A stretch of 64,000 nucleotides of DNA. It comes from Desulfobacula toluolica Tol2. Lineage in GTDB: Bacteria > Desulfobacterota > Desulfobacteria > Desulfobacterales > Desulfobacteraceae. The notes beneath the pieces were generated by a model. It did not search any database. It worked only from the letters and a program-made list of their open reading frames with translations, and had not been told where the DNA came from. The position numbers and the translations under genes were made by a program. This document shows, in pieces, positions 1 through 64,000 of the stretch. Numbering within the stretch: the stretch's first letter is position 1; each line of letters starts with the position of its first letter. The stretch is from positions 469,001 through 533,000 of the forward strand of contig NC_018645.1 of NCBI RefSeq assembly GCF_000307105.1, read 5' to 3'.

Positions 1-1265
1 TCGTGATTAAATTCCCTTAAAATTTTCTCTTTTGCTTCCTTATAGGACAAGGATGCCAGGCTATTGTTGTCAAGCCCCGGAAGATTTTTTGTTGTTTGAG
101 CCAAATCTTTTATGGGGATATCGCAAATGAGCAGGGTATCGTTCTTTGAATACAAAATGCCCTGGACAAGGATATTTTCAAGCTCTCGTACATTTCCGGG
201 CCAAGGTTGTTTCATCAGCAGATCCATAACCTCGCTGGAAATTTTTTTCAATTTTTTTTTCATTTTTTTGCAATGTTTTGCCACAAGGTGTTCACAAATT
301 AACGGGATATCGGTGATCCTGTCTCTTAGGGGCGGCAATTCAATGGGAAGTACATTTAACCGGTAAAAAAAATCCTGTCTGAATTCATTGTCAGCCATTT
401 TCTGTTTCAGGTTCCTGTTGGTGGAGGCAATGATCCTGATATCCACTTTTTTGACCTTTGTACTGCCAAGGGGTTTGATCTCTTTTTCCTGAAGCACCCT
501 GAGCAGTTTTGTCTGGATGGAAGGCCCGATATCCCCGATTTCGTCCAGAAAAATCGTTCCCTTGTCGGCTTCCTGAAAAAGCCCTTCCTTGTCTCTGGTG
601 GCATTGGTAAATGCGCCTTTTTTATATCCGAACAACTCACTTTCCAAAATATGTTCGGGAATGGTCGGGCAATTCACCGGGATAAAGGGTTTGTCTTTTC
701 GAGGACTCAAAGCATGGATGGATCTGGCTGTTAAATCTTTTCCAGTTCCTGATTCCCCTGTGATCAATACAGTGACATCACTTGCTGCAATCAGGTTGAT
801 TTGATCAAACACCCGCTGCATGGGTTCGCTTTTTCCGATCAATTCAAATGGATCTGTTGCCTTTTCTTTTAACAGCCGCTTGTTTTCTTTTAACAACAGA
901 CTTCTTTCAAGGGCTTTTTGGATTTTGAAAATTATTTCGTCCTGTTCAAAAGGCTTGGGAATAAAGTCATAGGCCCCTTTTTTGATCGCTTTTACAGCCG
1001 ACTCGATATTGCCGAATGCAGTGAGCATGACCACGGTCAGATCAGGGTAATGGGTTTTAATATGTTCGAGCAGTTCAAATCCGCCCATGCCCGGCATCCT
1101 GATATCGCAGATAACCAGGTCAAAAACTTCCTGTTCCAGGATGGACAGGGCCATTTTTGCTGAAAACGCCCTGGAAACCCTGCAATCAATTTCCGGTTCA
1201 AGGGTTCGCTGCAAAAGCCTTGTCATATCCTGTTCATCATCAACTGCAAGTATAAGTGCCGTCAT
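1..1265 (-). CDS. Sigma54-dependent response regulator (NtrC/AtoC type), partial
   Basis: The reading frame starts at an ATG at 1265 and is still open at the left edge, so the C-terminus with the expected Fis-type HTH is missing. An N-terminal receiver domain has the acidic DDEQD pocket and phospho-acceptor context DIRMPGMGG. It is followed by an AAA+ sigma54-interaction domain with Walker A GESGTGKD, the GAFTNA loop that contacts sigma54, and the Walker B-like GTIFLDEIGD. Family knowledge: such proteins activate sigma54 promoters after phosphorylation. The start overlaps the end of the histidine kinase gene by 26 bp, so that kinase is the presumed partner. I could not find a convincing -24/-12 promoter nearby, so its targets are unknown. 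Confidence 0.93.
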   Translation of the reverse strand, partial: MTALILAVDDEQDMTRLLQRTLEPEIDCRVSRAFSAKMALSILEQEVFDLVICDIRMPGMGGFELLEHIKTHYPDLTVVMLTAFGNIESAVKAIKKGAYDFIPKPFEQDEIIFKIQKALERSLLLKENKRLLKEKATDPFELIGKSEPMQRVFDQINLIAASDVTVLITGESGTGKDLTARSIHALSPRKDKPFIPVNCPTIPEHILESELFGYKKGAFTNATRDKEGLFQEADKGTIFLDEIGDIGPSIQTKLLRVLQEKEIKPLGSTKVKKVDIRIIASTNRNLKQKMADNEFRQDFFYRLNVLPIELPPLRDRITDIPLICEHLVAKHCKKMKKKLKKISSEVMDLLMKQPWPGNVRELENILVQGILYSKNDTLLICDIPIKDLAQTTKNLPGLDNNSLASLSYKEAKEKILREFNH

Positions 1266-2784
1266 TTTTATCCTGCCTTTTTTTTGCCTGTATCCCGGAT
1301 CTGTCGGCGGGAAGGCTGATGGTAAAAACCGTTCCTTTGCCTTTGCTGCTTTTTACACGGATATCACCCTGGTGCCGTTTGATAATTCCATATCCAACAG
1401 AAAGGCCGAGTCCCGTCCCCTGTCCAACCGGCTTGGTGGTGAAAAACGGATCAAAAATTCTGGATAAATTTTCTTTTTCAATCCCCTTGCCATTATCCTT
1501 TACCATGATAAGGATTTTGTTTCCTTCTGTTTTCTGAGTGGCAATATCAATTCTGCCTTTCTTGTCAACTGCATGACAGGCGTTGATGACAAGGTTCACC
1601 ATCACCTGTGAAAGCTCCTGGTCATTGCCGATAATATTGAGCCTGTCACCTGTGTGCGGATTTAATGTCATTTCAATATTTCTGAAATCAGAATGGTTGG
1701 ATAAAAATTTTACCACCCCGTCCACCACCTTGTTGATATCAACAACACTCAATGTGGAAGGGCCTTTTCGTGAAAAAGATAGCAGATCCGATACAACGGT
1801 TTTGCAATTGTGTACATGCTTTTCTATGATTTTAAGATCTTCTTGATGCTCTGGTTCCTGTTTTAACAGCAATTGTGTATATCCCAGGATAATCCCCAGG
1901 GGGTTGTTGATCTCATGGGCCACACCGGCTGACAATTCACCTAAGGCTGCCAGCTTGTCTGCCTGGGCAATCTGCTGTTCCATCACTCTTTTTTCATTCA
2001 CATTCTTGATGATAAAATGATAGGATTTTTCACATCCAAATGCGCCATAATCAACCCCGGCAGTCATCAGAACCAGCAGGGACGAGTTATCCGGTCTTAA
2101 AAATTCCGTTTCCTCGTTTAAAATATATTCTTTTGAATCAATCTTGCTGCTGATTTTTTCCCATTCAGACAAATCAGTGAAAAAACTGCCCACAGTCATC
2201 TTTTTTAGGATCATTTCATCCCAGCTGTATCCTGTCAGTTCTATGCCGGCCGGATTGATTTCCATGATTTTAAAGTCTTTGTCCGTTACCATGATGGTAT
2301 CCAGAGATTGCTCAAATATTCTGCGGCACTTATGCTCGCTGCTGGTTAGCCGTTCGGTTCTTTCAATAACTTTATTTTCCAGAGTCTGGTTGAGATCCAT
2401 AAGTTTTATGTGAGTGTCCTCAAGTTTTTTGCGGCTTGAATGAATTTTTTCGTTAATGTTCCAGCTCTGGTTGAAAAAAAGCGTGATCAGCCCCACCAGC
2501 ATGAAAGACCCGGTGTTTACACTGCCGGAATAGGAGGTGATTGCTTGCCAGGCATCTGCATTGGATGTGAGAATGAGAAACTGTCTTAAAATATGGCCGA
2601 ATGATCTGGATACGGCAAATACTGTAAAACCCGTACTGATCCACAACAGGTACAGAAAAACCGCATTGTCAGAGTCCATTTCCCGCAACCTTTTTGCCTT
2701 GTAAAGGCAGAGAAGCGCCACCACCACCATGGCCACAGACCCTATCACATCCACGGCCAGTATGGGAACAAACGAGATTATCAT
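1240..2784 (-). CDS. Membrane PAS-domain sensor histidine kinase
   Basis: About 514 residues from the ATG at 2784, which has AAGGAGA in front. Further upstream in-frame starts lie inside the previous gene and lack such a site. The first 120 residues hold three to four hydrophobic segments, then a coiled linker, a PAS domain (about 165-270), the dimerisation H-box with AHEINNPLGIILGYTQLL, and an HATPase domain with DNGKGIE and GTGLGLSVGYG. It should phosphorylate the sigma54 response regulator whose start it overlaps. Its own ATG overlaps the stop of the upstream small membrane gene (ATGA). The input signal is unknown, but the coupled membrane proteins may help sense it. The kinase call is firm and the ligand is open. 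Confidence 0.93.
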   Translation of the reverse strand: MIISFVPILAVDVIGSVAMVVVALLCLYKAKRLREMDSDNAVFLYLLWISTGFTVFAVSRSFGHILRQFLILTSNADAWQAITSYSGSVNTGSFMLVGLITLFFNQSWNINEKIHSSRKKLEDTHIKLMDLNQTLENKVIERTERLTSSEHKCRRIFEQSLDTIMVTDKDFKIMEINPAGIELTGYSWDEMILKKMTVGSFFTDLSEWEKISSKIDSKEYILNEETEFLRPDNSSLLVLMTAGVDYGAFGCEKSYHFIIKNVNEKRVMEQQIAQADKLAALGELSAGVAHEINNPLGIILGYTQLLLKQEPEHQEDLKIIEKHVHNCKTVVSDLLSFSRKGPSTLSVVDINKVVDGVVKFLSNHSDFRNIEMTLNPHTGDRLNIIGNDQELSQVMVNLVINACHAVDKKGRIDIATQKTEGNKILIMVKDNGKGIEKENLSRIFDPFFTTKPVGQGTGLGLSVGYGIIKRHQGDIRVKSSKGKGTVFTISLPADRSGIQAKKRQDKNDGTYTCS

Positions 2785-3287
2785 GATCTCTCCTTTTTGG
2801 CCATCTGCTGCTGATGTTCGCTGACAAGACTTGAAAGCCCTTTGTAAAAAAGGATCATGGCCGGTACGCACAGGAGATGATCCAGTTTTAAACCATAATA
2901 GAGCCATGCCAGGAGCGCTGAATTGTTTTGAGCCACCACTTTTATCCGGGTCAGGGAAAGGTTCTCTATTTTTACGGCATAAGCCTGGTTATCCAGGAAA
3001 TGGGCGATAATGACATCAAGGTTCCAGACAATAAAAAAAAATGCTGAATACTGGATCAAGCGCCATCCCTTTTGTTTGTCCAGGCCTTTTCCTTTGATGG
3101 TGAAAATAAGGGTCACCATGGAAAAAAGAAAAAAAAGGTGCCCTGCCTGGTGGGTGATGATTCCTTCCGAATTGATATGAAGCTGTGTGGCATATAGGTT
3201 TGTGGGCAGCAGGATAAAGTATGCTGCCACAAGTATTGTCAAAAGTTTGAACATAGGTCCGGGGGGGTGCGGGATTTTGTTAACCAT
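2781..3287 (-). CDS. Four-helix membrane protein of unknown function
   Basis: About 168 residues from the ATG at 3287, which overlaps the stop of the upstream gene (ATGGTTAA). An alternative ATG lies at 3254. The protein is hydrophobic with about four to five membrane segments. Conserved-looking polar residues inside or next to the helices include H at THQAGH, a D in NLDVIIAHF, and DH before the last helix. I do not recognise a named family. Histidines near membrane faces could bind haem or a metal, but this is only a guess. The stop is coupled to the histidine kinase start, so it is probably an accessory sensor subunit. Confidence 0.75.
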   Translation of the reverse strand: MVNKIPHPPGPMFKLLTILVAAYFILLPTNLYATQLHINSEGIITHQAGHLFFLFSMVTLIFTIKGKGLDKQKGWRLIQYSAFFFIVWNLDVIIAHFLDNQAYAVKIENLSLTRIKVVAQNNSALLAWLYYGLKLDHLLCVPAMILFYKGLSSLVSEHQQQMAKKERS

Positions 3288-3852
3288 TGCGTTTTTTAAA
3301 CACCTTTTTAAGAATGGCCAAGAGGATAAATGCAAGGAGCAGGCATATAACGAACCAGAACAAAGAGCTGACATTCACCTGAAACGAGGCACCAAACCAA
3401 AAGGTAAATATCCATTCATTTCCAAACCGGGTTAAAAGGGTTTGGGGTGTGTAAATTTTCGTCACATAGGCTGCCGTCAATAATATTGGAAGAACAGTTG
3501 AGATCAGGTTCTTTAAAAGACCTTCAAAAAAATAATCATAATAGGCCTTGTTTAATTGTGCCTGGTCGATATTTTTTGCCAGAGCTTTTGCTTTTTCCCT
3601 GTCCGGATGTTTCATTGCCTCTTCTCTTACTTCCTTCCAGTGGGAAAAATCTTCTTTGAGCCTCACATATCTTTTGGTCACATAAACTCGTGCTATTATT
3701 CGTGTGATGCAGACGACAACAAAGGCAATAAAAAATATCACAAATCCCGGACCCAGAATCTCAAGGGGGGATAAAATGGTATCGAAAAATACCACTGCCC
3801 CGCTTAAAAAAGCTTCAATGGGAACCCATACCCTGTCTAAAAAATCGTCCAT
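3280..3852 (-). CDS. Membrane protein, possibly EMC3/TMCO1-like (DUF106)
   Basis: 190 residues. Hydrophobic segments lie near residues 33-55, 110-130 and 160-182, with a charged region between the first two (KRYVRLKEDFSHWKEVREEA). This spacing, one helix, a cytosolic coiled region and then two helices, resembles the Oxa1/YidC-related DUF106/EMC3/TMCO1 fold. Sequence similarity is by eye only. It is first in the four-gene operon ending in the sigma54 regulator. If the fold is right it could act as an insertase-like accessory, but in this context a sensory role is equally possible. AGGAGAATTTTT precedes the ATG. Confidence 0.7.
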   Translation of the reverse strand: MDDFLDRVWVPIEAFLSGAVVFFDTILSPLEILGPGFVIFFIAFVVVCITRIIARVYVTKRYVRLKEDFSHWKEVREEAMKHPDREKAKALAKNIDQAQLNKAYYDYFFEGLLKNLISTVLPILLTAAYVTKIYTPQTLLTRFGNEWIFTFWFGASFQVNVSSLFWFVICLLLAFILLAILKKVFKKRNG

Positions 3853-3921
3853 AAAAATTCTCCTAAGGATCTAAAAAGACAAACAATTTTATTCAGGTTG
3901 TAAATTTTACGATCCTAACAT

Positions 3922-3968
3922 AAAACCCGTGGCTGATTCCATATTATAGAGATTCAGCACACGGGTTT
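3922..3968 (-). terminator. Stem-loop terminator after the TauE operon
   Basis: The arms AAACCCGTG-GCTGATTC and GATTCAGCACACGGGTTT pair over about 16 bp with small bulges. On the minus strand the stem is followed by a short T-rich run (GTTTTATGTT). It lies 105 bp past the stop of the TauE-like gene and before the next minus-strand operon. Confidence 0.6.
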
Positions 3969-4073
3969 CAAGGTTCATTACCCCTTATATATGAAAGCCC
4001 TGGCAAATCCGGTATTGACTTTCAGGTTTTGTTGCGGGCAAACTTGAGCAAATGCCGTGTCTGCACGTGGCAA

Positions 4074-5768
4074 TCATATCCAGATTTCAATCTTAAAAAA
4101 TCTGAAGAACAAGAAAAATAGTGTAATGGCCAGAACCACTTTTAAGGTCATTTCAGAGAACATTTTCTGTGCCCGGCTGCCCAGCATGCCACCGGCAAAT
4201 CCGCCGATAATAATGGCAATGGCAAGAGTCATGTCCGGCAAATAGCCGGTCATCAAATAGCCGATGAACGAACCGATACTGGAAAAACAGGTGCCGATAA
4301 GGGAGATGGGAACCGCCACATACATGGGAAGCGCGCCCAGGGTGGTCATGGCGGGAACCAGGAGAAATCCCCCGCCGATCCCAAATGACCTGGATACCAC
4401 ACCAATGGCAACCCCCAGGATAGCGAAAAGCAGCGGGTTAATTCTGAACTCTTCACCCCAGAATTTAAACCTGTAATCCATAAGACCTGTTTTTATCGGT
4501 TCAATACTGCCCATTTCAGCGGAACGTCCTTCTGCTTTGGCAGCAGCGATCTCTTTGTTGAATTTCTGGGTCATGGCCTTGATGTTTTTTCTTTTGTTCA
4601 TGGCCTTGGGTGTCATTTCCATAAGGGTTTTGATGCCCATGATAACCACCAGGACAGCCAGCCATTCTTTATAGGCTTGCATGGGAAGAACCGCAGACAC
4701 ATATTTGCCCAGCCAGATGGAACCGATAAAAATTCCCACGCCAAAGGAGAGTCCCACCGGCCATGCCACCCGTTTTTCAACCATTGCGTACCGCCAGAAA
4801 GATCCCAAGGGGGAAAACAGGGTAAGGGCCATGTTGGAGGGCTTTAACACATTGGCGGCATTGATGCCCACAGGTCCCATTGTGTTGACAACCAGTACCT
4901 GAAAAGCAGCCATTAGCATGCCGCCGGCTGCACCAATCATTGAAAAATAAGTGCCCACAAGAATAGCGCCGATGACGATCCACAAAGGATTCATATACCT
5001 GAAACCCTTGTTGAGCCAGTATCCGTTTTTTTCTATGGTATAATCGCCTAATTTGGCACTGTTCACATACACGTCAAATTTGGTGTTGGGAGGGGTATGC
5101 CTGAAGGATTTAAAAGAAACGGTAAATTCACCCGTGGTTTTATCCAGCTGAACAGAAGTGTCCTTGTCCCAGTAATTGCCGCTGGACTGGTCAGTGATAA
5201 CGCTTCTTGAAAAAATAACCACCTTGCCTTTACGGTTGCCTTCTTTGACAATGGTATTGATACCATAGGCGTTTTCATTGGCCCACCTGAAAAAATTCCA
5301 TTGTTTGTCCGTGGCGATTGGACCCATCATGGCACGGGCCGTGGCATCCACATCGTCAAAATTTTTTTTCAGGTAAAACATGGTGGTGCTGTAGATCCCG
5401 TTGCCTTTGCCCAGCAGGACAGAGGGACCGCCGAACTTTTTCTTGTCCACTTTGCCGAATTTTTCAGGTACATTTGTGATCAGATAATACAACGGCGAAA
5501 TGGCCGTATCCATATCAAAGGCCCCTTTTTGGGTCTCTTTTTTAAATTTTTTGACTTCATGGACACCATTGGTGTCTTTTGGGGCAAACATCTCCTGCTG
5601 GGCAATGGCCAGGTACAGATCCTGACCGGGAGCGATTTTGCCTTTGATCTGAACCACATCTCCCGCCTTATACGAGGATGCAGATATGCCGGTTTGGGCA
5701 TATGATACCTGGGCAGCAACAAGCAACACCATTGCCATCATAAAAAAATACATAAAAAGTTTCTTCAT
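4074..5768 (-). CDS. TauE/SafE-family membrane exporter with large N-terminal domain
   Basis: 564 residues from the ATG at 5768, preceded by AAGGAGAG. It begins with a signal peptide (MKKLFMYFFMMAMVLL... VSYAQ), followed by about 230 residues of mostly soluble beta-rich sequence of unknown fold. From about residue 260 there is a TauE/SafE permease (GAAGGMLMAAF, SRSFGIGGGFLLVPAM, the family's repeated G-rich half-motifs) with about eight helices. Typical family members are 250-300 residues, so the N-terminal domain is an addition and would lie outside the cytoplasm. TauE/SafE proteins move sulfite, sulfoacetate or similar anions. As the last gene of a redox operon it may export or import a sulfur compound, but the substrate is not shown. 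Confidence 0.88.
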   Translation of the reverse strand: MKKLFMYFFMMAMVLLVAAQVSYAQTGISASSYKAGDVVQIKGKIAPGQDLYLAIAQQEMFAPKDTNGVHEVKKFKKETQKGAFDMDTAISPLYYLITNVPEKFGKVDKKKFGGPSVLLGKGNGIYSTTMFYLKKNFDDVDATARAMMGPIATDKQWNFFRWANENAYGINTIVKEGNRKGKVVIFSRSVITDQSSGNYWDKDTSVQLDKTTGEFTVSFKSFRHTPPNTKFDVYVNSAKLGDYTIEKNGYWLNKGFRYMNPLWIVIGAILVGTYFSMIGAAGGMLMAAFQVLVVNTMGPVGINAANVLKPSNMALTLFSPLGSFWRYAMVEKRVAWPVGLSFGVGIFIGSIWLGKYVSAVLPMQAYKEWLAVLVVIMGIKTLMEMTPKAMNKRKNIKAMTQKFNKEIAAAKAEGRSAEMGSIEPIKTGLMDYRFKFWGEEFRINPLLFAILGVAIGVVSRSFGIGGGFLLVPAMTTLGALPMYVAVPISLIGTCFSSIGSFIGYLMTGYLPDMTLAIAIIIGGFAGGMLGSRAQKMFSEMTLKVVLAITLFFLFFRFFKIEIWI

Positions 5769-5806
5769 TTGACTCTCCTTTTTTTTAAACATGCACATAA
5801 CATAAA

Positions 5807-5899
5807 TTATAAATTAAAATATCTGACAGCCAGTTTTGCTCCCAGGTAACTTGTAATTCCCGATACTGCCATATAGATCAACAGATCATACACAGTCAT
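5807..5899 (-). CDS. 30-residue small membrane protein
   Basis: A short frame starting at the ATG at 5899, which overlaps the stop of the ferredoxin gene upstream (ATGA), and ending at a TAA at 5807-5809, 38 bp before the TauE start. It encodes 30 residues with one likely membrane helix (YDLLIYMAVSGITSYLGA) and a basic C-terminal end (KLAVRYFNL). Translational coupling and its position inside the operon support expression. It may stabilise the exporter or tether the redox proteins to the membrane, but that is inference. It is too short for most gene finders. Confidence 0.6.
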   Translation of the reverse strand: MTVYDLLIYMAVSGITSYLGAKLAVRYFNL

Positions 5900-6672
5900 T
5901 TTTTTATCCTTTCTCTTTCCGTAACAGCCCGGTTTGACATCAATTTTATACAGGATGGACACAGATGGTGATGTTCCTTTGTATCCGGGTGGTCAAGTGT
6001 GCTTTCTTCCACATGCCTGAGAAACCGGGTTGTGGCATAACGGTTTCCGCACCCCTCACATCTTTCCAGCGGAAGCCGGCCTATGGTCTCACCTTTTATG
6101 GAAACAGTTCTGACATTGTCCCGGTCCGTTACCTTGATGGTATTGGTCGGACAAAGATTGGCACAGGTGCCGCACCCGATGCAGCGTCCCGCCTCCGGCA
6201 TCACACGGTTGCCGTTTTGGGTTTTTACCATTTTCAAGGCCCTGGCCTTTACAATCTCATTGCAGACCCTGATACAAAGCCTGCACCTGATACATCCGTC
6301 GGGCGGCGGGCTAACGGCAACTTCAAACGCCTGTGCAAGTTCCCTGATCCGGGCGGAATCCGGTGCCATCTGCAACAAGGCGTTAAAGGCTTTTTTCCGA
6401 TGGGTCTTTACAAGCTGTGATTCGGTTTTTACAGACAGGTTTTCTTTGACTTTGAGAATGCACGACAGCATCACCACCTGCCTGCCGGAAGGAGATTTGA
6501 CTTCAACGCCGCAAAGCTTACAGGACCCGGACGGTTTCAGGGCAGGGTGGTAACACAAATGGGGAATTTGAATCTGGTTTTCCTTGGCTGCCTGGAGAAT
6601 GGTCTGGTTTTTTTTTGCCAAAATTTTTTTGCCGTCAATTGTAATGGCAATCATGGAGCTTTTATCAGTCAT
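5896..6672 (-). CDS. 2Fe-2S/4Fe-4S electron-transfer protein (HoxU/NuoG N-terminal-like)
   Basis: 258 residues from the ATG at 6672. Another ATG lies 9 bp upstream, and the start overlaps the CBS gene stop. A plant-type 2Fe-2S domain has cysteines near 40, 51, 54 and 71 (HLCYH, SCKLCGVEV). This is followed by a region like the NuoG His/Cys segment and two 4Fe-4S sites (CIRCRLCIRVC and CIGCGTCANLC). The tail carries two more cysteine pairs (CEGCG, LCPSC), possibly a zinc ribbon. In hydrogenases and NAD-linked formate dehydrogenases this subunit passes electrons between flavin and catalytic subunits. Here it probably links the FAD protein and the molybdopterin subunit of the same operon. Confidence 0.9.
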   Translation of the reverse strand: MTDKSSMIAITIDGKKILAKKNQTILQAAKENQIQIPHLCYHPALKPSGSCKLCGVEVKSPSGRQVVMLSCILKVKENLSVKTESQLVKTHRKKAFNALLQMAPDSARIRELAQAFEVAVSPPPDGCIRCRLCIRVCNEIVKARALKMVKTQNGNRVMPEAGRCIGCGTCANLCPTNTIKVTDRDNVRTVSIKGETIGRLPLERCEGCGNRYATTRFLRHVEESTLDHPDTKEHHHLCPSCIKLMSNRAVTERERIKK

Positions 6673-7114
6673 GAGCTGCATCCTGAAGATCTGAAATATA
6701 GTCTTTGAGATAGTGAAGCTCCTGGGTCAGAACACCGACATGTTTTTTCACCAGATCTTCCAGGCAGATCATTCCCTTGATCCGACCGTCTGACACCACA
6801 GGCAGATGGCGGATTTTAGCCTTGATCATCATTCCCATGGCATTGTCAATTGTGTCTTCAGGTTCAACCACAATCAGTTTGGATGTCATTACCTCTTTGA
6901 TTTGAATAGTGCTGATATTCCTGTCCGGGAAAAGGATGTGGCACCGTACCAGGTCCCGTTCCGTGAAAATACCCTGGGATGCTGTTTTTGTCATTACCAC
7001 CAGGGCGGATACACTATAGCCGGACATTAATTTCAGGGCCTGCTCAACTGTCTGGTCCTGATCTATGATATGAAAACAGCCGGCATTGTCTTTTAAAAGA
7101 TTTTTTACCTTCAT
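6665..7114 (-). CDS. Tandem CBS-domain protein
   Basis: 149 residues forming one pair of CBS domains (about 1-60 and 70-130), with typical blocks such as GIFTERDLVR and MMIKAKIRHLPVVSDGRIKGMI. CBS pairs bind adenine nucleotides or related ligands and gate enzymes or transporters. The gene sits inside the redox operon, between the small 71-residue gene and the HoxU-like gene, and overlaps the latter's start. It may report the energy or NAD state to the complex, but the ligand cannot be read from sequence. AAAGGAA precedes the ATG. Confidence 0.9.
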   Translation of the reverse strand: MKVKNLLKDNAGCFHIIDQDQTVEQALKLMSGYSVSALVVMTKTASQGIFTERDLVRCHILFPDRNISTIQIKEVMTSKLIVVEPEDTIDNAMGMMIKAKIRHLPVVSDGRIKGMICLEDLVKKHVGVLTQELHYLKDYISDLQDAAHD

Positions 7115-7155
7115 TGTTGTTTGTTCCTTTTCTGGGGAAGGCCTTCCTTACTTTT

Positions 7156-7371
7156 TCAGGGTTGCCCGATCAATCTCAAACAATCCTGGGGCAGCCGGTG
7201 GGTGCCTTTACCCTCAAGGCTGACCTCGATTAATGCATCAGGATCATTGATGGTATTATCCGGGTCAGTCACAAATCCGTGAATCCCGATAAAATCATCC
7301 ATATAAGGTTCCCATGCCTCGTCTTCTGATTTTTTAAACACCTCGATTTTATTGCCTCGCTGGAACTGCAT
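7156..7371 (-). CDS. Conserved-looking 71-residue hypothetical protein
   Basis: A small acidic soluble protein with no membrane segment and no cysteines. It starts behind a clear AAGGAAAAC site. Its proline- and aspartate-rich centre (VTDPDNTINDPDALIEVSLEG) and C-terminal HRLPQDCLRLIG suggest a small beta-barrel-like fold, but I do not recognise the family. Its place between the FAD oxidoreductase and the CBS protein, on the same strand, implies an accessory role in the redox complex. Confidence 0.75.
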   Translation of the reverse strand: MQFQRGNKIEVFKKSEDEAWEPYMDDFIGIHGFVTDPDNTINDPDALIEVSLEGKGTHRLPQDCLRLIGQP

Positions 7372-7465
7372 GATGTTTTCCTTTTTTTTATATGAAAGGA
7401 CTTTTTGACCTGTTGTAGTCAGATCTCTTTTATTGTTTGCTGTGGCAGCTCAACCTGCATGGCAG

Positions 7466-9631
7466 TTATTTGGGTTTTGCCGGTCGTGTGGCCACATGAT
7501 TTTTTGCACTCAATTTTCGCTGGCAAATATCGCATAAAAGTCCGTTAGCAGGTGCTTTGGTGATATTTCCTGTTTTTTGGGCTATAAACTGCATATAGGC
7601 TTTTGAAGGCAGAACAGCATGGCATTTTTCACAATATTGAATTTCTTGTTTGTTCAAAATAATGCCGCACAGCTTCAACAGCCGCTGCCCTTCTTTTTCT
7701 TCAATCACCATGGCCTTGTTTTCGCAGTTTGCCGCACAAGCCCCGCAGGTAATGCATCGTTCGGCAGTGGCCTTAAAATCTGTTTGTGACGGTTCGTCAA
7801 AATCCAGGTAGCCAAGCTGCAGGGCATCAATCCCCATCTTGTCACGGCAGATTTCCACACATTTGCCGCACCTGCGGCAGATATCGCACCGCAGGCAACG
7901 CCCTGCTTCCCGGCGGACACTTTCTTCATCATATCCCAGCTCTGCCTGTTGAAAAGTCGTTCGCCGCCGGTCCACGTTCAGCATGGCCATTTTTGGGCGT
8001 TTCAGTGTCATTTTCTGGTCGGCCGACATTTCAACAGGGGGCTCTATGGTATGCCTTACCGGAATTTTGGGCATCCTGGGCTGGGGAATATTGTTCAGAT
8101 ACCTGTCAATGGCATCGGCTGCCCTTCTGCCGCCCCCAATGGCTTCAATCACTGTGGCAGGCCCGGACACTGCGTCTCCGGCAGCAAACACACCCGGCAT
8201 GGTGGTTTCCATACTGGCATGGTTCACCTCAATGGTTCCCCTCCGGGTCCAGTTTACCCGGTCAAAGGCTTCCATGCCATTATCATCCACATACTGGCCA
8301 ATGGCAGGGATCACAGCATCTGCCCGGATGGTGAAATCCTTTCCCAGTATGGGCACCGGGGCCAGCCTGTCCGAGCCTTTTTTCTTGATCAGTTCGGCTT
8401 TAATACAGTCAAGCCCTGTGATCACGCCATTTTCCCCTTTGATCTCTTTTGGAATGGTGAGAAAAGAAAACTCGATTCCCTCCTCTTGCGCCTGTTCAAC
8501 TTCTTCAATATCCGCAGGCATCTGGTTTCTGGATCGCCTGTAGGCAATTGTCACCTTTTGAGCCCCAAGCCTCAGGCTGGTTCTTGCAGCATCAATGGCC
8601 ACATTTCCACCGCCGACAATCACCACATGTCTGCCAGGAGCATGGTGATTGCCAAGGGCCACGTCCTTTAAAAAGGTTACGGCATCCAGAACCTTTGGAA
8701 AGTCTTTTTCTCCTTTAATGTCCAGACTCCAGGATTTATGAGCGCCAATGGCAATAAAGAATGCGTCATAGCCTTCTTTTTTAAGGGCATCAAATGTGAC
8801 ATCCTTTCCAAACCGGGTGTTATAGGAAATCTGGACCCCAAGCTCCTCAATCATTGCCACTTCCCTGTCAATCACCTCCCTTGGCAGACGGTATCTTGGA
8901 ATGCCCACCATGAGCATGCCGCCAGGAAAAGGAAGAGCCTCAATAACCCTGACCTTGTATCCCATGAGAGCAAGATAGTAGGCGGCTGAAAGACCGCCCG
9001 GGCCGGCACCTACCACACAGACTTGCTTGCCGTTATCCGGTTTTTTTTCAGGGTTTTTATATGCCCGGTCCGACATGGCTCTTTCTGCTGCAAAGGCTTT
9101 GAGAAATTTAATGGAGATGGGCGTGTCAATCCTGGCACGCACGCACATCATTTCACAGGGCCGGGTACAAACAAGGCCGCACACCCAGGGGAAAGGGTTG
9201 TCCCGCCGGATCACTTCAATGGCCTTTGCATCCTTTCCCCGGGCGATCAGTGCAAGGTAGGTGGGCACATCAATTCCGGCCGGACAGGCCATCTGGCAGG
9301 GTGATGGTGCCAGCTTGCCGCAGTCGTGGGACGGGCAGTTTCTTGAGTCAATATGGCTTTGAAAGATCTCCCTGTGTTCCTTCAGGATGTTTTTCAGAGT
9401 TTTTCCGGTTTCATGGTTGGGCAAAGGGCTGTTCTCATAAAAATATTCTTTGACAAGAGAATCAATGGCAGACAGGTGATCCAAACTGCCGGCACCCTCT
9501 GCAATCTCTTCGGTCAACTGCAGAATCTGTTCGGAGATTCTCCTTCCCCTGGGATCTGTTAAAACTCCTGAACCGATCTGTTCAGAAATATAGATAATGG
9601 TTTGTCGAACCGGACAGGTTTTTTCCGCCAT
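7466..9631 (-). CDS. NAD(P)-binding FAD/iron-sulfur oxidoreductase (GltD/NfnB type, extended)
   Basis: 721 residues. After about 95 N-terminal residues comes a ferredoxin-like adrenodoxin-reductase N-domain with clustered cysteines (CQMACPAGIDVPTYL, CGLVCTRPCEMMC). A FAD Rossmann motif follows (VCVVGAGPGGLSAAYYLA, near 205), then a second NAD(P) motif (VVIVGGGNVAIDAA, near 340) and the family signature GVFAAGDAVSGPATVIEA. The C-terminus adds two 4Fe-4S sites (CRRCGKCVEIC, CITCGACAANC) and a ribbon-like pair of CxxC motifs. Such proteins pass electrons between NAD(P)H and ferredoxin or Mo/W enzymes, and some bifurcate. It sits between the small Fe-S subunit and accessory genes. AAAGGAG precedes the ATG. 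Confidence 0.93.
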   Translation of the reverse strand: MAEKTCPVRQTIIYISEQIGSGVLTDPRGRRISEQILQLTEEIAEGAGSLDHLSAIDSLVKEYFYENSPLPNHETGKTLKNILKEHREIFQSHIDSRNCPSHDCGKLAPSPCQMACPAGIDVPTYLALIARGKDAKAIEVIRRDNPFPWVCGLVCTRPCEMMCVRARIDTPISIKFLKAFAAERAMSDRAYKNPEKKPDNGKQVCVVGAGPGGLSAAYYLALMGYKVRVIEALPFPGGMLMVGIPRYRLPREVIDREVAMIEELGVQISYNTRFGKDVTFDALKKEGYDAFFIAIGAHKSWSLDIKGEKDFPKVLDAVTFLKDVALGNHHAPGRHVVIVGGGNVAIDAARTSLRLGAQKVTIAYRRSRNQMPADIEEVEQAQEEGIEFSFLTIPKEIKGENGVITGLDCIKAELIKKKGSDRLAPVPILGKDFTIRADAVIPAIGQYVDDNGMEAFDRVNWTRRGTIEVNHASMETTMPGVFAAGDAVSGPATVIEAIGGGRRAADAIDRYLNNIPQPRMPKIPVRHTIEPPVEMSADQKMTLKRPKMAMLNVDRRRTTFQQAELGYDEESVRREAGRCLRCDICRRCGKCVEICRDKMGIDALQLGYLDFDEPSQTDFKATAERCITCGACAANCENKAMVIEEKEGQRLLKLCGIILNKQEIQYCEKCHAVLPSKAYMQFIAQKTGNITKAPANGLLCDICQRKLSAKNHVATRPAKPK

Positions 9632-9648
9632 TTTTACTCCTTTACCAC

Positions 9649-10164
9649 TTAAAAACTGCTGTTTTCAAGGGATGCCACAGATGCCGCATGCCGTTCCCGG
9701 CGGATCTGGGTCATATCTTCCACGTTACCGAATTTCAGGCAGCCTGTGGTGCAGGTGGTTACACAGGCGGGTTTTAATCCCTGATCAATTCTGTCTTTGC
9801 AATAATCGCATTTTTCAACTTTTCCCGTTTCCGGGTTCCACTGGGGAGCCCCCCATGGACAGGCCGATACACAGGTTTTGCAGCCCACGCACAGCTCTTT
9901 GTCAATAAAAACAATACCGTCACCGGGTCTTTTCTGCATGGCCCCGGTGGGACAGGCAGAGACACACCATGGATTTTCACAGTGAAAACAGGGCATGAAA
10001 ATAAAGGACATTTTCGGCAGCCCTCCGATAAATTTGGGGCCCACCTGGATGATCTGGCAGAGTTTGGGCCCTTTGGGAAGATTCTTATTGGACTTGCACT
10101 GGATTTCACAGGCATGGCATCCAATACATTTTTTAATGTCCTGGAACAGATAATATTTACTCAT
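9649..10164 (-). CDS. 4Fe-4S electron-transfer subunit (DmsB/HycB type)
   Basis: 171 residues with four cysteine clusters typical of the beta subunit of molybdopterin oxidoreductases: CIGCHACEIQC near the N-terminus, CFHCENPWCVSACP, CVGCKTCVSACP and CDYCKDRIDQGLKPAC. There is no Tat signal, so it acts in the cytoplasm. It lies between the molybdopterin catalytic subunit and the FAD subunit and is the expected wire between them. GGAGG precedes the ATG. Confidence 0.94.
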   Translation of the reverse strand: MSKYYLFQDIKKCIGCHACEIQCKSNKNLPKGPKLCQIIQVGPKFIGGLPKMSFIFMPCFHCENPWCVSACPTGAMQKRPGDGIVFIDKELCVGCKTCVSACPWGAPQWNPETGKVEKCDYCKDRIDQGLKPACVTTCTTGCLKFGNVEDMTQIRRERHAASVASLENSSF

Positions 10165-10264
10165 TCAACGCCTCCAATCTTGGTTGGGTCTGCTGTGGAT
10201 TTTTTGTTGATTTTTGTTTGTCAGACTTTGTTTGTCAGACATGTGTTCTTAACCTTTTTGTATG

Positions 10265-12346
10265 CTAAAGCGGGGTGACCGATACAAAGGTATCGTGATA
10301 GGCCGGGCTTCCCCCGATCTTGTCATAAACGTTTTCCTGGATCAAAGCATCTGAAAGCCCTTTGTTAAAGGATCGTTTTGCCCGTCCTGCCTGATGCCCG
10401 TATCCATGGAGCATGAAAACGCTTTCCGGATGGATCAGGTCTGTGACAAAAGCTTTGATCTGTCCTTTTCCACAAGCTGACGTCACTTCAACCACGTCTT
10501 TGTCTTTTATGCCCAGTTCATTTGCCTTGCCTGTATTGATCCACAGAACATTTTCACTTTCCAGCTCATTCAAGTAGGGCACATTCTGTGTGGATACATG
10601 AGTGTGAAGGGCGGATCGTCCCACTACAAGACGAAACTTTCCGGCTTCAGGTGCGGGTACGGGTTCGTATTCTGGGAAAGATTCAAACCCGGCATTTTCC
10701 AGCAGGGATGATTTGAATTCGATTTTTCCGGAAGGTGTTTTAAAGGGAATATTGTTTTTGTCCCAGAAAATCTGGTCAGCCCCATAGGCGACAAAGCCCT
10801 TTTTCTTGAAATCTTCTCGTGTAAAACCGGTTCCTTCAAGCTGCCAGTCCACAAGTTCGTCCATGCTTTCGTAGGGAAAATAATCACCGATCCCCAGTTT
10901 TTGAGCAATCCTTTTTAATATCATGGCACCGTCCATGGTGTCGTATCTGGGCTCGACTGCTTTTTCCCTCATATACATCTGGGGTTTAAGGCCGTTCATC
11001 TGCTGGATGCAGTCGGTTCTTTCAAGGTATGTGGATTCCGGCAGAATCACATCTGAATACCATGCAATATCCGAGTAATTGATATCAATGGTCACGATCA
11101 GCTCCAGCTTGTCCAGTGCCCGCCGGGTCTGGGTTGTGTCGGCAATGGACATGAGCGGGTCCATGCGGTAGGCAATCAGTCCTTTGATGGGGTAGGGATC
11201 TTCATTCAATACAGCATGGGGAAAGATCTGGGCAACCCCGTGATTGGGATCAGGCAGAGGAAAGTCCGGGGTTCCGACCTTGTCAAATCTGGGTACGTCA
11301 ATTTTGGGAAATTCCTGGGCGGTTAATTTTCTGGCAGCTTTGCCGCCAACTTCGCCCGGCCCCTTTTTAAAGAAGATGCCGCCTTTGGCTTCCACGCTTC
11401 CCATGAGGGCGTTGAGCATCAGTATTGAGCGGCGCATATAAATTTCATTGGTATGGCTGGCTCCACGATATCCATAATGAAAAATCACCGAAGGCTTGTC
11501 TTTGCTGATTTGCCTTGCCAATCCAACAATTTCGTCAGCATTGATTCCGGTTTCCTTTTGCGCCCATTCAGGAGTATACTCTTCAACAAATTCCTGGAGA
11601 TCACTGAGTCCATGAACCCATTTGGACACAAATTCCGCGTCATAGAGCCTTTCTTTTAAAATGGTATGAATCAATGCATAGTTCAGGGCAAGATCGGTTC
11701 CCGGCCGGATCATCCAGTATCTGTGGGCCTTGGAAGCGGTTATATTCACTCTCGGGTCGATGTAGGTCAGCTTTGCACCGTTTTCCAATGCTTTCATCAG
11801 GCCGTTGACCTCTTTTAAAGCAATGGACTCAAAAATATTTCTGCCATAAAGGACAATGTTTTTTGTATTCCCGTAATTGATGCCGATCTGGCCGTCATTG
11901 TATCCGAAAAGAGACCGGCAGGCTGTATTGACAGATCCCTTGCACAGGGCGTCATGGGTGAAATGGTTGGGGGATTTTAACGCTTTTAAAAAGGTCTTGC
12001 TGACATGGGTGGCCAGCTGGGTTCTTTCGCAAAGGGCAAGGCTGTGGCCGCCGTTTTCATCTGTGATCTCCTTGATCCGTGTGGCCACATAGTCAATCGC
12101 CTCATCCCAGGACGCCTTTCTCCAGTTGCCTGAGCCCCGTTCACCGACCCTGATGAGCGGGGACTGCACTCTCTGGTCATCATAGAGCATGGATTTGCCG
12201 GCAGACCCTCTTGGGCAGAGACTGCCTTCAATGCCGGCAACATGCTGATTTCCTTCGATCCAGTCTACATGCCCGTCTTTGACCTTCACCCTTATGGGAC
12301 ACCTGACGGAACACATGAAACACAAACTGAAAACTTCTTTATCCAT
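10265..12346 (-). CDS. Cytosolic molybdopterin oxidoreductase, PhsA/PsrA- or formate-dehydrogenase-like
   Basis: 693 residues. The N-terminal 4Fe-4S site is C9-x2-C12-x3-C16 with the fourth ligand at C44 (LCPRG), as in the DMSO-reductase family. C135 in THDALCKGSVNTAC stands at the place of the metal ligand, and no selenocysteine is evident. C-terminal molydopterin-dinucleotide contacts are visible (VVGRSALHTHVSTQNVPYLN, LHGYGHQAGRAKRSF). There is no Tat signal, unlike periplasmic PhsA/PsrA. With its NAD(P)- and Fe-S partners downstream it probably couples NAD(P)H or ferredoxin to a substrate such as formate or a sulfur oxyanion. The terminal TauE gene makes sulfur plausible, but this is inference. 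AAGGAGG lies 9 bp before the ATG. Confidence 0.92.
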   Translation of the reverse strand: MDKEVFSLCFMCSVRCPIRVKVKDGHVDWIEGNQHVAGIEGSLCPRGSAGKSMLYDDQRVQSPLIRVGERGSGNWRKASWDEAIDYVATRIKEITDENGGHSLALCERTQLATHVSKTFLKALKSPNHFTHDALCKGSVNTACRSLFGYNDGQIGINYGNTKNIVLYGRNIFESIALKEVNGLMKALENGAKLTYIDPRVNITASKAHRYWMIRPGTDLALNYALIHTILKERLYDAEFVSKWVHGLSDLQEFVEEYTPEWAQKETGINADEIVGLARQISKDKPSVIFHYGYRGASHTNEIYMRRSILMLNALMGSVEAKGGIFFKKGPGEVGGKAARKLTAQEFPKIDVPRFDKVGTPDFPLPDPNHGVAQIFPHAVLNEDPYPIKGLIAYRMDPLMSIADTTQTRRALDKLELIVTIDINYSDIAWYSDVILPESTYLERTDCIQQMNGLKPQMYMREKAVEPRYDTMDGAMILKRIAQKLGIGDYFPYESMDELVDWQLEGTGFTREDFKKKGFVAYGADQIFWDKNNIPFKTPSGKIEFKSSLLENAGFESFPEYEPVPAPEAGKFRLVVGRSALHTHVSTQNVPYLNELESENVLWINTGKANELGIKDKDVVEVTSACGKGQIKAFVTDLIHPESVFMLHGYGHQAGRAKRSFNKGLSDALIQENVYDKIGGSPAYHDTFVSVTPL

Positions 12347-12803
12347 AATTGATTGCCTCCTTATAGCAAGCTTTTATTCTGCAATATGTGACTAATTTGT
12401 ATTGCCAGAAGCGTGCCGGTTTCTTTTGATTTGAGATAAAATCAGCAGCAATACAGGATAACTATTTGAAATTTTATGAGATATGACTATGAAATTTAAT
12501 TGAATAATTATGAGGCAAGCCATTTTGGATATTATTTCAAGGAGTCAGATTGTTTATCATGGTTTTTTTTAACACCGGAAAACGATGGATTGATAAAGAT
12601 CTTATATGTTAAAGCATTCAACTGCCATAAAAATTAAGCGCAATGAAAATATTGCACTGCATTTTTTTTATTGCACCAGTTGATAAAAAGACATCGTTTT
12701 ATCTGCTATAGCTTGCAAATGAGATATTCCCAGGAAAAGTATCAAGTAAGTTGAGTGTAAAAAAAATATTGTTCTGATTCTGCAATTGGGTTAAATATCT
12801 TGT
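12347..12803. promoter_or_regulatory. Divergent intergenic region with GCAAT repeats
   Basis: About 457 bp between the redox operon (leftward) and the M48 protease gene (rightward), AT-rich and without a supported gene. An inverted repeat GCAAT-N6-ATTGC lies at 12640-12655, and its right arm extends to ATTGCAC, repeated at 12670-12676. These could be operator half-sites. No riboswitch was recognised. Confidence 0.4.
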
Positions 12804-13619
12804 ATGAAAAAATATTTTTTTATCATAATAATTTTGTTCTTGTCTCTTTTTTCCGCCGGTTGTGAAAATACAGATTTTTCAGTTGTAACGGATGCTGGAA
12901 TTGATGCCATAAAAGCTGTTACATTAAGTGATGAAAATGTAAAAAAAATTGCTTTAAAAGCTTCCAGGCAGTCAGATATAAAGCATAAAATCGCTCCGTT
13001 ATCCAATTTATACGGAAAAAGGCTTTATAATCTCATCGGTACAAAATATTCTTCGAACGGATATGATTTTAATTTTAAAGTTTATCTGTCTCCTGTGGTA
13101 AACGCCTTTGCCATGGCAGATGGAACAATTAGAATTTATAGCGGTTTAATGGATATGCTCAATGACGAGGAATTGCTTTTTGTGCTTGGCCATGAAATGG
13201 GCCATGTCGTTGAAAAACACATTAAAAAGAAAATTCGACTTGCCTATGCAGGACGGGCCATTCGAAAAGGCATTGCTTCCCAGGAAAACATTGCGGGAGA
13301 TATAGCAAGGTCAAGCTTTGGTGGCCTAATTGAACTCCTTATAAATGCTCAGTTTTCTCAGCAGGAAGAAAGAGAAGCTGATGATTTTGGAATTGCATAT
13401 CTTCAGGAAAAAGGTCTTAACCTTCAAAGTGCGGTATCAGCATTAAAAAAAATTGCAACCCTTGGCAATAAGCATTCTTTTTTATCAAGTCATCCTGCAC
13501 CGGAAGTAAGGGCCAAAAGACTTCAAAACCAAATTGACAATCCAGAAAAAACCGGTGATCCTTCTCTTGTTGAACAAATTATTTCCAGATTGAAAGAGTG
13601 GAAAAATATTTTAAACTAA
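12804..13619 (+). CDS. M48-family zinc metalloprotease, lipoprotein (BepA/LoiP type)
   Basis: 271 residues. An N-terminal signal ends in the lipobox LFSAGC with Cys20 as the lipid site. The catalytic zinc motif HEMGH is at residues 130-134 and the third ligand Glu is in EREADDFG near 191. This is the standard M48 arrangement without extra TPR repeats, close to Loi P/YggG proteins. Known members degrade or refold misfolded outer-membrane proteins in the periplasm. It is a single gene, convergent with the gamma-glutamyltransferase remnant. The start is the only ATG before the signal peptide, although the ribosome-binding site is weak. Confidence 0.93.
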   Translation: MKKYFFIIIILFLSLFSAGCENTDFSVVTDAGIDAIKAVTLSDENVKKIALKASRQSDIKHKIAPLSNLYGKRLYNLIGTKYSSNGYDFNFKVYLSPVVNAFAMADGTIRIYSGLMDMLNDEELLFVLGHEMGHVVEKHIKKKIRLAYAGRAIRKGIASQENIAGDIARSSFGGLIELLINAQFSQQEEREADDFGIAYLQEKGLNLQSAVSALKKIATLGNKHSFLSSHPAPEVRAKRLQNQIDNPEKTGDPSLVEQIISRLKEWKNILN

Positions 13620-13635
13620 ATTTTCTGTTCTCGCT

Positions 13636-14046
13636 TTATTTTCGTTTCATAAGGTGCTGGAGCAATGGATACCCCCGGAATCCTTTTTCTGAAAACAAGA
13701 GTGCCGGTTTGTATATCTCTTTGTATGGTAGATTACCGAATTTTGAATGCAGGTGCAGGGTATCCACTCCGGCCATAAACCCCTGAATCAGAACTGTTTC
13801 CCCTCCTTTTTCAGAGATTGTCAGCGGTTGATCTTTGGCAAGGGGGGAACGGTATCCTGCATTCATTGAATATACCTTTCGGGTTTTACTGTCATAATAG
13901 ACACAGGACATGATTCCAGCAAAACTGTTCCAGCTTTCGCCGGATAGTACAATTTGAGCCATTGCTGTGGCAAGAGCTGCATCTGCTTCAGAACCACCCT
14001 GTTCAAGGATATGCTTTCCTGCCCTTATTGCCGGAGCTTCGCTGGT
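13636..14046 (-). pseudogene. Gamma-glutamyltransferase remnant (N-terminal part only)
   Basis: The frame from about 14046 to 13636 reads like the first 140 residues of the large subunit of gamma-glutamyltranspeptidase: AGKHILEQGGSEADAALATA corresponds to the family's AGxxxLxxGGNAxDAAxAxxL block. It continues with YYDSKTRKVYSMNAG, then ETVLIQGFMAGVDTLH and PALLFSEKGF. The usual methionine start is missing, because a TGA lies just upstream in frame, and the catalytic small subunit is absent since the frame stops at 13636. The upstream end lies inside the 3' end of the histidine kinase gene in another frame. It is a broken gene, and any internal start (ATG at 13962) would give only a 108-residue fragment. 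Confidence 0.7.
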
Positions 14047-15358
14047 TCACAGGAAGCTTGATTGTAAACCTTGCCCCCTTGGCTAAAGATTCATTGACCG
14101 ATATTGACCCCCTGTGCCACAGGGCAATCCTTTTTGCAATGGCAAGGCCCAGACCATATCCGCCTGATTTTCTGTTCCTGCTTTGGTCAAGCCTGAAAAA
14201 GGGTTCAAAAATTTTATCCCTTGCATTTTCCGGGATTCCAGGACCATCGTCATCAACGTGTATGCTGCAGATTTTTTTTCCCGGCTCAAAAATAATATCT
14301 ATATTATTGCCAGCATATTTTGCGGCATTTCTGATAAGATTTCTCACAGCCCAGCCAAGGTATACAGGCTCAAACCTTGTGATAAATCTGTCCATTTTGT
14401 ATTTGATTTGAAACCTGATTTTTTTTTCAGATATATTATTTTTTTCAGTATCAATAATAGTTTTCAGCCAGAAAACCATCTCATGTTTTGAAAGTCCTCC
14501 GGATGTTTCAGGCTCTCTTTCAAATTTGGCATAGGCCAGCATTTCATCCACAAGGGATTCTATCTCTTCAACATCCTTACCTATCTCATTGATATAATTT
14601 TTGCCGCCATGGCCAGGTATCAGGGAATCAAGGAGCATTTCCAGGCTGAACTTGATCCTTGCCAGGGGTGTTCTGATCTCATGGGACACACTATTACCCA
14701 GCTCTTTTTGTGATTCAAGAAGCTTCTGAGTCTTTTTGGCCATATTATTAAAGGCGACAGCTATCTGTGTCATTGAGGAAACTTTCGAGACTTTCACCCT
14801 TGCCTTGTGATTCCCTGCAGAAAATTGAGTTGCTGTCTTTTCTATTTTCTTAATATCCCTGTGCAGAAAAAAAGCCCAGACCAGGGCAGGAAGAATAAGG
14901 GCCACAACGGCAAGGCTCCAGAAAATGATCATCACCTTTAATTCCAGCTCATCACCGGGATAGGGGCCTTCCATTGCCTGGGCCCGAAAAGACCCAGACC
15001 CCACAAGGCGCTGAACCAGCATATCCTTGTCTGGTCTATATATTGTCTCAGCCTCAATAATAAGGCCTTTTAAAAAAGCCTCTTTCTCGTTATCTTCAAT
15101 TTTAAGTTCATCAATTCTGTAAATAGCCAGGTGATATCCAAACCGTGGCCTTAGCTTTTTAATTTCCAAATCCTGGGCATCTTCATCCAGACCGGCAAGC
15201 CTCTCACCAATCAGAAAAAAGGTTCCCCTTGCAAGATCAGCATTTGCTTTTATTGTTTCTTCTTCAAAAATTTCATCCATTATCGGACTGACCACATAAA
15301 AAACCCCAAAAAGGCCAACAACCAAAAAGACATAAATTGTAATAAATAATCGTTTCAT
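14003..15358 (-). CDS. Sensor histidine kinase with HAMP domain (RstB/CpxA-like)
   Basis: 451 residues. Two membrane helices (near 5-24 and 140-165) flank a periplasmic domain of about 115 residues. Next come a HAMP domain, the H-box SHEIRTPLARIKFSLEMLL, and an HATPase with DDDGPGIPENARDKIFEPF and GGYGLGLAIAKR. Its ATG overlaps the OmpR-type regulator stop (ATGA), and the pair lies divergent from the RND efflux operon, which it probably controls. Oddity: the tail after FTIKLPV is encoded by DNA that in another frame is gamma-glutamyltransferase, so the native stop was probably lost in a deletion. The ATPase core is complete, so the kinase may still work. Confidence 0.92.
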   Translation of the reverse strand: MKRLFITIYVFLVVGLFGVFYVVSPIMDEIFEEETIKANADLARGTFFLIGERLAGLDEDAQDLEIKKLRPRFGYHLAIYRIDELKIEDNEKEAFLKGLIIEAETIYRPDKDMLVQRLVGSGSFRAQAMEGPYPGDELELKVMIIFWSLAVVALILPALVWAFFLHRDIKKIEKTATQFSAGNHKARVKVSKVSSMTQIAVAFNNMAKKTQKLLESQKELGNSVSHEIRTPLARIKFSLEMLLDSLIPGHGGKNYINEIGKDVEEIESLVDEMLAYAKFEREPETSGGLSKHEMVFWLKTIIDTEKNNISEKKIRFQIKYKMDRFITRFEPVYLGWAVRNLIRNAAKYAGNNIDIIFEPGKKICSIHVDDDGPGIPENARDKIFEPFFRLDQSRNRKSGGYGLGLAIAKRIALWHRGSISVNESLAKGARFTIKLPVNQRSSGNKGRKAYP

Positions 15359-16086
15359 GGGGCAGGCTTATAGTCCCAGGCATCATCAACAAAGAGATAA
15401 CCGCTTCCCCAAACAGTCTTTATCCTGAAGGGATGTTCCGGGTTGTCTTTTAGTTTTTTTCTAAGTCGAGATATGGCAACATCCATTGAACGGTCTATAC
15501 CATCATATTCTATACCTTTGACAGATTGATATAAAAACTCCCTGTCCAGAACTTTGCCTGATTTCAGTGCCAAGAGACATAAAAGGTCAAACTCTGTGGT
15601 GGAAAGCTCAATTACTTTATGGGCCAGTTTTACACTCCTGGATGCCGGGTTAATCTCCAGGGAACCAAATTGAAGCTTTTTCTCAATAGAGTTTTTAGAT
15701 TCCATGGGTACATGGCTGGATCTCCGAAACAAGGCCCTTATCCTTGCAAGCAGAACCCTCGGTTCCACAGGTTTTTTTACATAATCATCAGCACCCAGTT
15801 CCAGACCTGCCACCTGGTCCATGTCATCTTCCTTGGCAGTAAGAATGAGAATAGGGCCCTGATAATTTGCCCTGACATCCCTACAGATTGATAAACCATC
15901 CTTTCCCGGAAGCATGAGATCAAGGATAACCAGATCCGGATCTTCACCCAGAATTCGATCCCCAGCCAGAGCCCCGTGGTGTTCCAAAAGGATTTCATAA
16001 CCCTGCTTTTCCAGATATTCCCTGACAAGCCGGGATAATCTCAAGTCATCTTCCACAAGCAGAATTGTTTTTTTTATCTCTTCCAT
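15355..16086 (-). CDS. OmpR-family response regulator
   Basis: About 243 residues from the ATG at 16086; an upstream in-frame extension to 16140 is low-complexity and less likely. The receiver domain has EDD, the phosphorylation site in DLVILDLMLPGKDG and KKPVEPRVL. The winged helix carries the usual ELSTTEFDLLCLLA and the recognition region MDVAISRLRKKL. It is coupled to the histidine kinase and divergent from the efflux operon. A tandem TTTCAACA repeat with 11-bp period in front of that operon is a good candidate target. Confidence 0.94.
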   Translation of the reverse strand: MEEIKKTILLVEDDLRLSRLVREYLEKQGYEILLEHHGALAGDRILGEDPDLVILDLMLPGKDGLSICRDVRANYQGPILILTAKEDDMDQVAGLELGADDYVKKPVEPRVLLARIRALFRRSSHVPMESKNSIEKKLQFGSLEINPASRSVKLAHKVIELSTTEFDLLCLLALKSGKVLDREFLYQSVKGIEYDGIDRSMDVAISRLRKKLKDNPEHPFRIKTVWGSGYLFVDDAWDYKPAP

Positions 16087-16220
16087 ATGTTCAGTTTTGT
16101 TTTTATTTAATGATTTTAATTTCAAACAGAAGAATACCACATCATATTTTTATAAACCAATGAAAAAATGTTTCAAATTGTAATTGTTTCCTTTGATTTT
16201 CTGTTACAAATTTTAACGTT

Positions 16221-16259
16221 TTTCAACACAATTTCAACAGATTTTCATTTTCATACAAT
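16221..16259 (+). promoter_or_regulatory. Tandem OmpR-type box and promoter of the RND operon
   Basis: TTTCAACA occurs at 16221-16228 and 16232-16239, one helical turn apart (11 bp), as expected for an OmpR-family dimer. A -10-like TACAAT is at 16254-16259, with the second repeat where the -35 box should be. This suggests activation of the efflux operon by the divergent regulator. Confidence 0.45.
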
Positions 16260-16346
16260 GTATTCTCAGTAAAAAATATTTCTGAATTTTCACCATTTTA
16301 AGGAAGGGTTAAGATAAAAATAAAAATTGTTAAAGGAGAGATAAAA

Positions 16347-17717
16347 ATGTTCAGAATATACGCCGTTATGTTGGCGTGTTTAATGATATTGTTAACCCAG
16401 GGGTGTGCCTCCTTGTTTGACAGATCTTTTAAACCCATGTTCCCCGACCTTCCGGATAAACTGGTCCTGGCGCCTGACAAAAATTCAGATCTTAAGATCA
16501 CGTCCACACTTCTGGATATATTGGATGACCCAAGTGCAACAGCGCTTGTGGATGAGGCCGTGAAGAACAATTACAGTCTAAAGGCTACGGCATTACGCCT
16601 CAGGTCTTCAGGCTTGCTTCTTTCAAGAACCAATGCAGACAGACTGCCTAAGGTGGATGCAGGGTACAATGCATCCCGAAATAAATTTGCAGATGATTTA
16701 AATTCTTTGTCCAGCCATAAGGTGTCCCTCTCTGTTAGCTGGGAACTGGACCTTTGGGGGAAACTTGCCGACCGTCACATGGCGCAGGAAAAAAAATATC
16801 AATCTGAAAAGTTCGATTACGGAAGAGCGCTGGACTCGCTGGCAGCCAGGGTACTCCAGGGCTATTTTAATGTCAAAGCAAACAAACTTAAGCTGGATAT
16901 CCAAAAAGAACGGGTGAAAATTTATCAAAGCATTGAAACAACTATTATAAATAAATACCAGGCAGGTCTTGGAACCCTTGATGATATTTCCACGGCAAAG
17001 ACAAAAACAGGTGTTGCCCAATCAGGTGTGGCAACAGCCATGGATGAGCATGCCAGTGCTGTCAGAGACCTGGAAGTCCTTTTGGGCAGGTATCCGGGAA
17101 CTAAACTGGATTTTACCGGAGATTTGCCGAATATCGGGTTTTCTGCGCCTGCAGCACCGGCTGCCATCCTTGCAAACCGACCTGATGTTCAGGCAGCCCT
17201 GTCAAGGTATGATGCCGCAAATTTTTCTTCTATTGCAAGCCAAAAAGACATGCTCCCGGGAATCACGCTTTCTGCAGAGATGTTCAAGCAGACCCCTCAA
17301 TTTACTTCATTGGATTCAACAGGGTCTTCCCGGTGGATTGTGGGGAATCTCCTGTACCCCTTATTTAATGCTGGAAAATTAAAAAACGAGGCCGAGGCGG
17401 CCGGCATAGAAGCCGATGCTGCTGCCATGGATGTGGCTTATACAATTATTACGGCAATGAAAGAAGCAGAGAATGTTTTTGCGAAATCAAAATACCTGAA
17501 AATGAGGTTGTTCCATCTGGAAAATGCTGTCAAACATGCAAAGCAGAGCAGTCTGTATTATGAGACGTGCTATAAAAAAGGGCTTGCAGATATTATCGCC
17601 CTTCATACGGCCAGGGAGCAGGAACTCAATTTGATGTCGGACATTATCGATGTAAAAGCATCCAGGATTTTTAACCGTGTGGATATGGCTTTGACCCTGG
17701 GTGTAACAATTTTTTGA
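16347..17717 (+). CDS. RND efflux outer-membrane factor, lipoprotein (OprM/NodT type)
   Basis: 456 residues. A signal peptide ends at a lipobox (LLTQGCAS). The protein then shows the two-fold repeated TolC alpha-barrel pattern: NNYSLKATALRLRSSG, the double Leu/Ala-rich helices, and NRPDVQAALSRY, the signature of OprM/NodT proteins. It forms the outer-membrane tunnel of the tripartite pump encoded by the next two genes. The stop is 14 bp before the adaptor's ATG. AAAGGAGA precedes the start. Confidence 0.94.
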   Translation: MFRIYAVMLACLMILLTQGCASLFDRSFKPMFPDLPDKLVLAPDKNSDLKITSTLLDILDDPSATALVDEAVKNNYSLKATALRLRSSGLLLSRTNADRLPKVDAGYNASRNKFADDLNSLSSHKVSLSVSWELDLWGKLADRHMAQEKKYQSEKFDYGRALDSLAARVLQGYFNVKANKLKLDIQKERVKIYQSIETTIINKYQAGLGTLDDISTAKTKTGVAQSGVATAMDEHASAVRDLEVLLGRYPGTKLDFTGDLPNIGFSAPAAPAAILANRPDVQAALSRYDAANFSSIASQKDMLPGITLSAEMFKQTPQFTSLDSTGSSRWIVGNLLYPLFNAGKLKNEAEAAGIEADAAAMDVAYTIITAMKEAENVFAKSKYLKMRLFHLENAVKHAKQSSLYYETCYKKGLADIIALHTAREQELNLMSDIIDVKASRIFNRVDMALTLGVTIF

Positions 17718-17731
17718 AAAAGGTAAATCAT

Positions 17732-18865
17732 ATGAAGATTTCCAATAGATTAAAAAAATGGCTGGTGTTTGGAGTTACCACTGTGATCTGCACAGGAATA
17801 GTTGTGACCTTGTATTCAATGGAACCGGATAATCAAGTGGAGTTAAAAGAGGCAGCTGCATTGAAAAATGTGACGATTCAAGAAATCCTGCCAGGGATTC
17901 ATCAGCCATGGATAAAAGTATATGGGGAAGCTGCGTCCAAATGGTCCACCACATTACGTTCACAGGTGAACGGACCGATTGTTCATATTAATGAAAATCT
18001 GCAACCGGGAAAGCATATCAAAGCAGGTGAAATTATTTTAGAAATTGATACGGTTGAGTATCAGGCAAATCTTGCAATAGCCCAGCTTGAACTGGAAAAT
18101 GCCCGGGTAAATTTATTGAAAACCCAGCGTCAGGCAGACCAGGCCATGCTGGATTGGAAGCGATCCGGATTTGGCGATACTCCCTCATCCAGTCTTGTTT
18201 TTTATGAGCCGCAATTGGCGGCTGCCAAAGCACAGGTTGTCTCTGCTAAAAAAACATTAAAAAAAGCAAAAAAAGATCTGGAATATACAAGAATCACGTC
18301 TCCCTATTCAGGGCTTGTGGTTGAACGGTTTGCAGATAAAGGGGAAACGCTGTTTTCTGGGGACTCCATCGTAAAGATAGAGAGCGCAGAAGATATTGAA
18401 ATCCGGGTGAACCTGGGTATTGACCAGGTAAGACGCATTGGTGACTGGCAAAATGCACAGGTTAAAATTTTTGATCCCACCGGCAAGGCTCAATGGATTG
18501 GAAAAATTGTCAGAAGCAGTGGCATACTGGATACAAAAACCCGCCTCCAGGGATTTTACATCGTCCCTGCAAAAAAATCATCCGGGATTTTACCCGGTAT
18601 GTTTGTCACAGCCTCCATTTGTGGAAAAAAACAAGAGAATCTGCTGGCTTTGCCAGAGTCATCCCTGACCCGGGATGGATATATCTGGTACACGGATGAT
18701 AATGACCTGCTGAGAAATATAAAAGCGGCCGTAACATTTTATGAGCAGGGACGGGTCTATATAAAAAATACGGGTCATTTTGATCATATCCGGGTGGTTG
18801 TTTCTCCGATTCAAGCCTATATATCCGGAACAAAGGTGAACCCGGTACTGGAAGGAGAAAGTTAA
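17732..18865 (+). CDS. RND periplasmic adaptor (membrane-fusion protein)
   Basis: About 377 residues from the ATG at 17732, which has AAGG 8 bp upstream; a TTG at 17714 would overlap the previous gene. One N-terminal membrane anchor is followed by the lipoyl half-motif (NENLQPGKHIKAGEIILEID), a coiled-coil hairpin, and the returning lipoyl half ending in ITSPYSGLVVERFADKGETL. A beta-barrel domain follows. It bridges the inner-membrane pump and the outer-membrane factor. Confidence 0.94.
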   Translation: MKISNRLKKWLVFGVTTVICTGIVVTLYSMEPDNQVELKEAAALKNVTIQEILPGIHQPWIKVYGEAASKWSTTLRSQVNGPIVHINENLQPGKHIKAGEIILEIDTVEYQANLAIAQLELENARVNLLKTQRQADQAMLDWKRSGFGDTPSSSLVFYEPQLAAAKAQVVSAKKTLKKAKKDLEYTRITSPYSGLVVERFADKGETLFSGDSIVKIESAEDIEIRVNLGIDQVRRIGDWQNAQVKIFDPTGKAQWIGKIVRSSGILDTKTRLQGFYIVPAKKSSGILPGMFVTASICGKKQENLLALPESSLTRDGYIWYTDDNDLLRNIKAAVTFYEQGRVYIKNTGHFDHIRVVVSPIQAYISGTKVNPVLEGES

Positions 18866-18866
18866 A

Positions 18867-21800
18867 ATGAGCGGAATATCAGCATGGTTTACAAAAAACC
18901 CGGTGGCAGCAAACCTTCTGGCGCTGCTGGTGATTGTCGGGGGAGTTTTTTCCCTCATGGGGCTGAGGATTGAAGGTTTTCCTAAAATTCCGTCCAGTTA
19001 TATTTCCATTGATATTGCTTACCCGCAGTCGAGTTCGGAGCAGGTGGACTCGGGGATCACTCAAAAGGTTGAAAAATTTCTGGAAGGATTGGCAGGGGTT
19101 AAAAAGATCAGCTCATATTCCAGTGAAGGGGCAGCTAAGATATTGGTTCAAAAAGAGACAGGCTATAATATGATCCGCCTGCTCAATGATGTAAAAACAA
19201 AAGTTGAAGCAATTGATAATTTCCCGGATAAATCATCAAAACCGGTAATCAGTGTAGATGAATTTAAAGATTTTGTCCTGATTGTTCAAGTCTATGGGGA
19301 TGTATCCGAACAAACCCTGCAGCAGTCAGCCCGGTTTCTGGAAAAAGAATTGCAGTCTGATCCGAAAATATCCAAAATTGAATCATTTGGAAAAAAGAGC
19401 AGGGAGATGCGGATTGAACTGGATGCACAAATGCTTAAGGCATACAAAATTTCCATTGGTCAGGTTGCTGCCATTGTTGCCAGGGATAATGCAGAGCAAG
19501 GGTATGGCCTGCTCAAAAACGATACAAACCGGATTATTATCCGGTCTGATGTAAAAATAGAGCATTATGACCAGTTGATGAATCTGCCGATTATCACAAG
19601 CTCTGATGGTGCCAAAATATATTTAAAAGATGTGGCACGGGTGATTGAAGACTATGAAGACAGTGATACAAAGGCACTCTACCAGAATCAAAACTCGGTT
19701 GGAATCGTTCTTTACAGCAGCAATAAAGGGCATATGCTTGAGGTGAGCAAGGCAGCTTATAAAGTGGTGGAAAACCTTAAAAAACAAGTTCCGGATGAAA
19801 TTCATATCGATATTTGGGCAGACTTCAGCACTTACATGAAAGACCGGCTCATCCTTTTACAGTCTAATGCCTGGCAGGGACTTTTGATTGTGTTTGCTAT
19901 CTTGGCTGTATTTTTAAATTTCAAGCTGGCCTTCTGGGTGGCCATGGGAATTCCTTTTTCCATAGCGGGTGTTCTGGCCTTGATGGGAGAATCATTTTTA
20001 AATTACTCCTTAAATGATATTACCACCTTTGGCATGATCATTGTTTTAGGAATCCTTGTTGACGATGCAGTGGTCGTGGGAGAAAGCATTTTTGAAGAAC
20101 GCAAGAAAAACCTGGACAGGATAGAGGGAACGATAAAAGGGGTACACAAGGTGGCAGTGGCCACCATATTTGGTGTGCTGACCACGATAGCTGCATTTTA
20201 TCCGCTGATGCTGATTAAAAATGATTTTGGCAAGATTTTGGCCAGTTTTTCCGTGGTGGTTTGTGTGGCGCTTATATTTTCTTTGGTTGAAAGCAAACTG
20301 GTGTTGCCTGCCCACCTGGCATCAATTTCCATTACCCCTGAAAAACCTGAAAATATCTTTTTAAAAGGGTTTTATAAGGTTCAGGAATCTGCTTCCAACG
20401 TTCTTGTTTTTTTAAATCAGCAAGTTTATACACCGTTGCTGGTTGCAACCTTAAAACACCGGTATTCAGTTCTAATTATTTTTATCAGCCTGGCAATGGC
20501 GGGTGGGTGGCTGCTGAAAATGAATTATGTACGAACTGTTTTTTTTCCTGAAATTCCAGGTGATGTGATCAGTGTCAATGTAACAATGGAATCGGGCGGT
20601 TCATCTAAAATGACATATGAAAATGCCGACGCCATTGATGCAGCCGCAGCAGCCATTAACCGGGAATTAATGGAGAAACACGGCACAAATGAACCGCCGA
20701 TCAGAAAGATTATGACCGCTGTAACAGGCAGCCAAGGTATTGAAATTTATGCAGAGCTTCAACCTCAGGCCATGCGGGTGGTTAACACCTTGTCGCTGTT
20801 AAAAATGTGGCGTTCTCGAACCAGCAATCTTGAAGGCGTACAAACTATAGAATTCAGAGGCAATGCCGAAACCGGCGGTGGGTTTGTATTGAAGGCAGAA
20901 TCCCATAATATTGTTTCACTCAGGCAGGCGATAAAAAAACTTAAGGCAGGGCTCAAGGAAATGCAAGGGGTTCATGACTTAAGGGATGATTTTAAATCCA
21001 GTGAGCCGGAACTCAGGCTGAACTTGAAAAATGAGGCCAGACATCTGGGGGTGACACCGGAAGATCTGGCTTCCCAGATTGGTATGGCATATGGGGGATT
21101 TGAGATTGATAAATTCCAGAAAGACAATGATGAAATCAAACTTCGCATAATCTATAAAAAAGATCAGCGTAAATATATTCATCAATTACTAGAAACTAGA
21201 ATTTCATTGGCTGATGGATCTTTAATTCCTTTGACTCAAGTGGCAAATATAGAATCACGTTTTTCATCAGGATTTATCCATCGAATTAACGGGAAACGGG
21301 TGGCTGAAGTTGAGGCAGCTATAGATAAAAGGATTGTCAGTGCGTCAGAAGTATTTGACGCACTCAAACAAAAGGTTATTCCTGCAATTGAACGCACTTT
21401 TCCGGATGTGAAAATTTTGGCAGGTGGCGAATTAGAGCAGGAGGGAGAGGTTAAGGGTGGTCTTGTAAAGGCCTTAATCATGATCATGCTTTTGATCTAT
21501 GCCTTGCTGGCGGTTCCACTTAAATCCTATTGGAAACCTGTTGTTATAATGTCGGTTATTCCATTCGGATTCACAGGTGCTGTGGTGGGACATTTGATTG
21601 CAGGGGTTCCTTTAAGTATTCTTTCTTTTTTCGGCATGTTGGCCCTATCTGGAATTATTGTTAACGACAGCCTGGTGATGCTGACTCGGTTCAATGATAT
21701 AATGGCCCAAGGAAAAACAGTGAACAAAGCATTAACAACAGCCGGGTCAAGCCGGTTTCGAGCAATTTTTTTAACCACGGCCACCACGGTTTGTGGTCTG

Positions 21801-21983
21801 ATGCCTTTGCTGTTTGAAACATCGGAGCAGGCCCAGTACCTGATTCCGGCGGTTGTTTCTCTTGCTTATGGAGAATTGTTTGCAACCTTTATCACTCTTT
21901 TGCTGGTCCCTTTGCTAATGAATATTGCCTATGATATCCGGGAGGTGTTTGCGTCAAACCAGTCGGCTCAATATGTATGTTAA
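18867..21983 (+). CDS. RND-family efflux permease (AcrB/MexB-like)
   Basis: 1038 residues, full length for the HAE-RND class. There is one helix at the N-terminus, then a large periplasmic loop, helices 2-6 including the proton-relay helix with GILVDDAVVVGE (the DD pair of the relay), a second periplasmic loop and the last six helices. ATG follows the adaptor stop by one base. Substrates cannot be predicted, although the divergent two-component system suggests induction by envelope or chemical stress. The sequence is intermediate among the acriflavine-resistance type, without clear markers of metal pumps. Confidence 0.95.
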   Translation: MSGISAWFTKNPVAANLLALLVIVGGVFSLMGLRIEGFPKIPSSYISIDIAYPQSSSEQVDSGITQKVEKFLEGLAGVKKISSYSSEGAAKILVQKETGYNMIRLLNDVKTKVEAIDNFPDKSSKPVISVDEFKDFVLIVQVYGDVSEQTLQQSARFLEKELQSDPKISKIESFGKKSREMRIELDAQMLKAYKISIGQVAAIVARDNAEQGYGLLKNDTNRIIIRSDVKIEHYDQLMNLPIITSSDGAKIYLKDVARVIEDYEDSDTKALYQNQNSVGIVLYSSNKGHMLEVSKAAYKVVENLKKQVPDEIHIDIWADFSTYMKDRLILLQSNAWQGLLIVFAILAVFLNFKLAFWVAMGIPFSIAGVLALMGESFLNYSLNDITTFGMIIVLGILVDDAVVVGESIFEERKKNLDRIEGTIKGVHKVAVATIFGVLTTIAAFYPLMLIKNDFGKILASFSVVVCVALIFSLVESKLVLPAHLASISITPEKPENIFLKGFYKVQESASNVLVFLNQQVYTPLLVATLKHRYSVLIIFISLAMAGGWLLKMNYVRTVFFPEIPGDVISVNVTMESGGSSKMTYENADAIDAAAAAINRELMEKHGTNEPPIRKIMTAVTGSQGIEIYAELQPQAMRVVNTLSLLKMWRSRTSNLEGVQTIEFRGNAETGGGFVLKAESHNIVSLRQAIKKLKAGLKEMQGVHDLRDDFKSSEPELRLNLKNEARHLGVTPEDLASQIGMAYGGFEIDKFQKDNDEIKLRIIYKKDQRKYIHQLLETRISLADGSLIPLTQVANIESRFSSGFIHRINGKRVAEVEAAIDKRIVSASEVFDALKQKVIPAIERTFPDVKILAGGELEQEGEVKGGLVKALIMIMLLIYALLAVPLKSYWKPVVIMSVIPFGFTGAVVGHLIAGVPLSILSFFGMLALSGIIVNDSLVMLTRFNDIMAQGKTVNKALTTAGSSRFRAIFLTTATTVCGLMPLLFETSEQAQYLIPAVVSLAYGELFATFITLLLVPLLMNIAYDIREVFASNQSAQYVC

Positions 21984-22209
21984 CGCTAACTTACATTCCG
22001 GCGGGTGAGCTACACCCAAAGCGAAAGCTTTTGGGCTTCCTGCTTTGCAGAGGATTGCTTGATATATTGAAAGGTATCAAGACTTACATCCTCTCCACAG
22101 CAATAAAAATAAGTTTCCATAAGGCTAAACAATTTGGCAGGGACAGTTTCTTTTTATAAAAAAACCTGTTCATAAGTCATTTGATCAAACTTGACGCATA
22201 AACAAAGCG
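21984..22209. other. Gene-free scar with stable hairpin and duplicated gene tail
   Basis: Contains CCCAAAGC-GAAA-GCTTTTGGG near 22014-22034, a hairpin with a GNRA tetraloop that could end the RND transcript or be the relic of an IS200/IS605-type right end. At 22109-22157 there is a degenerate copy of the 3' end of the gene at 22772-23059. No intact frame is present. Confidence 0.45.
22109..22157 (-). repeat. Degenerate copy of 22793-22842
   Basis: About 50 bp, beginning ATAAGTTTCCATAAGGCTAA, match the segment at 22793-22842 with a few substitutions and one missing base. The missing base shifts the frame, so this is a dead fragment of the neighbouring hypothetical gene, left by duplication or insertion. 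Confidence 0.7.
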
Positions 22210-22626
22210 CTATTCAAGTTTACTCATTTCCTGCCCCATCTTTTCCATCGCAGCTTGTACTTTGCCGTCCATCATATATGTAACCATTTTCATCATAGCC
22301 TCTGGAATTTTTGCAGAAGCAGCTTCGAGTCGCTTGATGTCCGCTTCCATCCATTCAGGCATTTTACCCTGTTTGTATTCCGGGTAGTTTTTTTCAAATT
22401 CCTTGAGTTCAGGAATAAGTTTTTTCATGCCTTCTGTATAATTTTCAATGGCCGCAACCATGTCGTCAGCATTTTTAGCACTGACAAGTCCATTTACATA
22501 GTCTTCAGTAACATTGGCCTGGTTTTTTATGATTGATTTGGCATCATTGTTGGCATTTGAACTGCAGCCTAAAACAAGAAAAGCAGTTAACAATACAGTA
22601 GCAAGAATTCCATGAATGCGTGTCAT
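22210..22626 (-). CDS. Small lipoprotein of unknown function
   Basis: 138 residues. A signal peptide ends at the lipobox LVLGCSS. The mature part is helical and highly charged, with a repeated amphipathic pattern (ENYTEGMKKLIPELKEFEKN, MPEWMEADIKRLEAASAKIP), and no cysteines beyond the lipid site. No family was recognised. It is probably anchored to the periplasmic face of a membrane. AAAGGAGA precedes the ATG. Confidence 0.8.
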   Translation of the reverse strand: MTRIHGILATVLLTAFLVLGCSSNANNDAKSIIKNQANVTEDYVNGLVSAKNADDMVAAIENYTEGMKKLIPELKEFEKNYPEYKQGKMPEWMEADIKRLEAASAKIPEAMMKMVTYMMDGKVQAAMEKMGQEMSKLE

Positions 22627-22771
22627 CGGTATATCTCCTTTGTTTGTAAAGATTTGCTGATTAATCTACATAGTGACGGAACTGTAAGATATCAGATTCA
22701 TGGATATGAAAATACTGGAAGGTATGTGGCCTGTCAATTTAAAAATTGACCTGGAAAAAAGGGATGCCATG

Positions 22772-23059
22772 TTATTTAACCATTTTTTGAAGATAAGTTT
22801 CCATAAGGCCAAACAATTTGACAGGGGAGAGTTCCTTTTTATGTGGAAAAAGTTCTTTTTGTATGCAGTGAAGGTTTATGATCAGCCTTTCTTTATCAAT
22901 CCAGTTGTTAAATTCACCAAGGTCCATATCCAAAGCTGCATTAACAAGGGACATGTTTTTTTCAAGCCTGGGTTTTCCCTGATTATAGATAAACTCAAAA
23001 TATGCTTTTACTTTTCTGATACCTTTTTTGTCTGTCACAGGACCCTTATCATGAGTCAT
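22772..23059 (-). CDS. 95-residue hypothetical protein
   Basis: A soluble helical protein with tryptophan in FNNWIDKERLIIN and a basic C-terminus. It starts behind AGGAGA. The last 17 codons are duplicated in degenerate form at 22109-22157. Function is unknown. It may group with the MEKHLA-domain gene upstream, 39 bp away on the same strand. Confidence 0.65.
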   Translation of the reverse strand: MTHDKGPVTDKKGIRKVKAYFEFIYNQGKPRLEKNMSLVNAALDMDLGEFNNWIDKERLIINLHCIQKELFPHKKELSPVKLFGLMETYLQKMVK

Positions 23060-23098
23060 TTTGCAAGTCTCCTGAATGTTGTGGGCTGATTTGTTGAT

Positions 23099-23695
23099 TT
23101 AAAAATTTTTGCTGGTTGTTTTTTTTAACAAAACGGCCTGACCTCTGTAAATGCCTCTTGTATCGGAGATATTGAAAAACAATCCTTTTTGAATTAATAT
23201 TTTTTTCCCTTTCGCGGACACTCGCTCAGCATCAAAGATTACTTTTCCCATAGCAAGACACTCTCCAAGTAGATTGTTCCTTTCATCTTGGAAAGAACTC
23301 GGGGCACTTTTGAATGATGCAAGAGCTGTTTGTTCTTGATATGTCCTTTCGAAAATAAGCAAGGCTGCCCGATTGGCATAATTATAGATGTTTTCCCGAA
23401 CACCTTGTCCATCATCGCGTATATCATGACTCAATATAGCTTGGGGGGCAAAGAATACAAATTCTGCTTTTTCTTCAGGGGTAAGTCCTTCCGACATTTC
23501 AAACATCGGTCTTCCATAAGTTGCCGCGAAACTATCCAGAAGATTTTGCGTATGCTGCTTGATAAATTTATTTCCAAAGTTGATAATTTCTATTCCAGAT
23601 TCTTCATAAAGAATCGATCCTTGATTATTTGTTTTGAAAAGATTGTCATCTGATTTTATCATGGGTTGTTTCCAATACAAGGTTTTGTTATTCAT
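23099..23695 (-). CDS. MEKHLA-domain protein
   Basis: 198 residues. The central part matches the MEKHLA (PAS-like) family: a helix with LLDSFAATYGR, then APQAILSHD, the marker NYANRAALLIFERTYQE, and the C-terminal strands with RGIYRGQAVLLKK. In plants this domain ends HD-ZIP III proteins and in bacteria it stands alone; its ligand is not established. It could be a small sensor. The next gene downstream is the 95-residue hypothetical protein. Confidence 0.8.
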   Translation of the reverse strand: MNNKTLYWKQPMIKSDDNLFKTNNQGSILYEESGIEIINFGNKFIKQHTQNLLDSFAATYGRPMFEMSEGLTPEEKAEFVFFAPQAILSHDIRDDGQGVRENIYNYANRAALLIFERTYQEQTALASFKSAPSSFQDERNNLLGECLAMGKVIFDAERVSAKGKKILIQKGLFFNISDTRGIYRGQAVLLKKTTSKNF

Positions 23696-23726
23696 GAAAA
23701 GGCAAAATCAACATGCACTGACCCGC

Positions 23727-24266
23727 CTATCTTGTTTTCTTTACAGCAAGCAACTTTTTTAGATGAACAAAAAAATCATTTCGCACATTTTGTATTTTCA
23801 AAGCTTCCCTGTAATCAAGTATAGCCTTGTCTTCAAACTTAAACCTGTCCGGTTCAACCTGTAAAGCATAAGAATTGGCCTGCCTTTTCCAAAACCATTC
23901 TGCGCTGCCGAACTGAATGTTTTTGGGATCAATAACCGTGATTTTTTTCAAATCATTCAAAAATATTCTTCCCAAATCACTGTTTTCAATGCACAAGGCA
24001 ATGTAGGCTATTCTGTACTCCACTCTGATAACAGTGTCTGTAATCGGCAAGGGTTCCAGATTATAAGGATCATTCTGACCTGTGTAGACAAAATGCCCAT
24101 GGCAACTTTGCAGTGTGAAACAATAAGGCAGTTTGTTAAGAGCATTGACCAGATTGATTATTGGTTCATCGATCATGTCATTGCTCAGACCGGCCAGGCA
24201 TTTTTGTCTTTGATCCTGATAATGCGGGTTTGCCACTAATGCTTTAGGTTTTGTAAAGGTTTCCAA
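23727..24266 (-). CDS. Hypothetical protein with LQSCHGH motif
   Basis: 179 residues with a probable TTG start behind AGGAAGAG. The central CFTLQSCHGHFVYTG is a striking Cys/His pattern that could bind a metal or act in catalysis, and WFWKRQANSYALQV near the C-terminus may be a second conserved block. I do not recognise the family. The region upstream is made of decayed gene fragments, so the exact 5' end is uncertain. Confidence 0.65.
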   Translation of the reverse strand: METFTKPKALVANPHYQDQRQKCLAGLSNDMIDEPIINLVNALNKLPYCFTLQSCHGHFVYTGQNDPYNLEPLPITDTVIRVEYRIAYIALCIENSDLGRIFLNDLKKITVIDPKNIQFGSAEWFWKRQANSYALQVEPDRFKFEDKAILDYREALKIQNVRNDFFVHLKKLLAVKKTR

Positions 24267-24297
24267 CTGTACTCTTCCTGTCCATGGGAATTAATCT

Positions 24298-24375
24298 GTT
24301 TGATCATATCCAGATCCATGCCGGCATCAATCAGGATCAGTCCCTGGTCGTTTTGCGTAACCGATGATACCATTG
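24298..24375 (-). pseudogene. Metallo-beta-lactamase-fold fragment (short)
   Basis: The frame reads TQNDQGLILIDAGMDLDMI, the early strand-helix part of a metallo-hydrolase (pattern LIDxG). It has no start, no HxHxDH motif and no continuation. The DNA at 24325-24359 closely repeats 24855-24889 of a second fragment, so both come from related genes. Confidence 0.5.
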
Positions 24376-24456
24376 ATTGCTCTGGTACTCGGTCTCTTTA
24401 TCTAATTTCCCGGATCTCTTTTTCTGGCAGGAAACAAATTGCTCCTAAAATGTCAA

Positions 24457-24813
24457 TCACCGTAAACTCAAACCTGTTGCTACGGCTTTTTGCTCTACTG
24501 CTGCTACAATCTGATGAAGCCTTTGCATCACACCCTTGCGTTCATCGGAAAACATGACTGATGTCGGCAATTCTATTTTTACTGTAATTGAATATTTGCT
24601 CTGTGACTGCCATTTCCTAAATTCGGCCGGGCCTTCCACAGAAGGTGGGCAACTTGCTGCAAGCCCATAATTTGGGCAGGTATATTCTCCATTACAAAGT
24701 GCTGCCAAGTCATCTTTCACCAGAATCTTTTTGGATGATATAACAGCACAAGCACTTGCGCCAAGTCTTTCTGCTTCCTGGGTCAACTGTTCAAGGTGCT
24801 GTTTTGATATCAA
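24457..24813 (-). pseudogene. DUF2284 metal-binding protein, C-terminally truncated
   Basis: 118 residues from a TTG behind a purine-rich region. The sequence has the N-terminal DUF2284 features: LGASACAVI, then CNGEYTCPNYGLAASCPPSV with cysteines for an Fe-S or metal site. The normal second half (more cysteines, CxxC) is missing, and the frame ends just after AVATGLSLR. Flanked by metallo-hydrolase fragments, it is probably a broken gene. Confidence 0.6.
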
Positions 24814-24828
24814 TTTGCCATTCTTTTT

Positions 24829-24954
24829 TCATTCTATTCTCCCTGTAAACCCGACGTCAATCAGGACCAGTCCCTGGTTGCTTTGTGTATCCACCATATA
24901 AACAGAACACTCATTGTCGCCCACATGGTAAATATTTTCAATAATTTGCTTCAT
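24829..24954 (-). pseudogene. Metallo-beta-lactamase-fold hydrolase, N-terminal 41 residues
   Basis: Starts at an ATG at 24954 and reads ENIYHVGDNECSVYMVDT then GLVLIDVGF, the typical opening strands of an MBL-fold hydrolase. A TGA at 24829-24831 ends it before the HxHxDH metal motif. The DUF2284 fragment follows immediately, which points to fusion by deletion. Confidence 0.6.
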
Positions 24955-25227
24955 GGATTAGCGAATAATAAATTTGTGATTTACAGTCAAGCAAGAAAAT
25001 TTTTTGTCCGGATTCTGTTAACATATTTTCGGTATTCATGATAATTTGAATCTTGGTATATTTCATACAGGGATAATAAACGTTGAGTAGCCGTTTTTAC
25101 TTTTTAGGATGGTCATAACTATTAATAATAGTCCTGGGCTTTTAAATTTCGCTTATATGGATATCTTTAAAGATATAGTCCACAGTGGAAAATCTTTAAA
25201 GTGTTAAAAAAGAAAAAGTGCTAATAT
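24955..25227. other. Gene-free AT-rich flank of the IS element
   Basis: No supported gene. A perfect 16-bp palindrome ATATCTTTAAAGATAT lies at 25161-25176, and part of it (AATCTTTAAAG) recurs about 20 bp later. The missing N-terminal half of the Vsr gene was looked for here and not found. Confidence 0.4.
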
Positions 25228-26551
25228 ATTTCAGTGATGTCCGGTTAGGTTTTTGCTTGCTTTAAATTTTTTTGATCTTTGACAATATTGTTCCCATTGG
25301 AATTACCCCGGTCCAGATTCTGGCCATTCATCAGTTCGTTCAAAATTGTGGTCCTCAATTGCCGGACCCTTTTGATTGATACTTTTTCATTAAACTGTTC
25401 CTGGCAGTATATGGCCATCAGTAAATATGTGATAAGGCCTCCGAGTATCTGAACCATGAGACCATACTCACTGCGGGCTATGAGATGGTAAACTTTTAAG
25501 TGTTCTTTCCACCATTTGAAAAAATTTTCAATGGTCCACCTGAGTTTATAAACACTTGCCACTTGTTCCGCCGTTAAATCATGTCGGTCTGTTGCAACAT
25601 AATATTTAACCCCGGAAATCTCATAGCCGACCACCCGTACTGGATTTTTTGTCTGGTTTTGATTTGGTGTGCCAAGCAGCGTTGCGGCATCATAGAATAC
25701 ATGGCTGTCGGGTTTGATAGCATTTTGTTTAACTATTGTCCTGGTTGTTCTTGCTTTAATACGGCAGACAAAGTGTTTGCTCTCTTCCTGGAGGAGATCA
25801 AAATCTTTATGAGATTGATAACCCCGGTCCATGACACCAGTTTGCCCTTTAGAAAGGATGCGGCTCACAAAAGGGCGCTCTCCGCCGTTACCTTCAGTCA
25901 GGAATATTTTATTTGGAATGCCGTGATTGATATCAAATCCACAATGCGCTTTGGCCTTTTTAGAATTTTTTCTGTAGTCAGCCCAGTGCATTGAGAGTAC
26001 AGCATCAATCAAACTGCCATCAATAGAGACTAAATCACCTAATTCAGCGTGAGCTTTTGGTAGCACGCCCACTGCCTGGTTATAGAGATTTTCGAAGATG
26101 AACTGTAATTGCTCAAGGCCCCGTCCATTTATTATTTCAGAGAAGCTGCTTCTGCTAATTCCACCATCGGGAGCGATGTTTTGTTTGGCAAATTCATTTT
26201 CATCCAGATCTTGAATCAGATGTCGGGCGGATTTGTGCTCTTGGAGGTGGAAGTATACCAGAGCGTTTAATTGATCTTCAAAGGTCATTTTTAATGGACG
26301 GTCTCCTCGTGAGTGTAGTTCGGGTGCAAGTGTGAGCAACTTTACCAAAGGGAACTTGAACTTGTCAAAAGTCAGGGACTGAATTTTATGTTTAGGGATT
26401 GAGATATGCGCCATGTTGGGTCTCCTTGAAAATTAAATTTTTTCAAGGCGCGCCAAAATTTTTGCGCACATTTGTCAACAAAAAAACGACAATATTGGCT
26501 ATAAAATCGAACTTTTTTTCATGCAAAAAACTAACCGGACATCACTGAAAT
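25228..26551 (-). mobile_element. IS4-family insertion sequence, about 1.32 kb
   Basis: The outer ends carry 21-bp perfect inverted repeats: 25228-25248 reads ATTTCAGTGATGTCCGGTTA then G, mirrored at 26531-26551. The single transposase gene fills the interior. I see no convincing target-site duplication at the immediate flanks, which fits either a rearranged insertion or deletion at one side. The right end cuts into a Vsr-like gene. Confidence 0.85.
25245..26414 (-). CDS. IS4-family DDE transposase
   Basis: 389 residues. An N-terminal DUF4372-like region (MAHISIPKHKIQSLTFDKFK) is followed by the DDE core: first Asp in VSIDGSLID, second in VMDRGYQSHKDFDLL, and the IS4 Y-(2)-R-(3)-E-(6)-K signature YKLRWTIENFFKWWK with its catalytic Glu. 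The frame is intact, so the element may be active. The C-terminal tail is rich in Asn and Lys. It overlaps the left terminal repeat by four bases. Confidence 0.93.
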   Translation of the reverse strand: MAHISIPKHKIQSLTFDKFKFPLVKLLTLAPELHSRGDRPLKMTFEDQLNALVYFHLQEHKSARHLIQDLDENEFAKQNIAPDGGISRSSFSEIINGRGLEQLQFIFENLYNQAVGVLPKAHAELGDLVSIDGSLIDAVLSMHWADYRKNSKKAKAHCGFDINHGIPNKIFLTEGNGGERPFVSRILSKGQTGVMDRGYQSHKDFDLLQEESKHFVCRIKARTTRTIVKQNAIKPDSHVFYDAATLLGTPNQNQTKNPVRVVGYEISGVKYYVATDRHDLTAEQVASVYKLRWTIENFFKWWKEHLKVYHLIARSEYGLMVQILGGLITYLLMAIYCQEQFNEKVSIKRVRQLRTTILNELMNGQNLDRGNSNGNNIVKDQKNLKQAKT

Positions 26552-26733
26552 CAAATAAAAAGTATTGGCAAAAAAAGATAAGTGGGAACATTAATCGAGA
26601 TGAATTAAACTTGGAAGAGATTAAAGAAATGAACTGGACCACAATTGTCATTTGGGAGTGCCAGCTTAAAAAAAAAGTTATTGATGAAACTCTTGCAATG
26701 GTTGAAAAACAGATAAAAAGGGGCATACAGTAA
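26552..26733 (+). pseudogene. Vsr DNA mismatch endonuclease, 5'-truncated
   Basis: The frame from the IS edge reads SNKKYWQKKISGNINRDELN and then TTIVIWECQLKKK, matching the C-terminal third of very-short-patch repair endonucleases (pattern YWxxKIxxNxxRD ... WECxL). The catalytic N-terminal part is absent. An ATG inside the IS end (26521) could start a 70-residue fusion product. Vsr genes usually accompany C5 cytosine methyltransferases, as here with the next gene. Confidence 0.75.
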
Positions 26734-26860
26734 ATACGGGAATACAAAACTCTTTATTGGAAAAAGCTTTATTTTTAATGTTTTCTATAATAAAAAATCA
26801 TTAAAGTTTGGCTTAAGTGAGATATTAATAATTTATAGTTTGTTTTAGGCGGGTTTTTGA

Positions 26861-28225
26861 GTGTCAAAAAGCATTGTTAAAAATACTAAAAAAAAATTAG
26901 ATCGTGGAACACTATCAGGCAAAGGTCCTGCGCATTATACATTCAATTCTTTCTTTGCAGGTATTGGTGGGTTTGATCTCGGGTTTGAAGAAGCGGGGAT
27001 ATCTCCTGCTTATCATTGTGAAATAAATAAATACTGTAATAGTGTTTTAAAAAGGCACTGGCCGGGTGTGCCTAATGGATTTGATATCAATTCGGTTGAT
27101 CCGATAGAGCTTCCAGATGCGGATGTCTGGTGCGGGGGGTTCCCATGCCAAGATGTTTCTGTCGCTCGGGGATGGTTGGGTAGAGATGGTTTGAAGGGAA
27201 AAAATTCTGGTTTATTTTATCCTTTTTTAAGCCTAATTAAAAAACGTTTGCCCAAAGTGGTAATTATAGAAAATGTTACAGGTTTGCTAAATTCACACGG
27301 TGGTAAAGACTTTAAAATCATAATATCATCTCTTACTTCATTGGGATATGGAGTTGCCTGGAGGGTAATGAATGCAAGGTATTTTGGAGCACCACAATCA
27401 AGACCAAGAGTGTTTATATGTGCATGGAAAGATAATGTTCGTTTAGCATTGAAAACACTTTATGAAAAAGAAAAATCACCTACGTTGAAAAATGCACGGA
27501 AAGGGTTTTTAACATTATCTGAATGTATAAAATCCGGAGTCATCGTACCTCAAGTTGGATATTGTCTTGCAGCCACTTCTGGAAGGCATACTGGAACAGA
27601 CTGGAGCAGAACTTATGTTGCATATTCAGATAAAGCGAGGAGACTTACCCCCTCTGAGTGCGAAGGGCTACAAGGGTTTCCACCAGGCTGGACCCTCCCT
27701 GAGACTAAATTTCATTTAAATGATGAAGACATTGATACACTGAGATATCATGCAATAGGAAACGCCGTTTGTGTTCCTGTTGTTAAATGGATTGCGGAAA
27801 GAATTGTTTTGGGATTATCAGGAAAATTTAATAATTTTAATGTGAAATTTACGGAACGCCATAGTGTACAGAAAAACATAGCTGATTCTTTCTTTGAATT
27901 TAACAAATCATCGGTTAAAGAATGGAATAATTGCCAGGATACCGAAACAGATAAAATTAGGTGGAAAACCGGAGGAGCTGCCTTTAAAGATTGGTGTTTC
28001 GAAAGCAAGGTATCTCCATCTCCCAGCAACCCGATAGAAACAAAATTAATCAAAGTGATAGAAAAAGGGACAATAGAAAATAAATATTTTTTAAGCCCGA
28101 ATGCGGCAACAGGAATTTTACGAAGAGTCAATAAACAAGGTAGAAAACTCTTTAAACCATTATATAAAGCCTTAGAAAAATTATCATCTAAATCTAAACA
28201 TTCTGAGGCGAAAAAAGTTTCATAG
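26861..28225 (+). CDS. DNA (cytosine-5) methyltransferase
   Basis: 454 residues with a GTG start. Motif I is FFAGIGGFDLGFEEAG (31-46), the catalytic PCQ loop has Cys96 in CGGFPCQDVS, ENV is at 137-139, QSRPRVF near 179-185, and motifs IX-X (RRLTPSECEGLQGFP, HAIGNAV) close the domain near 315. It modifies cytosine in a target that cannot be predicted; the gap between motif VIII and IX is short. About 120 extra C-terminal residues follow, which may contact a partner. It lies after a Vsr remnant and seven bases before the DUF262 gene, suggesting a restriction-type operon. Confidence 0.94.
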   Translation: MSKSIVKNTKKKLDRGTLSGKGPAHYTFNSFFAGIGGFDLGFEEAGISPAYHCEINKYCNSVLKRHWPGVPNGFDINSVDPIELPDADVWCGGFPCQDVSVARGWLGRDGLKGKNSGLFYPFLSLIKKRLPKVVIIENVTGLLNSHGGKDFKIIISSLTSLGYGVAWRVMNARYFGAPQSRPRVFICAWKDNVRLALKTLYEKEKSPTLKNARKGFLTLSECIKSGVIVPQVGYCLAATSGRHTGTDWSRTYVAYSDKARRLTPSECEGLQGFPPGWTLPETKFHLNDEDIDTLRYHAIGNAVCVPVVKWIAERIVLGLSGKFNNFNVKFTERHSVQKNIADSFFEFNKSSVKEWNNCQDTETDKIRWKTGGAAFKDWCFESKVSPSPSNPIETKLIKVIEKGTIENKYFLSPNAATGILRRVNKQGRKLFKPLYKALEKLSSKSKHSEAKKVS

Positions 28226-28232
28226 GAGAGTT

Positions 28233-29882
28233 ATGTCTGATCCTGATTTTACAATTATTCGTTTAGGTAAAGATAGCGTGGCAGCCATTCATACATTAGA
28301 TTCTTTTCATAATTCTCCTGACAAGCCTGTCAACTTTTCGGTAACGTGCACACAGGTTCCATTGGCAGTTGAAACCGGATATTACTGTTTCATTTGCCTT
28401 GGGTCTGATAACAGCAAGGGAGCTCCAACAGAATGGAATAAGGGATTAAGGGCTTTCGGTAAAATACTTGAGAAAACTGGTGGACCAAAATGGAAAGACA
28501 GATGGGAGATAAAAATTGAAGTTAAAGTTATTCTGACAGACTCAATTAGTCACAGAGATTTTTTAGCTAGAGCTCCCAAGGAATACTATTGGTTTTCAGG
28601 TATACCAATGATTGGTATAAGTTCATATAGCAATCAAACTGTACAGCAAATAAAATCAGCAGATGACCCTACACAAAATGTGCGAGCACTGTTTTCTGGC
28701 ATATCGGCAGTTAACACAGAATTTAAAATTCAAATTCAAAAGCACTATAATGAGTTGTGCTATCTTTTTGATTATGAAACTCCTGAGGAGAAATATGAAG
28801 GGCAGGATTCTCCTGCGGAATATTATGGCTGGGATGAATATCCTCTAGATTCTGTTTTTGTCCGTAAAGAGCAACGTACAGTTAATGAAGTTGTAAAAAG
28901 AATCAACAAAGGACGATTCGTTCTTAATCCTGACTTCCAAAGAGATTTTGTCTGGGATCTCAAAAAACAATCAAGGCTTATTGAATCATGCTTGATGCGT
29001 ATTCCCCTGCCAGTTTTATATGTTGCTGAAGCTAAGGATGGAAAAATTATCGTTGTTGACGGCCTTCAAAGGTTATCTACATTCACAAATTTTTTGAATA
29101 ATAAGTTTGCTATTAAGAACATCAGTCCAAACCCCAATGAAAGCGGGGGGAATGGATTTATTGGAAAACGATTCAAAGATTTGTCAATAACATTACAAGA
29201 ACGTATTGAAGACACCCAATTGACATTGTACATCCTTGACGCTAATGCCCCTGAGAGAGCCAAACTAGATATTTTTGAAAGAGTGAATAGTGGCGAAATT
29301 TTAACACGCCAGCAAATGCGTAACTGTCTGTTTACTGGCCAAGCAACAAAATGGTTGAAGAAGGCTTCAAAAAGTAAATCCTTTTTAAAAGTGACCGATG
29401 GCAGTATATCAAGCAAAACGATGAGAGATAGAGAGGTAATAAATAGATTCTGTGCTTTTCATCTTCTTGGAACGGACCATTATACTCAATCCGATATGGA
29501 CGGATTCCTGGCCCGAGCATTAGAAAAAATGAATACTCTGAATGAACAAGAATTGGATGAGCTCTTTCAGATTTTTGAGCATTCTATGGAAATGAACTAT
29601 GTTCTTTTTGGAAGACATGCATTTAGAAAGTCATTGTCTGCAAAATATCAGTGGTCTGCGCGATCGGTTATTAATATTTCTTTATTTGATGTTTGTTCAG
29701 TTCTTTTATCTGACATAGAAGAGGATTTAATAAAAACCAATTCTGATAGTTTGAAGAGAGCTATTAAACATTTGTTTGAAGATTATGAGTTTATCCAGGC
29801 GATTACTATTGGAACTAATAGTGTTAATAAAGTTAACATCCGTTTCAAGAAAATGAGAGATGCAATATCGGAGATTATATAA
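28233..29882 (+). CDS. DUF262 (GmrS/ParB-like) protein with extra N-terminal domain
   Basis: 549 residues. A DUF262 domain begins near residue 215. NPDFQRDFVW (232-241) and VVDGLQRLSTF (275-285) are the conserved nucleotide-binding/hydrolysing motifs of the GmrS half of type IV restriction enzymes. No HNH DUF1524 nuclease domain follows. The first 200 residues are of unknown fold and may sense a ligand. It starts behind AGGAGAGTT and is tightly linked to the methyltransferase and the ATPase gene (two-base gap). A role in defence is inferred from domain and context. Confidence 0.85.
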   Translation: MSDPDFTIIRLGKDSVAAIHTLDSFHNSPDKPVNFSVTCTQVPLAVETGYYCFICLGSDNSKGAPTEWNKGLRAFGKILEKTGGPKWKDRWEIKIEVKVILTDSISHRDFLARAPKEYYWFSGIPMIGISSYSNQTVQQIKSADDPTQNVRALFSGISAVNTEFKIQIQKHYNELCYLFDYETPEEKYEGQDSPAEYYGWDEYPLDSVFVRKEQRTVNEVVKRINKGRFVLNPDFQRDFVWDLKKQSRLIESCLMRIPLPVLYVAEAKDGKIIVVDGLQRLSTFTNFLNNKFAIKNISPNPNESGGNGFIGKRFKDLSITLQERIEDTQLTLYILDANAPERAKLDIFERVNSGEILTRQQMRNCLFTGQATKWLKKASKSKSFLKVTDGSISSKTMRDREVINRFCAFHLLGTDHYTQSDMDGFLARALEKMNTLNEQELDELFQIFEHSMEMNYVLFGRHAFRKSLSAKYQWSARSVINISLFDVCSVLLSDIEEDLIKTNSDSLKRAIKHLFEDYEFIQAITIGTNSVNKVNIRFKKMRDAISEII

Positions 29883-29884
29883 CA

Positions 29885-31051
29885 ATGCTTTCCAATATAG
29901 GTATAAAAAATTTCAAATGTTTTGAAGAGCTTTCATTGCCAGTTGCCCCATTAACTTTGCTTACAGGTTTTAATGCTGCTGGAAAATCTACTACTTTGCA
30001 AAGCATTTTACTCTTAGCCCAGTCACTTAGAGCTGGGAGTAGAAAACCTGAAATTCCCTTAAATGGAAAGTTGGTTCGATTAGGGCGTCCAGGTGAAATC
30101 TTGAATAAAGGAGCTGGTAACATAGCGATCTCTGTTGAAGATAACTCTGTAGCTGTAAAATGGTCTTTAAGCTCGGGTGACCGTAGAGGGGGAATAAATA
30201 TGGATATCTCACAAATATCTGTAAAAGATTCCAGCGGTATTAAACTATACGATCAAAATCAAGAATTAAATTTACTATTGCCACCTGATGTTAGTAAAAA
30301 TGCTTCTAACCTTTCAAAAAATTTGATGGAAACTGTATTTCTTAGTGCTTTAAGGATAGGTACAGAGGATGTTTTTCCTTCACCAGAAGAATTTTTACCA
30401 ATTCATGCAGATGTTGGTGTCCGAGGTGAGTTTGCGCCATGGTTTTTCCATCAGTTCTCTGATTATGAGATTGATAAAAAACGATGTAATACTTCTGATG
30501 AAGCCGTAAACCTAAGGAGACAGTTTAATGCGTGGGCAGGAGAGCTTTTTCCCGGAGCTCAAGCTAACACAGAAACTGTCGAGAAAACTAATTTAATTCG
30601 GTTAGAACTCCGTGTTAGCGAAATTAGCGAGTGGCGTAGGCCATCGAATATTGGATATGGACTTACATATGCTTTTCCTATTATTGTGGCAGGGCTTCTT
30701 GCGAAACCAGGGCAAATATTGATCATTGACAGCCCTGAAGCACACCTGCACCCTTTTGGTCAATCAAAAATGGGACAATTCCTTGCCACGATAGCTGCAT
30801 CTGGTGTTCAGCTGATAATTGAAACCCATAGTGATCACATTCTTAATGGAATAAGGCTTGCCGTTAACAGGGGCATAATTGAGCCTGAAAAAACTATATT
30901 TCACTTTTATAATAGTCCTCATGTCATCGCAGGCGGTGCAGCTCAAGTACTTACGCCTTTAATCAACGCAGAAGGTAATCTCAGCGAATGGCCTGAAGGT
31001 TTTTTTGATCAATCTGAAAAGGATATGGCTCGGCTTGCAGGATGGATTTGA
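29885..31051 (+). CDS. AAA ATPase with DUF3696-like C-terminus (SMC/RecF type)
   Basis: 388 residues. The N-terminal strand pattern LSNIGIKNFKCFEELSLPVA and Walker A GFNAAGKST (28-36) are typical of overcoming-lysogenisation/RecF-like ATPases. Walker B ILIIDSPEAHLHP is at 278-290 and the sensor IIETHSDHILNGIR follows. The end, GNLSEWPEGFFDQSEKD, is the DUF3696 hallmark. No TOPRIM nuclease is present. Such ATPases pair with effectors in several anti-phage systems. It overlaps the next gene, the likely effector or partner. Confidence 0.9.
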   Translation: MLSNIGIKNFKCFEELSLPVAPLTLLTGFNAAGKSTTLQSILLLAQSLRAGSRKPEIPLNGKLVRLGRPGEILNKGAGNIAISVEDNSVAVKWSLSSGDRRGGINMDISQISVKDSSGIKLYDQNQELNLLLPPDVSKNASNLSKNLMETVFLSALRIGTEDVFPSPEEFLPIHADVGVRGEFAPWFFHQFSDYEIDKKRCNTSDEAVNLRRQFNAWAGELFPGAQANTETVEKTNLIRLELRVSEISEWRRPSNIGYGLTYAFPIIVAGLLAKPGQILIIDSPEAHLHPFGQSKMGQFLATIAASGVQLIIETHSDHILNGIRLAVNRGIIEPEKTIFHFYNSPHVIAGGAAQVLTPLINAEGNLSEWPEGFFDQSEKDMARLAGWI

Positions 31052-32019
31052 TGGAATGGCATGTAAATGATATGTCGATAGATGGACAATTCAAGAGTCA
31101 TGTTGATTTTAAAGATATACTGGAACCCTTGCTAAAATTAAGATTTTCAGAACCATATTTATACAACCATTTTTACTGTTCTCAAGGAATCTCACAATGT
31201 ATTGCTTCTGGAGCTAAAAAAGTTCAAGAAGTGATTTTAGAAACTAAAGACACAAACTATAGAAGAATGGCACTTTCATGGCTGACTAATGGCCCATTTT
31301 GGAATGAAACACGCCTGGGATATGAAAATGATTTGTTCACATTTCAGAATGAAGATGTTACTGATCAAGGCCTTGGAGAATGTACCCGTAGAATGATGGG
31401 TGGTGTCTTTTCTAATGTTTTCAGTTTTATTGGTAGCCGATTCGAATTCGATACTAGCCCCTTAACAGTCATTAATGGCATTGAGGATGAATTTTGGGGT
31501 AAATATGAAGTAAAAAATTTTTGGGAGTTAAAGCAATTAACAGAGGAAATTCAAAAGCTTAAACCGATTAAAGAATATAACAATTGGTCAGATGTAAAGG
31601 AGGAAATAAAAGGAAGGTTTCCCAGTCTTCATTTTTCTGATAATGCTATGGCCCCAATTGGAACAACACCATTTAGTAAATATATTGCAGAGAGGATTTT
31701 TATCTTACTTGATGTTCTAAATTCTATTGTAAATTCGACCGGGGAAAATGGAGAGTTGAATCAGGAAGGGGCAGAGCTACTTGCGAATCATTTTGTCGGT
31801 GAAAAAGCATGGTTCACGGATGAGTCATCTAAAAACAAAAGGAATTTCAAAGAAAGTTTAACTTTTAAAGATCCATCTTCTTTGGATAAAACTATCTTTT
31901 GCCCATGGCATGGAAAAATTAAAGTAAACCAAATCCGTATCCATTTCCAATGGCCTCGCCCTGCCAATCAAACTAACATTAAAGTTGTATACGTTGGTCC
32001 TAAATTGACAAAAGAATAA
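31051..32019 (+). CDS. Unknown partner of the ATPase, possible effector
   Basis: About 322 residues from the ATG at 31051, which overlaps the ATPase stop (TGATG); an ATG nine bases earlier is possible. The protein is soluble. The C-terminal 40 residues (DKTIFCPWHGKIKVNQIRIHF, then KVVYVGPKLTK) resemble a small beta-domain often seen at the end of proteins encoded next to AAA ATPases of defence islands. No nuclease motif is certain, and conserved His/Glu pairs remain possible. It is the last gene of the island, followed by about 230 bp without a gene. Confidence 0.75.
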   Translation: MEWHVNDMSIDGQFKSHVDFKDILEPLLKLRFSEPYLYNHFYCSQGISQCIASGAKKVQEVILETKDTNYRRMALSWLTNGPFWNETRLGYENDLFTFQNEDVTDQGLGECTRRMMGGVFSNVFSFIGSRFEFDTSPLTVINGIEDEFWGKYEVKNFWELKQLTEEIQKLKPIKEYNNWSDVKEEIKGRFPSLHFSDNAMAPIGTTPFSKYIAERIFILLDVLNSIVNSTGENGELNQEGAELLANHFVGEKAWFTDESSKNKRNFKESLTFKDPSSLDKTIFCPWHGKIKVNQIRIHFQWPRPANQTNIKVVYVGPKLTKE

Positions 32020-32284
32020 AACTGGGCATAACGCTGTTGATCCGAAATTATACAAACCTTTGGATGCATAATAAAATTCGCTTCACAGGATAAGGGCATT
32101 TAGTTTTGCAAAAAAAATAGCGAGGACTACCTTTCGTCCAAGTCCCGTTTATTGGAGGATAACAGCCCCAGACTTTCCCTGTTATTGAATGCTGTTTTGA
32201 AATAGGCATAGACTAATGATCATACCATTATTTCCCCTTTAGGTTCTATTTGACTTTTTGTATTCGATCGATTACATATTATAT
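32020..32284. other. Intergenic region before the toxin gene
   Basis: No gene seen. It includes a GCGAGGACTA decamer near 32123, which recurs near 32932, on the other side of the toxin-antitoxin pair. A weak hairpin GGAC-N8-GTCC overlaps the first copy. Confidence 0.35.
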
Positions 32285-32581
32285 ATGTATACGGTTAAAA
32301 CATTACCCGAATTTGACAAATGGCTTAACAGCTTGAAAGACCGCATTACACGGCTTCGCCTAAGCCGCCGCCTTGATAAAGCACAGCGTGGCAACCTCGG
32401 TGATGTAAAACCAGTGGGTGAAGGCGTCTTTGAAATGAGGGAATATTTCGGTCCAGGCTGGAGAATGTACTACGCCAAGCGGGGTGAAACTCTGATCGTC
32501 ATGCTTGGTGGGGGAGACAAGGACAGCCAGGAGAGCGACATTGCCAAAGCTAAACAGCGGGAAGCCATTTTGGAGGATTGA
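32285..32581 (+). CDS. HigB-type (RelE/ParE superfamily) toxin
   Basis: About 98 residues from the ATG at 32285 (MYTVKTLPEFDKWLNSL). The pattern RLDKAQRGNLGDVKPVGEGV, then FEMREYFGPGWRMYYAK and LIVMLGGGDKDSQ, is that of the putative addiction-module killer protein family, which acts as an mRNA interferase. It precedes its antitoxin with a three-base gap, the reverse order found in HigBA modules. The antitoxin is expected to repress the pair. Confidence 0.88.
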   Translation: MYTVKTLPEFDKWLNSLKDRITRLRLSRRLDKAQRGNLGDVKPVGEGVFEMREYFGPGWRMYYAKRGETLIVMLGGGDKDSQESDIAKAKQREAILED

Positions 32582-32584
32582 ACC

Positions 32585-32887
32585 ATGAAAAAACGAATTA
32601 CAGATCTGCCGGATTTTGATATGGCACAACAGCTTAAAAATGAGGAAGACATTGCTGCTTACATCACTATGGTGATTGAAGACGGTGATGCCTCCGAGCT
32701 GGCCCACGCTCTGGGGGTCGCTGCCAAGGCACGTGGTATGAGCGAAGTTGCCAAATCTTCAGGAATAACCCGTGAAGCCCTGTATAAAGCGCTTAAACCA
32801 AACGCTAAACCTCGATTTGACACGATTAATAAGGTCTGTGCAGCCCTTGGCGTTCGTCTGATAGCTCAGCCTGCCAACCCTCATTGA
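32585..32887 (+). CDS. HigA-type antitoxin with helix-turn-helix
   Basis: 100 residues. The C-terminal XRE-like helix-turn-helix includes MSEVAKSSGITREALYKALK and a following helix with FDTINKVCAALGVRL, as in the addiction-module antidote proteins paired with the toxin above. The N-terminal 40 residues probably wrap the toxin. Start ATG lies three bases after the toxin stop. Confidence 0.88.
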   Translation: MKKRITDLPDFDMAQQLKNEEDIAAYITMVIEDGDASELAHALGVAAKARGMSEVAKSSGITREALYKALKPNAKPRFDTINKVCAALGVRLIAQPANPH

Positions 32888-33026
32888 GCCTTAAGATATA
32901 AAATTTAGCGAATCAAACCGAGATGTTTGAGGCGAGGACTAATCGTCTGAGAAGCTCCGTTTTTTAGGCGGTATAAGACCAATAAGCATACACAATAGCG
33001 GGCTGATATAAAAAAGCGTATAGATC

Positions 33027-35615
33027 ATGCTGATTAAAAATTTATTCAGATACTGGACTTACCAGGTGTTTTTTCCTGGAACCGTTTTAAGGGAAAAATA
33101 CGAAGCCTTTAAGACCTTACTGGAATATGATAAGGCTGCCCATGAATTTATGGCAACCCTGGAAGAGATCTATTATACCCCTAAAAAATGTGATTTCCAG
33201 GCGGTTGTAAAAAATTATGATCAGTTCAGCCATGCGGTTTCAGGAATGGTTGACGCGCTGTTAAGCATTTGCCCGTCACGCTATTGGAGTCTGAAAGACT
33301 ATTATAAGAAATTTGATTTTTATAACCGGTTTATGCTGGCTCCGCCGGAGTTTGAATTTTCTCCTCCTTTTACCATCTCCTTTGACAAGGCCGGATCATT
33401 TGGTGAAGCTGTTGCAGGCAACAAAGCTTTTTGCCTGTCCCAAATCAACCGGGATCTTCACCTGCCAACACCAAAAGGGTTCGTCATCACAACTCAAGCG
33501 TTTCATTATTTTATGGAAACCAATGACCTGCGCCATCCGATAAACGAACGACTGGCCTGCCTGGATATCAGTGATGCGTCTTCCCTGGAACGTATTTCCC
33601 GTGAAATTGAGGCCTTGATCTTGAATGCAGATGTGCCCGAAGATATTGTCATGGCAGTGACTGATGCCGTAACCGCCCTTGATTCTGGAAATGGGAGTGA
33701 TTTAAAGATGGCGCTTCGAAGCAGTGCTGTAAAAGAGGATGGCAAAGCCTCGTTTGCCGGTCAGTATCAGACCCTTTTGAATGTTGATAAAACAAAAATT
33801 TTAAACGGGTATAAACGTGTTATTGCAAGCAAGTATTCGGCTTCAGCGCTTTTTTACAGGATCAGTCAAGGCATCCTGGACGATGAAACCCCTATGGCGG
33901 TACTGGTGCTTGAAATGGTTGATTCAAAAGCAGCCGGTGTTTTGTATACCGTGGATATGGATGATTTGTTGTCTGAAAATTTGATGATCCATTCGGTTCA
34001 GGGGCAGGGCGGGAAGCTTGTGGAAGGGGAGGCAGTGCCGGATGTAATCACGGTATCGAAAAAAGATTTGGATCATATTGTCAGCATCACGCCTGCTGCC
34101 GGAGCGGGACAAATAATTTTTGATGCACAAATTCAACCCGGAAAGGAAGGTCAGTATCCAGCAGGCAAGCGTTTTTTTCTTGATAAAGCCACTGTTTTAA
34201 CCCTTGCCCGATGGGGGATGCTGCTGGAAACCCATTTTAATTGCCCTCAGGATATTGAATGGTGCCAGGACAACTCCGGCAAATTATTTGTCCTTCAGTC
34301 CAGGCCTTTGAACAGTCCTTTGAAAAGTTCCCTGAACAAGACTTTGACCAAGTCTTGCAAAACGGCAAAACCGTACCCGCCCATTGAAAATAAACTTCTT
34401 TGTTCCGGCGCAGAATCCGTCTGTCCTGGAATAGGGTGCGGCAAGGTTTACCGGCTGAATCAATTGTCAGGGTTAAGCCAGGTTCCGGCGGGGTCTGTCC
34501 TGGTTGTCGAACATGCCTCTCCTCAAATGGTTACAGCCATTCATAAGGTGGCTGCCATTATTATCGGCAGGGGAAGCCGTGCCAGCCATTTTTCATCCAT
34601 TGCCAGGGAGTTCGGTGTTCCGGCCATTGCCAATGTGACCCATGGGTTTCATGACCTTGTTCAGGGTCGCCGGGTAACTGTGGATGCGGACAGGGGAATG
34701 GTATACGATGGGGTCGCAGTTTCTTTGACGGAAAAGGCCGCCTTGTTGAAAACAGATTTTTTTACGGACAGCTCTTTTATGGCCAAGCTTCGTTATGTGA
34801 TTAATTTTTCAGCCAAGTTAAAACTCACAGATCCCGGTTCCAGGGATTTTGAGCCCGAAGGCTGCAGATCCCTTCATGACATTATCAGGTTTGCCCATGA
34901 AACAGCTGTCAAAGAGATGTTTTTGTCCGGCAATCGAAAAGGCAGCCGGAAAAAAGGGGCCAAAAAACTTATCTTTCCTGTCCCCATGCTTTTTTATGTT
35001 CTTGATGTGGGCCGTGGAATCAAACCGGATCAGAAAGACAAAAAAAACATACGGCCGGAAGATATTTCAAGCATTCCCATGCAGGCGGTATTAAAAGGGC
35101 TTTGTGATCCGGGCATCTGCTGGTCTGAAACCACTCATTTTGATTGGGAATCTTACGATAAAATTGTTATGGCCGGCGGCATTATCAGTGCTGATGATGC
35201 ACAGTTTGGCAGCTATGCTGTTGTGTCAAAAAAGTATTTGAATGTAAATTTCAGATTTGGATATCATTTTGTCATCTTAGATACCATGTGTTCGTCTTGT
35301 GAACAGGATAATTATATCCTTTTCAGATTTTCCGGCGGCGGAGGAACGTCTGCCGGAAGGAGCCTGCGGGCCGGTTTTATCAAGGGGGTTTTAACCCGGC
35401 TGGGATTTATGGTCGAGATCAAGTCAGATTTGATTGATGCCGAGTTCAAAAACGGATCATTGCCCACAATGAAAAAAACACTGGATACGGTTGGACGTCT
35501 CTTGGGTGCCACAAAACTCATGGATATGTATTTGAAGGAAAACATGGACATGACATGTTTGATAGACGAGTTTATGGCCGGCCGGTATGATTTCAGATCC
35601 GCCATTAATAAATAA
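33027..35615 (+). CDS. PEP-synthase/PPDK-like phosphotransferase lacking the PEP barrel
   Basis: 862 residues. About 110 N-terminal residues of unknown fold are followed by a PPDK N-terminal ATP-grasp region (GNKAFCLSQINRDLHLPTPK, then LRSSAVKEDGKASFAGQYQT, DIEWCQDNSGKLFVLQSRPL). Next is the swivelling phospho-histidine domain, with GRGSRASHFSSIAREFGVPA carrying the His. The C-terminal 260 residues do not look like the PEP/pyruvate TIM barrel. So it can probably self-phosphorylate with ATP and pass phosphate to an unknown acceptor, comparable in logic to rifampin phosphotransferase. Its stop is 23 bp before the phosphatase-fusion gene, a natural functional partner. Confidence 0.85.
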   Translation: MLIKNLFRYWTYQVFFPGTVLREKYEAFKTLLEYDKAAHEFMATLEEIYYTPKKCDFQAVVKNYDQFSHAVSGMVDALLSICPSRYWSLKDYYKKFDFYNRFMLAPPEFEFSPPFTISFDKAGSFGEAVAGNKAFCLSQINRDLHLPTPKGFVITTQAFHYFMETNDLRHPINERLACLDISDASSLERISREIEALILNADVPEDIVMAVTDAVTALDSGNGSDLKMALRSSAVKEDGKASFAGQYQTLLNVDKTKILNGYKRVIASKYSASALFYRISQGILDDETPMAVLVLEMVDSKAAGVLYTVDMDDLLSENLMIHSVQGQGGKLVEGEAVPDVITVSKKDLDHIVSITPAAGAGQIIFDAQIQPGKEGQYPAGKRFFLDKATVLTLARWGMLLETHFNCPQDIEWCQDNSGKLFVLQSRPLNSPLKSSLNKTLTKSCKTAKPYPPIENKLLCSGAESVCPGIGCGKVYRLNQLSGLSQVPAGSVLVVEHASPQMVTAIHKVAAIIIGRGSRASHFSSIAREFGVPAIANVTHGFHDLVQGRRVTVDADRGMVYDGVAVSLTEKAALLKTDFFTDSSFMAKLRYVINFSAKLKLTDPGSRDFEPEGCRSLHDIIRFAHETAVKEMFLSGNRKGSRKKGAKKLIFPVPMLFYVLDVGRGIKPDQKDKKNIRPEDISSIPMQAVLKGLCDPGICWSETTHFDWESYDKIVMAGGIISADDAQFGSYAVVSKKYLNVNFRFGYHFVILDTMCSSCEQDNYILFRFSGGGGTSAGRSLRAGFIKGVLTRLGFMVEIKSDLIDAEFKNGSLPTMKKTLDTVGRLLGATKLMDMYLKENMDMTCLIDEFMAGRYDFRSAINK

Positions 35616-35638
35616 TGATACAATTGAAAGGAGGCTCA

Positions 35639-36646
35639 ATGTCAGCATATCCATTAACATGGATCACAGACAGCCTTGCCGTGGGATATGCCCCCATGTC
35701 CTATGCCCAGCTGGATGCCATAAAAGCTGCTGGAATCAATGCCATTGTAAACCTTTGTGCTGAATTCAGCGACCTGCATGACATTGAAACCGCTTCAGGC
35801 TTTGAGGTTTATTATCTTCCTGTCTGGGATGAGGATGTCCCCAAAATGGAAGACATGGAAAAGGCACTTGCCTGGCTTGATGAAGCCATCTATCTGGGAA
35901 AAAAAGTGCTGGTGCATTGTCGGCACGGTATCGGCAGAACCGGAACTTTTGTCACCTCCTACATGATTCGAAGAGGCATAGGGCTGAAGGCTGCTGCAAA
36001 AAAATTAAAGTCCTCCAGTGCAACTCCCTCCAATTACGGCCAGTGGAAATTGTTAAAGAGGTATGGTAAAGCTTCGGGTATACTGACAATCCGGGAGCCT
36101 TCCCTGGAGTTTAAAAACAGGGTTGACCTGACTCTTTTCTTTTCCGAGTATGAATCCTTGATCAAAAAAATTGATGCAGAAGTTGATACGCAATCCAGGG
36201 CGAATCATCCTAAATGCGGCAGAGGAGATCAAAGCTGCTGTGTTAAAGCCTTTGATCTTCAATTTGTTGAAGTGGTTTATCTTCACTCCAAAATAAACAG
36301 ACAGTTTGCATCTGCTCAAAGAGAGAGGCTCATCAAAAAGGCGGTTGCTGCAGCAAAAAAAGAGGGTGCCCTATGTCCTCTCAATGATGGTTTGGGATGT
36401 GAAATTTATGAGATAAGACCGGCACGATGCCGGATTTACAAGGCACTTGAATTTTCAGCAGACAAGCAAGAGATTCGGGAGATGCTGTTTGAACTCTCCC
36501 AATCCTTATTTCTGGCCTTTTCCGGCAAGTTTTTGCCAAACGCCGACTTTACCTTTTCCTTGGCAGACACGGTTTCGGGAAAATTTGTTCAAACCTATTT
36601 TCATTATATGGCCGGCATTGAAAAAAAATCTCATGAAGTGTCATGA
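35639..36646 (+). CDS. Dual-specificity phosphatase fused to YkgJ-type cysteine-cluster domain
   Basis: 335 residues from the ATG at 35639, with AAAGGAGG in front. Residues 1-145 form a cysteine phosphatase with the P-loop HCRHGIGRTG at 93-102 and the general-acid region PVWDEDVP. Residues about 185-300 carry a YkgJ-like zinc/iron-binding cluster: KCGRGDQSCC, then ALCPLNDGLGCEIYEIRPARCR. This fusion is uncommon. YkgJ domains are found near phosphoryl-transfer and assembly genes, though their chemistry is unclear. It probably reverses or regulates phosphorylation by the adjacent phosphotransferase. Confidence 0.88.
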   Translation: MSAYPLTWITDSLAVGYAPMSYAQLDAIKAAGINAIVNLCAEFSDLHDIETASGFEVYYLPVWDEDVPKMEDMEKALAWLDEAIYLGKKVLVHCRHGIGRTGTFVTSYMIRRGIGLKAAAKKLKSSSATPSNYGQWKLLKRYGKASGILTIREPSLEFKNRVDLTLFFSEYESLIKKIDAEVDTQSRANHPKCGRGDQSCCVKAFDLQFVEVVYLHSKINRQFASAQRERLIKKAVAAAKKEGALCPLNDGLGCEIYEIRPARCRIYKALEFSADKQEIREMLFELSQSLFLAFSGKFLPNADFTFSLADTVSGKFVQTYFHYMAGIEKKSHEVS

Positions 36647-36664
36647 AGCCTTGTAATGCTTCAT
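36643..36664. terminator. Short bidirectional hairpin between convergent genes
   Basis: ATGAAGC and GCTTCAT pair around an 8-base loop, exactly between the stops of the convergent phosphatase-fusion and receiver genes. It has seven base pairs and a weak T-run. Confidence 0.3.
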
Positions 36665-37023
36665 AAAACTTTAAGAACCTCTTCCACCTTGTCTTCCAGT
36701 TCATCCTTGTCAATGGGTTTTACGCAGTATTCGCTTGCACCCAGTTTTAAACATTGCCTGGCTGTCTCAATGGTGGGATAGCCTGTCAGCATGATCACCT
36801 GGATGGACGGTGACCGTTTTTTCAATTCCTCCAGCACCTCAACGCCGCTCATTTTTTTTAACTTGATATCCAGGATGGCCAGATCAACCGGATTTGTTTC
36901 CACAAAGGCAATGGCATCTTCTTCTTCCGTAAAAGCAAATACGGTATGTCCTTTTCTTTCAAGAATTCGTTTGATCAGGTTGGCTGCATCCAGTACATCA
37001 TCCAATGCGAGAATATTCGCCAT
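36661..37023 (-). CDS. Stand-alone response-regulator receiver
   Basis: 120 residues, a single CheY-like domain: LDDVLDA acidic pocket, phosphorylation site in DLAILDIKLKKMSG, and KPIDKDELEDKVEEV. There is no output domain. Start ATG lies within the 3' end of the histidine kinase gene, with AAGGAGAG in front, so kinase and receiver are coupled. It may act by protein contact or as part of a phosphorelay. Confidence 0.93.
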   Translation of the reverse strand: MANILALDDVLDAANLIKRILERKGHTVFAFTEEEDAIAFVETNPVDLAILDIKLKKMSGVEVLEELKKRSPSIQVIMLTGYPTIETARQCLKLGASEYCVKPIDKDELEDKVEEVLKVL

Positions 37024-39034
37024 TCAACTCTCCTTTTTTTCGATTTAAGCCGGAGGGCAATACCACAATAAATTGACTTCCTCTGTCGTTTTTTTCGCCT
37101 GATAATGGAGGAGAAAAAACATTTATGGTTCCGTTATGCTCTTTTATAATCCCGAATGTCACTGACAAGCCCAGGCCGGTTCCCTGGTCCGGGCCTTTGG
37201 TAGTGTAAAAGGGTTCAAATATTTTTTTTATATTTTCTTTTGCAATCCCATGGCCTGTATCTGATATGGATATTGTGATTTCGTTTTGTGTCTCCCCGGC
37301 TCCTGTGTCAACACAGATGCTGCCGTCTTGTTGGATGGCATCAAATGCATTGTTCAACAGGTTGATAAAGACCTGTTTGATCTTTTCCTTATCGCCTCTC
37401 ATCAGTAAAGGGGTTTTATGATATTTGCGCATTACCGTCACATGACTCAAGGAAAATGTATGTTCAGCCACTCCTAAAACTTCTTCCATGGCCTCATTTA
37501 TATCAAATTCACTGATAATGCTTTCACTGGACCGGGAAAAATTCAACAGATCCGCAACAATTTTGGAACAGATTCTGGTTTGCTTGACAATGGTTTTTAC
37601 ATCTTCATGAATTTGTCCTTTTTGCTCAATATCTTCCAGCAGCAGTTGGGCATATCCGAGGATAATGCCAAGTGGGGTGTTGATCTCATGGGCAACCCCT
37701 GCGGCCAGACGCCCGACAGATTCCATTTTCTGGGCATGGGTGAGCTGTTCCTGGACAGCCTTGAGCTGGGTGATATCCCTGCCACTGCAAACAAGCCCTT
37801 TTACCCGGTCTGTTGATTCCCGGACAGGGATTTTTACAACATGCAGCCACCTGGACCCGTTTTGGCCGGACAGCCTGTTCTCCTTGGTAAGGGGAAGGCC
37901 TGTTTCAAGCATGAGTTGATCCTCTTTTTCGTACAGTTTTGCCAGTTTGCCTGCAAACAGATCATTGTTTTGTTTGCCGATAATTTCGTTTTTATTTTTG
38001 TTTAGTATTTCACAAAAAGCCTTGTTGACGGATATATACATGCCCTTATGATCCTGCAGGGAGATGAAATCCGGTATGGCATCTAAAATTGTCTGGAGCA
38101 GGGCTTTTTGTTCGTTTAAAATGCTTTCAGCGCTCTTCAGGTCGGATAGGTTTCCTTTCAAGGATAATGTCATGGCATCAAAGCTTTCAGCCAGGCTTTG
38201 AATTTCATCTCCTGAACAGTTTTTATGGACTGTGCATTGCAGGCAGGAATCTATTTTTTTTGCAAATTCACCTTCAACGCATGTGGGACAAAGAGTTCCT
38301 GCCAGATACCAGCACCTGTGGTGATAATTTTTGTATGCCGGGCAGTCTTTTTTGAGGCATTGCATAATGTCCCAGCAATTTTTTTTCAGCATGGGGGCGG
38401 TTCTCACATCCAGGTTCCCCCGCAATGCCTGTTCTGAAGAGTTGTGAAGTTTTTTAATGCTTTTTGTCACGGGATTGAGCAGCAGAGTTCCGACAATAGC
38501 GGCAGCCAGTATGGTTGCGATAATGGTGACAACAGCGGAAATCATGATTTTGTTCACCGCTTTTTGAATTCGTGTCTGGAAAAGCCCTACTCTTAATGTT
38601 CCCAGCCGATTTGCATTGATGGCCACAGGCACGGCATAATCATAAATCAATTGATCACCTGTATCCAGCAGCTTCAAAGATTCCTTCTGGTGGTCCAAAA
38701 CCGTGTTTGCCGTCTTGAGTGCTATGGGGAATCCCTTTTTGAATGTGTGGATGAGCGCATTTCCTTTTTTGTCCAAAACAAAGGTGTAAAAAATATCATC
38801 GCTCAATTGTACTGTCTCATCCACCAGAACTTTCATTTGCAAAAAATCCATTGCCAGCATGGGTTCGACCATACGGGCGGAAAGGTTTGTGCCTATGGAA
38901 CTTCCGCGGGTTTTTATCTCTTCTGTCAAAGCGTCTTTCATGACCTGGCTGACCCAGAAGAAAAGCACAAGGCCCTGGATCAGGAGTAAAGCAAAAAGGC
39001 CCAGATATATTTTGCCGCGAAATCCCGGTTTCAT
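36998..39034 (-). CDS. Membrane histidine kinase with HAMP, two-CW and PAS domains
   Basis: 678 residues. Helix 1 is at about 8-27 and helix 2 near 165-190, around a periplasmic sensor. A HAMP segment follows. Then comes a cysteine-rich two-CW insertion (NCWDIMQCLKKDCPAY, CWYLAGTLCPTC, CLQCTVHKNC), a PAS domain, the H-box AHEINTPLGIILGYAQLL, and an HATPase with GTGLGLSVTFG. The two-CW cysteines may bind a metal or sense redox state. It is encoded between a PhnD-like lipoprotein and a receiver, so the lipoprotein could present its ligand to the periplasmic domain. Confidence 0.93.
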   Translation of the reverse strand: MKPGFRGKIYLGLFALLLIQGLVLFFWVSQVMKDALTEEIKTRGSSIGTNLSARMVEPMLAMDFLQMKVLVDETVQLSDDIFYTFVLDKKGNALIHTFKKGFPIALKTANTVLDHQKESLKLLDTGDQLIYDYAVPVAINANRLGTLRVGLFQTRIQKAVNKIMISAVVTIIATILAAAIVGTLLLNPVTKSIKKLHNSSEQALRGNLDVRTAPMLKKNCWDIMQCLKKDCPAYKNYHHRCWYLAGTLCPTCVEGEFAKKIDSCLQCTVHKNCSGDEIQSLAESFDAMTLSLKGNLSDLKSAESILNEQKALLQTILDAIPDFISLQDHKGMYISVNKAFCEILNKNKNEIIGKQNNDLFAGKLAKLYEKEDQLMLETGLPLTKENRLSGQNGSRWLHVVKIPVRESTDRVKGLVCSGRDITQLKAVQEQLTHAQKMESVGRLAAGVAHEINTPLGIILGYAQLLLEDIEQKGQIHEDVKTIVKQTRICSKIVADLLNFSRSSESIISEFDINEAMEEVLGVAEHTFSLSHVTVMRKYHKTPLLMRGDKEKIKQVFINLLNNAFDAIQQDGSICVDTGAGETQNEITISISDTGHGIAKENIKKIFEPFYTTKGPDQGTGLGLSVTFGIIKEHNGTINVFSPPLSGEKNDRGSQFIVVLPSGLNRKKGELNGEYSRIG

Positions 39035-39050
39035 TTATCCTGTCATTTCC

Positions 39051-39977
39051 TTATTCCTCAAGGTTTATGCCCACCCGGTCAGCCAATTGCCGTACAGAGT
39101 TGAAATCAGAATCAATCGAGCCCATCACCCGAATAAAATTGGCTGCTTCCAATATATCACGATGTGTTTTGTGGTTGAAATCCAGTTTTTCAAGGGCTTG
39201 TTTTAACTTTTGCACGATTTGTTTGTCCAGGTCTTTTCGTGCGGCATAAACCCAGCCCGGATAGGGTTTTGTCACTGAAATAATCCGTATTTGATTGATA
39301 TCAATTTTATCGGACATCACATCCAGAGAGCCTTGCCGAATGGTTCCCATATCATATTTGCCCGCATAAACCGAAAGAATGACCTTTTCTTGTTTTCCTC
39401 CGGGGCCTGGCGCAAAAGCAATCTCTTTAAAATCTGTTTTCCGGATGCCATGATCAATGAAATGACCCAGGGGATACAAATACCCTCCTGCTGATGTTGA
39501 ATCAACGGCAATCCAGCGTTTTTGGCGGCAATCTGCCAGGTTCTGGATGGCGGTATTATCTTTTCTGCAAATAATCTGACCTCTGAATTTATCTTTTCCC
39601 GCCGGCTCTACAATGCGTGCAAAAGCCCTTGCTCCATATCGATGGGCAATTTTTACATAAATAAACGGATTGGAATATGAGATGTCAATTTTTTTCTGGC
39701 CCACCATTTTCATGTGTTCGTCAAATGTGTCCGGAAAAATTTGTCGGATATTTAATTTGGTTTCTTTTTGTAAATACTGAACCAGAGAATGGTGGCGCAT
39801 ATAGGATTCTGTATGGGAATACTGGGGAAGATAGGCATAGGTGACAACACCGGGTTCTTCCTGGAGTGTCACCTGTTCTGTTATCGTTAAATCAACTGTA
39901 ACCGCAGACTCATTCTCTCTACAGCCTGAGAATAATAAAAAGAAAAGAAATACGCCCCATACATATTTCACAAACAT
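39051..39977 (-). CDS. PhnD-like periplasmic substrate-binding lipoprotein
   Basis: 308 residues. Signal peptide with lipobox LFSGCRE. The mature protein shows the PhnD/phosphate-phosphonate-binding pattern: YLPQYSHTESYMRHHSLVQY, then DISYSNPFIYVKIAHRYGA, the AVDSTSAGGYLYPLGHF block and YPGWVYAARKDLDKQIVQ. There is no ABC permease or ATPase nearby. As the first gene before a histidine kinase and receiver it probably works as a sensor input rather than for uptake. The ligand could be phosphonate, phosphite or another oxyanion. Confidence 0.9.
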   Translation of the reverse strand: MFVKYVWGVFLFFLLFSGCRENESAVTVDLTITEQVTLQEEPGVVTYAYLPQYSHTESYMRHHSLVQYLQKETKLNIRQIFPDTFDEHMKMVGQKKIDISYSNPFIYVKIAHRYGARAFARIVEPAGKDKFRGQIICRKDNTAIQNLADCRQKRWIAVDSTSAGGYLYPLGHFIDHGIRKTDFKEIAFAPGPGGKQEKVILSVYAGKYDMGTIRQGSLDVMSDKIDINQIRIISVTKPYPGWVYAARKDLDKQIVQKLKQALEKLDFNHKTHRDILEAANFIRVMGSIDSDFNSVRQLADRVGINLEE

Positions 39978-40111
39978 AACTCCTTTGTGATTGTTCTTTA
40001 CCCTTATGATGAATCAAGCATACCATAAGGATAATGGTTTGACTAAAATTAAATCAGCTAAACCGGTAATATAAGCATATTGCTAAAGGTATAGTGCTAT
40101 GGTGGCGCATG

Positions 40112-40876
40112 TTATAACAGAATAGATAACTTTTTGCTGATGCGGTCAGCAGCGGTTTTGGTTTGTTCGATAATGATCTGTATCTTTTTGTCTGACATGG
40201 ATGCTTTGAATCCAACAACCCAGATCGCAGGGGTATAAGCACCACACCTTTTAATAGGGGCTGCCGCCGCCCTGACGCCTAAAATATATTCTTCGTCATC
40301 AGTTGCAAAGCCGTTGTCTCGAACTTTTTCCAATTCTTTTGTATACTGATTTTTATCCATAATAGTATTAGGCGTGAATTTGACCAATGGATTTGAATCC
40401 AGGTATTTTTTTAAATCCTTTGGTTCCATCAAAGATAAAAAGGTTTTCCCGATGGCCCCGGCTACCAGTGGAAGGGATGTTCCAATAGGAGAGGATATTT
40501 TAAGATCTTTTCTGGATTCAACAATATCGATGATCGTTGCGCTGTCACCATTTCTGACCCCCAGGAAAACAGACTCCTGGCACTGCTCCATCAGTTCCTC
40601 CATGATGGGTTTGGCAATATTTTTAAAATCAATTCTTTCATAGGCTGCTTTTCCAAGTTCCATGAGCGTAATGCCGATGGTGTATCGTTTGGAAATGGAA
40701 TCACGGATGATGGCTCCCTGATCCTCTAAAGCAGCGGTAATGCCGTGAACCGTGCTTTTGCTTATGTCCAGACGGTTTGAAATTTCACTGATCCTTAATC
40801 CTTGAGAGCTTTTTGAGATGGCATCCAGAATAATAAAGGCCTTTTTAACAATTGGTGCTTGATATTTTTTTGTCAT
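40112..40876 (-). CDS. IclR-family transcriptional regulator, copy 1
   Basis: 254 residues. N-terminal winged HTH (LRISEISNRLDISKSTVHGI) and the IclR effector domain (FLGVRNGDSATIIDIVESR, LPLVAGAIGKTFLSL, GVRAAAAPI). It is about three-quarters identical by eye to copy 2 with no gaps, so the pair arose by duplication. A 17-bp spaced promoter (TTGTCA/TATATA) lies upstream, and an 18-bp operator-like motif overlaps the start. Related IclR proteins control aromatic, acid or aldehyde metabolism; the neighbouring AOR genes are the likely targets. Confidence 0.92.
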   Translation of the reverse strand: MTKKYQAPIVKKAFIILDAISKSSQGLRISEISNRLDISKSTVHGITAALEDQGAIIRDSISKRYTIGITLMELGKAAYERIDFKNIAKPIMEELMEQCQESVFLGVRNGDSATIIDIVESRKDLKISSPIGTSLPLVAGAIGKTFLSLMEPKDLKKYLDSNPLVKFTPNTIMDKNQYTKELEKVRDNGFATDDEEYILGVRAAAAPIKRCGAYTPAIWVVGFKASMSDKKIQIIIEQTKTAADRISKKLSILL

Positions 40877-40930
40877 TGTTCGCCATAATGAATTTTTATT
40901 TTATATAAACAGTTAAAATCAGCTTGACAA
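40876..40930 (-). promoter_or_regulatory. Promoter and IclR-type operator of IclR copy 1
   Basis: On the minus strand, TTGTCA (40930-40925), a 17-bp spacer and TATATA (40907-40902) form a good sigma70 promoter. The motif TTGTTCGCCATAATGAAT at 40876-40893 (plus strand) lies between it and the ATG, suited to autorepression. Confidence 0.55.
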
Positions 40931-41421
40931 TCGTATAATATTATTAACGGTACCCGTGGTCATTATTATGAATTTTAAAAAAAAGCAATAATTAATTATG
41001 AACACAAAAAATACAAAAGGGGCTATTGCCAAGATAGTCTGGGGAGATAACAAGGCTTTGAAGGGAAAAATCCCCATAGGATTCGGCTAAATGTTTAATT
41101 GCACCCAGTAATTGTCAATGCCATACGGATGCTGAAATAAATGCTTGCTGGAAGCTTATGATAGAGTTCAAAGGCTTTTGGGTGATGACTGATTTCGCAA
41201 AAAACAGTAAATAAATGTTCCCTTTTAGGGGGGGGGGCTGAGGCCATCGGCTCTGCGGTTGGAGTATCACTTGCTCTGACAAGAAAAAACGAGAAAAAAA
41301 TCAAAAACAGGTGGTTGACCGTGTGCGAGATTATCTTTTTCGTGAGGCAAAAGTGTGATTGAATGACGTAACAGCTATGAACCCTGGCTATGGTATTTTT
41401 GATGGCATCGGGGGTCCTGAA
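40931..41421. other. Intergenic region between IclR copies with possible decayed gene
   Basis: No supported gene. A 30-codon frame starts at 40998 (plus). Around 41235-41350, two frames give protein-like pieces (AIGSAVGVSLALTRKNEKK and VVDRVRDYLFREAKV) joined by a frameshift, suggesting a dead gene tail whose family I could not name. Confidence 0.35.
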
Positions 41422-42186
41422 TCAGAACTCGAGGGCCAGCTTTTTGCTGATTTTTTCAGCTGCAAACTGTGTCTGCTCGATAATGGCGGGCATCTTTTTA
41501 TCCGACATGGATGCTTTGAAACCGACAACCCAGAGGGCAGGAATGTGGGCGCCGTATTTTTTGATGGGGACGGCAACGGCACGGACACCGGATAGATATT
41601 CTTCATCATCCTTGGCAATGCATGACTGTCTGACCTTTTCAAGTTCTTTGACATACAGGTCGGAATCAATAATAGTGTTGGCGGTGAATTTTACCAGGGG
41701 GTTGGCATGCATATACTTTTCAAGATCATGGGGTTCCATCTGGGATAAGAACAGTTTGCCCACGGCACCGGCCATTAACGGCAGGGTAGTGCCGATGGGA
41801 GAACTGATTTTAAAATCCCTCCTGGATTCAACAATGTCGATCACAGTGACTTGCTCGCCGTTTCGGACGCCTAAAAAAACCGATTCCTTGCACAGCTCCA
41901 TCAGATCTTCCATGACCGGGCGTGCAATGTTTTTAAAATCGATCCGTTCATAGGCGGCTTTGCCCAGCGTCATAAGGGTAAGACCAATGGTGTATCTTTT
42001 GGATACCGAGTCCCGCACGACGGCACCCATATCTTCCAGGGCGGCCGTAATGCCGTGAACCGTACTTTTGCTGATGTCAAGACTTGAGGAAATCTCACTG
42101 ATTCGAAGTCCATGGGTGTTTTTAGATATGGCATCCAGGATGATAAATGCCTTTTTAACAATTGGGGCCTGATATTTTTTTGCCAT
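41422..42186 (-). CDS. IclR-family transcriptional regulator, copy 2
   Basis: 254 residues with the same layout as copy 1: HTH LRISEISSSLDISKSTVHGI and an effector domain with FLGVRNGEQVTVIDIVESR and LPLMAGAVGKLFLSQ. It lies just downstream of the terminator of the AOR operon on the same strand, and its start also overlaps the 18-bp motif. Differences are mostly in effector-domain surfaces, so the two proteins may sense different molecules or form mixed tetramers. Confidence 0.92.
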   Translation of the reverse strand: MAKKYQAPIVKKAFIILDAISKNTHGLRISEISSSLDISKSTVHGITAALEDMGAVVRDSVSKRYTIGLTLMTLGKAAYERIDFKNIARPVMEDLMELCKESVFLGVRNGEQVTVIDIVESRRDFKISSPIGTTLPLMAGAVGKLFLSQMEPHDLEKYMHANPLVKFTANTIIDSDLYVKELEKVRQSCIAKDDEEYLSGVRAVAVPIKKYGAHIPALWVVGFKASMSDKKMPAIIEQTQFAAEKISKKLALEF

Positions 42187-42203
42187 CGTTCACCATAATA
42201 ACT
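42186..42203 (-). promoter_or_regulatory. Operator-like motif at IclR copy 2
   Basis: TCGTTCACCATAATAACT, 15 of 18 bases identical to the 45163 copy, overlapping the first base of the start codon. It may be conserved simply through gene duplication, but copies near 45.1-45.3 kb lie outside the duplicated genes. Confidence 0.45.
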
Positions 42204-42228
42204 TGTCTAAATGATACCGAAATATAAA

Positions 42229-42261
42229 GGCCCCATTAAATTAAATCAACATAATGGGGCC
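42229..42261 (-). terminator. Terminator of the AOR operon
   Basis: GGCCCCATT and AATGGGGCC form a perfect nine-pair stem with a 15-base loop. On the minus strand TTTATATTT follows. It is 75 bp past the stop of the ferredoxin gene. Confidence 0.65.
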
Positions 42262-42335
42262 TTGTGTTTTTCAACCGCTCTCAAAAAATCTGATTAGGAT
42301 CGTTACAAAAAATCAAGTTGTTTTTGAGTCGGTCC

Positions 42336-42845
42336 TTAAGCAATATGTTCTTCAAGAAGCGCTGCCTGTTTCTTTACCGTTGACAGGCGAAACGCAGCCT
42401 CTCTTTTCTTCTCGATGCTGACATCGCCGCTGTCTACAAATTCAATTGCATTTACGTCACAGAATCTGACACACTGGGGGTCTCCGTCACAAAGATCGCA
42501 TTTGGCCACTTCTCCGTCGATGGCATTGTAGTTCATGGCACCGAAAGGACAGACCGAAACACAAGTCCGGCAGCCGATACAAACGTCGTAATCCACTTCG
42601 ACCCGATTCAGCTCTTCGTTGCGGGATATGGCGTTGACAGGGCAGGCGTTCAGGCAGGGCGCGTCCTGGCATTGTTGACAGGAGACAGGCACGTAAAGGC
42701 CCTCCATCTCCCACTTCATCACGCGGATGCGGCTTCGGCTCGGGTTGGATGCGCCGTGATGCTTCACCGCACAAACCTGTTCGCAAAGCCTGCATCCAGT
42801 GCATTTTTCATGATTGATCAATAAAACCTTGCTATTTGATTGCAT
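42336..42845 (-). CDS. Four-cluster ferredoxin, AOR partner (AorA/BamC-like)
   Basis: 169 residues with cysteine sets CTGCRLCEQVC, CQQCQDAPCLNACP, CIGCRTCVSVCP and CDLCDGDPQCVRFC, enough for up to four 4Fe-4S clusters. It follows the tungsten oxidoreductase gene on the same strand, so it should carry electrons to or from that enzyme, as in the Aor and Bam systems. No bamDEFGHI genes are seen. AAAAGGAGA precedes the ATG. Confidence 0.93.
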   Translation of the reverse strand: MQSNSKVLLINHEKCTGCRLCEQVCAVKHHGASNPSRSRIRVMKWEMEGLYVPVSCQQCQDAPCLNACPVNAISRNEELNRVEVDYDVCIGCRTCVSVCPFGAMNYNAIDGEVAKCDLCDGDPQCVRFCDVNAIEFVDSGDVSIEKKREAAFRLSTVKKQAALLEEHIA

Positions 42846-42875
42846 TGTGTTCTCCTTTTCTATACGGACGGCCTG

Positions 42876-44816
42876 TTACACCAGGTGTGAGGGTTCATTT
42901 TCAAGGCCAAGTTCCTTAAGCGTACTCTTTTTGGGAATACCGTTTTTGTCCAGCCCTTTGTGTTCGTAGAATTCATCGACCATGACATCGAATTTTTCTT
43001 TGATAATATATCTTCCGATGACGTCGATGGCCCCCCTCTTAGCAGGTTCGTCATGATAGCGATGATTCAGCACATCACCTTTTTCCGGGTCGTTACGGGT
43101 CAGCCCCTCCCGAAGGTTGAACATACGTTCGAGCATGTTGTTTCTTCTTGCGACTTCCCAGATCTCCTCGGGCGTCATCTCAATTCCCGTGTTCAAGTAA
43201 AGCACCGTGGGCCAGTTTTCGAAATTGGGCAGGGTGGCTCCCAGGAAAGTGGTGTGGTATTTGCAGATACCCAGACTGTCCACGGCCATGTAGCAGTTTT
43301 CCTGCCAAAAGACCTGCCAGGGTTTGCCAATATATTCGGTATGTTCTGAACTTAAGGGGCCGTCATAGGGAATCGGTGTGCTGTAGATTCTGCGCAGAAC
43401 CTCTTCCGGCAGGTGGTAGAGGTCTATGGCCGGCCGGCTTCTCAGATGGTCGGAACCTCTGGATCCTGTTGCAATATTGAGTGCAAGTGCGGGGGTGGCA
43501 CGTTCGTCCGAATGCAGGTTGGCCATACCCTTTACCTGGATGAGATAATCAAAGGAGTTTTTTCCCACATCCTTAGAGGCCGGGATACCGCCTTTGGCAA
43601 GAACATCGCCCAGCCATCCCTTGCGGTAGCAGATACGCTCGATCATTTCCAGGACAGCTTCATCGTTACCAAAGCGCAAATCAATGCCGTCTGTCTGCTC
43701 TTTGGTAAGAAGGCCTTCTTCAAAACATTCCATGGCCCATGCAATCATGCTGCCGGTTTCAAGGTTGTCCATACCGAACTGATCTACAAGATGGTTGCCC
43801 GCCAGAACTGTTTCCGCGCTCGTACACCCGACTTCTCCGCCAAAAGCACCCTGGGAAGTGTATTCCGGACCTTCGTCGTATTTACCTTTGTATTTTCCAG
43901 ACGGGATTTTATACTGGGCCCGGCAGTGAACCTGGCAGCCGAAGCAGCCTGCCATATGATAGGGTCCCATGGTTTCAGTGGCAATATCATCAATGCGTTC
44001 CGGTTCGATGTCATCGGCATATTCCAGCTGGTTGTATCTGAAATTTTCCGTCCTGACACCGCCCCAGGAATTGGTGGCGCCCCAGATAAAGGGTGTGCCC
44101 AAAGTGCCCTGGGTCTGGCTTACTTTTGCACCGGTGATCTGCTCGATGAACTTTTTGTTGTATTCCAGCGCTTCAACGGGATGGGTGATTTTGACGTCCA
44201 TGGTGCCGCGGCAGGCAACAGCCTTCAAGTTCTTGGATCCCATGACAGCACCCATACCGCTTCTGCCGCCGGCATTTTTGACACCGGTCATCACGTTGGC
44301 ATAGGCTACAAGATTCTCACCGGCAGGCCCAATGACAAGACTTTTCACTTCTTTGTCATTCAAATCATCATGAATGGCCCACTGGCTGTCGGTAACGGTT
44401 TTTCCCCAGATATTGGCCGCATCCCTGATTTCGATTTTACCATTATTTATATAAATGTAGCTTGGTTTTTCCGCTTTGCCTTTTATGACCAGGTGGTGGA
44501 ATCCAGCCCAGGCCATTTCAGGTGCAAAAAAACCACCCATGTTGCAGCTTCCCAGAAGTCCGGTAAGGGGTGATTTTGCCATGACATGGGTTCTGGCGGT
44601 GGCGGATGCTAAAGTGGCACACAGAATTCCTCCGCTGATGATCAGCGCGTTGTCGGGTCCAAGAGGATCACACCCCTGTTTCGTATGGTTGTATAGCAGG
44701 TAGGCGTCAAGGCCTCTGCCGCCCAGAAATTTTTTCCTAACTTCCATAGGTATGGGCTTTACCTCAATGTCGCCGGTGGTCAGATTGATATAGGCGATCT
44801 TTCTGTCTAATGCCAT
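42876..44816 (-). CDS. Tungsten aldehyde:ferredoxin oxidoreductase family catalytic subunit
   Basis: 646 residues. The AFOR N-domain has the pterin-binding signature FLGGRGLDAYLLYNH, GPAGENLVAYANVMTG and GGRSGMGAVMGSKNLKAV. The 4Fe-4S cysteines are in CFGCQVHC, with a fourth at GICKYHTTF. It is about the length of AorB and BamB. Aldehyde oxidation to acid, or reduction in reverse, is the usual role; a benzoyl-CoA-reductase role is less likely without the other Bam subunits. It sits between a zinc-ribbon protein and a ferredoxin, and divergent to a degenerate paralogue. Confidence 0.94.
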   Translation of the reverse strand: MALDRKIAYINLTTGDIEVKPIPMEVRKKFLGGRGLDAYLLYNHTKQGCDPLGPDNALIISGGILCATLASATARTHVMAKSPLTGLLGSCNMGGFFAPEMAWAGFHHLVIKGKAEKPSYIYINNGKIEIRDAANIWGKTVTDSQWAIHDDLNDKEVKSLVIGPAGENLVAYANVMTGVKNAGGRSGMGAVMGSKNLKAVACRGTMDVKITHPVEALEYNKKFIEQITGAKVSQTQGTLGTPFIWGATNSWGGVRTENFRYNQLEYADDIEPERIDDIATETMGPYHMAGCFGCQVHCRAQYKIPSGKYKGKYDEGPEYTSQGAFGGEVGCTSAETVLAGNHLVDQFGMDNLETGSMIAWAMECFEEGLLTKEQTDGIDLRFGNDEAVLEMIERICYRKGWLGDVLAKGGIPASKDVGKNSFDYLIQVKGMANLHSDERATPALALNIATGSRGSDHLRSRPAIDLYHLPEEVLRRIYSTPIPYDGPLSSEHTEYIGKPWQVFWQENCYMAVDSLGICKYHTTFLGATLPNFENWPTVLYLNTGIEMTPEEIWEVARRNNMLERMFNLREGLTRNDPEKGDVLNHRYHDEPAKRGAIDVIGRYIIKEKFDVMVDEFYEHKGLDKNGIPKKSTLKELGLENEPSHLV

Positions 44817-44817
44817 G

Positions 44818-45099
44818 TTATTTGCCCCCTTCTTTTTCAGCCGCTTTTAATTTAGACTCAGTAACTTCTTTGAAACGATCCTGTGCGATCTTTCTGTTAA
44901 CATCCCAGACTGGTCCCCTGATTCTCGGTAGTGTGGGATTGATCCAGAAAATACGAAACTCCATGCCGCAGGTTGCGCATTTGGCATGATCTGCGCCTTG
45001 CTCAGGAACGATGCGCTCCATGCAACTTGGGTTGTGGCACCTGACTTTACCGAATGTCCTGGTTTTCTGCAGACTTTCCGCGCCGGTTAATTCAGCCAT
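44818..45099 (-). CDS. Small zinc-ribbon protein before AOR
   Basis: 93 residues. Two CxxxxC/CxxC sites (CHNPSCMERIV and CATCGMEFRI) suggest a zinc ribbon, followed by a charged helical tail. The stop is one base before the AOR ATG. It is the first gene of the operon and starts behind AAAAGGAGAGG. It could be an assembly factor or structural subunit of the AOR complex. Confidence 0.85.
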   Translation of the reverse strand: MAELTGAESLQKTRTFGKVRCHNPSCMERIVPEQGADHAKCATCGMEFRIFWINPTLPRIRGPVWDVNRKIAQDRFKEVTESKLKAAEKEGGK

Positions 45100-45397
45100 T
45101 GTTACCCCTCTCCTTTTTTAGTTATCGAAAAAGTTCGCTATGATGTTTTTTGCCATCTGGACTTGTTCACCATAATAAATCTTTTTCCGGTTTTAGACCC
45201 TGTTTTTTTATCTTAAATATCAAATAATGAAACACTTTCAGACATCTGTTGCTGTTTTTTGCTTGACATCTGTGATGATCATCTGATATTTGATTATTCA
45301 ATATAGCGAACAAAACTTAACTTTGTCAAGTTTTAAAATTCAAATGGCTTGACAAATAATTTAAAAAGCTTTCCGTGATAAATGAGGAGGAAAGGAT
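45100..45397. promoter_or_regulatory. Divergent AOR control region with three operator-like motifs
   Basis: Contains motif copies at 45131-45148, 45163-45180 (plus orientation, facing the leftward AOR operon) and 45296-45313 (minus, facing the rightward operon). A rightward promoter TTGACA (45263-45268) with GATATT (45285-45290) precedes the third copy, and an inverted repeat TTTGTCAAG/CTTGACAAA lies at 45322-45356. Confidence 0.55.
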
Positions 45398-46495
45398 ATG
45401 ACGACGGACCGAAAAATTGCACTTGTGGACCTTGGCCGGTCTGAGGTGGAAACGTTTCCGATATCAATGGATCTTGAACAAAGATTCCTTGGCGGCAGTG
45501 GTGTTGCCACCTACCTTTTTTGCAAGCATGCGCCAAAAATGTGTGACCCGGGTTCCGCCGATAATATATGCATCGTCAGTGCGGGATATCTGAGCGGTAC
45601 TTTGAGTGCGCCCCTTGGGACGGCTGTGTTGACAAGCAAATCCGCTGCCACGGGTCTTATGGCCAGGGCGTGCGTAGACGGTCCCTTTGCAGCGCAAATG
45701 CGCCGGGCCGGTTTTGAACACCTGGTGTTGAAAGGACGGGCTGAGAATGAAACCTGCCTGCTGATCCAAGACGGCTGCATTGAGTTTAAAGAGATACCCG
45801 GTCTAAAGGATAACGGTTTGTCGGAACAGCGTGCAATGCTCCGTAAAGAGAACCCGGGAATTGAGGCACAGTTGGTCTGTATCCAAAAAAATGGAGACGG
45901 TCTGTTTTTTGCCGCAGATGCCTGTTTGGACTTATCCAAGGACGTGGAGGGTATGGAACCGGACAAAAGCGGCGTGGCGGAAGTCTTGGCGGCAAAAAAC
46001 GTCGTGACCCTGGCCTGCTGCGGTACAATAGAATTGGAAGTAAAAGATCCCGAAGGCATTATTGCCTACGAGAAAAAACATCTTGAAAACATTGATGAAT
46101 CGCTGATCCAGAACGACCCGGAGCCGGTCATCATTGAGGGTCCGGCAGGATCCGTTAACCTGACGGAAATAAAACAGACCATTGAGCAGTGTCTTGGACT
46201 GCCGTCAGGAACAAAGAACTGTACCAACAGCAGTGAACTCAACTTTCAAATCGCGGCTGACAGGATTTTGCTCAATACCGGACTTGCTCTGGATGAAGAT
46301 GAATTAAAAGAGATTGCCTACCGCTGTATCGCCATGGAACGTATCTATAACCTAGGCGAGGGGATTACCTCAAAGCAAGGGCAGCCGGCCGAGGATTACG
46401 GGGAAAACGAATGGACCCGGGAGGCTGTGTTAAAAAAAGAAAAGGTGTTTGAGCCGCTTCGGATTGATGATCTGTGGGGTCGGTTAAAATCTTAA
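45398..46495 (+). CDS. AOR-like protein without catalytic core
   Basis: 365 residues behind a strong AGGAGGAAAGG site. Residues 1-215 align along their length with the AFOR N-domain of the neighbouring AOR (DRKIALVDLGRSEVETFPI, FLGGSGVATYLFCKH, GFEHLVLKGRAE). The last 90 residues resemble the AOR C-terminal helices (ELKEIAYRCIAMERIYNLGEG). About 280 residues between are missing, including the CxxCxxxC cluster and pterin-contact segments. The frame is clean, so it may be a retained non-catalytic subunit or regulator rather than a dead gene. It heads the operon with ferredoxins and MetVF. Confidence 0.8.
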   Translation: MTTDRKIALVDLGRSEVETFPISMDLEQRFLGGSGVATYLFCKHAPKMCDPGSADNICIVSAGYLSGTLSAPLGTAVLTSKSAATGLMARACVDGPFAAQMRRAGFEHLVLKGRAENETCLLIQDGCIEFKEIPGLKDNGLSEQRAMLRKENPGIEAQLVCIQKNGDGLFFAADACLDLSKDVEGMEPDKSGVAEVLAAKNVVTLACCGTIELEVKDPEGIIAYEKKHLENIDESLIQNDPEPVIIEGPAGSVNLTEIKQTIEQCLGLPSGTKNCTNSSELNFQIAADRILLNTGLALDEDELKEIAYRCIAMERIYNLGEGITSKQGQPAEDYGENEWTREAVLKKEKVFEPLRIDDLWGRLKS

Positions 46496-46534
46496 GAATC
46501 GTTATAAATTAATATATAAGAATGATGAGAGTCC

Positions 46535-47011
46535 ATGACCATGAAAATACTGATATCAGATCCAAATAAATGCAACGGTTGCAGGATGTGCCAGACTGCC
46601 TGTGCAATCGTGAAAGCCGGGGTCTGCAACCCGGAAAAATCCCGTATTCAAGTGATGGAGATGGATGAATGCGACCGGTATCTGCCCCTGGTCTGCCAGA
46701 ATTGTGAAGACGCACCCTGCATTGCCGCATGTCCCAAAGAGGCCATCAGCAGAATTTATGACCCGGTGATGCGGACCGTCATTGATTACAATAAATGTGT
46801 GGGATGCCGGATGTGTCTTAACGCCTGTAGTTTCGGTACCATCGGGTTTGATGAGGAGCGGGGGCGGCCGTTCAAATGTGATCTTTGTGGGGGAGATCCG
46901 CTGTGCGTTCAATTTTGCGAGACAGGGGCATTAACATTAAAGGATCCCACCATGATTCAATACGACCAGGCAAGGGTATCCGCGTTAAAACGCACCGGTA
47001 TGAGGAGATGA
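46535..47011 (+). CDS. Four-cluster ferredoxin, second operon
   Basis: 158 residues with CNGCRMCQTAC, CQNCEDAPCIAACP, CVGCRMCLNAC and CDLCGGDPLCVQFC. It is a paralogue of the ferredoxin that partners AOR on the other strand. A second ATG lies six bases downstream. It likely supplies electrons to the downstream folate enzymes or the AOR-like protein. Confidence 0.92.
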   Translation: MTMKILISDPNKCNGCRMCQTACAIVKAGVCNPEKSRIQVMEMDECDRYLPLVCQNCEDAPCIAACPKEAISRIYDPVMRTVIDYNKCVGCRMCLNACSFGTIGFDEERGRPFKCDLCGGDPLCVQFCETGALTLKDPTMIQYDQARVSALKRTGMRR

Positions 47012-47052
47012 ATCTTTGATAAATAATAACAGAACAGACGGAGTCAAACGTC

Positions 47053-47460
47053 ATGCGCTATTTTCAAGTAAACGATCAGTGTAACGGGTGCCTGGCTTGT
47101 GTCCAGAACTGCCCGGCAAATGCATTGCGCGCGGAAGATGGAGGTGCAAACCGCGTACTTTCCCATAATATGGCACGCTGTGCGCGCTGCGGCAACTGCT
47201 ATCGTATCTGTCCCCAGGGAGCCATAGAATTTCAATTTATGCTCGAGAACGGCTGGGATGAGGTAAAATCCCTTGAACTTGTCTACTGCAGCGTTTGTGG
47301 CGTTCCAATATATACAGTGGATTACAGGCGGACATTATCTGAGAAACTGGGCAAGCCGAGTGAACCGGTTTGTTCCAAACATCGGGATGAGGTGGCCCGG
47401 GCTGCAAAGGCCCATTTTCTGAAAGGGCGGTCCCCGGACAAGGGAGGTGTAGTAATATGA
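47053..47460 (+). CDS. Two-cluster ferredoxin with C-terminal extension
   Basis: 135 residues. CNGCLACVQNCP and CARCGNCYRICPQ bind two 4Fe-4S clusters, followed by about 70 residues with another CSVCG and a lone Cys that may form a zinc site. Overlaps the next gene by four bases (ATGA), so both are co-translated. HdrA- or NuoI-like electron carriage toward MetV is plausible. Confidence 0.88.
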   Translation: MRYFQVNDQCNGCLACVQNCPANALRAEDGGANRVLSHNMARCARCGNCYRICPQGAIEFQFMLENGWDEVKSLELVYCSVCGVPIYTVDYRRTLSEKLGKPSEPVCSKHRDEVARAAKAHFLKGRSPDKGGVVI

Positions 47461-48128
47461 TCGTCGGCAATCTTAAACCATTGGAAGAAATTACCGCAAG
47501 CATAGAGGATTATAAAAATATTTTTGTCCTGGGCTGCGGCGGGTGCGTTTCCGTCTGCCTTACCGGAGGAGACAGACAGGCCCACGAGTTGGCAACGGAT
47601 CTGGATCATATCCGGCATTACAAAAACGGTAAACCCAAATTTTGTGTGCATACTGTTGAGCGTCAATGTGAACCGGACTGGCTGAAGGAGTATCTGACAA
47701 TTCCCGAAAATACGGATGCAGTGCTGTCTCTGGCCTGCGGGGCAGGTGTGCAGACAATGGCGTCAGTGTTCGAGTCCCTGCCCGTTATCCCGGCCATTAA
47801 TACAACGTTCATGGGTTCTAATGTGGAGCCGGGTGTCTGGCAGGAGATGTGTCAGGGCTGCGGGGACTGTATGCTGGGTCATACAGGAGGGATATGTCCC
47901 ATCTCCAGGTGTGCGAAAACCCTTTTTAACGGACCCTGCGGCGGTTCCAGCAATGGAAGCTGCGAGGTTAATAAAGATACACCCTGTGCCTGGGCCATGA
48001 TTTACTACAAGCTTAAAGCGACCGATCAGCTCCATTACCTGATGAAAGTCAGGGAGCCGAAAAACTGGCAGCCTGCCGGAAGCGCTGGGCCGAGAAAACT
48101 GGTGCGGCCTTTTAATAAACCGCTTTAA
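47457..48128 (+). CDS. metV: MetV-type methylenetetrahydrofolate reductase partner subunit
   Basis: 223 residues. Early GCGGCVSVC and the C-terminal cysteine-rich block (CQGCGDCMLGHTGG, CPISRCAKTL, GPCGGSSNGSCEV) match the MetV / MTHFR C-terminal family, which binds Fe-S or zinc. In acetogens and sulfate reducers MetV pairs with MetF and ferredoxin- or NADH-linked proteins. The MetF gene follows after the EutA-like gene, which is an unusual interruption. Confidence 0.9.
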   Translation: MIVGNLKPLEEITASIEDYKNIFVLGCGGCVSVCLTGGDRQAHELATDLDHIRHYKNGKPKFCVHTVERQCEPDWLKEYLTIPENTDAVLSLACGAGVQTMASVFESLPVIPAINTTFMGSNVEPGVWQEMCQGCGDCMLGHTGGICPISRCAKTLFNGPCGGSSNGSCEVNKDTPCAWAMIYYKLKATDQLHYLMKVREPKNWQPAGSAGPRKLVRPFNKPL

Positions 48129-48138
48129 GGTAAAGTCC

Positions 48139-49581
48139 ATGGAAATTAATGAGATAGAACTGCTCAGTGTCGGGGTTGATGTGGGATCTTCCACAAGCCA
48201 TCTGGCTTTTTCAAGCCTGCTGCTTAAAAGAGACGAAACATCCCCCACCCGGCGGTTTCATGTTGTTGACCGCAAGGTCGTTTATGAGGGAGAAATTATC
48301 GATACCCCATTAGAGGATCGGGATACCATAGATGTTGAGCGGTTGACCCGGTTTTTTAAAGAGGAATACAGCCGTGCGGGAATCCATCAGGATGATGTCA
48401 AAACCGGGGCTGTGATCATCACCGGGGAAACAGCCAAAAAGCAGAACGCGGAAGCGATTGCTGCCGCCTTGTCCAGCGATGCAGGTAAATTTGTCGCCGC
48501 AACTGCGGGGCCCAATTTTGAGAGCCTGATTGCGGCGATGGGTTCAGGTGCTGCCGACCGCTCGAAGCAAACCGGTAAAACTATACTTTCCTGTGATATT
48601 GGCGGCGGAACATCCAATATGGCCATCTCCTGCAACGGGCAGGTCGTATCCACCAGCAGTATTGCTGTGGGCGGCCGTCTGTTAGCAGTGGATGCCCAAA
48701 AAAAGATCCTGCGGACCAGTTATGCTGCCAAAAAGGTGATGACCCATCTGGGGGTACACTATGATGTGGGAGATGTGATCCCTGAAAAATGGCTTGAAAA
48801 AATTACTTCCGTACTGGCCCAAACTCTCGTAGAGGTCATGAATGGGTCTGCTGTTTCAGTTCTTGCCAAAGATCTGATGGTGACCGACGACCTGGACTTT
48901 TCAAGAAAAATCGATGAATATACCTTTTCAGGCGGTGTCTCTGAATTGCTGTACGGCTGCAATGGGTATCAGCATAACGATATCGGTTCATACCTTGCCG
49001 CTGAAATTAAGACGCTGTTCCCAAAGCTTTCCGGACCGGTCATTGAACTTGAAAACAAGATAAGGGCGACGGTTATAGGTGCCGGTGCCCATACATTATC
49101 CATATCGGGTTCCTCGGGATTCATGGATGACCAGCTTAAGTTTCCCATGTGGAACGTGCCGGTGCTAAGGGTTGACGTGGAACAGGACAAATTAAGCCAT
49201 GCCCATATCAAATCTGAAATTGAAAGGTCTTTGAAGCGGTTTGATCTGTCCGAGGGGGCCGAGACCGTGGCGTTCTACTTTAAGGGTCTCACCCACAATT
49301 CCTACCAGAAGCTGGTAATGTTTGGTAAAGCCATTGAGTCGGCACTGGCAAATTCAATCGGTAAAAACATTCCCATTATTCTCATTTTTCGGGCTGATAT
49401 TGCCTGTGGTGTGGGAAATGTCATCCGCCGGGAAACAGGCCTTAAAACTAACCTGCTCACCCTGGATGAACTGGATCTTAAGGATGGTGACTGGATCGAC
49501 ATCGGCGAACCGCTGGTGGACAAACAGGTGTTCCCGGTGACCGTCAAGTCACTGATTTTCCATGACACCCGGAAAGTATGA
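48139..49581 (+). CDS. EutA-like ASKHA reactivase
   Basis: 480 residues. Actin-fold ATPase motifs are seen: phosphate-1 GVDVGSSTSHLAF, phosphate-2 SCDIGGGTSNMA and an adenosine-region GAGAHTLSISGSSGF. Overall it matches the ethanolamine ammonia-lyase reactivating factor. There is no eutBC in the window. In family knowledge, EutA exchanges damaged adenosylcobalamin using ATP. Here it sits between metV and metF, so it could reactivate another B12- or Fe-S enzyme of one-carbon metabolism. The client is unknown. Confidence 0.88.
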   Translation: MEINEIELLSVGVDVGSSTSHLAFSSLLLKRDETSPTRRFHVVDRKVVYEGEIIDTPLEDRDTIDVERLTRFFKEEYSRAGIHQDDVKTGAVIITGETAKKQNAEAIAAALSSDAGKFVAATAGPNFESLIAAMGSGAADRSKQTGKTILSCDIGGGTSNMAISCNGQVVSTSSIAVGGRLLAVDAQKKILRTSYAAKKVMTHLGVHYDVGDVIPEKWLEKITSVLAQTLVEVMNGSAVSVLAKDLMVTDDLDFSRKIDEYTFSGGVSELLYGCNGYQHNDIGSYLAAEIKTLFPKLSGPVIELENKIRATVIGAGAHTLSISGSSGFMDDQLKFPMWNVPVLRVDVEQDKLSHAHIKSEIERSLKRFDLSEGAETVAFYFKGLTHNSYQKLVMFGKAIESALANSIGKNIPIILIFRADIACGVGNVIRRETGLKTNLLTLDELDLKDGDWIDIGEPLVDKQVFPVTVKSLIFHDTRKV

Positions 49582-49645
49582 TGCGGTCTGTTTATTTACC
49601 GGCAAAGCTTGACAGCGTATAGATAAAGAACAAGGAGAGAACAAT

Positions 49646-50581
49646 ATGAGTGAGCTTAAATCAGGCAGTAATTTGGAAAAGGTTCTAAATGCGGGCCATT
49701 TCGCTTTCACCGGAGAATGCGGTCCCCCAAAAGGTGCCAATGTCGACCATTTAAATGAAAAATTAAGTCACCTTGTGGGGTATGTGGATGCCGTCAACAT
49801 GACGGACAACCAGACAGCCGTGGTCCGCATGTCTTCCATTGCCGGCTCTGTTTTGATGATGGAAAAGGGGCTTGAACCCAATTTTCAGATGGTCTGCCGG
49901 GACAGGAACCGCCTGGCCATGATGAGTGATATTCTAGGCGCTTATGCCATGGGTATCCGGAATATGCTGTGTCTTTCCGGCGACCACACAAGTTTCGGGA
50001 ATCATCCCGAGGCAAAAGGTGTCCATGATATTGATTCCATGCAGCTGATTGCCATGGTGAAGAAAATGCGGGACGAGGGCAAATTTTTAAATGGCGAGGA
50101 TATTGACGTACCGCCGAAACTGTTTATCGGGGCCGCTGCCAACCCGTTTGCGGATCCTTATGAATACCGGGTGTTCAGGCTTGCCAATAAAATAAAAGCA
50201 GGTGTGGATTTTGTCCAGACACAATGCATTTTCAATATGGAAAAATTCCGTGATTTCATGAAACAGGCCGTGGATATGGGGCTTCATGAAAAGTGCTATA
50301 TCCTGGCTGGTGTCACACCCATGAAAAGTGCTCCTATGGCCAATTTCATGTCCAAGTTTGTTCCGGGTATGGATATCCCCGAACATTTGATCAAACGCCT
50401 CAGGGGCGTGCCCAAAAAAGACCAGCCAGAGGAAGGTATCAAGTTTGCGCTGGAACAGATCGAAGAATTCAAAGAGATGGAAGGTGTGGCAGGTGTCCAT
50501 CTGATGGCCATTGAATGGGAACACAGGGTGCCTGAAATTGCAGAAAGGGCAAATGTACTGCCCCGACCGGTTGTTGAATAG
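49646..50581 (+). CDS. metF: Methylenetetrahydrofolate reductase
   Basis: 311 residues forming the MTHFR TIM barrel: [19 protein letters not shown], then [25 protein letters not shown], and [20 protein letters not shown] with [23 protein letters not shown] precedes the ATG. It makes methyl-THF from methylene-THF or the reverse, with electrons from MetV/ferredoxin in this type of operon. This links the operon to Wood-Ljungdahl or methyl-transfer chemistry. Confidence 0.94.
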
Positions 50582-50586
50582 AAACC

Positions 50587-50988
50587 ATGGACTCGCAAGG
50601 TTATTACGAAACCCTGAAGGTCAGCCGCAATGCAACGGATGAACAGATAAAAAAGGCTTACCGGAAACTGGCCAGGCAGTTTCATCCCGATGTAAACAGT
50701 GATGAGGGGGCTGAAACCCGGTTCAAATTAATCGGGGAAGCATATGAGGTTTTAAGAGATGAGGGGAAACGGCGGATCTATGACATGACCGGATTTAAAC
50801 GGTTCGGCACTTGGGCCGCTTCCAGGTCTGACGGTCAAAACGGAATGCATCAATGTTCCGGTGGTATGAACGGCGGCAAATGCAGTGCTTTTGAAACGCT
50901 TTTCAGAAGACGGTCCGGGGTCAGGAAAAATCGGACTGGAACCGGTCACAATGAATTTCTAAAGGCTGACGGACAGGCGACATCTTAA
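50587..50988 (+). CDS. Short J-domain (DnaJ N-terminal) protein
   Basis: 133 residues: J-domain at 1-70 with the HPD motif ([16 protein letters not shown]) needed to stimulate Hsp70 ATPase. The tail is Gly/Lys-rich with a lone Cys or two and no zinc-finger or substrate domain. It starts five bases after metF. Possibly recruits Hsp70 for assembly of the operon's metalloproteins; that role is inferred. Confidence 0.9.
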
Positions 50989-51221
50989 AATCCGGGCGCA
51001 CTATTTTCAGAATTAAAACAGAAAATGCAGCCCCTGGCTCACTGAGTCCCAGAAAATCTTCGATACCCCTGCCGATTCGAAAATTATTATTACAGGCCTA
51101 TGGTATTAACCTGCCGCGTCTTGGTTCACAGCATGGGCGTATGAGTAAATAACAGTCAAGGATGGTCGCGATCTTTGCATATTAAGTTGAGCTAATTCTT
51201 CCATAAGGCAGCAAGTTATTC

Positions 51222-51264
51222 TATAATGCACGTTCCGGTATTTTACCGGAGCGCGCTTTTTTTT
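51222..51264 (+). terminator. Strong terminator overlapping a promoter-like box
   Basis: GTTCCGGTA and TACCGGAGC form a stem (loop TTT) followed by eight Ts at 51257-51264. It ends the metF/dnaJ transcript. TATAAT at 51222-51227 directly precedes it. The next gene starts at 51278, so its start codon follows the T-run by 13 bases; attenuation is possible. Confidence 0.7.
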
Positions 51265-51277
51265 GTGGAAAGGAAAA

Positions 51278-52684
51278 ATGAATTCAAAAAAGAAATTTGT
51301 TATCATCACGGGATACTTTAAAGGAGAGTCCTACGGTCTTTTAGGTCCACAGATGGCAGCCACCGTTATATCTGATAACAGTGAGTATGAGGCGCTTGTC
51401 GTAGGAGTGACCAATGAAGATGACAAAACAGATCTGATCACGGCACTGGAAAATCATTTTAGCGGAACCCGGATGGTCATTGGGTTTTCAACCCTTGGCG
51501 GAAGACCGGATCTGTTTGATCTGGCAGGAGAGCTTAAAGATAAGGGTGCGGTCACTATTCTGGCCGGGCCACAGGCCAATGTCGATTTTAAAGGGGAAGT
51601 GGGTCACGACCGGTTTGACCATCGCTTTAAGGGAATGTCGGACCGATTTACCTTTGCCATACAGGGACCTGTCCAGCAGATCCTGCCCATCCTGGAGAGC
51701 GGTCTCGATAGTGATATTTCAGAATTTGATGGTGTCCTGTCCAGGAATAAAGATGGGCAGATAAAGGAGAATCGTCCTGCCCCATGGGAGGATCAATGGC
51801 TGTCCAAGGTTGACTGGACCAATATTTACCGGTTAAAGGGAACATCCTTTGCCCGGATGCCGATTACCTGCGGCCAGGTACTCCAGCAGATCGGATGCCC
51901 CCATGCTGCAAAAGAAAGAAAAATACAGATTGATTATCCAGCCGATCTTGCCAATGAGACAGGGCCGAAACATGTGACCATCGCCCAGAAGGGGTGCAGC
52001 TTCTGTGATGTGGCCCAGGACAAAGGATTTATGGGGGCGGTGGGTGAAGAAGCTGTTAAATCCCAGATGGCATGTTTGCCCGAACAGGCCGACGGCAGCA
52101 GGGTCGCATTTGAACTGATCAATGAAAGCCCTTTGCCCAAACTTGATCGTGTCATGGAACTTGCCTGTGAGTGCAGCCTGGAGCTGTCCCAGATTAATTT
52201 GACCCTGCGGGCGGATTATTTTCTGAAGGGACAGGAAAATCTGAAGAACACCCTTGAAAAAGCCCAAAAGAAAAACATCCGGATACTGCTGGCCTCCATC
52301 GGATTTGAATCTTTTGACGATACCATTTTGAAAAATATGAACAAAGGTGTAACCCGTCAAATGAACCTGGATACCATTAAAACGATCCGGGATTTGAAGC
52401 CAAAGTTCCCCTGTCATTTTGGATATCTTAAAGAGGAGGGGGCCAATCACGGATTTATTCACCCAACCCCTTGGGACACACCGGATATCTCCAAGGAAGT
52501 TAACCTTACCATTGACATGTACCAGCTGGCCATGGATATTCTTCCCCCTCACAGCACACCGCTGATTATCCACCATGCCTCCGGTCTTGCCGACTGGATA
52601 CGTCAGATCGAACAACAGGAAAACATTCAGTTTGAAAGGGTCGGCACCACCATCGCCTGGTGGCAACATAAACGTTTGGTGTGA
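51278..52684 (+). CDS. Radical-SAM-like protein with B12-binding-like N-domain
   Basis: About 468 residues from the ATG at 51278 with AAAGGA in front. The first 170 residues look like a B12-binding/Rossmann domain (GYFKGESYGLLGPQMAA, VIGFSTLGGRPDL, VTILAGPQAN). A TIM-barrel-like part follows with ELINESPLPKLD, ILLASIGFESFDDTILKNMNKG and HFGYLKEEGAN, as in Elp3/MiaB-like radical SAM folds. The canonical CxxxCxxC is not clear: only IGCPHAA and, 30 residues on, GCSFC are present. It may bind the cluster differently or have lost catalysis. Confidence 0.75.
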   Translation: MNSKKKFVIITGYFKGESYGLLGPQMAATVISDNSEYEALVVGVTNEDDKTDLITALENHFSGTRMVIGFSTLGGRPDLFDLAGELKDKGAVTILAGPQANVDFKGEVGHDRFDHRFKGMSDRFTFAIQGPVQQILPILESGLDSDISEFDGVLSRNKDGQIKENRPAPWEDQWLSKVDWTNIYRLKGTSFARMPITCGQVLQQIGCPHAAKERKIQIDYPADLANETGPKHVTIAQKGCSFCDVAQDKGFMGAVGEEAVKSQMACLPEQADGSRVAFELINESPLPKLDRVMELACECSLELSQINLTLRADYFLKGQENLKNTLEKAQKKNIRILLASIGFESFDDTILKNMNKGVTRQMNLDTIKTIRDLKPKFPCHFGYLKEEGANHGFIHPTPWDTPDISKEVNLTIDMYQLAMDILPPHSTPLIIHHASGLADWIRQIEQQENIQFERVGTTIAWWQHKRLV

Positions 52685-52686
52685 CC

Positions 52687-52881
52687 ATGGATGTGCTGAT
52701 AACGATTATTGCCAGTTTTGTCATGATTTTGCAAAACATCATGGCCATACTGATCCTGCAATTCTACAACAGACAGGTTGGACCGGTATCTTTCTGGAGG
52801 GCGATTAAAAAGGCTGTGGGGAACCCGGTTATTTTATCCGCTTTGATCAATAAAAGGAAAAGGGGTCAAATCTTTAGTTAA
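52687..52881 (+). CDS. Small single-helix membrane protein
   Basis: About 64 residues from the ATG two bases after the previous stop. One N-terminal membrane helix (VLITIIASFVMILQNIMAIL) is followed by a basic soluble tail (FWRAIKKAVGNP). It may anchor the radical-SAM-like protein at the membrane. No family recognised. Confidence 0.55.
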   Translation: MDVLITIIASFVMILQNIMAILILQFYNRQVGPVSFWRAIKKAVGNPVILSALINKRKRGQIFS

Positions 52882-52911
52882 CTCTTGTTGGATGATCAGC
52901 AAAAAATCGAT

Positions 52912-53193
52912 TTAGTCTCTAAGCTGTTCAACGGAAAGCCCCATGGCCAAAGCCAGTTTTTCAAGGGTTGAAGTTTTGTTTTCCTGCTCGGTTCTTTCCA
53001 TCTGGGACAATGCCGCCTGTGTGATCCCGGCTTTCCCTGCCACCTGTTTCTGGGTCATCCCTAAGTGAACCCGCCAGGCTTTGATCAGGTTGTATCCCTT
53101 TTTGATAACAAGGCCCACCACTTCATGGGGTACGGTGTCATCATTTAAAAAAACTTTCTGCTCAACCTGTTGATTGCTTCCTGTTATGATCCG
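52912..53193 (-). pseudogene. XRE-type antitoxin, N-terminally truncated
   Basis: The C-terminal XRE helix-turn-helix is intact (LGMTQKQVAGKAGITQAALS, LEKLALAMGLSVEQL). The frame continues upstream through DDTVPHEVVGL, typical of longer antitoxins, but meets a stop near 53193 where an IS66 remnant begins. A GTG at 53121 could still give a 69-residue HTH protein. No toxin partner gene is visible. Confidence 0.65.
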
Positions 53194-53196
53194 TCA

Positions 53197-53391
53197 ATGG
53201 AAAAAGTTCCTCCCAAAAGTCTTCTTGGCAAGGCGATCCATTACACTCTCAGCCAATGACATAGGCTCATCCAATATACGACCGACGGAATCATCAGGCC
53301 TGATAACAATCTGGTTGAAAATGCCATCCGACCTTTTGTGGTCGGACGAAAGAATTGGCTTTTCTCGGACACCGTTCAGGTTGCCCGGAAA
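53197..53391 (+). pseudogene. IS66-family transposase C-terminal remnant
   Basis: Reads GKAIHYTLSQ, then a TGA where IS66 transposases have Trp, then HRLIQY, GIIRPDNNLVENAIRPF and VVGRKNWLFSD. This is the conserved C-terminal block of TnpC, with a TGG-to-TGA nonsense change. Both ends are missing. It appears to have truncated the antitoxin gene beside it. Confidence 0.75.
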
Positions 53392-53576
53392 AGAATATGG
53401 GGTGATAACAGGGGCAAGGTGTCGACTGGAGGCCGGAAAATTTAACAGGTGTAAAAAAGTTGTGGTGCTGAACAGATCAAAGGGTGAAAAGTGGTCGAAA
53501 AAATGACTTTCACACAAAAAGATCACACAATCTTGAAATGATGATTTTGGAAAATTTCGAGAGAGGTTGTGTTTAA

Positions 53577-53653
<77 letters not shown>

Positions 53654-53715
53654 ATCTTTTTGTGTTGGATACAAGCAGGCTAACTATCATTTCTGAATAA
53701 TAAAAGCAAGAAATT

Positions 53716-54423
53716 TTATGGCTTTGGGTTGTTTTTTTTAAAATAGAGATCAATGCTTTTTGAAATGAGTGCTGCATATTCAGTAAGAATGTTTTCGATT
53801 TCATCCGGGTGTTGGGGCAGTGTTAAAACGGATAAAGGTTCAATCAGTATGGCTGGCATGGTTGCGCCTTCAAGAAGAAGGATCGGTGCCCCGGTTGAGA
53901 AAAAACGAATCGCGTTTTTGTTGGCGGAAAAAATACTGCAGAAAGAAGTGATTGCTTTTTTGCTTTCAGCTTGATGAAGCAGTGGGTGTGATTTCCATTT
54001 GTTGTCTTTAATATGGGGTGGGTGTTTGTAAGATTCAGGTGGGTCAAAATAGTAAAAAAAAGCTGAATATTTGTTTGTTTGATGTAAATGGATGCTGATA
54101 AAAAGGTCTGCCTTGTTTTTGTTGGCTAAAAAAATTCTTTCCCGGGCAGATATTGTAATGTTTTGGGTTCTTGTTAAAAGAACATTGTATCGGTTTTCAA
54201 GCTGTTGGGCGATTTTTTCAGCAAGCTGCAAGGTGATGGTTTTTTCGTTTATTCCACTGGAAGAGACAATTCCGTTTTGAGTTCCCCCGTGGCCTGGATC
54301 AATCACGATAATACGTTGTTTTGTTTGAATTGCTTTATTGCCAAATCCGATGCCTGGGGGTATTATACACGATAGAATGATGATAAATGCTAAAACCTTT
54401 TCTTTGGCCAATTTTCTTGACAC
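53716..54423 (-). CDS. N-acetylmuramoyl-L-alanine amidase (Amidase_3)
   Basis: 235 residues with an N-terminal signal/anchor. Zinc-site motifs of the Amidase_3 fold are present: IDPGHGGTQNG, the Glu in GINEKTITLQLAEKI, and ISIHLHQTN. It cleaves the amide bond between muramic acid and the stem peptide in the periplasm. Compared with AmiC it lacks the AMIN domain. The C-terminal catalytic Glu region is around AILIEPLSVL. Confidence 0.9.
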   Translation of the reverse strand: MSRKLAKEKVLAFIIILSCIIPPGIGFGNKAIQTKQRIIVIDPGHGGTQNGIVSSSGINEKTITLQLAEKIAQQLENRYNVLLTRTQNITISARERIFLANKNKADLFISIHLHQTNKYSAFFYYFDPPESYKHPPHIKDNKWKSHPLLHQAESKKAITSFCSIFSANKNAIRFFSTGAPILLLEGATMPAILIEPLSVLTLPQHPDEIENILTEYAALISKSIDLYFKKNNPKP

Positions 54424-54486
54424 CTTTATGTATAAGGGTTATCTTAATAAACTTTGTGAGATATGTGTTTTATATATTACATTTTT

Positions 54487-54516
54487 TTGATTATTTGAAG
54501 CAGTGTTTAATATATA
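54487..54516 (+). promoter_or_regulatory. Possible promoter for tig
   Basis: TTGATT (54487-54492), an 18-bp spacer and TATATA (54511-54516), 37 bp before the trigger-factor ATG. Confidence 0.35.
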
Positions 54517-54552
54517 AATCAATTTTAATAGAAATGAATACAGGACGGAAAA

Positions 54553-55908
54553 ATGCAGGTAAAAATTGAAGATAAGAGCAGTGTAAAAAAAGTGCTCTCT
54601 TTTGAAATCCCCAAAGAGGACGTTACCAAGGAACTCAATAAAGCATACAATGAGTTGAAAAAGAAAGTTGATGTAAAAGGATTCCGCAAGGGGAAAATTC
54701 CACGCAAGGTATTGGAAAACAGATTTTCAAAAGATGTTCATGCCGATGTTGCACCGCGCTTAATCCAGGAAGCATTTATTGATGCCATCAAAGATCATGA
54801 TCTGAATATCGTGGGGGGGCCTCAAATGGATCCGCCGGAATTAGATCCTGAAAACGCTTATGTTTTTGATATTACCGTTGAGGTAAAGCCTGAACTGGAT
54901 GATATCGAATTTGAAGGTATTGCTCTGGAAAAAACAAAATATGAAGTGTCGGATGGTGAGATAGAAAGCCAGATGTACATGATTCAGAAAACTATGGCGA
55001 AAAAAGAGACCGTCCAAGAAGAACGTCCTGTAAAAGAGAGTGATTTTGTTCTGATTGATTACGAAGGTTTTTTAAATGGAGAATCATTTGATAAGACTCC
55101 CAAAATTGAAAATTATGTCATGGGAATCGGACAAGGCGGTTTGCCCAAAGAGTTTTCAGAAAAACTGACAGGTGCCATTCCAGTTCAGGATCTTGACATA
55201 GAAGTGCCCTATGCCGATGATTATTATGATGAAAATCTGAAAGGCAAGACAATTGTCTACAAGGTGACATTAAAAGAAATTCAAGAAGAAGTTCTGCCTG
55301 AACTCAATGATGATCTGGTAAAAGATCTGGGAAAATTTGAAACCCTGGATGATGTAAGAGCCTCCATTCGTGAAAATTTGGGAAAAGGATATGAGCAAAG
55401 GATAAAACATGAGATTTCCGAACAGGTTTTTCAAAGCCTTTTGGAAAAATATGAATTTGAAGTTCCTGAAGCAATGATTGAAGGTGAACTCAATGGTATT
55501 GCAATGGAAGCAGAACAAGCCTATGCCGCAAATAATACTTCTCTTGAAGAAGCCGGTTTAAGTAAGGATGTTTTACGTACCCAGTATCGTGATGTGGCGG
55601 AAAAACAGGCGCGAAGACATTTGATCCTGGACAAAGTCATTACTCAGGAAAAACTCGAGCTTACGGATGATGAACTTGAAAAAAGTTTTGAGGAAATGGC
55701 AATGGGAATGAATGCACCTGTTGATGCAGTAAAAAATTATTTCAGCCAGGACCCCAAGCAGCTGGAATATTATAAACATACCCAGCTTGAAAAAAAGGCC
55801 GTTGATCTTATAATAGAAAAAGGCAACATTACAGAAGTTGAACCGGATTCACTTGAAGATGTTGCAGAAACTAAAGAAGCGGATATGCCGACAGAAGAAA
55901 AAGAGTAA
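54553..55908 (+). CDS. tig: Trigger factor
   Basis: 451 residues. Ribosome-binding N-domain with the signature GFRKGKIPRKV near residue 45, FKBP-type PPIase domain (VLIDYEGFLNGESFDK, GQGGLPKEFSEKL) and the helical C-terminal chaperone domain. It ends in an acidic tail. It folds nascent chains at the ribosome and, as usual, precedes clpP-clpX-lon. Confidence 0.97.
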   Translation: MQVKIEDKSSVKKVLSFEIPKEDVTKELNKAYNELKKKVDVKGFRKGKIPRKVLENRFSKDVHADVAPRLIQEAFIDAIKDHDLNIVGGPQMDPPELDPENAYVFDITVEVKPELDDIEFEGIALEKTKYEVSDGEIESQMYMIQKTMAKKETVQEERPVKESDFVLIDYEGFLNGESFDKTPKIENYVMGIGQGGLPKEFSEKLTGAIPVQDLDIEVPYADDYYDENLKGKTIVYKVTLKEIQEEVLPELNDDLVKDLGKFETLDDVRASIRENLGKGYEQRIKHEISEQVFQSLLEKYEFEVPEAMIEGELNGIAMEAEQAYAANNTSLEEAGLSKDVLRTQYRDVAEKQARRHLILDKVITQEKLELTDDELEKSFEEMAMGMNAPVDAVKNYFSQDPKQLEYYKHTQLEKKAVDLIIEKGNITEVEPDSLEDVAETKEADMPTEEKE

Positions 55909-55969
55909 TCATTTAACGTGCAACCTGCATTAAGAAAATGAAAACTAAATAATTATAAGGAGTTGAATT

Positions 55970-56593
55970 TTGCCTCTAATTCCAATGGTTGTTGAGCAAA
56001 GCAACAGGGGGGAGCGTGCATATGATATCTATTCACGCCTTTTAAAGGATCGAATCATTTTTATCGGATCTGCTATTGATGATGAGATTGCCAATCTTAT
56101 TGTTGCCCAGTTCTTGTTTCTGGAATCAGAAGATCCTGAAAAGGACATCAGTTTTTATATTAATTCACCAGGTGGTGTTGTAACGGCAGGGATGGCCATC
56201 TATGATACAATGCAGTATATAAAACCGGATGTGGCTACCGTATGTATCGGACAGGCCGCCAGTATGGGGGCGCTTTTACTGACGGCAGGTACAAAAGGGA
56301 AAAGATTTGCCCTGCCCAATTCCAGAATAATGATTCATCAGCCACTTGGCGGAACACAGGGACAAGCCACTGATATTAAAATTCAGGCCAATGAGATTTT
56401 AAGGATGAAAGATATTTTAAATGAGATTTTATCCACTCATACAGGTCAGGATATTGAAAAAGTATCTGCAGATACGGAAAGAGATTTTTTCATGTCAGCA
56501 ACAGAAGCCATGAAATATGGTATTGTGGACAAGGTGGTTACTGACAGAAGCGAGTTGGAAGAAGACACAGATAACGACGCTTCAAAGGAGTAA
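55970..56593 (+). CDS. clpP: ATP-dependent Clp protease proteolytic subunit
   Basis: 207 residues with a TTG start behind AAGGAG. Catalytic Ser in [11 protein letters not shown], His in [15 protein letters not shown], and Asp downstream. Full length. One-base overlap with the clpX region (TAATG). Confidence 0.97.
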
Positions 56594-56598
56594 TGATT

Positions 56599-57858
56599 AT
56601 GGCTCAGAAAGATGAAGAAAATGATCAGTTTTTCTGTTCTTTTTGCGGTAAAAATCAAAAAGAGGTTAAAAAGCTGATTGCAGGTCCAAGTGTTTATATT
56701 TGTAATGAATGTATAAACTTGTGCGGCGAGATTATTGAGGATGAAGAAAAAGAAAAAAAGGCCCAAAAGGATGGGTTAAAGGATTTTTTAAAACCTAAAC
56801 AGATAAAAAAATTGCTTGATTCTTACGTTATTGAGCAGGATAAGGCTAAAAAAGTTCTTTCTGTGGCAGTATATAACCATTACAAGCGATTAAGTTCAAC
56901 CCTGGAAAAGAAAAGTGATGATGTGGAAATTGAAAAGAGCAATATCCTTATCATCGGTCCCACAGGATGTGGGAAGACTCTTCTTGCACAAACCCTTGCC
57001 AGGTTTTTAGATGTTCCTTTTGCCATTGCAGATGCTACTGCATTAACCGAAGCAGGTTATGTTGGAGAAGATGTTGAAAATATAGTCCTTTCTCTTGTTC
57101 AGAATGCAGACTATGACATTGAGAAAGCTCAGAAGGGTATTATTTATATTGATGAAATTGATAAAATATCCCAGCGTGGAGACAATCCGTCCATTACCCG
57201 GGATGTTTCAGGAGAAGGCGTTCAGCAGGCCCTTTTAAAAATCATAGAGGGTACGATTGCAAGTATTCCGCCCAAAGGGGGCCGAAAACATCCCCAGCAG
57301 GATTATGTAAAGGTTGATACATCTAATATCCTTTTTGTTTGCGGGGGTACATTCACAGGTTTGGAAAAGGTGATTGAAAGAAGAATTACCCAGAAAACCA
57401 TGGGATTTGGTGCTAAAATCGCAGAAAAAAAGGATAAAAATATTGGAGAACTTCTTGAACAGCTCAAGCCGGAAGATCTGATTAGATTTGGTCTTATACC
57501 TGAGTTTTTAGGACGTCTGCCCATTATTACGTCCATTGGCGAACTCAATGAAAAATCTTTGGTGAAGATTTTAACCGAGCCTAAGAACGCTTTGGTTAAA
57601 CAATACCAGGAATTATTCAAGGTTGAAGGTGTGGATCTTCAGTTTACGGATGAAGCCCTTGAAGCCATGGCCAAAGAAGCTGTGAAAAGAAAATCGGGCG
57701 CAAGGGGACTTCGTGCTATCATGGAGGAAACCATGCTGGATATCATGTATGAAATTCCATCTAAAGAGAATGTTCAAGAATGTGTTGTTGGAGAAGAGGT
57801 GGTATTAAAGAATGAAGATCCCATACTGCTTTATGAACAACCTAAAAAACAGGCCTGA
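56599..57858 (+). CDS. clpX: ATP-dependent Clp protease ATP-binding subunit
   Basis: 419 residues from the ATG at 56599 (AAGGAG 8 bp before); an ATG at 56593 is too close to the ribosome-binding site. Zinc-binding N-domain ([19 protein letters not shown]), Walker A GPTGCGKT, Walker [11 protein letters not shown], and the pore and RKH-type loops. It unfolds tagged substrates into ClpP. Confidence 0.97.
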
Positions 57859-57882
57859 CACTAAAAAGGGTTCTAAAATTCA

Positions 57883-60231
57883 ATGATCAATATTTCCAAG
57901 TTCTTTCATCAGGATGGTTCGGAGAGTATAAAAAAACAGCTTCCATTGGTTCCCTTGAGGGATATGGTATTGTTTCCATATATTACCACATCGGTATTTG
58001 TTGGAAGGGATAAATCCATTAAGGCTTTGTCCGAAGCCATGGCAGCAGACAAGAAGATTTTTTTGACCACCCAAAAAAATCCTGAAGTATTAAAACCAAC
58101 CATTAAAGATATTTTTCAGGTTGGAACGGAAGCAAGGATCACTCAGCTCCTCAGATTGCCTGATGGAACCGTTAAAGCATTGGTTGAAGGATGTGAAAGA
58201 GGTAAAATTGTTAAACTGGTTGATGAGGATGGTTATCTTTGTGTCGAATATATACCTGTTCATGAAGAACTCATGCCGGAAACAGCCAGTGAAGCGGCCA
58301 TAAGAACTGTTACAGAAGCGTTTGAACACTATGCACAACTTTCCGGAGCAGTATCGCAAAGTTTTTTTAAGACGCTTGATATGCTGTCCTCCAACGAGTC
58401 TCGATATGCCGATACCATTGCCAGTCAGATGCCGTTTAAAGTGGTTGATAAACAGAAACTGCTTGAATGTGGAACGATTGAAGATAGATTTTTCTTGTTG
58501 TTGAAGCTGATTCAAAAGGAAGCAGAAGTCTTTACCATGTCCCAGAAAATAAAGGGAAGAGTAAAGAAGCAAATGGAAACGCTGCAGAAAAAACATTATT
58601 TGAATGAGCAGATGCAGGCCATAAAAAAAGAGATGGGAGAAGACGGCAATGCTTCGGAATTTGAGGATCTTGAAAACAGGATAAAGAAAAAAAGAATGTC
58701 CAAAGAAGCGGCTTCAGTGGCGAGAAGAGAGCTTGCCAAATTAAAAATGATGTCCCCCATGTCATCTGAAGCCACTGTGGTCAGAAATTATATTGACTGG
58801 CTGATTTCTCTGCCCTGGTACAGGAAGAACCGGTCAAAAAATGATTTGCAAAAAGCTGAGCAGATTCTGGATCAGGATCATTACGGACTTGAAAAACCCA
58901 AGGAAAGGATTCTTGAGTATTTAGCCGTACAAATTCTGGTTAAAAAGATTAAAGGGCCGATTTTATGTCTTGTAGGCCCTCCGGGTGTGGGCAAAACATC
59001 TTTGGCAAGGTCTGTCGCTTCTGCTACGGGAAGGGCTTTTGCAAGGGTGTCACTTGGCGGTGTCAGGGATGAAGCTGAAATCAGAGGGCACCGGCGTACC
59101 TATGTGGGAGCTATGCCTGGCAGGATTATTCAGACCTTGAAAAAAATAGGTTATAATAATCCGGTTTTTTGTCTGGATGAAATTGATAAAATGACGTCTG
59201 ATTTCAGGGGTGATCCATCATCGGCTTTGCTTGAAGCATTAGACCCGGAGCAGAATAAAAATTTTAATGATCATTATCTTGAAGTGGATTATGATCTGTC
59301 GGAAATCCTTTTTATCACCACTGCCAATACATTGTATGATATCCCTGCACCTTTGAGGGACAGGATGGAGATTATTCAGATACCTGGCTATACTGAGTAT
59401 GAAAAGGCAAAGATTGCCACCGGGTATTTGATCCCGAAACAATTAAAAGAAAACGGTCTTTCTGATTCTGATGCGGTTTTTTCAAAAAATGCCGTTCATG
59501 CCATTATTAAAAAATACACAAAAGAAGCAGGGGTCAGAAATCTTGAGCGTGAGATTTCAGCTGTTTTGCGAAAAATAGCCAAAGAGATTGTTCAAACCGA
59601 CCATAGAAAATTACATAATATTTCTACAACTACGGTTTTAAAATTTTTAGGTCAGCCCCGTTTCAGAGACAGTGCCTTGGAAAAAGAAGACATGATTGGT
59701 ATTGTTACCGGTCTTGCCTGGACCCAGGCAGGAGGGGAATTGCTTACCATTGAGGCTGTAACCATGCCGGGAAAGGGAAATGTGATGGTAACCGGAAAAC
59801 TTGGTGATGTCATGAAAGAGTCTTCCCAGGCCGCAGTAAGTTATGTCAGATCCCGTTGTAAAGAATTAAATATAAAAGAAGATTTCTATAAAGATATTGA
59901 TATACACATCCATGTACCCGAAGGCGCAATCCCCAAAGACGGTCCTTCCGCCGGTATATCCATGTGTTCGGCAGTTGTTTCGGTATTGACCGGAAAACCG
60001 GTTTCAAGAAAGGTTGCCATGACAGGAGAAATAACATTGCGGGGAAGAGTGCTTCCTGTCGGTGGTTTGAAGGAAAAACTCTTGGCAGCCCATATCAATG
60101 GTATTAAAAAAGTCATTGTTTCAACAGAGAATAAAAGAGATATAAAAGAGATTCCCAAAGCTATTCAAGCTCAAATGGAAATTGTTTATGCTGAGGATAT
60201 GTCCCAGGTGCTTGAAAATGCTTTGTTATAA
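57883..60231 (+). CDS. lon: Lon protease
   Basis: 782 residues: LON substrate domain (PLVPLRDMVLFP), coiled region, AAA+ module (Walker A GPPGVGKTS, Walker B VFCLDEIDKM) and the Ser-Lys protease domain with KDGPSAGISM carrying the catalytic Ser and the Lys near GGLKEKLLAA. Its stop faces the convergent rho gene seven bases away. Confidence 0.97.
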   Translation: MINISKFFHQDGSESIKKQLPLVPLRDMVLFPYITTSVFVGRDKSIKALSEAMAADKKIFLTTQKNPEVLKPTIKDIFQVGTEARITQLLRLPDGTVKALVEGCERGKIVKLVDEDGYLCVEYIPVHEELMPETASEAAIRTVTEAFEHYAQLSGAVSQSFFKTLDMLSSNESRYADTIASQMPFKVVDKQKLLECGTIEDRFFLLLKLIQKEAEVFTMSQKIKGRVKKQMETLQKKHYLNEQMQAIKKEMGEDGNASEFEDLENRIKKKRMSKEAASVARRELAKLKMMSPMSSEATVVRNYIDWLISLPWYRKNRSKNDLQKAEQILDQDHYGLEKPKERILEYLAVQILVKKIKGPILCLVGPPGVGKTSLARSVASATGRAFARVSLGGVRDEAEIRGHRRTYVGAMPGRIIQTLKKIGYNNPVFCLDEIDKMTSDFRGDPSSALLEALDPEQNKNFNDHYLEVDYDLSEILFITTANTLYDIPAPLRDRMEIIQIPGYTEYEKAKIATGYLIPKQLKENGLSDSDAVFSKNAVHAIIKKYTKEAGVRNLEREISAVLRKIAKEIVQTDHRKLHNISTTTVLKFLGQPRFRDSALEKEDMIGIVTGLAWTQAGGELLTIEAVTMPGKGNVMVTGKLGDVMKESSQAAVSYVRSRCKELNIKEDFYKDIDIHIHVPEGAIPKDGPSAGISMCSAVVSVLTGKPVSRKVAMTGEITLRGRVLPVGGLKEKLLAAHINGIKKVIVSTENKRDIKEIPKAIQAQMEIVYAEDMSQVLENALL

Positions 60232-60238
60232 TTTGAAT

Positions 60239-61306
60239 TTATTGAAGATATGATATAAATTCCATCATGGCATCTTTTTCATCTTTTGTGGTGATGGCTC
60301 TTCTAATTTCAATTATTTTTTTATGTTCTTCCTTGTCCAGTAAAAGGTCTTCTTTTCTTGTTCCTGATTTGTTGATATTAATGGCTGGCCAGATTCGGTG
60401 TTCAGCGCATTCCCGGGAAAGGTGCAGGTCCATGTTTCCGGTTCCCTTGAATTCCTGAAAGATAATGTCATCCATGCGGCTGCCGGTGTCCACGAGGATG
60501 GTGGCAATAATGGTCAGTGAACCCCCATTTTCAAGCTTTCTTGCCGCACCAAAAATTTTTCTGGGAAATTCCATGGCATTGGCACCTAGCCCTCCGCTCA
60601 TGGTTTTGCCATGGCTGTCAATATCAGCGTTAAAAGCCCTTGTCATCCTGGTTAATGAATCAATAAAGACAACTGAATTCTGACCTATTTCAGCGCATCT
60701 GATGGCCGTATGCATGGCGATGCGTGTCATTCTCATATGCTGACCTATTTGCTGGTCTGCTGATGAATACAGTACATGGGCATCTTTCAGGCCCCTTTGA
60801 AAATCAGTTACTTCTTCGGGTCTTTCATCAATCAGGAGAACAAACACTTTGGCATCCGGATGATTCATTACTATAGAGTTTGCCATATGTCTTAATATGG
60901 TTGTTTTGCCGGATTTGGGCGGTGAAATAATCAATCCCCTTTGCCCCATTCCAATGGGTGTAATCAGATCAATGGCTTTGCCTGTAATATCATCTTCATC
61001 CTGAGTTAAATAATAGCGTTCAAAAGGGTTTATGCTGACCTGATCCTGCAATAGAGGGGTGTTGATAAATTCATCAAAGGGCAGCTTATTAATCGTTTCA
61101 ATACGTATTAAAGCAAGATTCAGATTGGCCGGTCCTTTTTGTTCACCAAATCCTTCAATAAAACTGCCTTCTTTTAAGTTTAATTTTCTGATTAAACTGT
61201 TTGGGACATATGTGTTTTCAGGTTTGGGCTGGAAGTTTTCTTCAATCTGCCTTAAAAAACCAAACCCTTTATCCATGATTTCAAGATATCCTTGAACCGG
61301 TTCCAT
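60239..61306 (-). CDS. rho: Transcription termination factor Rho, short form
   Basis: 355 residues from the ATG at 61306 with AAGGAG in front. The RNA-binding CSD begins almost at once (GYLEIMDKGFGFLRQ), followed by Walker A SPPKSGKTT, Walker B-type VFVLLIDERPEEV, and the Q/R-loop regions. The usual N-terminal helix bundle (Rho_N, about 45 residues) is absent. ATP-dependent helicase function should be intact, but primary RNA binding may differ. Compared with the about 420 residues of E. coli Rho, it is clearly shorter. Confidence 0.93.
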   Translation of the reverse strand: MEPVQGYLEIMDKGFGFLRQIEENFQPKPENTYVPNSLIRKLNLKEGSFIEGFGEQKGPANLNLALIRIETINKLPFDEFINTPLLQDQVSINPFERYYLTQDEDDITGKAIDLITPIGMGQRGLIISPPKSGKTTILRHMANSIVMNHPDAKVFVLLIDERPEEVTDFQRGLKDAHVLYSSADQQIGQHMRMTRIAMHTAIRCAEIGQNSVVFIDSLTRMTRAFNADIDSHGKTMSGGLGANAMEFPRKIFGAARKLENGGSLTIIATILVDTGSRMDDIIFQEFKGTGNMDLHLSRECAEHRIWPAININKSGTRKEDLLLDKEEHKKIIEIRRAITTKDEKDAMMEFISYLQ

Positions 61307-61602
61307 TATCAAACTCCTTAGTTGAAATTCAGGAATAAAAAAAAGAAAAGCAATTAATTACCAGTATTGCATTCGGTAAAATATTACGGACTATGATATT
61401 AAAAACAGACAGGTTCAAAATTTTTGAGATAAAAGTTTGAAGTGCTGTGTAATCATTAGCTTATTTATAGCATTTTTAATTTAACCTTGCAACCAAGGCA
61501 CAGGGATTAATTTCCTGCCGTTAAAAAAGAACAATTAATTATTTTTTATGCTATTTTCTGCTTGACACAATTTTTTATTATTGATATAAATCTCCTGTTT
61601 TT
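61307..61602. other. Intergenic region with tRNA promoter
   Basis: About 296 bp with no gene. A clear sigma70 promoter TTGACA (61562-61567)-17 bp-TATAAA (61585-61590) lies 12 bp before tRNA-Val on the plus strand. Confidence 0.6.
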
Positions 61603-61678
61603 GGGCGATTAACTCAGTTGGGAGAGTGCAACCCTTACAAGGTTGAAGTCGCAGGTTCAAGCCCTGCATCGCCCACCA
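61603..61678 (+). tRNA. tRNA-Val (UAC)
   Basis: 76 nt with encoded CCA. Acceptor GGGCGAT/ATCGCCC, anticodon stem CAACC/GGTTG with loop CTTACAA (anticodon TAC), T-arm GCAGGTTCAAGCCCTGC. It is cotranscribed with tRNA-Asp. Confidence 0.97.
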
Positions 61679-61692
61679 AAAATACAGGTTAC

Positions 61693-61770
61693 GGGGGTGT
61701 AGTTCAGTTTGGTTAGAACGCTTGCCTGTCACGCAAGAGGTCGCGAGTTCGAGTCTCGTCACTCCCGCCA
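61693..61770 (+). tRNA. tRNA-Asp (GUC)
   Basis: 78 nt with encoded CCA. Acceptor GGGGGTG/CACTCCC with one G-U pair, anticodon stem CTTGC/GCAAG with loop CTGTCAC (anticodon GTC), T-loop GTTCGAGTC. Confidence 0.97.
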
Positions 61771-61778
61771 CAATATAA

Positions 61779-61814
61779 AAGGTGATTTTAGATTTAACTA
61801 AAATCACCTTTTTT
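61779..61814 (+). terminator. Terminator of the tRNA operon
   Basis: AAGGTGATTTTAG and CTAAAATCACCTT form a perfect 13-bp stem with a six-base loop, followed by Ts. The arm is also AT-symmetric, so it can end leuB on the minus strand too (convergent). Confidence 0.85.
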
Positions 61815-61842
61815 ATTTGGAAGCTACGGCCAGCTATCTCTC

Positions 61843-63217
<1,375 letters not shown>

Positions 63218-63418
63218 TTAAACTTTTATAACTTTTTTAGCTGACAGGCCTTTGTCATTTTCCTCAATTTCAAATTGTACAAGCTCTCCTTCTGAAAGTG
63301 TTTTGAAACCAGACATCTCAATGGCTGAAAAATGGACAAACACATCATCGCCGGTTTCCTGCTCAATAAAACCAAAGCCTTTTTTTGAATTAAACCATTT
63401 GATTGTTCCTTCCACCAA
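63218..63418 (-). CDS. Cold-shock domain protein (CspA family)
   Basis: 66 residues with a TTG start behind AAGGAGG. RNP1 KGFGFIEQ and RNP2 DVFVHFSAI bind single-stranded nucleic acid. It acts as an RNA chaperone. It has its own long leader upstream (63419-63560), as is usual for csp genes, in which no further gene is seen. Confidence 0.96.
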
Positions 63419-63560
63419 AATTTTTCCTCCTTACTTAGTATTAAGACAATATACTTATGAAAAATTTGCTCTGGCAACCACCATTAAGCAGAGCAATCCT
63501 TTTATATCTGAGGCGATCGTAATTATGCCTTATTATCTCATTTAAAAAAATGCAAGAAAA

Positions 63561-63597
63561 AAAAAGGGGGATGATAAAAAAATCATCCCCCCTTTTT
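63561..63597 (-). terminator. Terminator after qmoC
   Basis: AAAAGGGGGATGAT and ATCATCCCCCCTTTT pair around a six-base A-rich loop with T and A runs at both sides; it can act on both strands. Confidence 0.8.
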
Positions 63598-63617
63598 CTA
63601 AGTTTGAATTATTTCAG

Positions 63618-64000
63618 CTATTTTCTGTTTCCATACTCCGCATAAGCCATTGCAGTAGTCCTGTATACAAGATGGGCCATTTTTGAAAAGGGCAGAAATG
63701 CGAACAATTCAAAAATTGCAATCAGATGCAGGTAGTATAAGAAATACGAAATATATTCAAGATGGGCCAAACGGGCCATCTCAGTTAACATTCCGGTAAG
63801 ACCAAGGGCAAAAACAACACCAAGAATAAACCAGTCTTTATAAGAAGTGATCTGGTCGTCTTTTTTATCCAGCCGGTTTTTAATCATTATGCCACTGCCG
63901 ATAACCAAAGATACACCGGCAATATTTGCCAGCCATTTTATGGGGTTCAGCTGGGAATAAGGGCCGGGTAATCCGCCAATATACAACATGATACCGCAGA
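63618..64000 (-). CDS. qmoC: QmoC C-terminal membrane part, 5'-truncated by the window edge
   Basis: 127 residues are visible, and the frame is open through the right edge. Hydrophobic helices with a haem-type His (LEYISYFLYYLHLIAIFELF) and the C-terminal FSKMAHLVYRTTAMAYAEYG match the haem-b membrane domain of QmoC, part of the quinone-interacting complex that feeds electrons to APS reductase. HdrE- or DsrM-like proteins are alternatives, but this end motif is typical of QmoC. A strong terminator follows, so it is the last gene of its operon. It supports a sulfate-reducing host. Confidence 0.8.
   Translation of the reverse strand, partial: CGIMLYIGGLPGPYSQLNPIKWLANIAGVSLVIGSGIMIKNRLDKKDDQITSYKDWFILGVVFALGLTGMLTEMARLAHLEYISYFLYYLHLIAIFELFAFLPFSKMAHLVYRTTAMAYAEYGNRK

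Follow-up and report, generated by a model that had tools for sequence, protein, structure and literature searches.

The window analysed here (64,000 nucleotides of Desulfobacula toluolica Tol2, contig NC_018645.1, positions 469,001 to 533,000) carries a EutA-like gene whose clade occurs nearly always without EutB, and in bacteria this gene is linked to a tungsten-type aldehyde:ferredoxin oxidoreductase (AOR) operon and goes with metV, not with the radical-SAM gene of the same locus. We found no description of this gene set in the literature searched. The locus is one of known parts in a new combination, and points to an undescribed job for the EutA repair protein. Our preferred reading, held tentatively, is that an IclR-regulated AOR unit is wired via ferredoxins to MetVF and that EutA, driven by ATP, acts as its service factor. 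A EutA clade apparently without its usual job, and tied in bacteria to tungsten aldehyde oxidation, would offer a testable entry to other roles of this ATPase family, and the locus may connect aldehyde oxidation directly to the methyl branch of one-carbon metabolism. Two further leads, independent of this, are a hollowed AOR and a radical-SAM-like protein whose cysteines are unusually spaced.

All the genes named in a preliminary description of the locus were present. Its extent of 42336-52881 held for those genes, but the unit is broader, with two IclR genes at its left. The features, in window coordinates, are:

36998-39977, minus strand: genes for a sensor kinase and a PhnD-like binding protein, perhaps associated
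40112-40876, minus strand: IclR-type regulator 1 (Pfam IclR_C, 135 bits)
41422-42186, minus strand: IclR-type regulator 2 (Pfam IclR_C, 123 bits)
42336-42845, minus strand: FdA polyferredoxin (several Fer4 families)
42876-44816, minus strand: full-length tungsten-type AOR (AFOR_N 251 bits, AFOR_C 344 bits)
44818-45099, minus strand: zr93, a 93-aa CxxC protein of no Pfam family, zinc-ribbon-like by inspection only
45263-45360, no strand: divergent sites resembling promoters, in the gap between the operons (consensus matches only)
45398-46495, plus strand: AORt, a truncated, hollowed AOR paralogue
46535-47011, plus strand: FdB, a second FdA-type polyferredoxin (Fer4 families, gene order)
47053-47460, plus strand: FdC ferredoxin with an extra cysteine-containing C-terminus (Fer4 families), directly upstream of metV
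47457-48128, plus strand: MetV (PF12225, 124 bits)
48139-49581, plus strand: EutA of the EutB-free clade (PF06277, trees, EutB search)
49646-50581, plus strand: MetF (PF02219, 138 bits)
50587-50988, plus strand: J-domain protein (PF00226, 92 bits)
51231-51253, plus strand: hairpin resembling a terminator, between the J-domain gene and the radical-SAM gene
51278-52684, plus strand: radical-SAM-like protein, ATG at 51278 (predicted fold, unusual cysteine spacing)
52681-52881, plus strand: relic of an AEC-type transporter gene (66-aa ORF)

The EutA protein matched PF06277 over its full length (profile 2-475 of 475, 443 bits), but missed the cut-offs of four curated NCBIfam EutA models (best 395 vs 598 bits). 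Against seven EutA rows of the same bacterial family, taken from eut-type loci, its identity is 33-38%, and the residues common to all eight include G12/D14/G16, D153-G157 and G314-G316, which we take to be nucleotide loops. By family, EutA is an ATPase of the actin/Hsp70-like type. Its fold model was weak (pTM 0.51), and the 50 listed structure matches, with TM-scores below 0.3 on the query, indicate no more than an ATPase of the ASKHA kind; a PDB sequence search with the EutA alignment returned MreB alone. In trees the protein fell into a separate EutA clade made up of Desulfobacterota-type bacteria and Asgard archaea, with the bacterial genes nested among the archaeal ones (tree test, AU p 0.0002). 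The bacterial rows numbered 51, being 52 loci less L064 and L115 (Calditrichota-labelled), both too short, plus the window row; a second tree excluded six long-branch rows. Desulfobacula bins were the closest named relatives among the 80 covered of 107 confirmed relatives. Twelve pattern-matching stretches from viral contigs held no EutA relative, and the 25 records from a plasmid collection were all below 60% identity to EutA (the ten listed: 33-37%, six annotated EutA and four without a listed gene).

To our knowledge EutA has only one established job. A tie to eutB elsewhere in the genome, which the preliminary description regarded as fatal to its reading, was not seen: a profile search found EutB absent from the window's own single-contig genome, and present in 2 of the 31 clade-bearing genome entries searched (G038 and G329). 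As G309 and G482 have identical coordinates and represent a single genome, these 31 entries are at most 30 genomes, and the 47 entries used below at most 46.

The expected conserved linkage was borne out. Across 52 bacterial EutA loci, with partners sought within 10.5 kb, at least one of nine partner genes was found in 48, which is more than chance. FdA was present in 37, AOR and zr93 in 35 each, IclR in 29 and metV in 21; metF was near EutA in 7, ThiF in 5, MoaA in 3 and the J-domain gene in 4, the last probably lying outside the fixed gene set. Because many loci lie on short metagenome-bin contigs, an absence counts for little; where at least about 9 kb was available on each side (12 loci), AOR was present in 10 and MetV in 9. 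FdC adjoined MetV in 20 of 22 listed loci, and in 12 of them FdA or FdB preceded FdC. The names of recurrent neighbour families come from scans of one or two members apiece. Neighbours of 470-500 aa, considered as MttB-type methyltransferases and corrinoid proteins, were rejected as such, since the members scanned proved to be kinases, a GAF protein, a Ras-type GTPase and other proteins.

AOR at E ≤ 1e-180 was found in 38 of 47 EutA-bearing bacterial entries, compared with 49 of 395 genomes in a phylum sample at the same threshold; in the other nine entries no AOR reached it, though two of these (G329, G528) had AOR pieces beside EutA. The EutA clade was found in 6 of the 395 (best four first-look candidates per genome scored), so EutA is dispensable for AOR. 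In the Asgard genomes searched, AORs reached 37% identity at most. The IclR/zr93/AOR/ferredoxin core, often with the radical-SAM-like gene, also occurs without EutA: in 24 such loci, hand-chosen from 20 of the 44 phylum-sample genomes of that kind and 4 of 15 from a second survey, FdA was present in all, zr93 in 23 and IclR in 18. MetV accompanied 15 of 35 AOR loci with EutA and 1 of 24 lacking it (Fisher p 0.0009, uncorrected for relatedness; as bacterial rows are interrelated, Fisher values here overstate independence), while the radical-SAM gene was present in 13 of 35 and 12 of 24, respectively. The commoner core is the AOR operon plus IclR, often with the radical-SAM gene; EutA and FdC-MetV are an add-on.

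In the minus-strand operon, both AOR domains (AFOR_N and AFOR_C) exceeded their cut-offs. The best PDB match was 1aor, and C291, C294, C298 and C518 align with cysteines of that structure, presumably the cluster cysteines from their role in Pyrococcus AOR. Judged by sequence, the protein is a member of the tungsten AOR family, with predicted tungsten content and aldehyde oxidation. FdA, which presumably resembles AorA, is taken as its electron-transfer subunit. A homologue of IclR regulator 2 (88-93%) lies beside FdA-AOR in L058 and L059, and zr93-AOR-FdA would form an IclR-regulated tungsten aldehyde oxidation unit. A kinase/binding-protein pair of the same families as that of the window follows AOR-FdA-rSAM in G053 (L222), the binding protein being 79% identical. 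Promoter-like sites in the region numbered 23 against a mean of 14.0 in shuffles. An Rfam search of 36000-56000 returned one tRNA and nothing else, and PADLOC gave no matches for the four locus proteins submitted.

The first gene of the divergent operon, described earlier as AOR-like, does encode an AOR paralogue, but a hollowed one: the middle of AOR has gone, together with all six checked positions, the cluster cysteines among them, and AFOR_C scores below its cut-off (24.4 vs 27 bits). L076 and L093 have a complete AOR2 at this position, and the dN/dS of AORt is 0.30-0.37. AORt could be a non-catalytic scaffold descended from a complete second AOR, or it may simply be decaying. MetV and MetF matched their domains above cut-off within one operon and, on this basis, are a predicted MetVF-type methylene-THF reductase; they missed equivalog cut-offs (TIGR00676, 79 vs 294 bits; PRK08645, 206 vs 453 bits) of models made for other MTHFR types. 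The window's genome holds 11 MTHFR-family matches, MetF among them, so the working folate enzyme may be one other than the pair at this locus. Terminator-like sites in the region were no commoner than chance (11 vs 13.8 in shuffles).

In our preferred reading AOR would oxidize an aldehyde to an acid. On the divergent branch the polyferredoxin FdB and FdC would lead to MetV and MetF, such that low-potential electrons could pass from FdA/FdB through FdC and MetV to the MetF flavin, where methylene-THF would be reduced to methyl-THF. EutA would be an ATPase serving the MetV-linked branch without an ethanolamine ammonia-lyase and, by family analogy, may spend ATP on releasing from its client a cofactor that is damaged or bound wrongly; a first guess at that client is a cobamide enzyme acting on a methyl group and encoded elsewhere in the genome. 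The role of dedicated repair ATPase proposed for it in the preliminary description is putative, and the local B12 candidate, the radical-SAM-like protein, does not track EutA. The proposal of a redox-linked one-carbon module stands as regards AOR, the ferredoxins and MetV, but its one-carbon step is the weakest part because metF is near EutA in so few loci, and for the same reason MetV may pass electrons elsewhere. A bolder version holds that the EutA clade serves a tungsten-enzyme-to-MetVF relay, not a B12 eliminase, with a dead AOR as scaffold, and that the gene passed from Heimdallarchaeota-like archaea to sulfate-reducing-type bacteria and was there joined to an AOR unit. We regard this as doubtful.

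The radical-SAM-like protein bears on the earlier remark that the locus has no corrinoid protein. None was found in the locus by domain search, but the AlphaFold model (pLDDT 80) has a predicted B12-binding plus radical SAM fold as in cobalamin-dependent enzymes, with putative binding; its Foldseek matches included OxsB (E 1.5e-11, TM-score 0.57 on the query) and MgmA (E 6.7e-9). PF04055 scored 25.4 bits on this protein, below its cut-off of 29.5, PF02310 gave no match there, and a PDB sequence search returned nothing under E 0.4. The CxxxCxxC motif is absent: only three cysteines are conserved, with about 31-38 residues between the first two and then Cx2C. Two of the three were present in 26 of 26 homologues, and the third in all 25 with that column filled. 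The window's genome as a whole gave 17 B12-binding-domain matches. What had been called a small membrane protein downstream is instead a transporter relic, as the 66-aa ORF matches just residues 136-183 of a 314-aa AEC-type (Mem_trans) gene; in G041 this 314-aa gene comes after the radical-SAM gene.

Other clients can be proposed for EutA. As AOR and its small partners are the most frequent companions of EutA, and pterin-cofactor families (MoaA, MoaD/ThiS, MoeB/ThiF, MoeA, MobB) lie near some AOR/EutA loci, EutA could use ATP to mature or repair the tungsten AOR itself (or AORt/AOR2), with the tungsten-pterin cofactor as its target. We think this unlikely: AOR without EutA is commoner than AOR with it, so maturation can proceed in the absence of EutA; the association of EutA with MetV is more specific; and ThiF and MoaA are confined to the few loci counted above. 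It is rather improbable that the client is the linked radical-SAM-like protein, with EutA reactivating or reloading its cobalamin and that protein in turn modifying AOR, as MgmA does methyl-coenzyme M reductase. The best fold matches of that protein do include cobalamin-dependent OxsB and MgmA, its gene adjoins AOR-FdA with or without EutA, and it occurs together with the AOR gene in 15 of 26 genomes of the genus (Fisher p 0.028). However, the gene does not track EutA in the AOR loci, it was found in just 24 of 47 EutA-bearing bacterial entries and in none of 10 Asgard genomes, and G309 (97% complete) has EutA and AOR with the radical-SAM-like gene absent; cobalamin binding is putative, and PF02310 gave no match.

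MetVF might also run oxidatively, on methyl-THF from the demethylation of aromatic methoxy groups, with AOR removing the matching aldehyde and EutA serving a corrinoid demethylase. This would suit a host that degrades aromatic compounds and whose nearest named relatives are of its own genus, and the genome's B12-binding domains could supply a client; yet the locus holds neither a demethylase nor a corrinoid protein, and methyl-THF by itself is not a strong enough reductant to reduce ferredoxin and would need another partner. We consider it distinctly improbable. The most conventional client would be an ethanolamine ammonia-lyase encoded elsewhere, the position by AOR being accidental. Ethanolamine breakdown yields acetaldehyde, an AOR-type substrate, and in both EutB-bearing genomes the clade member was the sole EutA found (best four first-look candidates per genome scored). 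Against this, EutB gave no match in the window's genome, for which this explanation is refuted provided that the profile search was complete, nor in 29 of the 31 entries, and we give it hardly any weight.

Each part of the locus has a known counterpart from which it departs. EutA resembles the reactivating factor of ethanolamine ammonia-lyase in its full-length PF06277 match and common conserved residues, but is only 33-38% identical to the seven eut-type rows compared, is without EutB, falls below the NCBIfam cut-offs and belongs to its own clade. The radical-SAM-like protein shares a predicted fold with OxsB, MgmA and TokK, but its cysteine spacing is unlike their CxxxCxxC. AOR matches AorABC of Aromatoleum aromaticum (8c0z; 247 bits) and adjoins a polyferredoxin gene; this locus has, instead of an AorC-type FAD/NAD gene, the MetV branch. 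MetV with PF12225 and MetF with PF02219 recall the MetVF-type MTHFR of acetogens (Clostridium ljungdahlii), but here share their operon with polyferredoxins, the hollowed AOR and EutA, and MetF is often outside the locus. Reduced ferredoxin supplies electrons to MetVF enzymes in vitro, according to two reports (PMC8515935; PMC8760232), the second of which presents the physiological donor as disputed and argues that ferredoxin is unable to fill this role in vivo (PMC8760232). The WOR1 complex of Eubacterium and Acetomicrobium is likewise an AOR-type enzyme with predicted wiring to a second redox module, its partner being HydABC-like whereas that of the window locus would be MetV (PMC12096430).

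ORF and domain checks of the window, part of a 5.2 Mb genome in a single contig, agreed with the gene list of the preliminary description. Two divergent gene groups start at a spacer with promoter-like sites facing both ways (consensus matches only):

45100-45397, spacer between the two groups
Minus strand, from the spacer: zr93 (a 93-aa CxxC protein), the complete tungsten-type aldehyde:ferredoxin oxidoreductase (AOR), polyferredoxin FdA, then two IclR genes
Plus strand, closely packed: AORt (a shortened AOR paralogue), polyferredoxin FdB, ferredoxin FdC, metV, EutA (48139-49581), metF and a J-domain gene
51231-51253, terminator-like hairpin, after the J-domain gene and before the radical-SAM-like gene
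Plus strand, after the hairpin: radical-SAM-like gene (51278-52684), then a 66-aa ORF
52681-52881, the 66-aa ORF, relic of an AEC-type transporter gene

This last ORF had been described as a small membrane protein; we read it instead as a relic, since G041 has a 314-aa homologue after its radical-SAM gene (L225:5720-6664). At 36998-39977 lie genes for a sensor kinase and a PhnD-like binding protein, and in genome G053 a pair from the same families directly follows AOR-FdA-radical-SAM (L222:11526-14520).

The linkage of EutA to its neighbors, offered in the preliminary description as a point to check, proved real and wider than had been seen. We compared 80 EutA loci (of 107 confirmed relatives): 28 were archaeal and 52, among them one labelled Calditrichota, carried bacterial labels. 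In 48 of these 52 bacterial loci, one or more of nine partner genes lay within 10.5 kb. Within this distance we found FdA (37), AOR (35), zr93 (35), IclR (29), MetV (21), the radical-SAM-like gene (17), a 335-aa ferredoxin protein (11), MetF (7), AORt (5) and the J-domain gene (4). L066, L078, L080 and L113 had none of the nine within 10.5 kb; the bin of L066 (Olavius Delta 4, G508) carries an AOR unit and a divergent dead AOR2-FdB-FdC-MetV cassette (L229; AOR2, second AOR) on the same contig, 40–50 kb from EutA. Twelve loci had wide flanks on both sides, with AOR in 10 and MetV in 9. At E ≤ 1e-180, AOR was found in 38/47 EutA-bearing bacterial genome handles and in 49/395 genomes of the phylum sample, where 5/6 genomes with the window-type EutA clade also have AOR. 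The Calditrichota-labelled genome gave no AOR at the search threshold. No partner gene was seen by ORF survey at any of the 28 archaeal loci, and a search of 16 Asgard genomes gave AORs that were at most 37% identical.

We also examined 24 AOR loci in genomes that gave no member of the EutA clade (20/44 in the phylum sample, 4/15 in the genus; a further genus region, L226, had no AOR). These held FdA (24), zr93 (23), IclR (18), the radical-SAM-like gene (12) and MetV (1), with no EutA and no MetF. On these counts, IclR, zr93, AOR and FdA, often with the radical-SAM gene, make up a core, with EutA and FdC-MetV as an add-on. MetV was present at 15/35 AOR loci with EutA vs 1/24 without (Fisher p = 0.0009, the bacterial rows being interrelated), and EutA, by its distribution, is tied to the MetV branch. 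Among the 26 genomes of the genus, AOR occurred in 19, the radical-SAM gene in 17 and both in 15 (Fisher p = 0.028), with EutA in 6. Across 74 bacterial loci, recurrent neighbors were of ThiS/MoaD type (90 aa; 20), ThiF/MoeB type (10), MobB type (6), MoaA type (5) and MoeA type (3), each family named from one or two scanned members, which is consistent with a pterin-cofactor enzyme. A few loci had a branched-chain-type ABC transporter and an AMP-binding ligase upstream (LivH-type 5/52, ligase 4/52).

Of the solved structures, Pyrococcus AOR was the closest match to the full AOR, which keeps the four aligned cysteines. AORt retains the AFOR_N domain plus a short C-terminal segment, with some 300 middle residues gone and 0/6 checked positions left (C291, C294, C298, E318, H457, C518). 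At its place, L076 and L093 have a complete second AOR ahead of FdA2, FdC and MetV (with D for E318 in L076), and G508 has a 531-aa AOR likewise lacking all six positions; the most likely origin of AORt is therefore a genuine second AOR. Against two Desulfobacula bins (one only for the J-domain and radical-SAM genes), dN/dS was 0.30–0.37 for AORt, 0.08–0.20 for AOR, MetV, MetF, EutA and the radical-SAM gene, 0.21–0.22 for FdB, 0.19 and 0.78 for FdC, and 0.40 for the J-domain gene. AORt is thus under weaker constraint than most neighbors and, with a further deletion in L058 and L060, may be decaying.

The preliminary description had set against its reading a EutA tied to eutBC elsewhere in the genome. 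The window EutA, a single copy, is not the ethanolamine EutA: a genome search gave no EutB match, and EutB occurred in only 2/31 clade-bearing handles (at most 30 genomes), G038 and G329. No EutA beyond the AOR-linked one was found in these two, so there it possibly serves their EutB; in G038 the EutB gene lies on a contig (L227) where no EutA was seen. The same bacterial family has eight other EutA-family genes, seven 33–38% identical to the window EutA and one 26%. Five of the seven are followed immediately by a 454–467-aa ORF, matching EutB in G059 and G020, and at L014 EutC and a shell protein adjoin EutA. Genome G276 (L049, L055, L056) gave four EutA-family matches and no EutB match, two of the genes adjoining a cupin-domain protein. 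In the EutA tree, the window EutA and those of 50 bacterial loci (51 rows) formed one clade (support 100/100). A separate tree placed this clade, together with nine archaeal rows (eight of them labelled Heimdallarchaeota), inside a group of 60 rows (support 100), and a constraint keeping the 28 archaeal rows together was rejected (AU p = 0.000185). Should the tree be rooted on the eut-type side, this would fit transfer from archaea, nearly all metagenome bins here, to bacteria.

The best-supported reading is a tungsten aldehyde-oxidizing enzyme connected to MetV and MetF by way of polyferredoxins and FdC. Electrons from aldehyde oxidation by AOR would pass to the polyferredoxins, FdC, MetV and then MetF. 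Aldehyde oxidation is a reductant strong enough for the methylene-THF step. One source reports that MetVF accepts electrons from reduced ferredoxin in vitro (PMC8515935), and another describes its physiological donor as disputed (PMC8760232). The genome gave 11 MTHFR-family matches. Among the regions read, L215, L216 and L217 also have a MetV-MetF pair, adjoining glutamate-synthase-like proteins at L215, and large FAD/iron-sulfur proteins adjoin more distant MetF-like genes at L212 and L213. MetF-type genes with varied redox partners thus seem usual in D. toluolica, and the window locus would be one more case. A MetF paralogue 83% identical to that of the window (L212:13546-14514) had no MetV beside it in the ORF survey.

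As client of EutA, the radical-SAM-like protein is disfavored, since its gene shows no preference for EutA (13/35 AOR loci with, 12/24 without, p = 0.42). AOR itself, or a cobamide enzyme encoded elsewhere (the genome has 17 B12-binding matches), remain candidates. The model of the radical-SAM-like protein (pLDDT 80) matched the folds of OxsB, MgmA, TokK and MiaB. MgmA is, by its structure entry title, a glutamine methylase of methyl-coenzyme M reductase, and by this analogy it is at most a fair guess that the protein modifies AOR. Among 26 homologues, some of them fragments, conservation was limited to three cysteine columns (206, 239 and 242, counting from the residue that follows the ATG at 51278). 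Some 31–38 residues separate the first two where three is usual, giving C-x(about 32)-C-x2-C; a three-cysteine cluster of odd spacing is possible, as is loss of radical SAM chemistry.

Our searches of open-licence papers gave none joining EutA with AOR, MetV, MTHFR or Asgard archaea, nor any on AOR with IclR in sulfate reducers or with cobalamin-dependent radical SAM. The parts of the locus are of known kinds, and their combination looks new.
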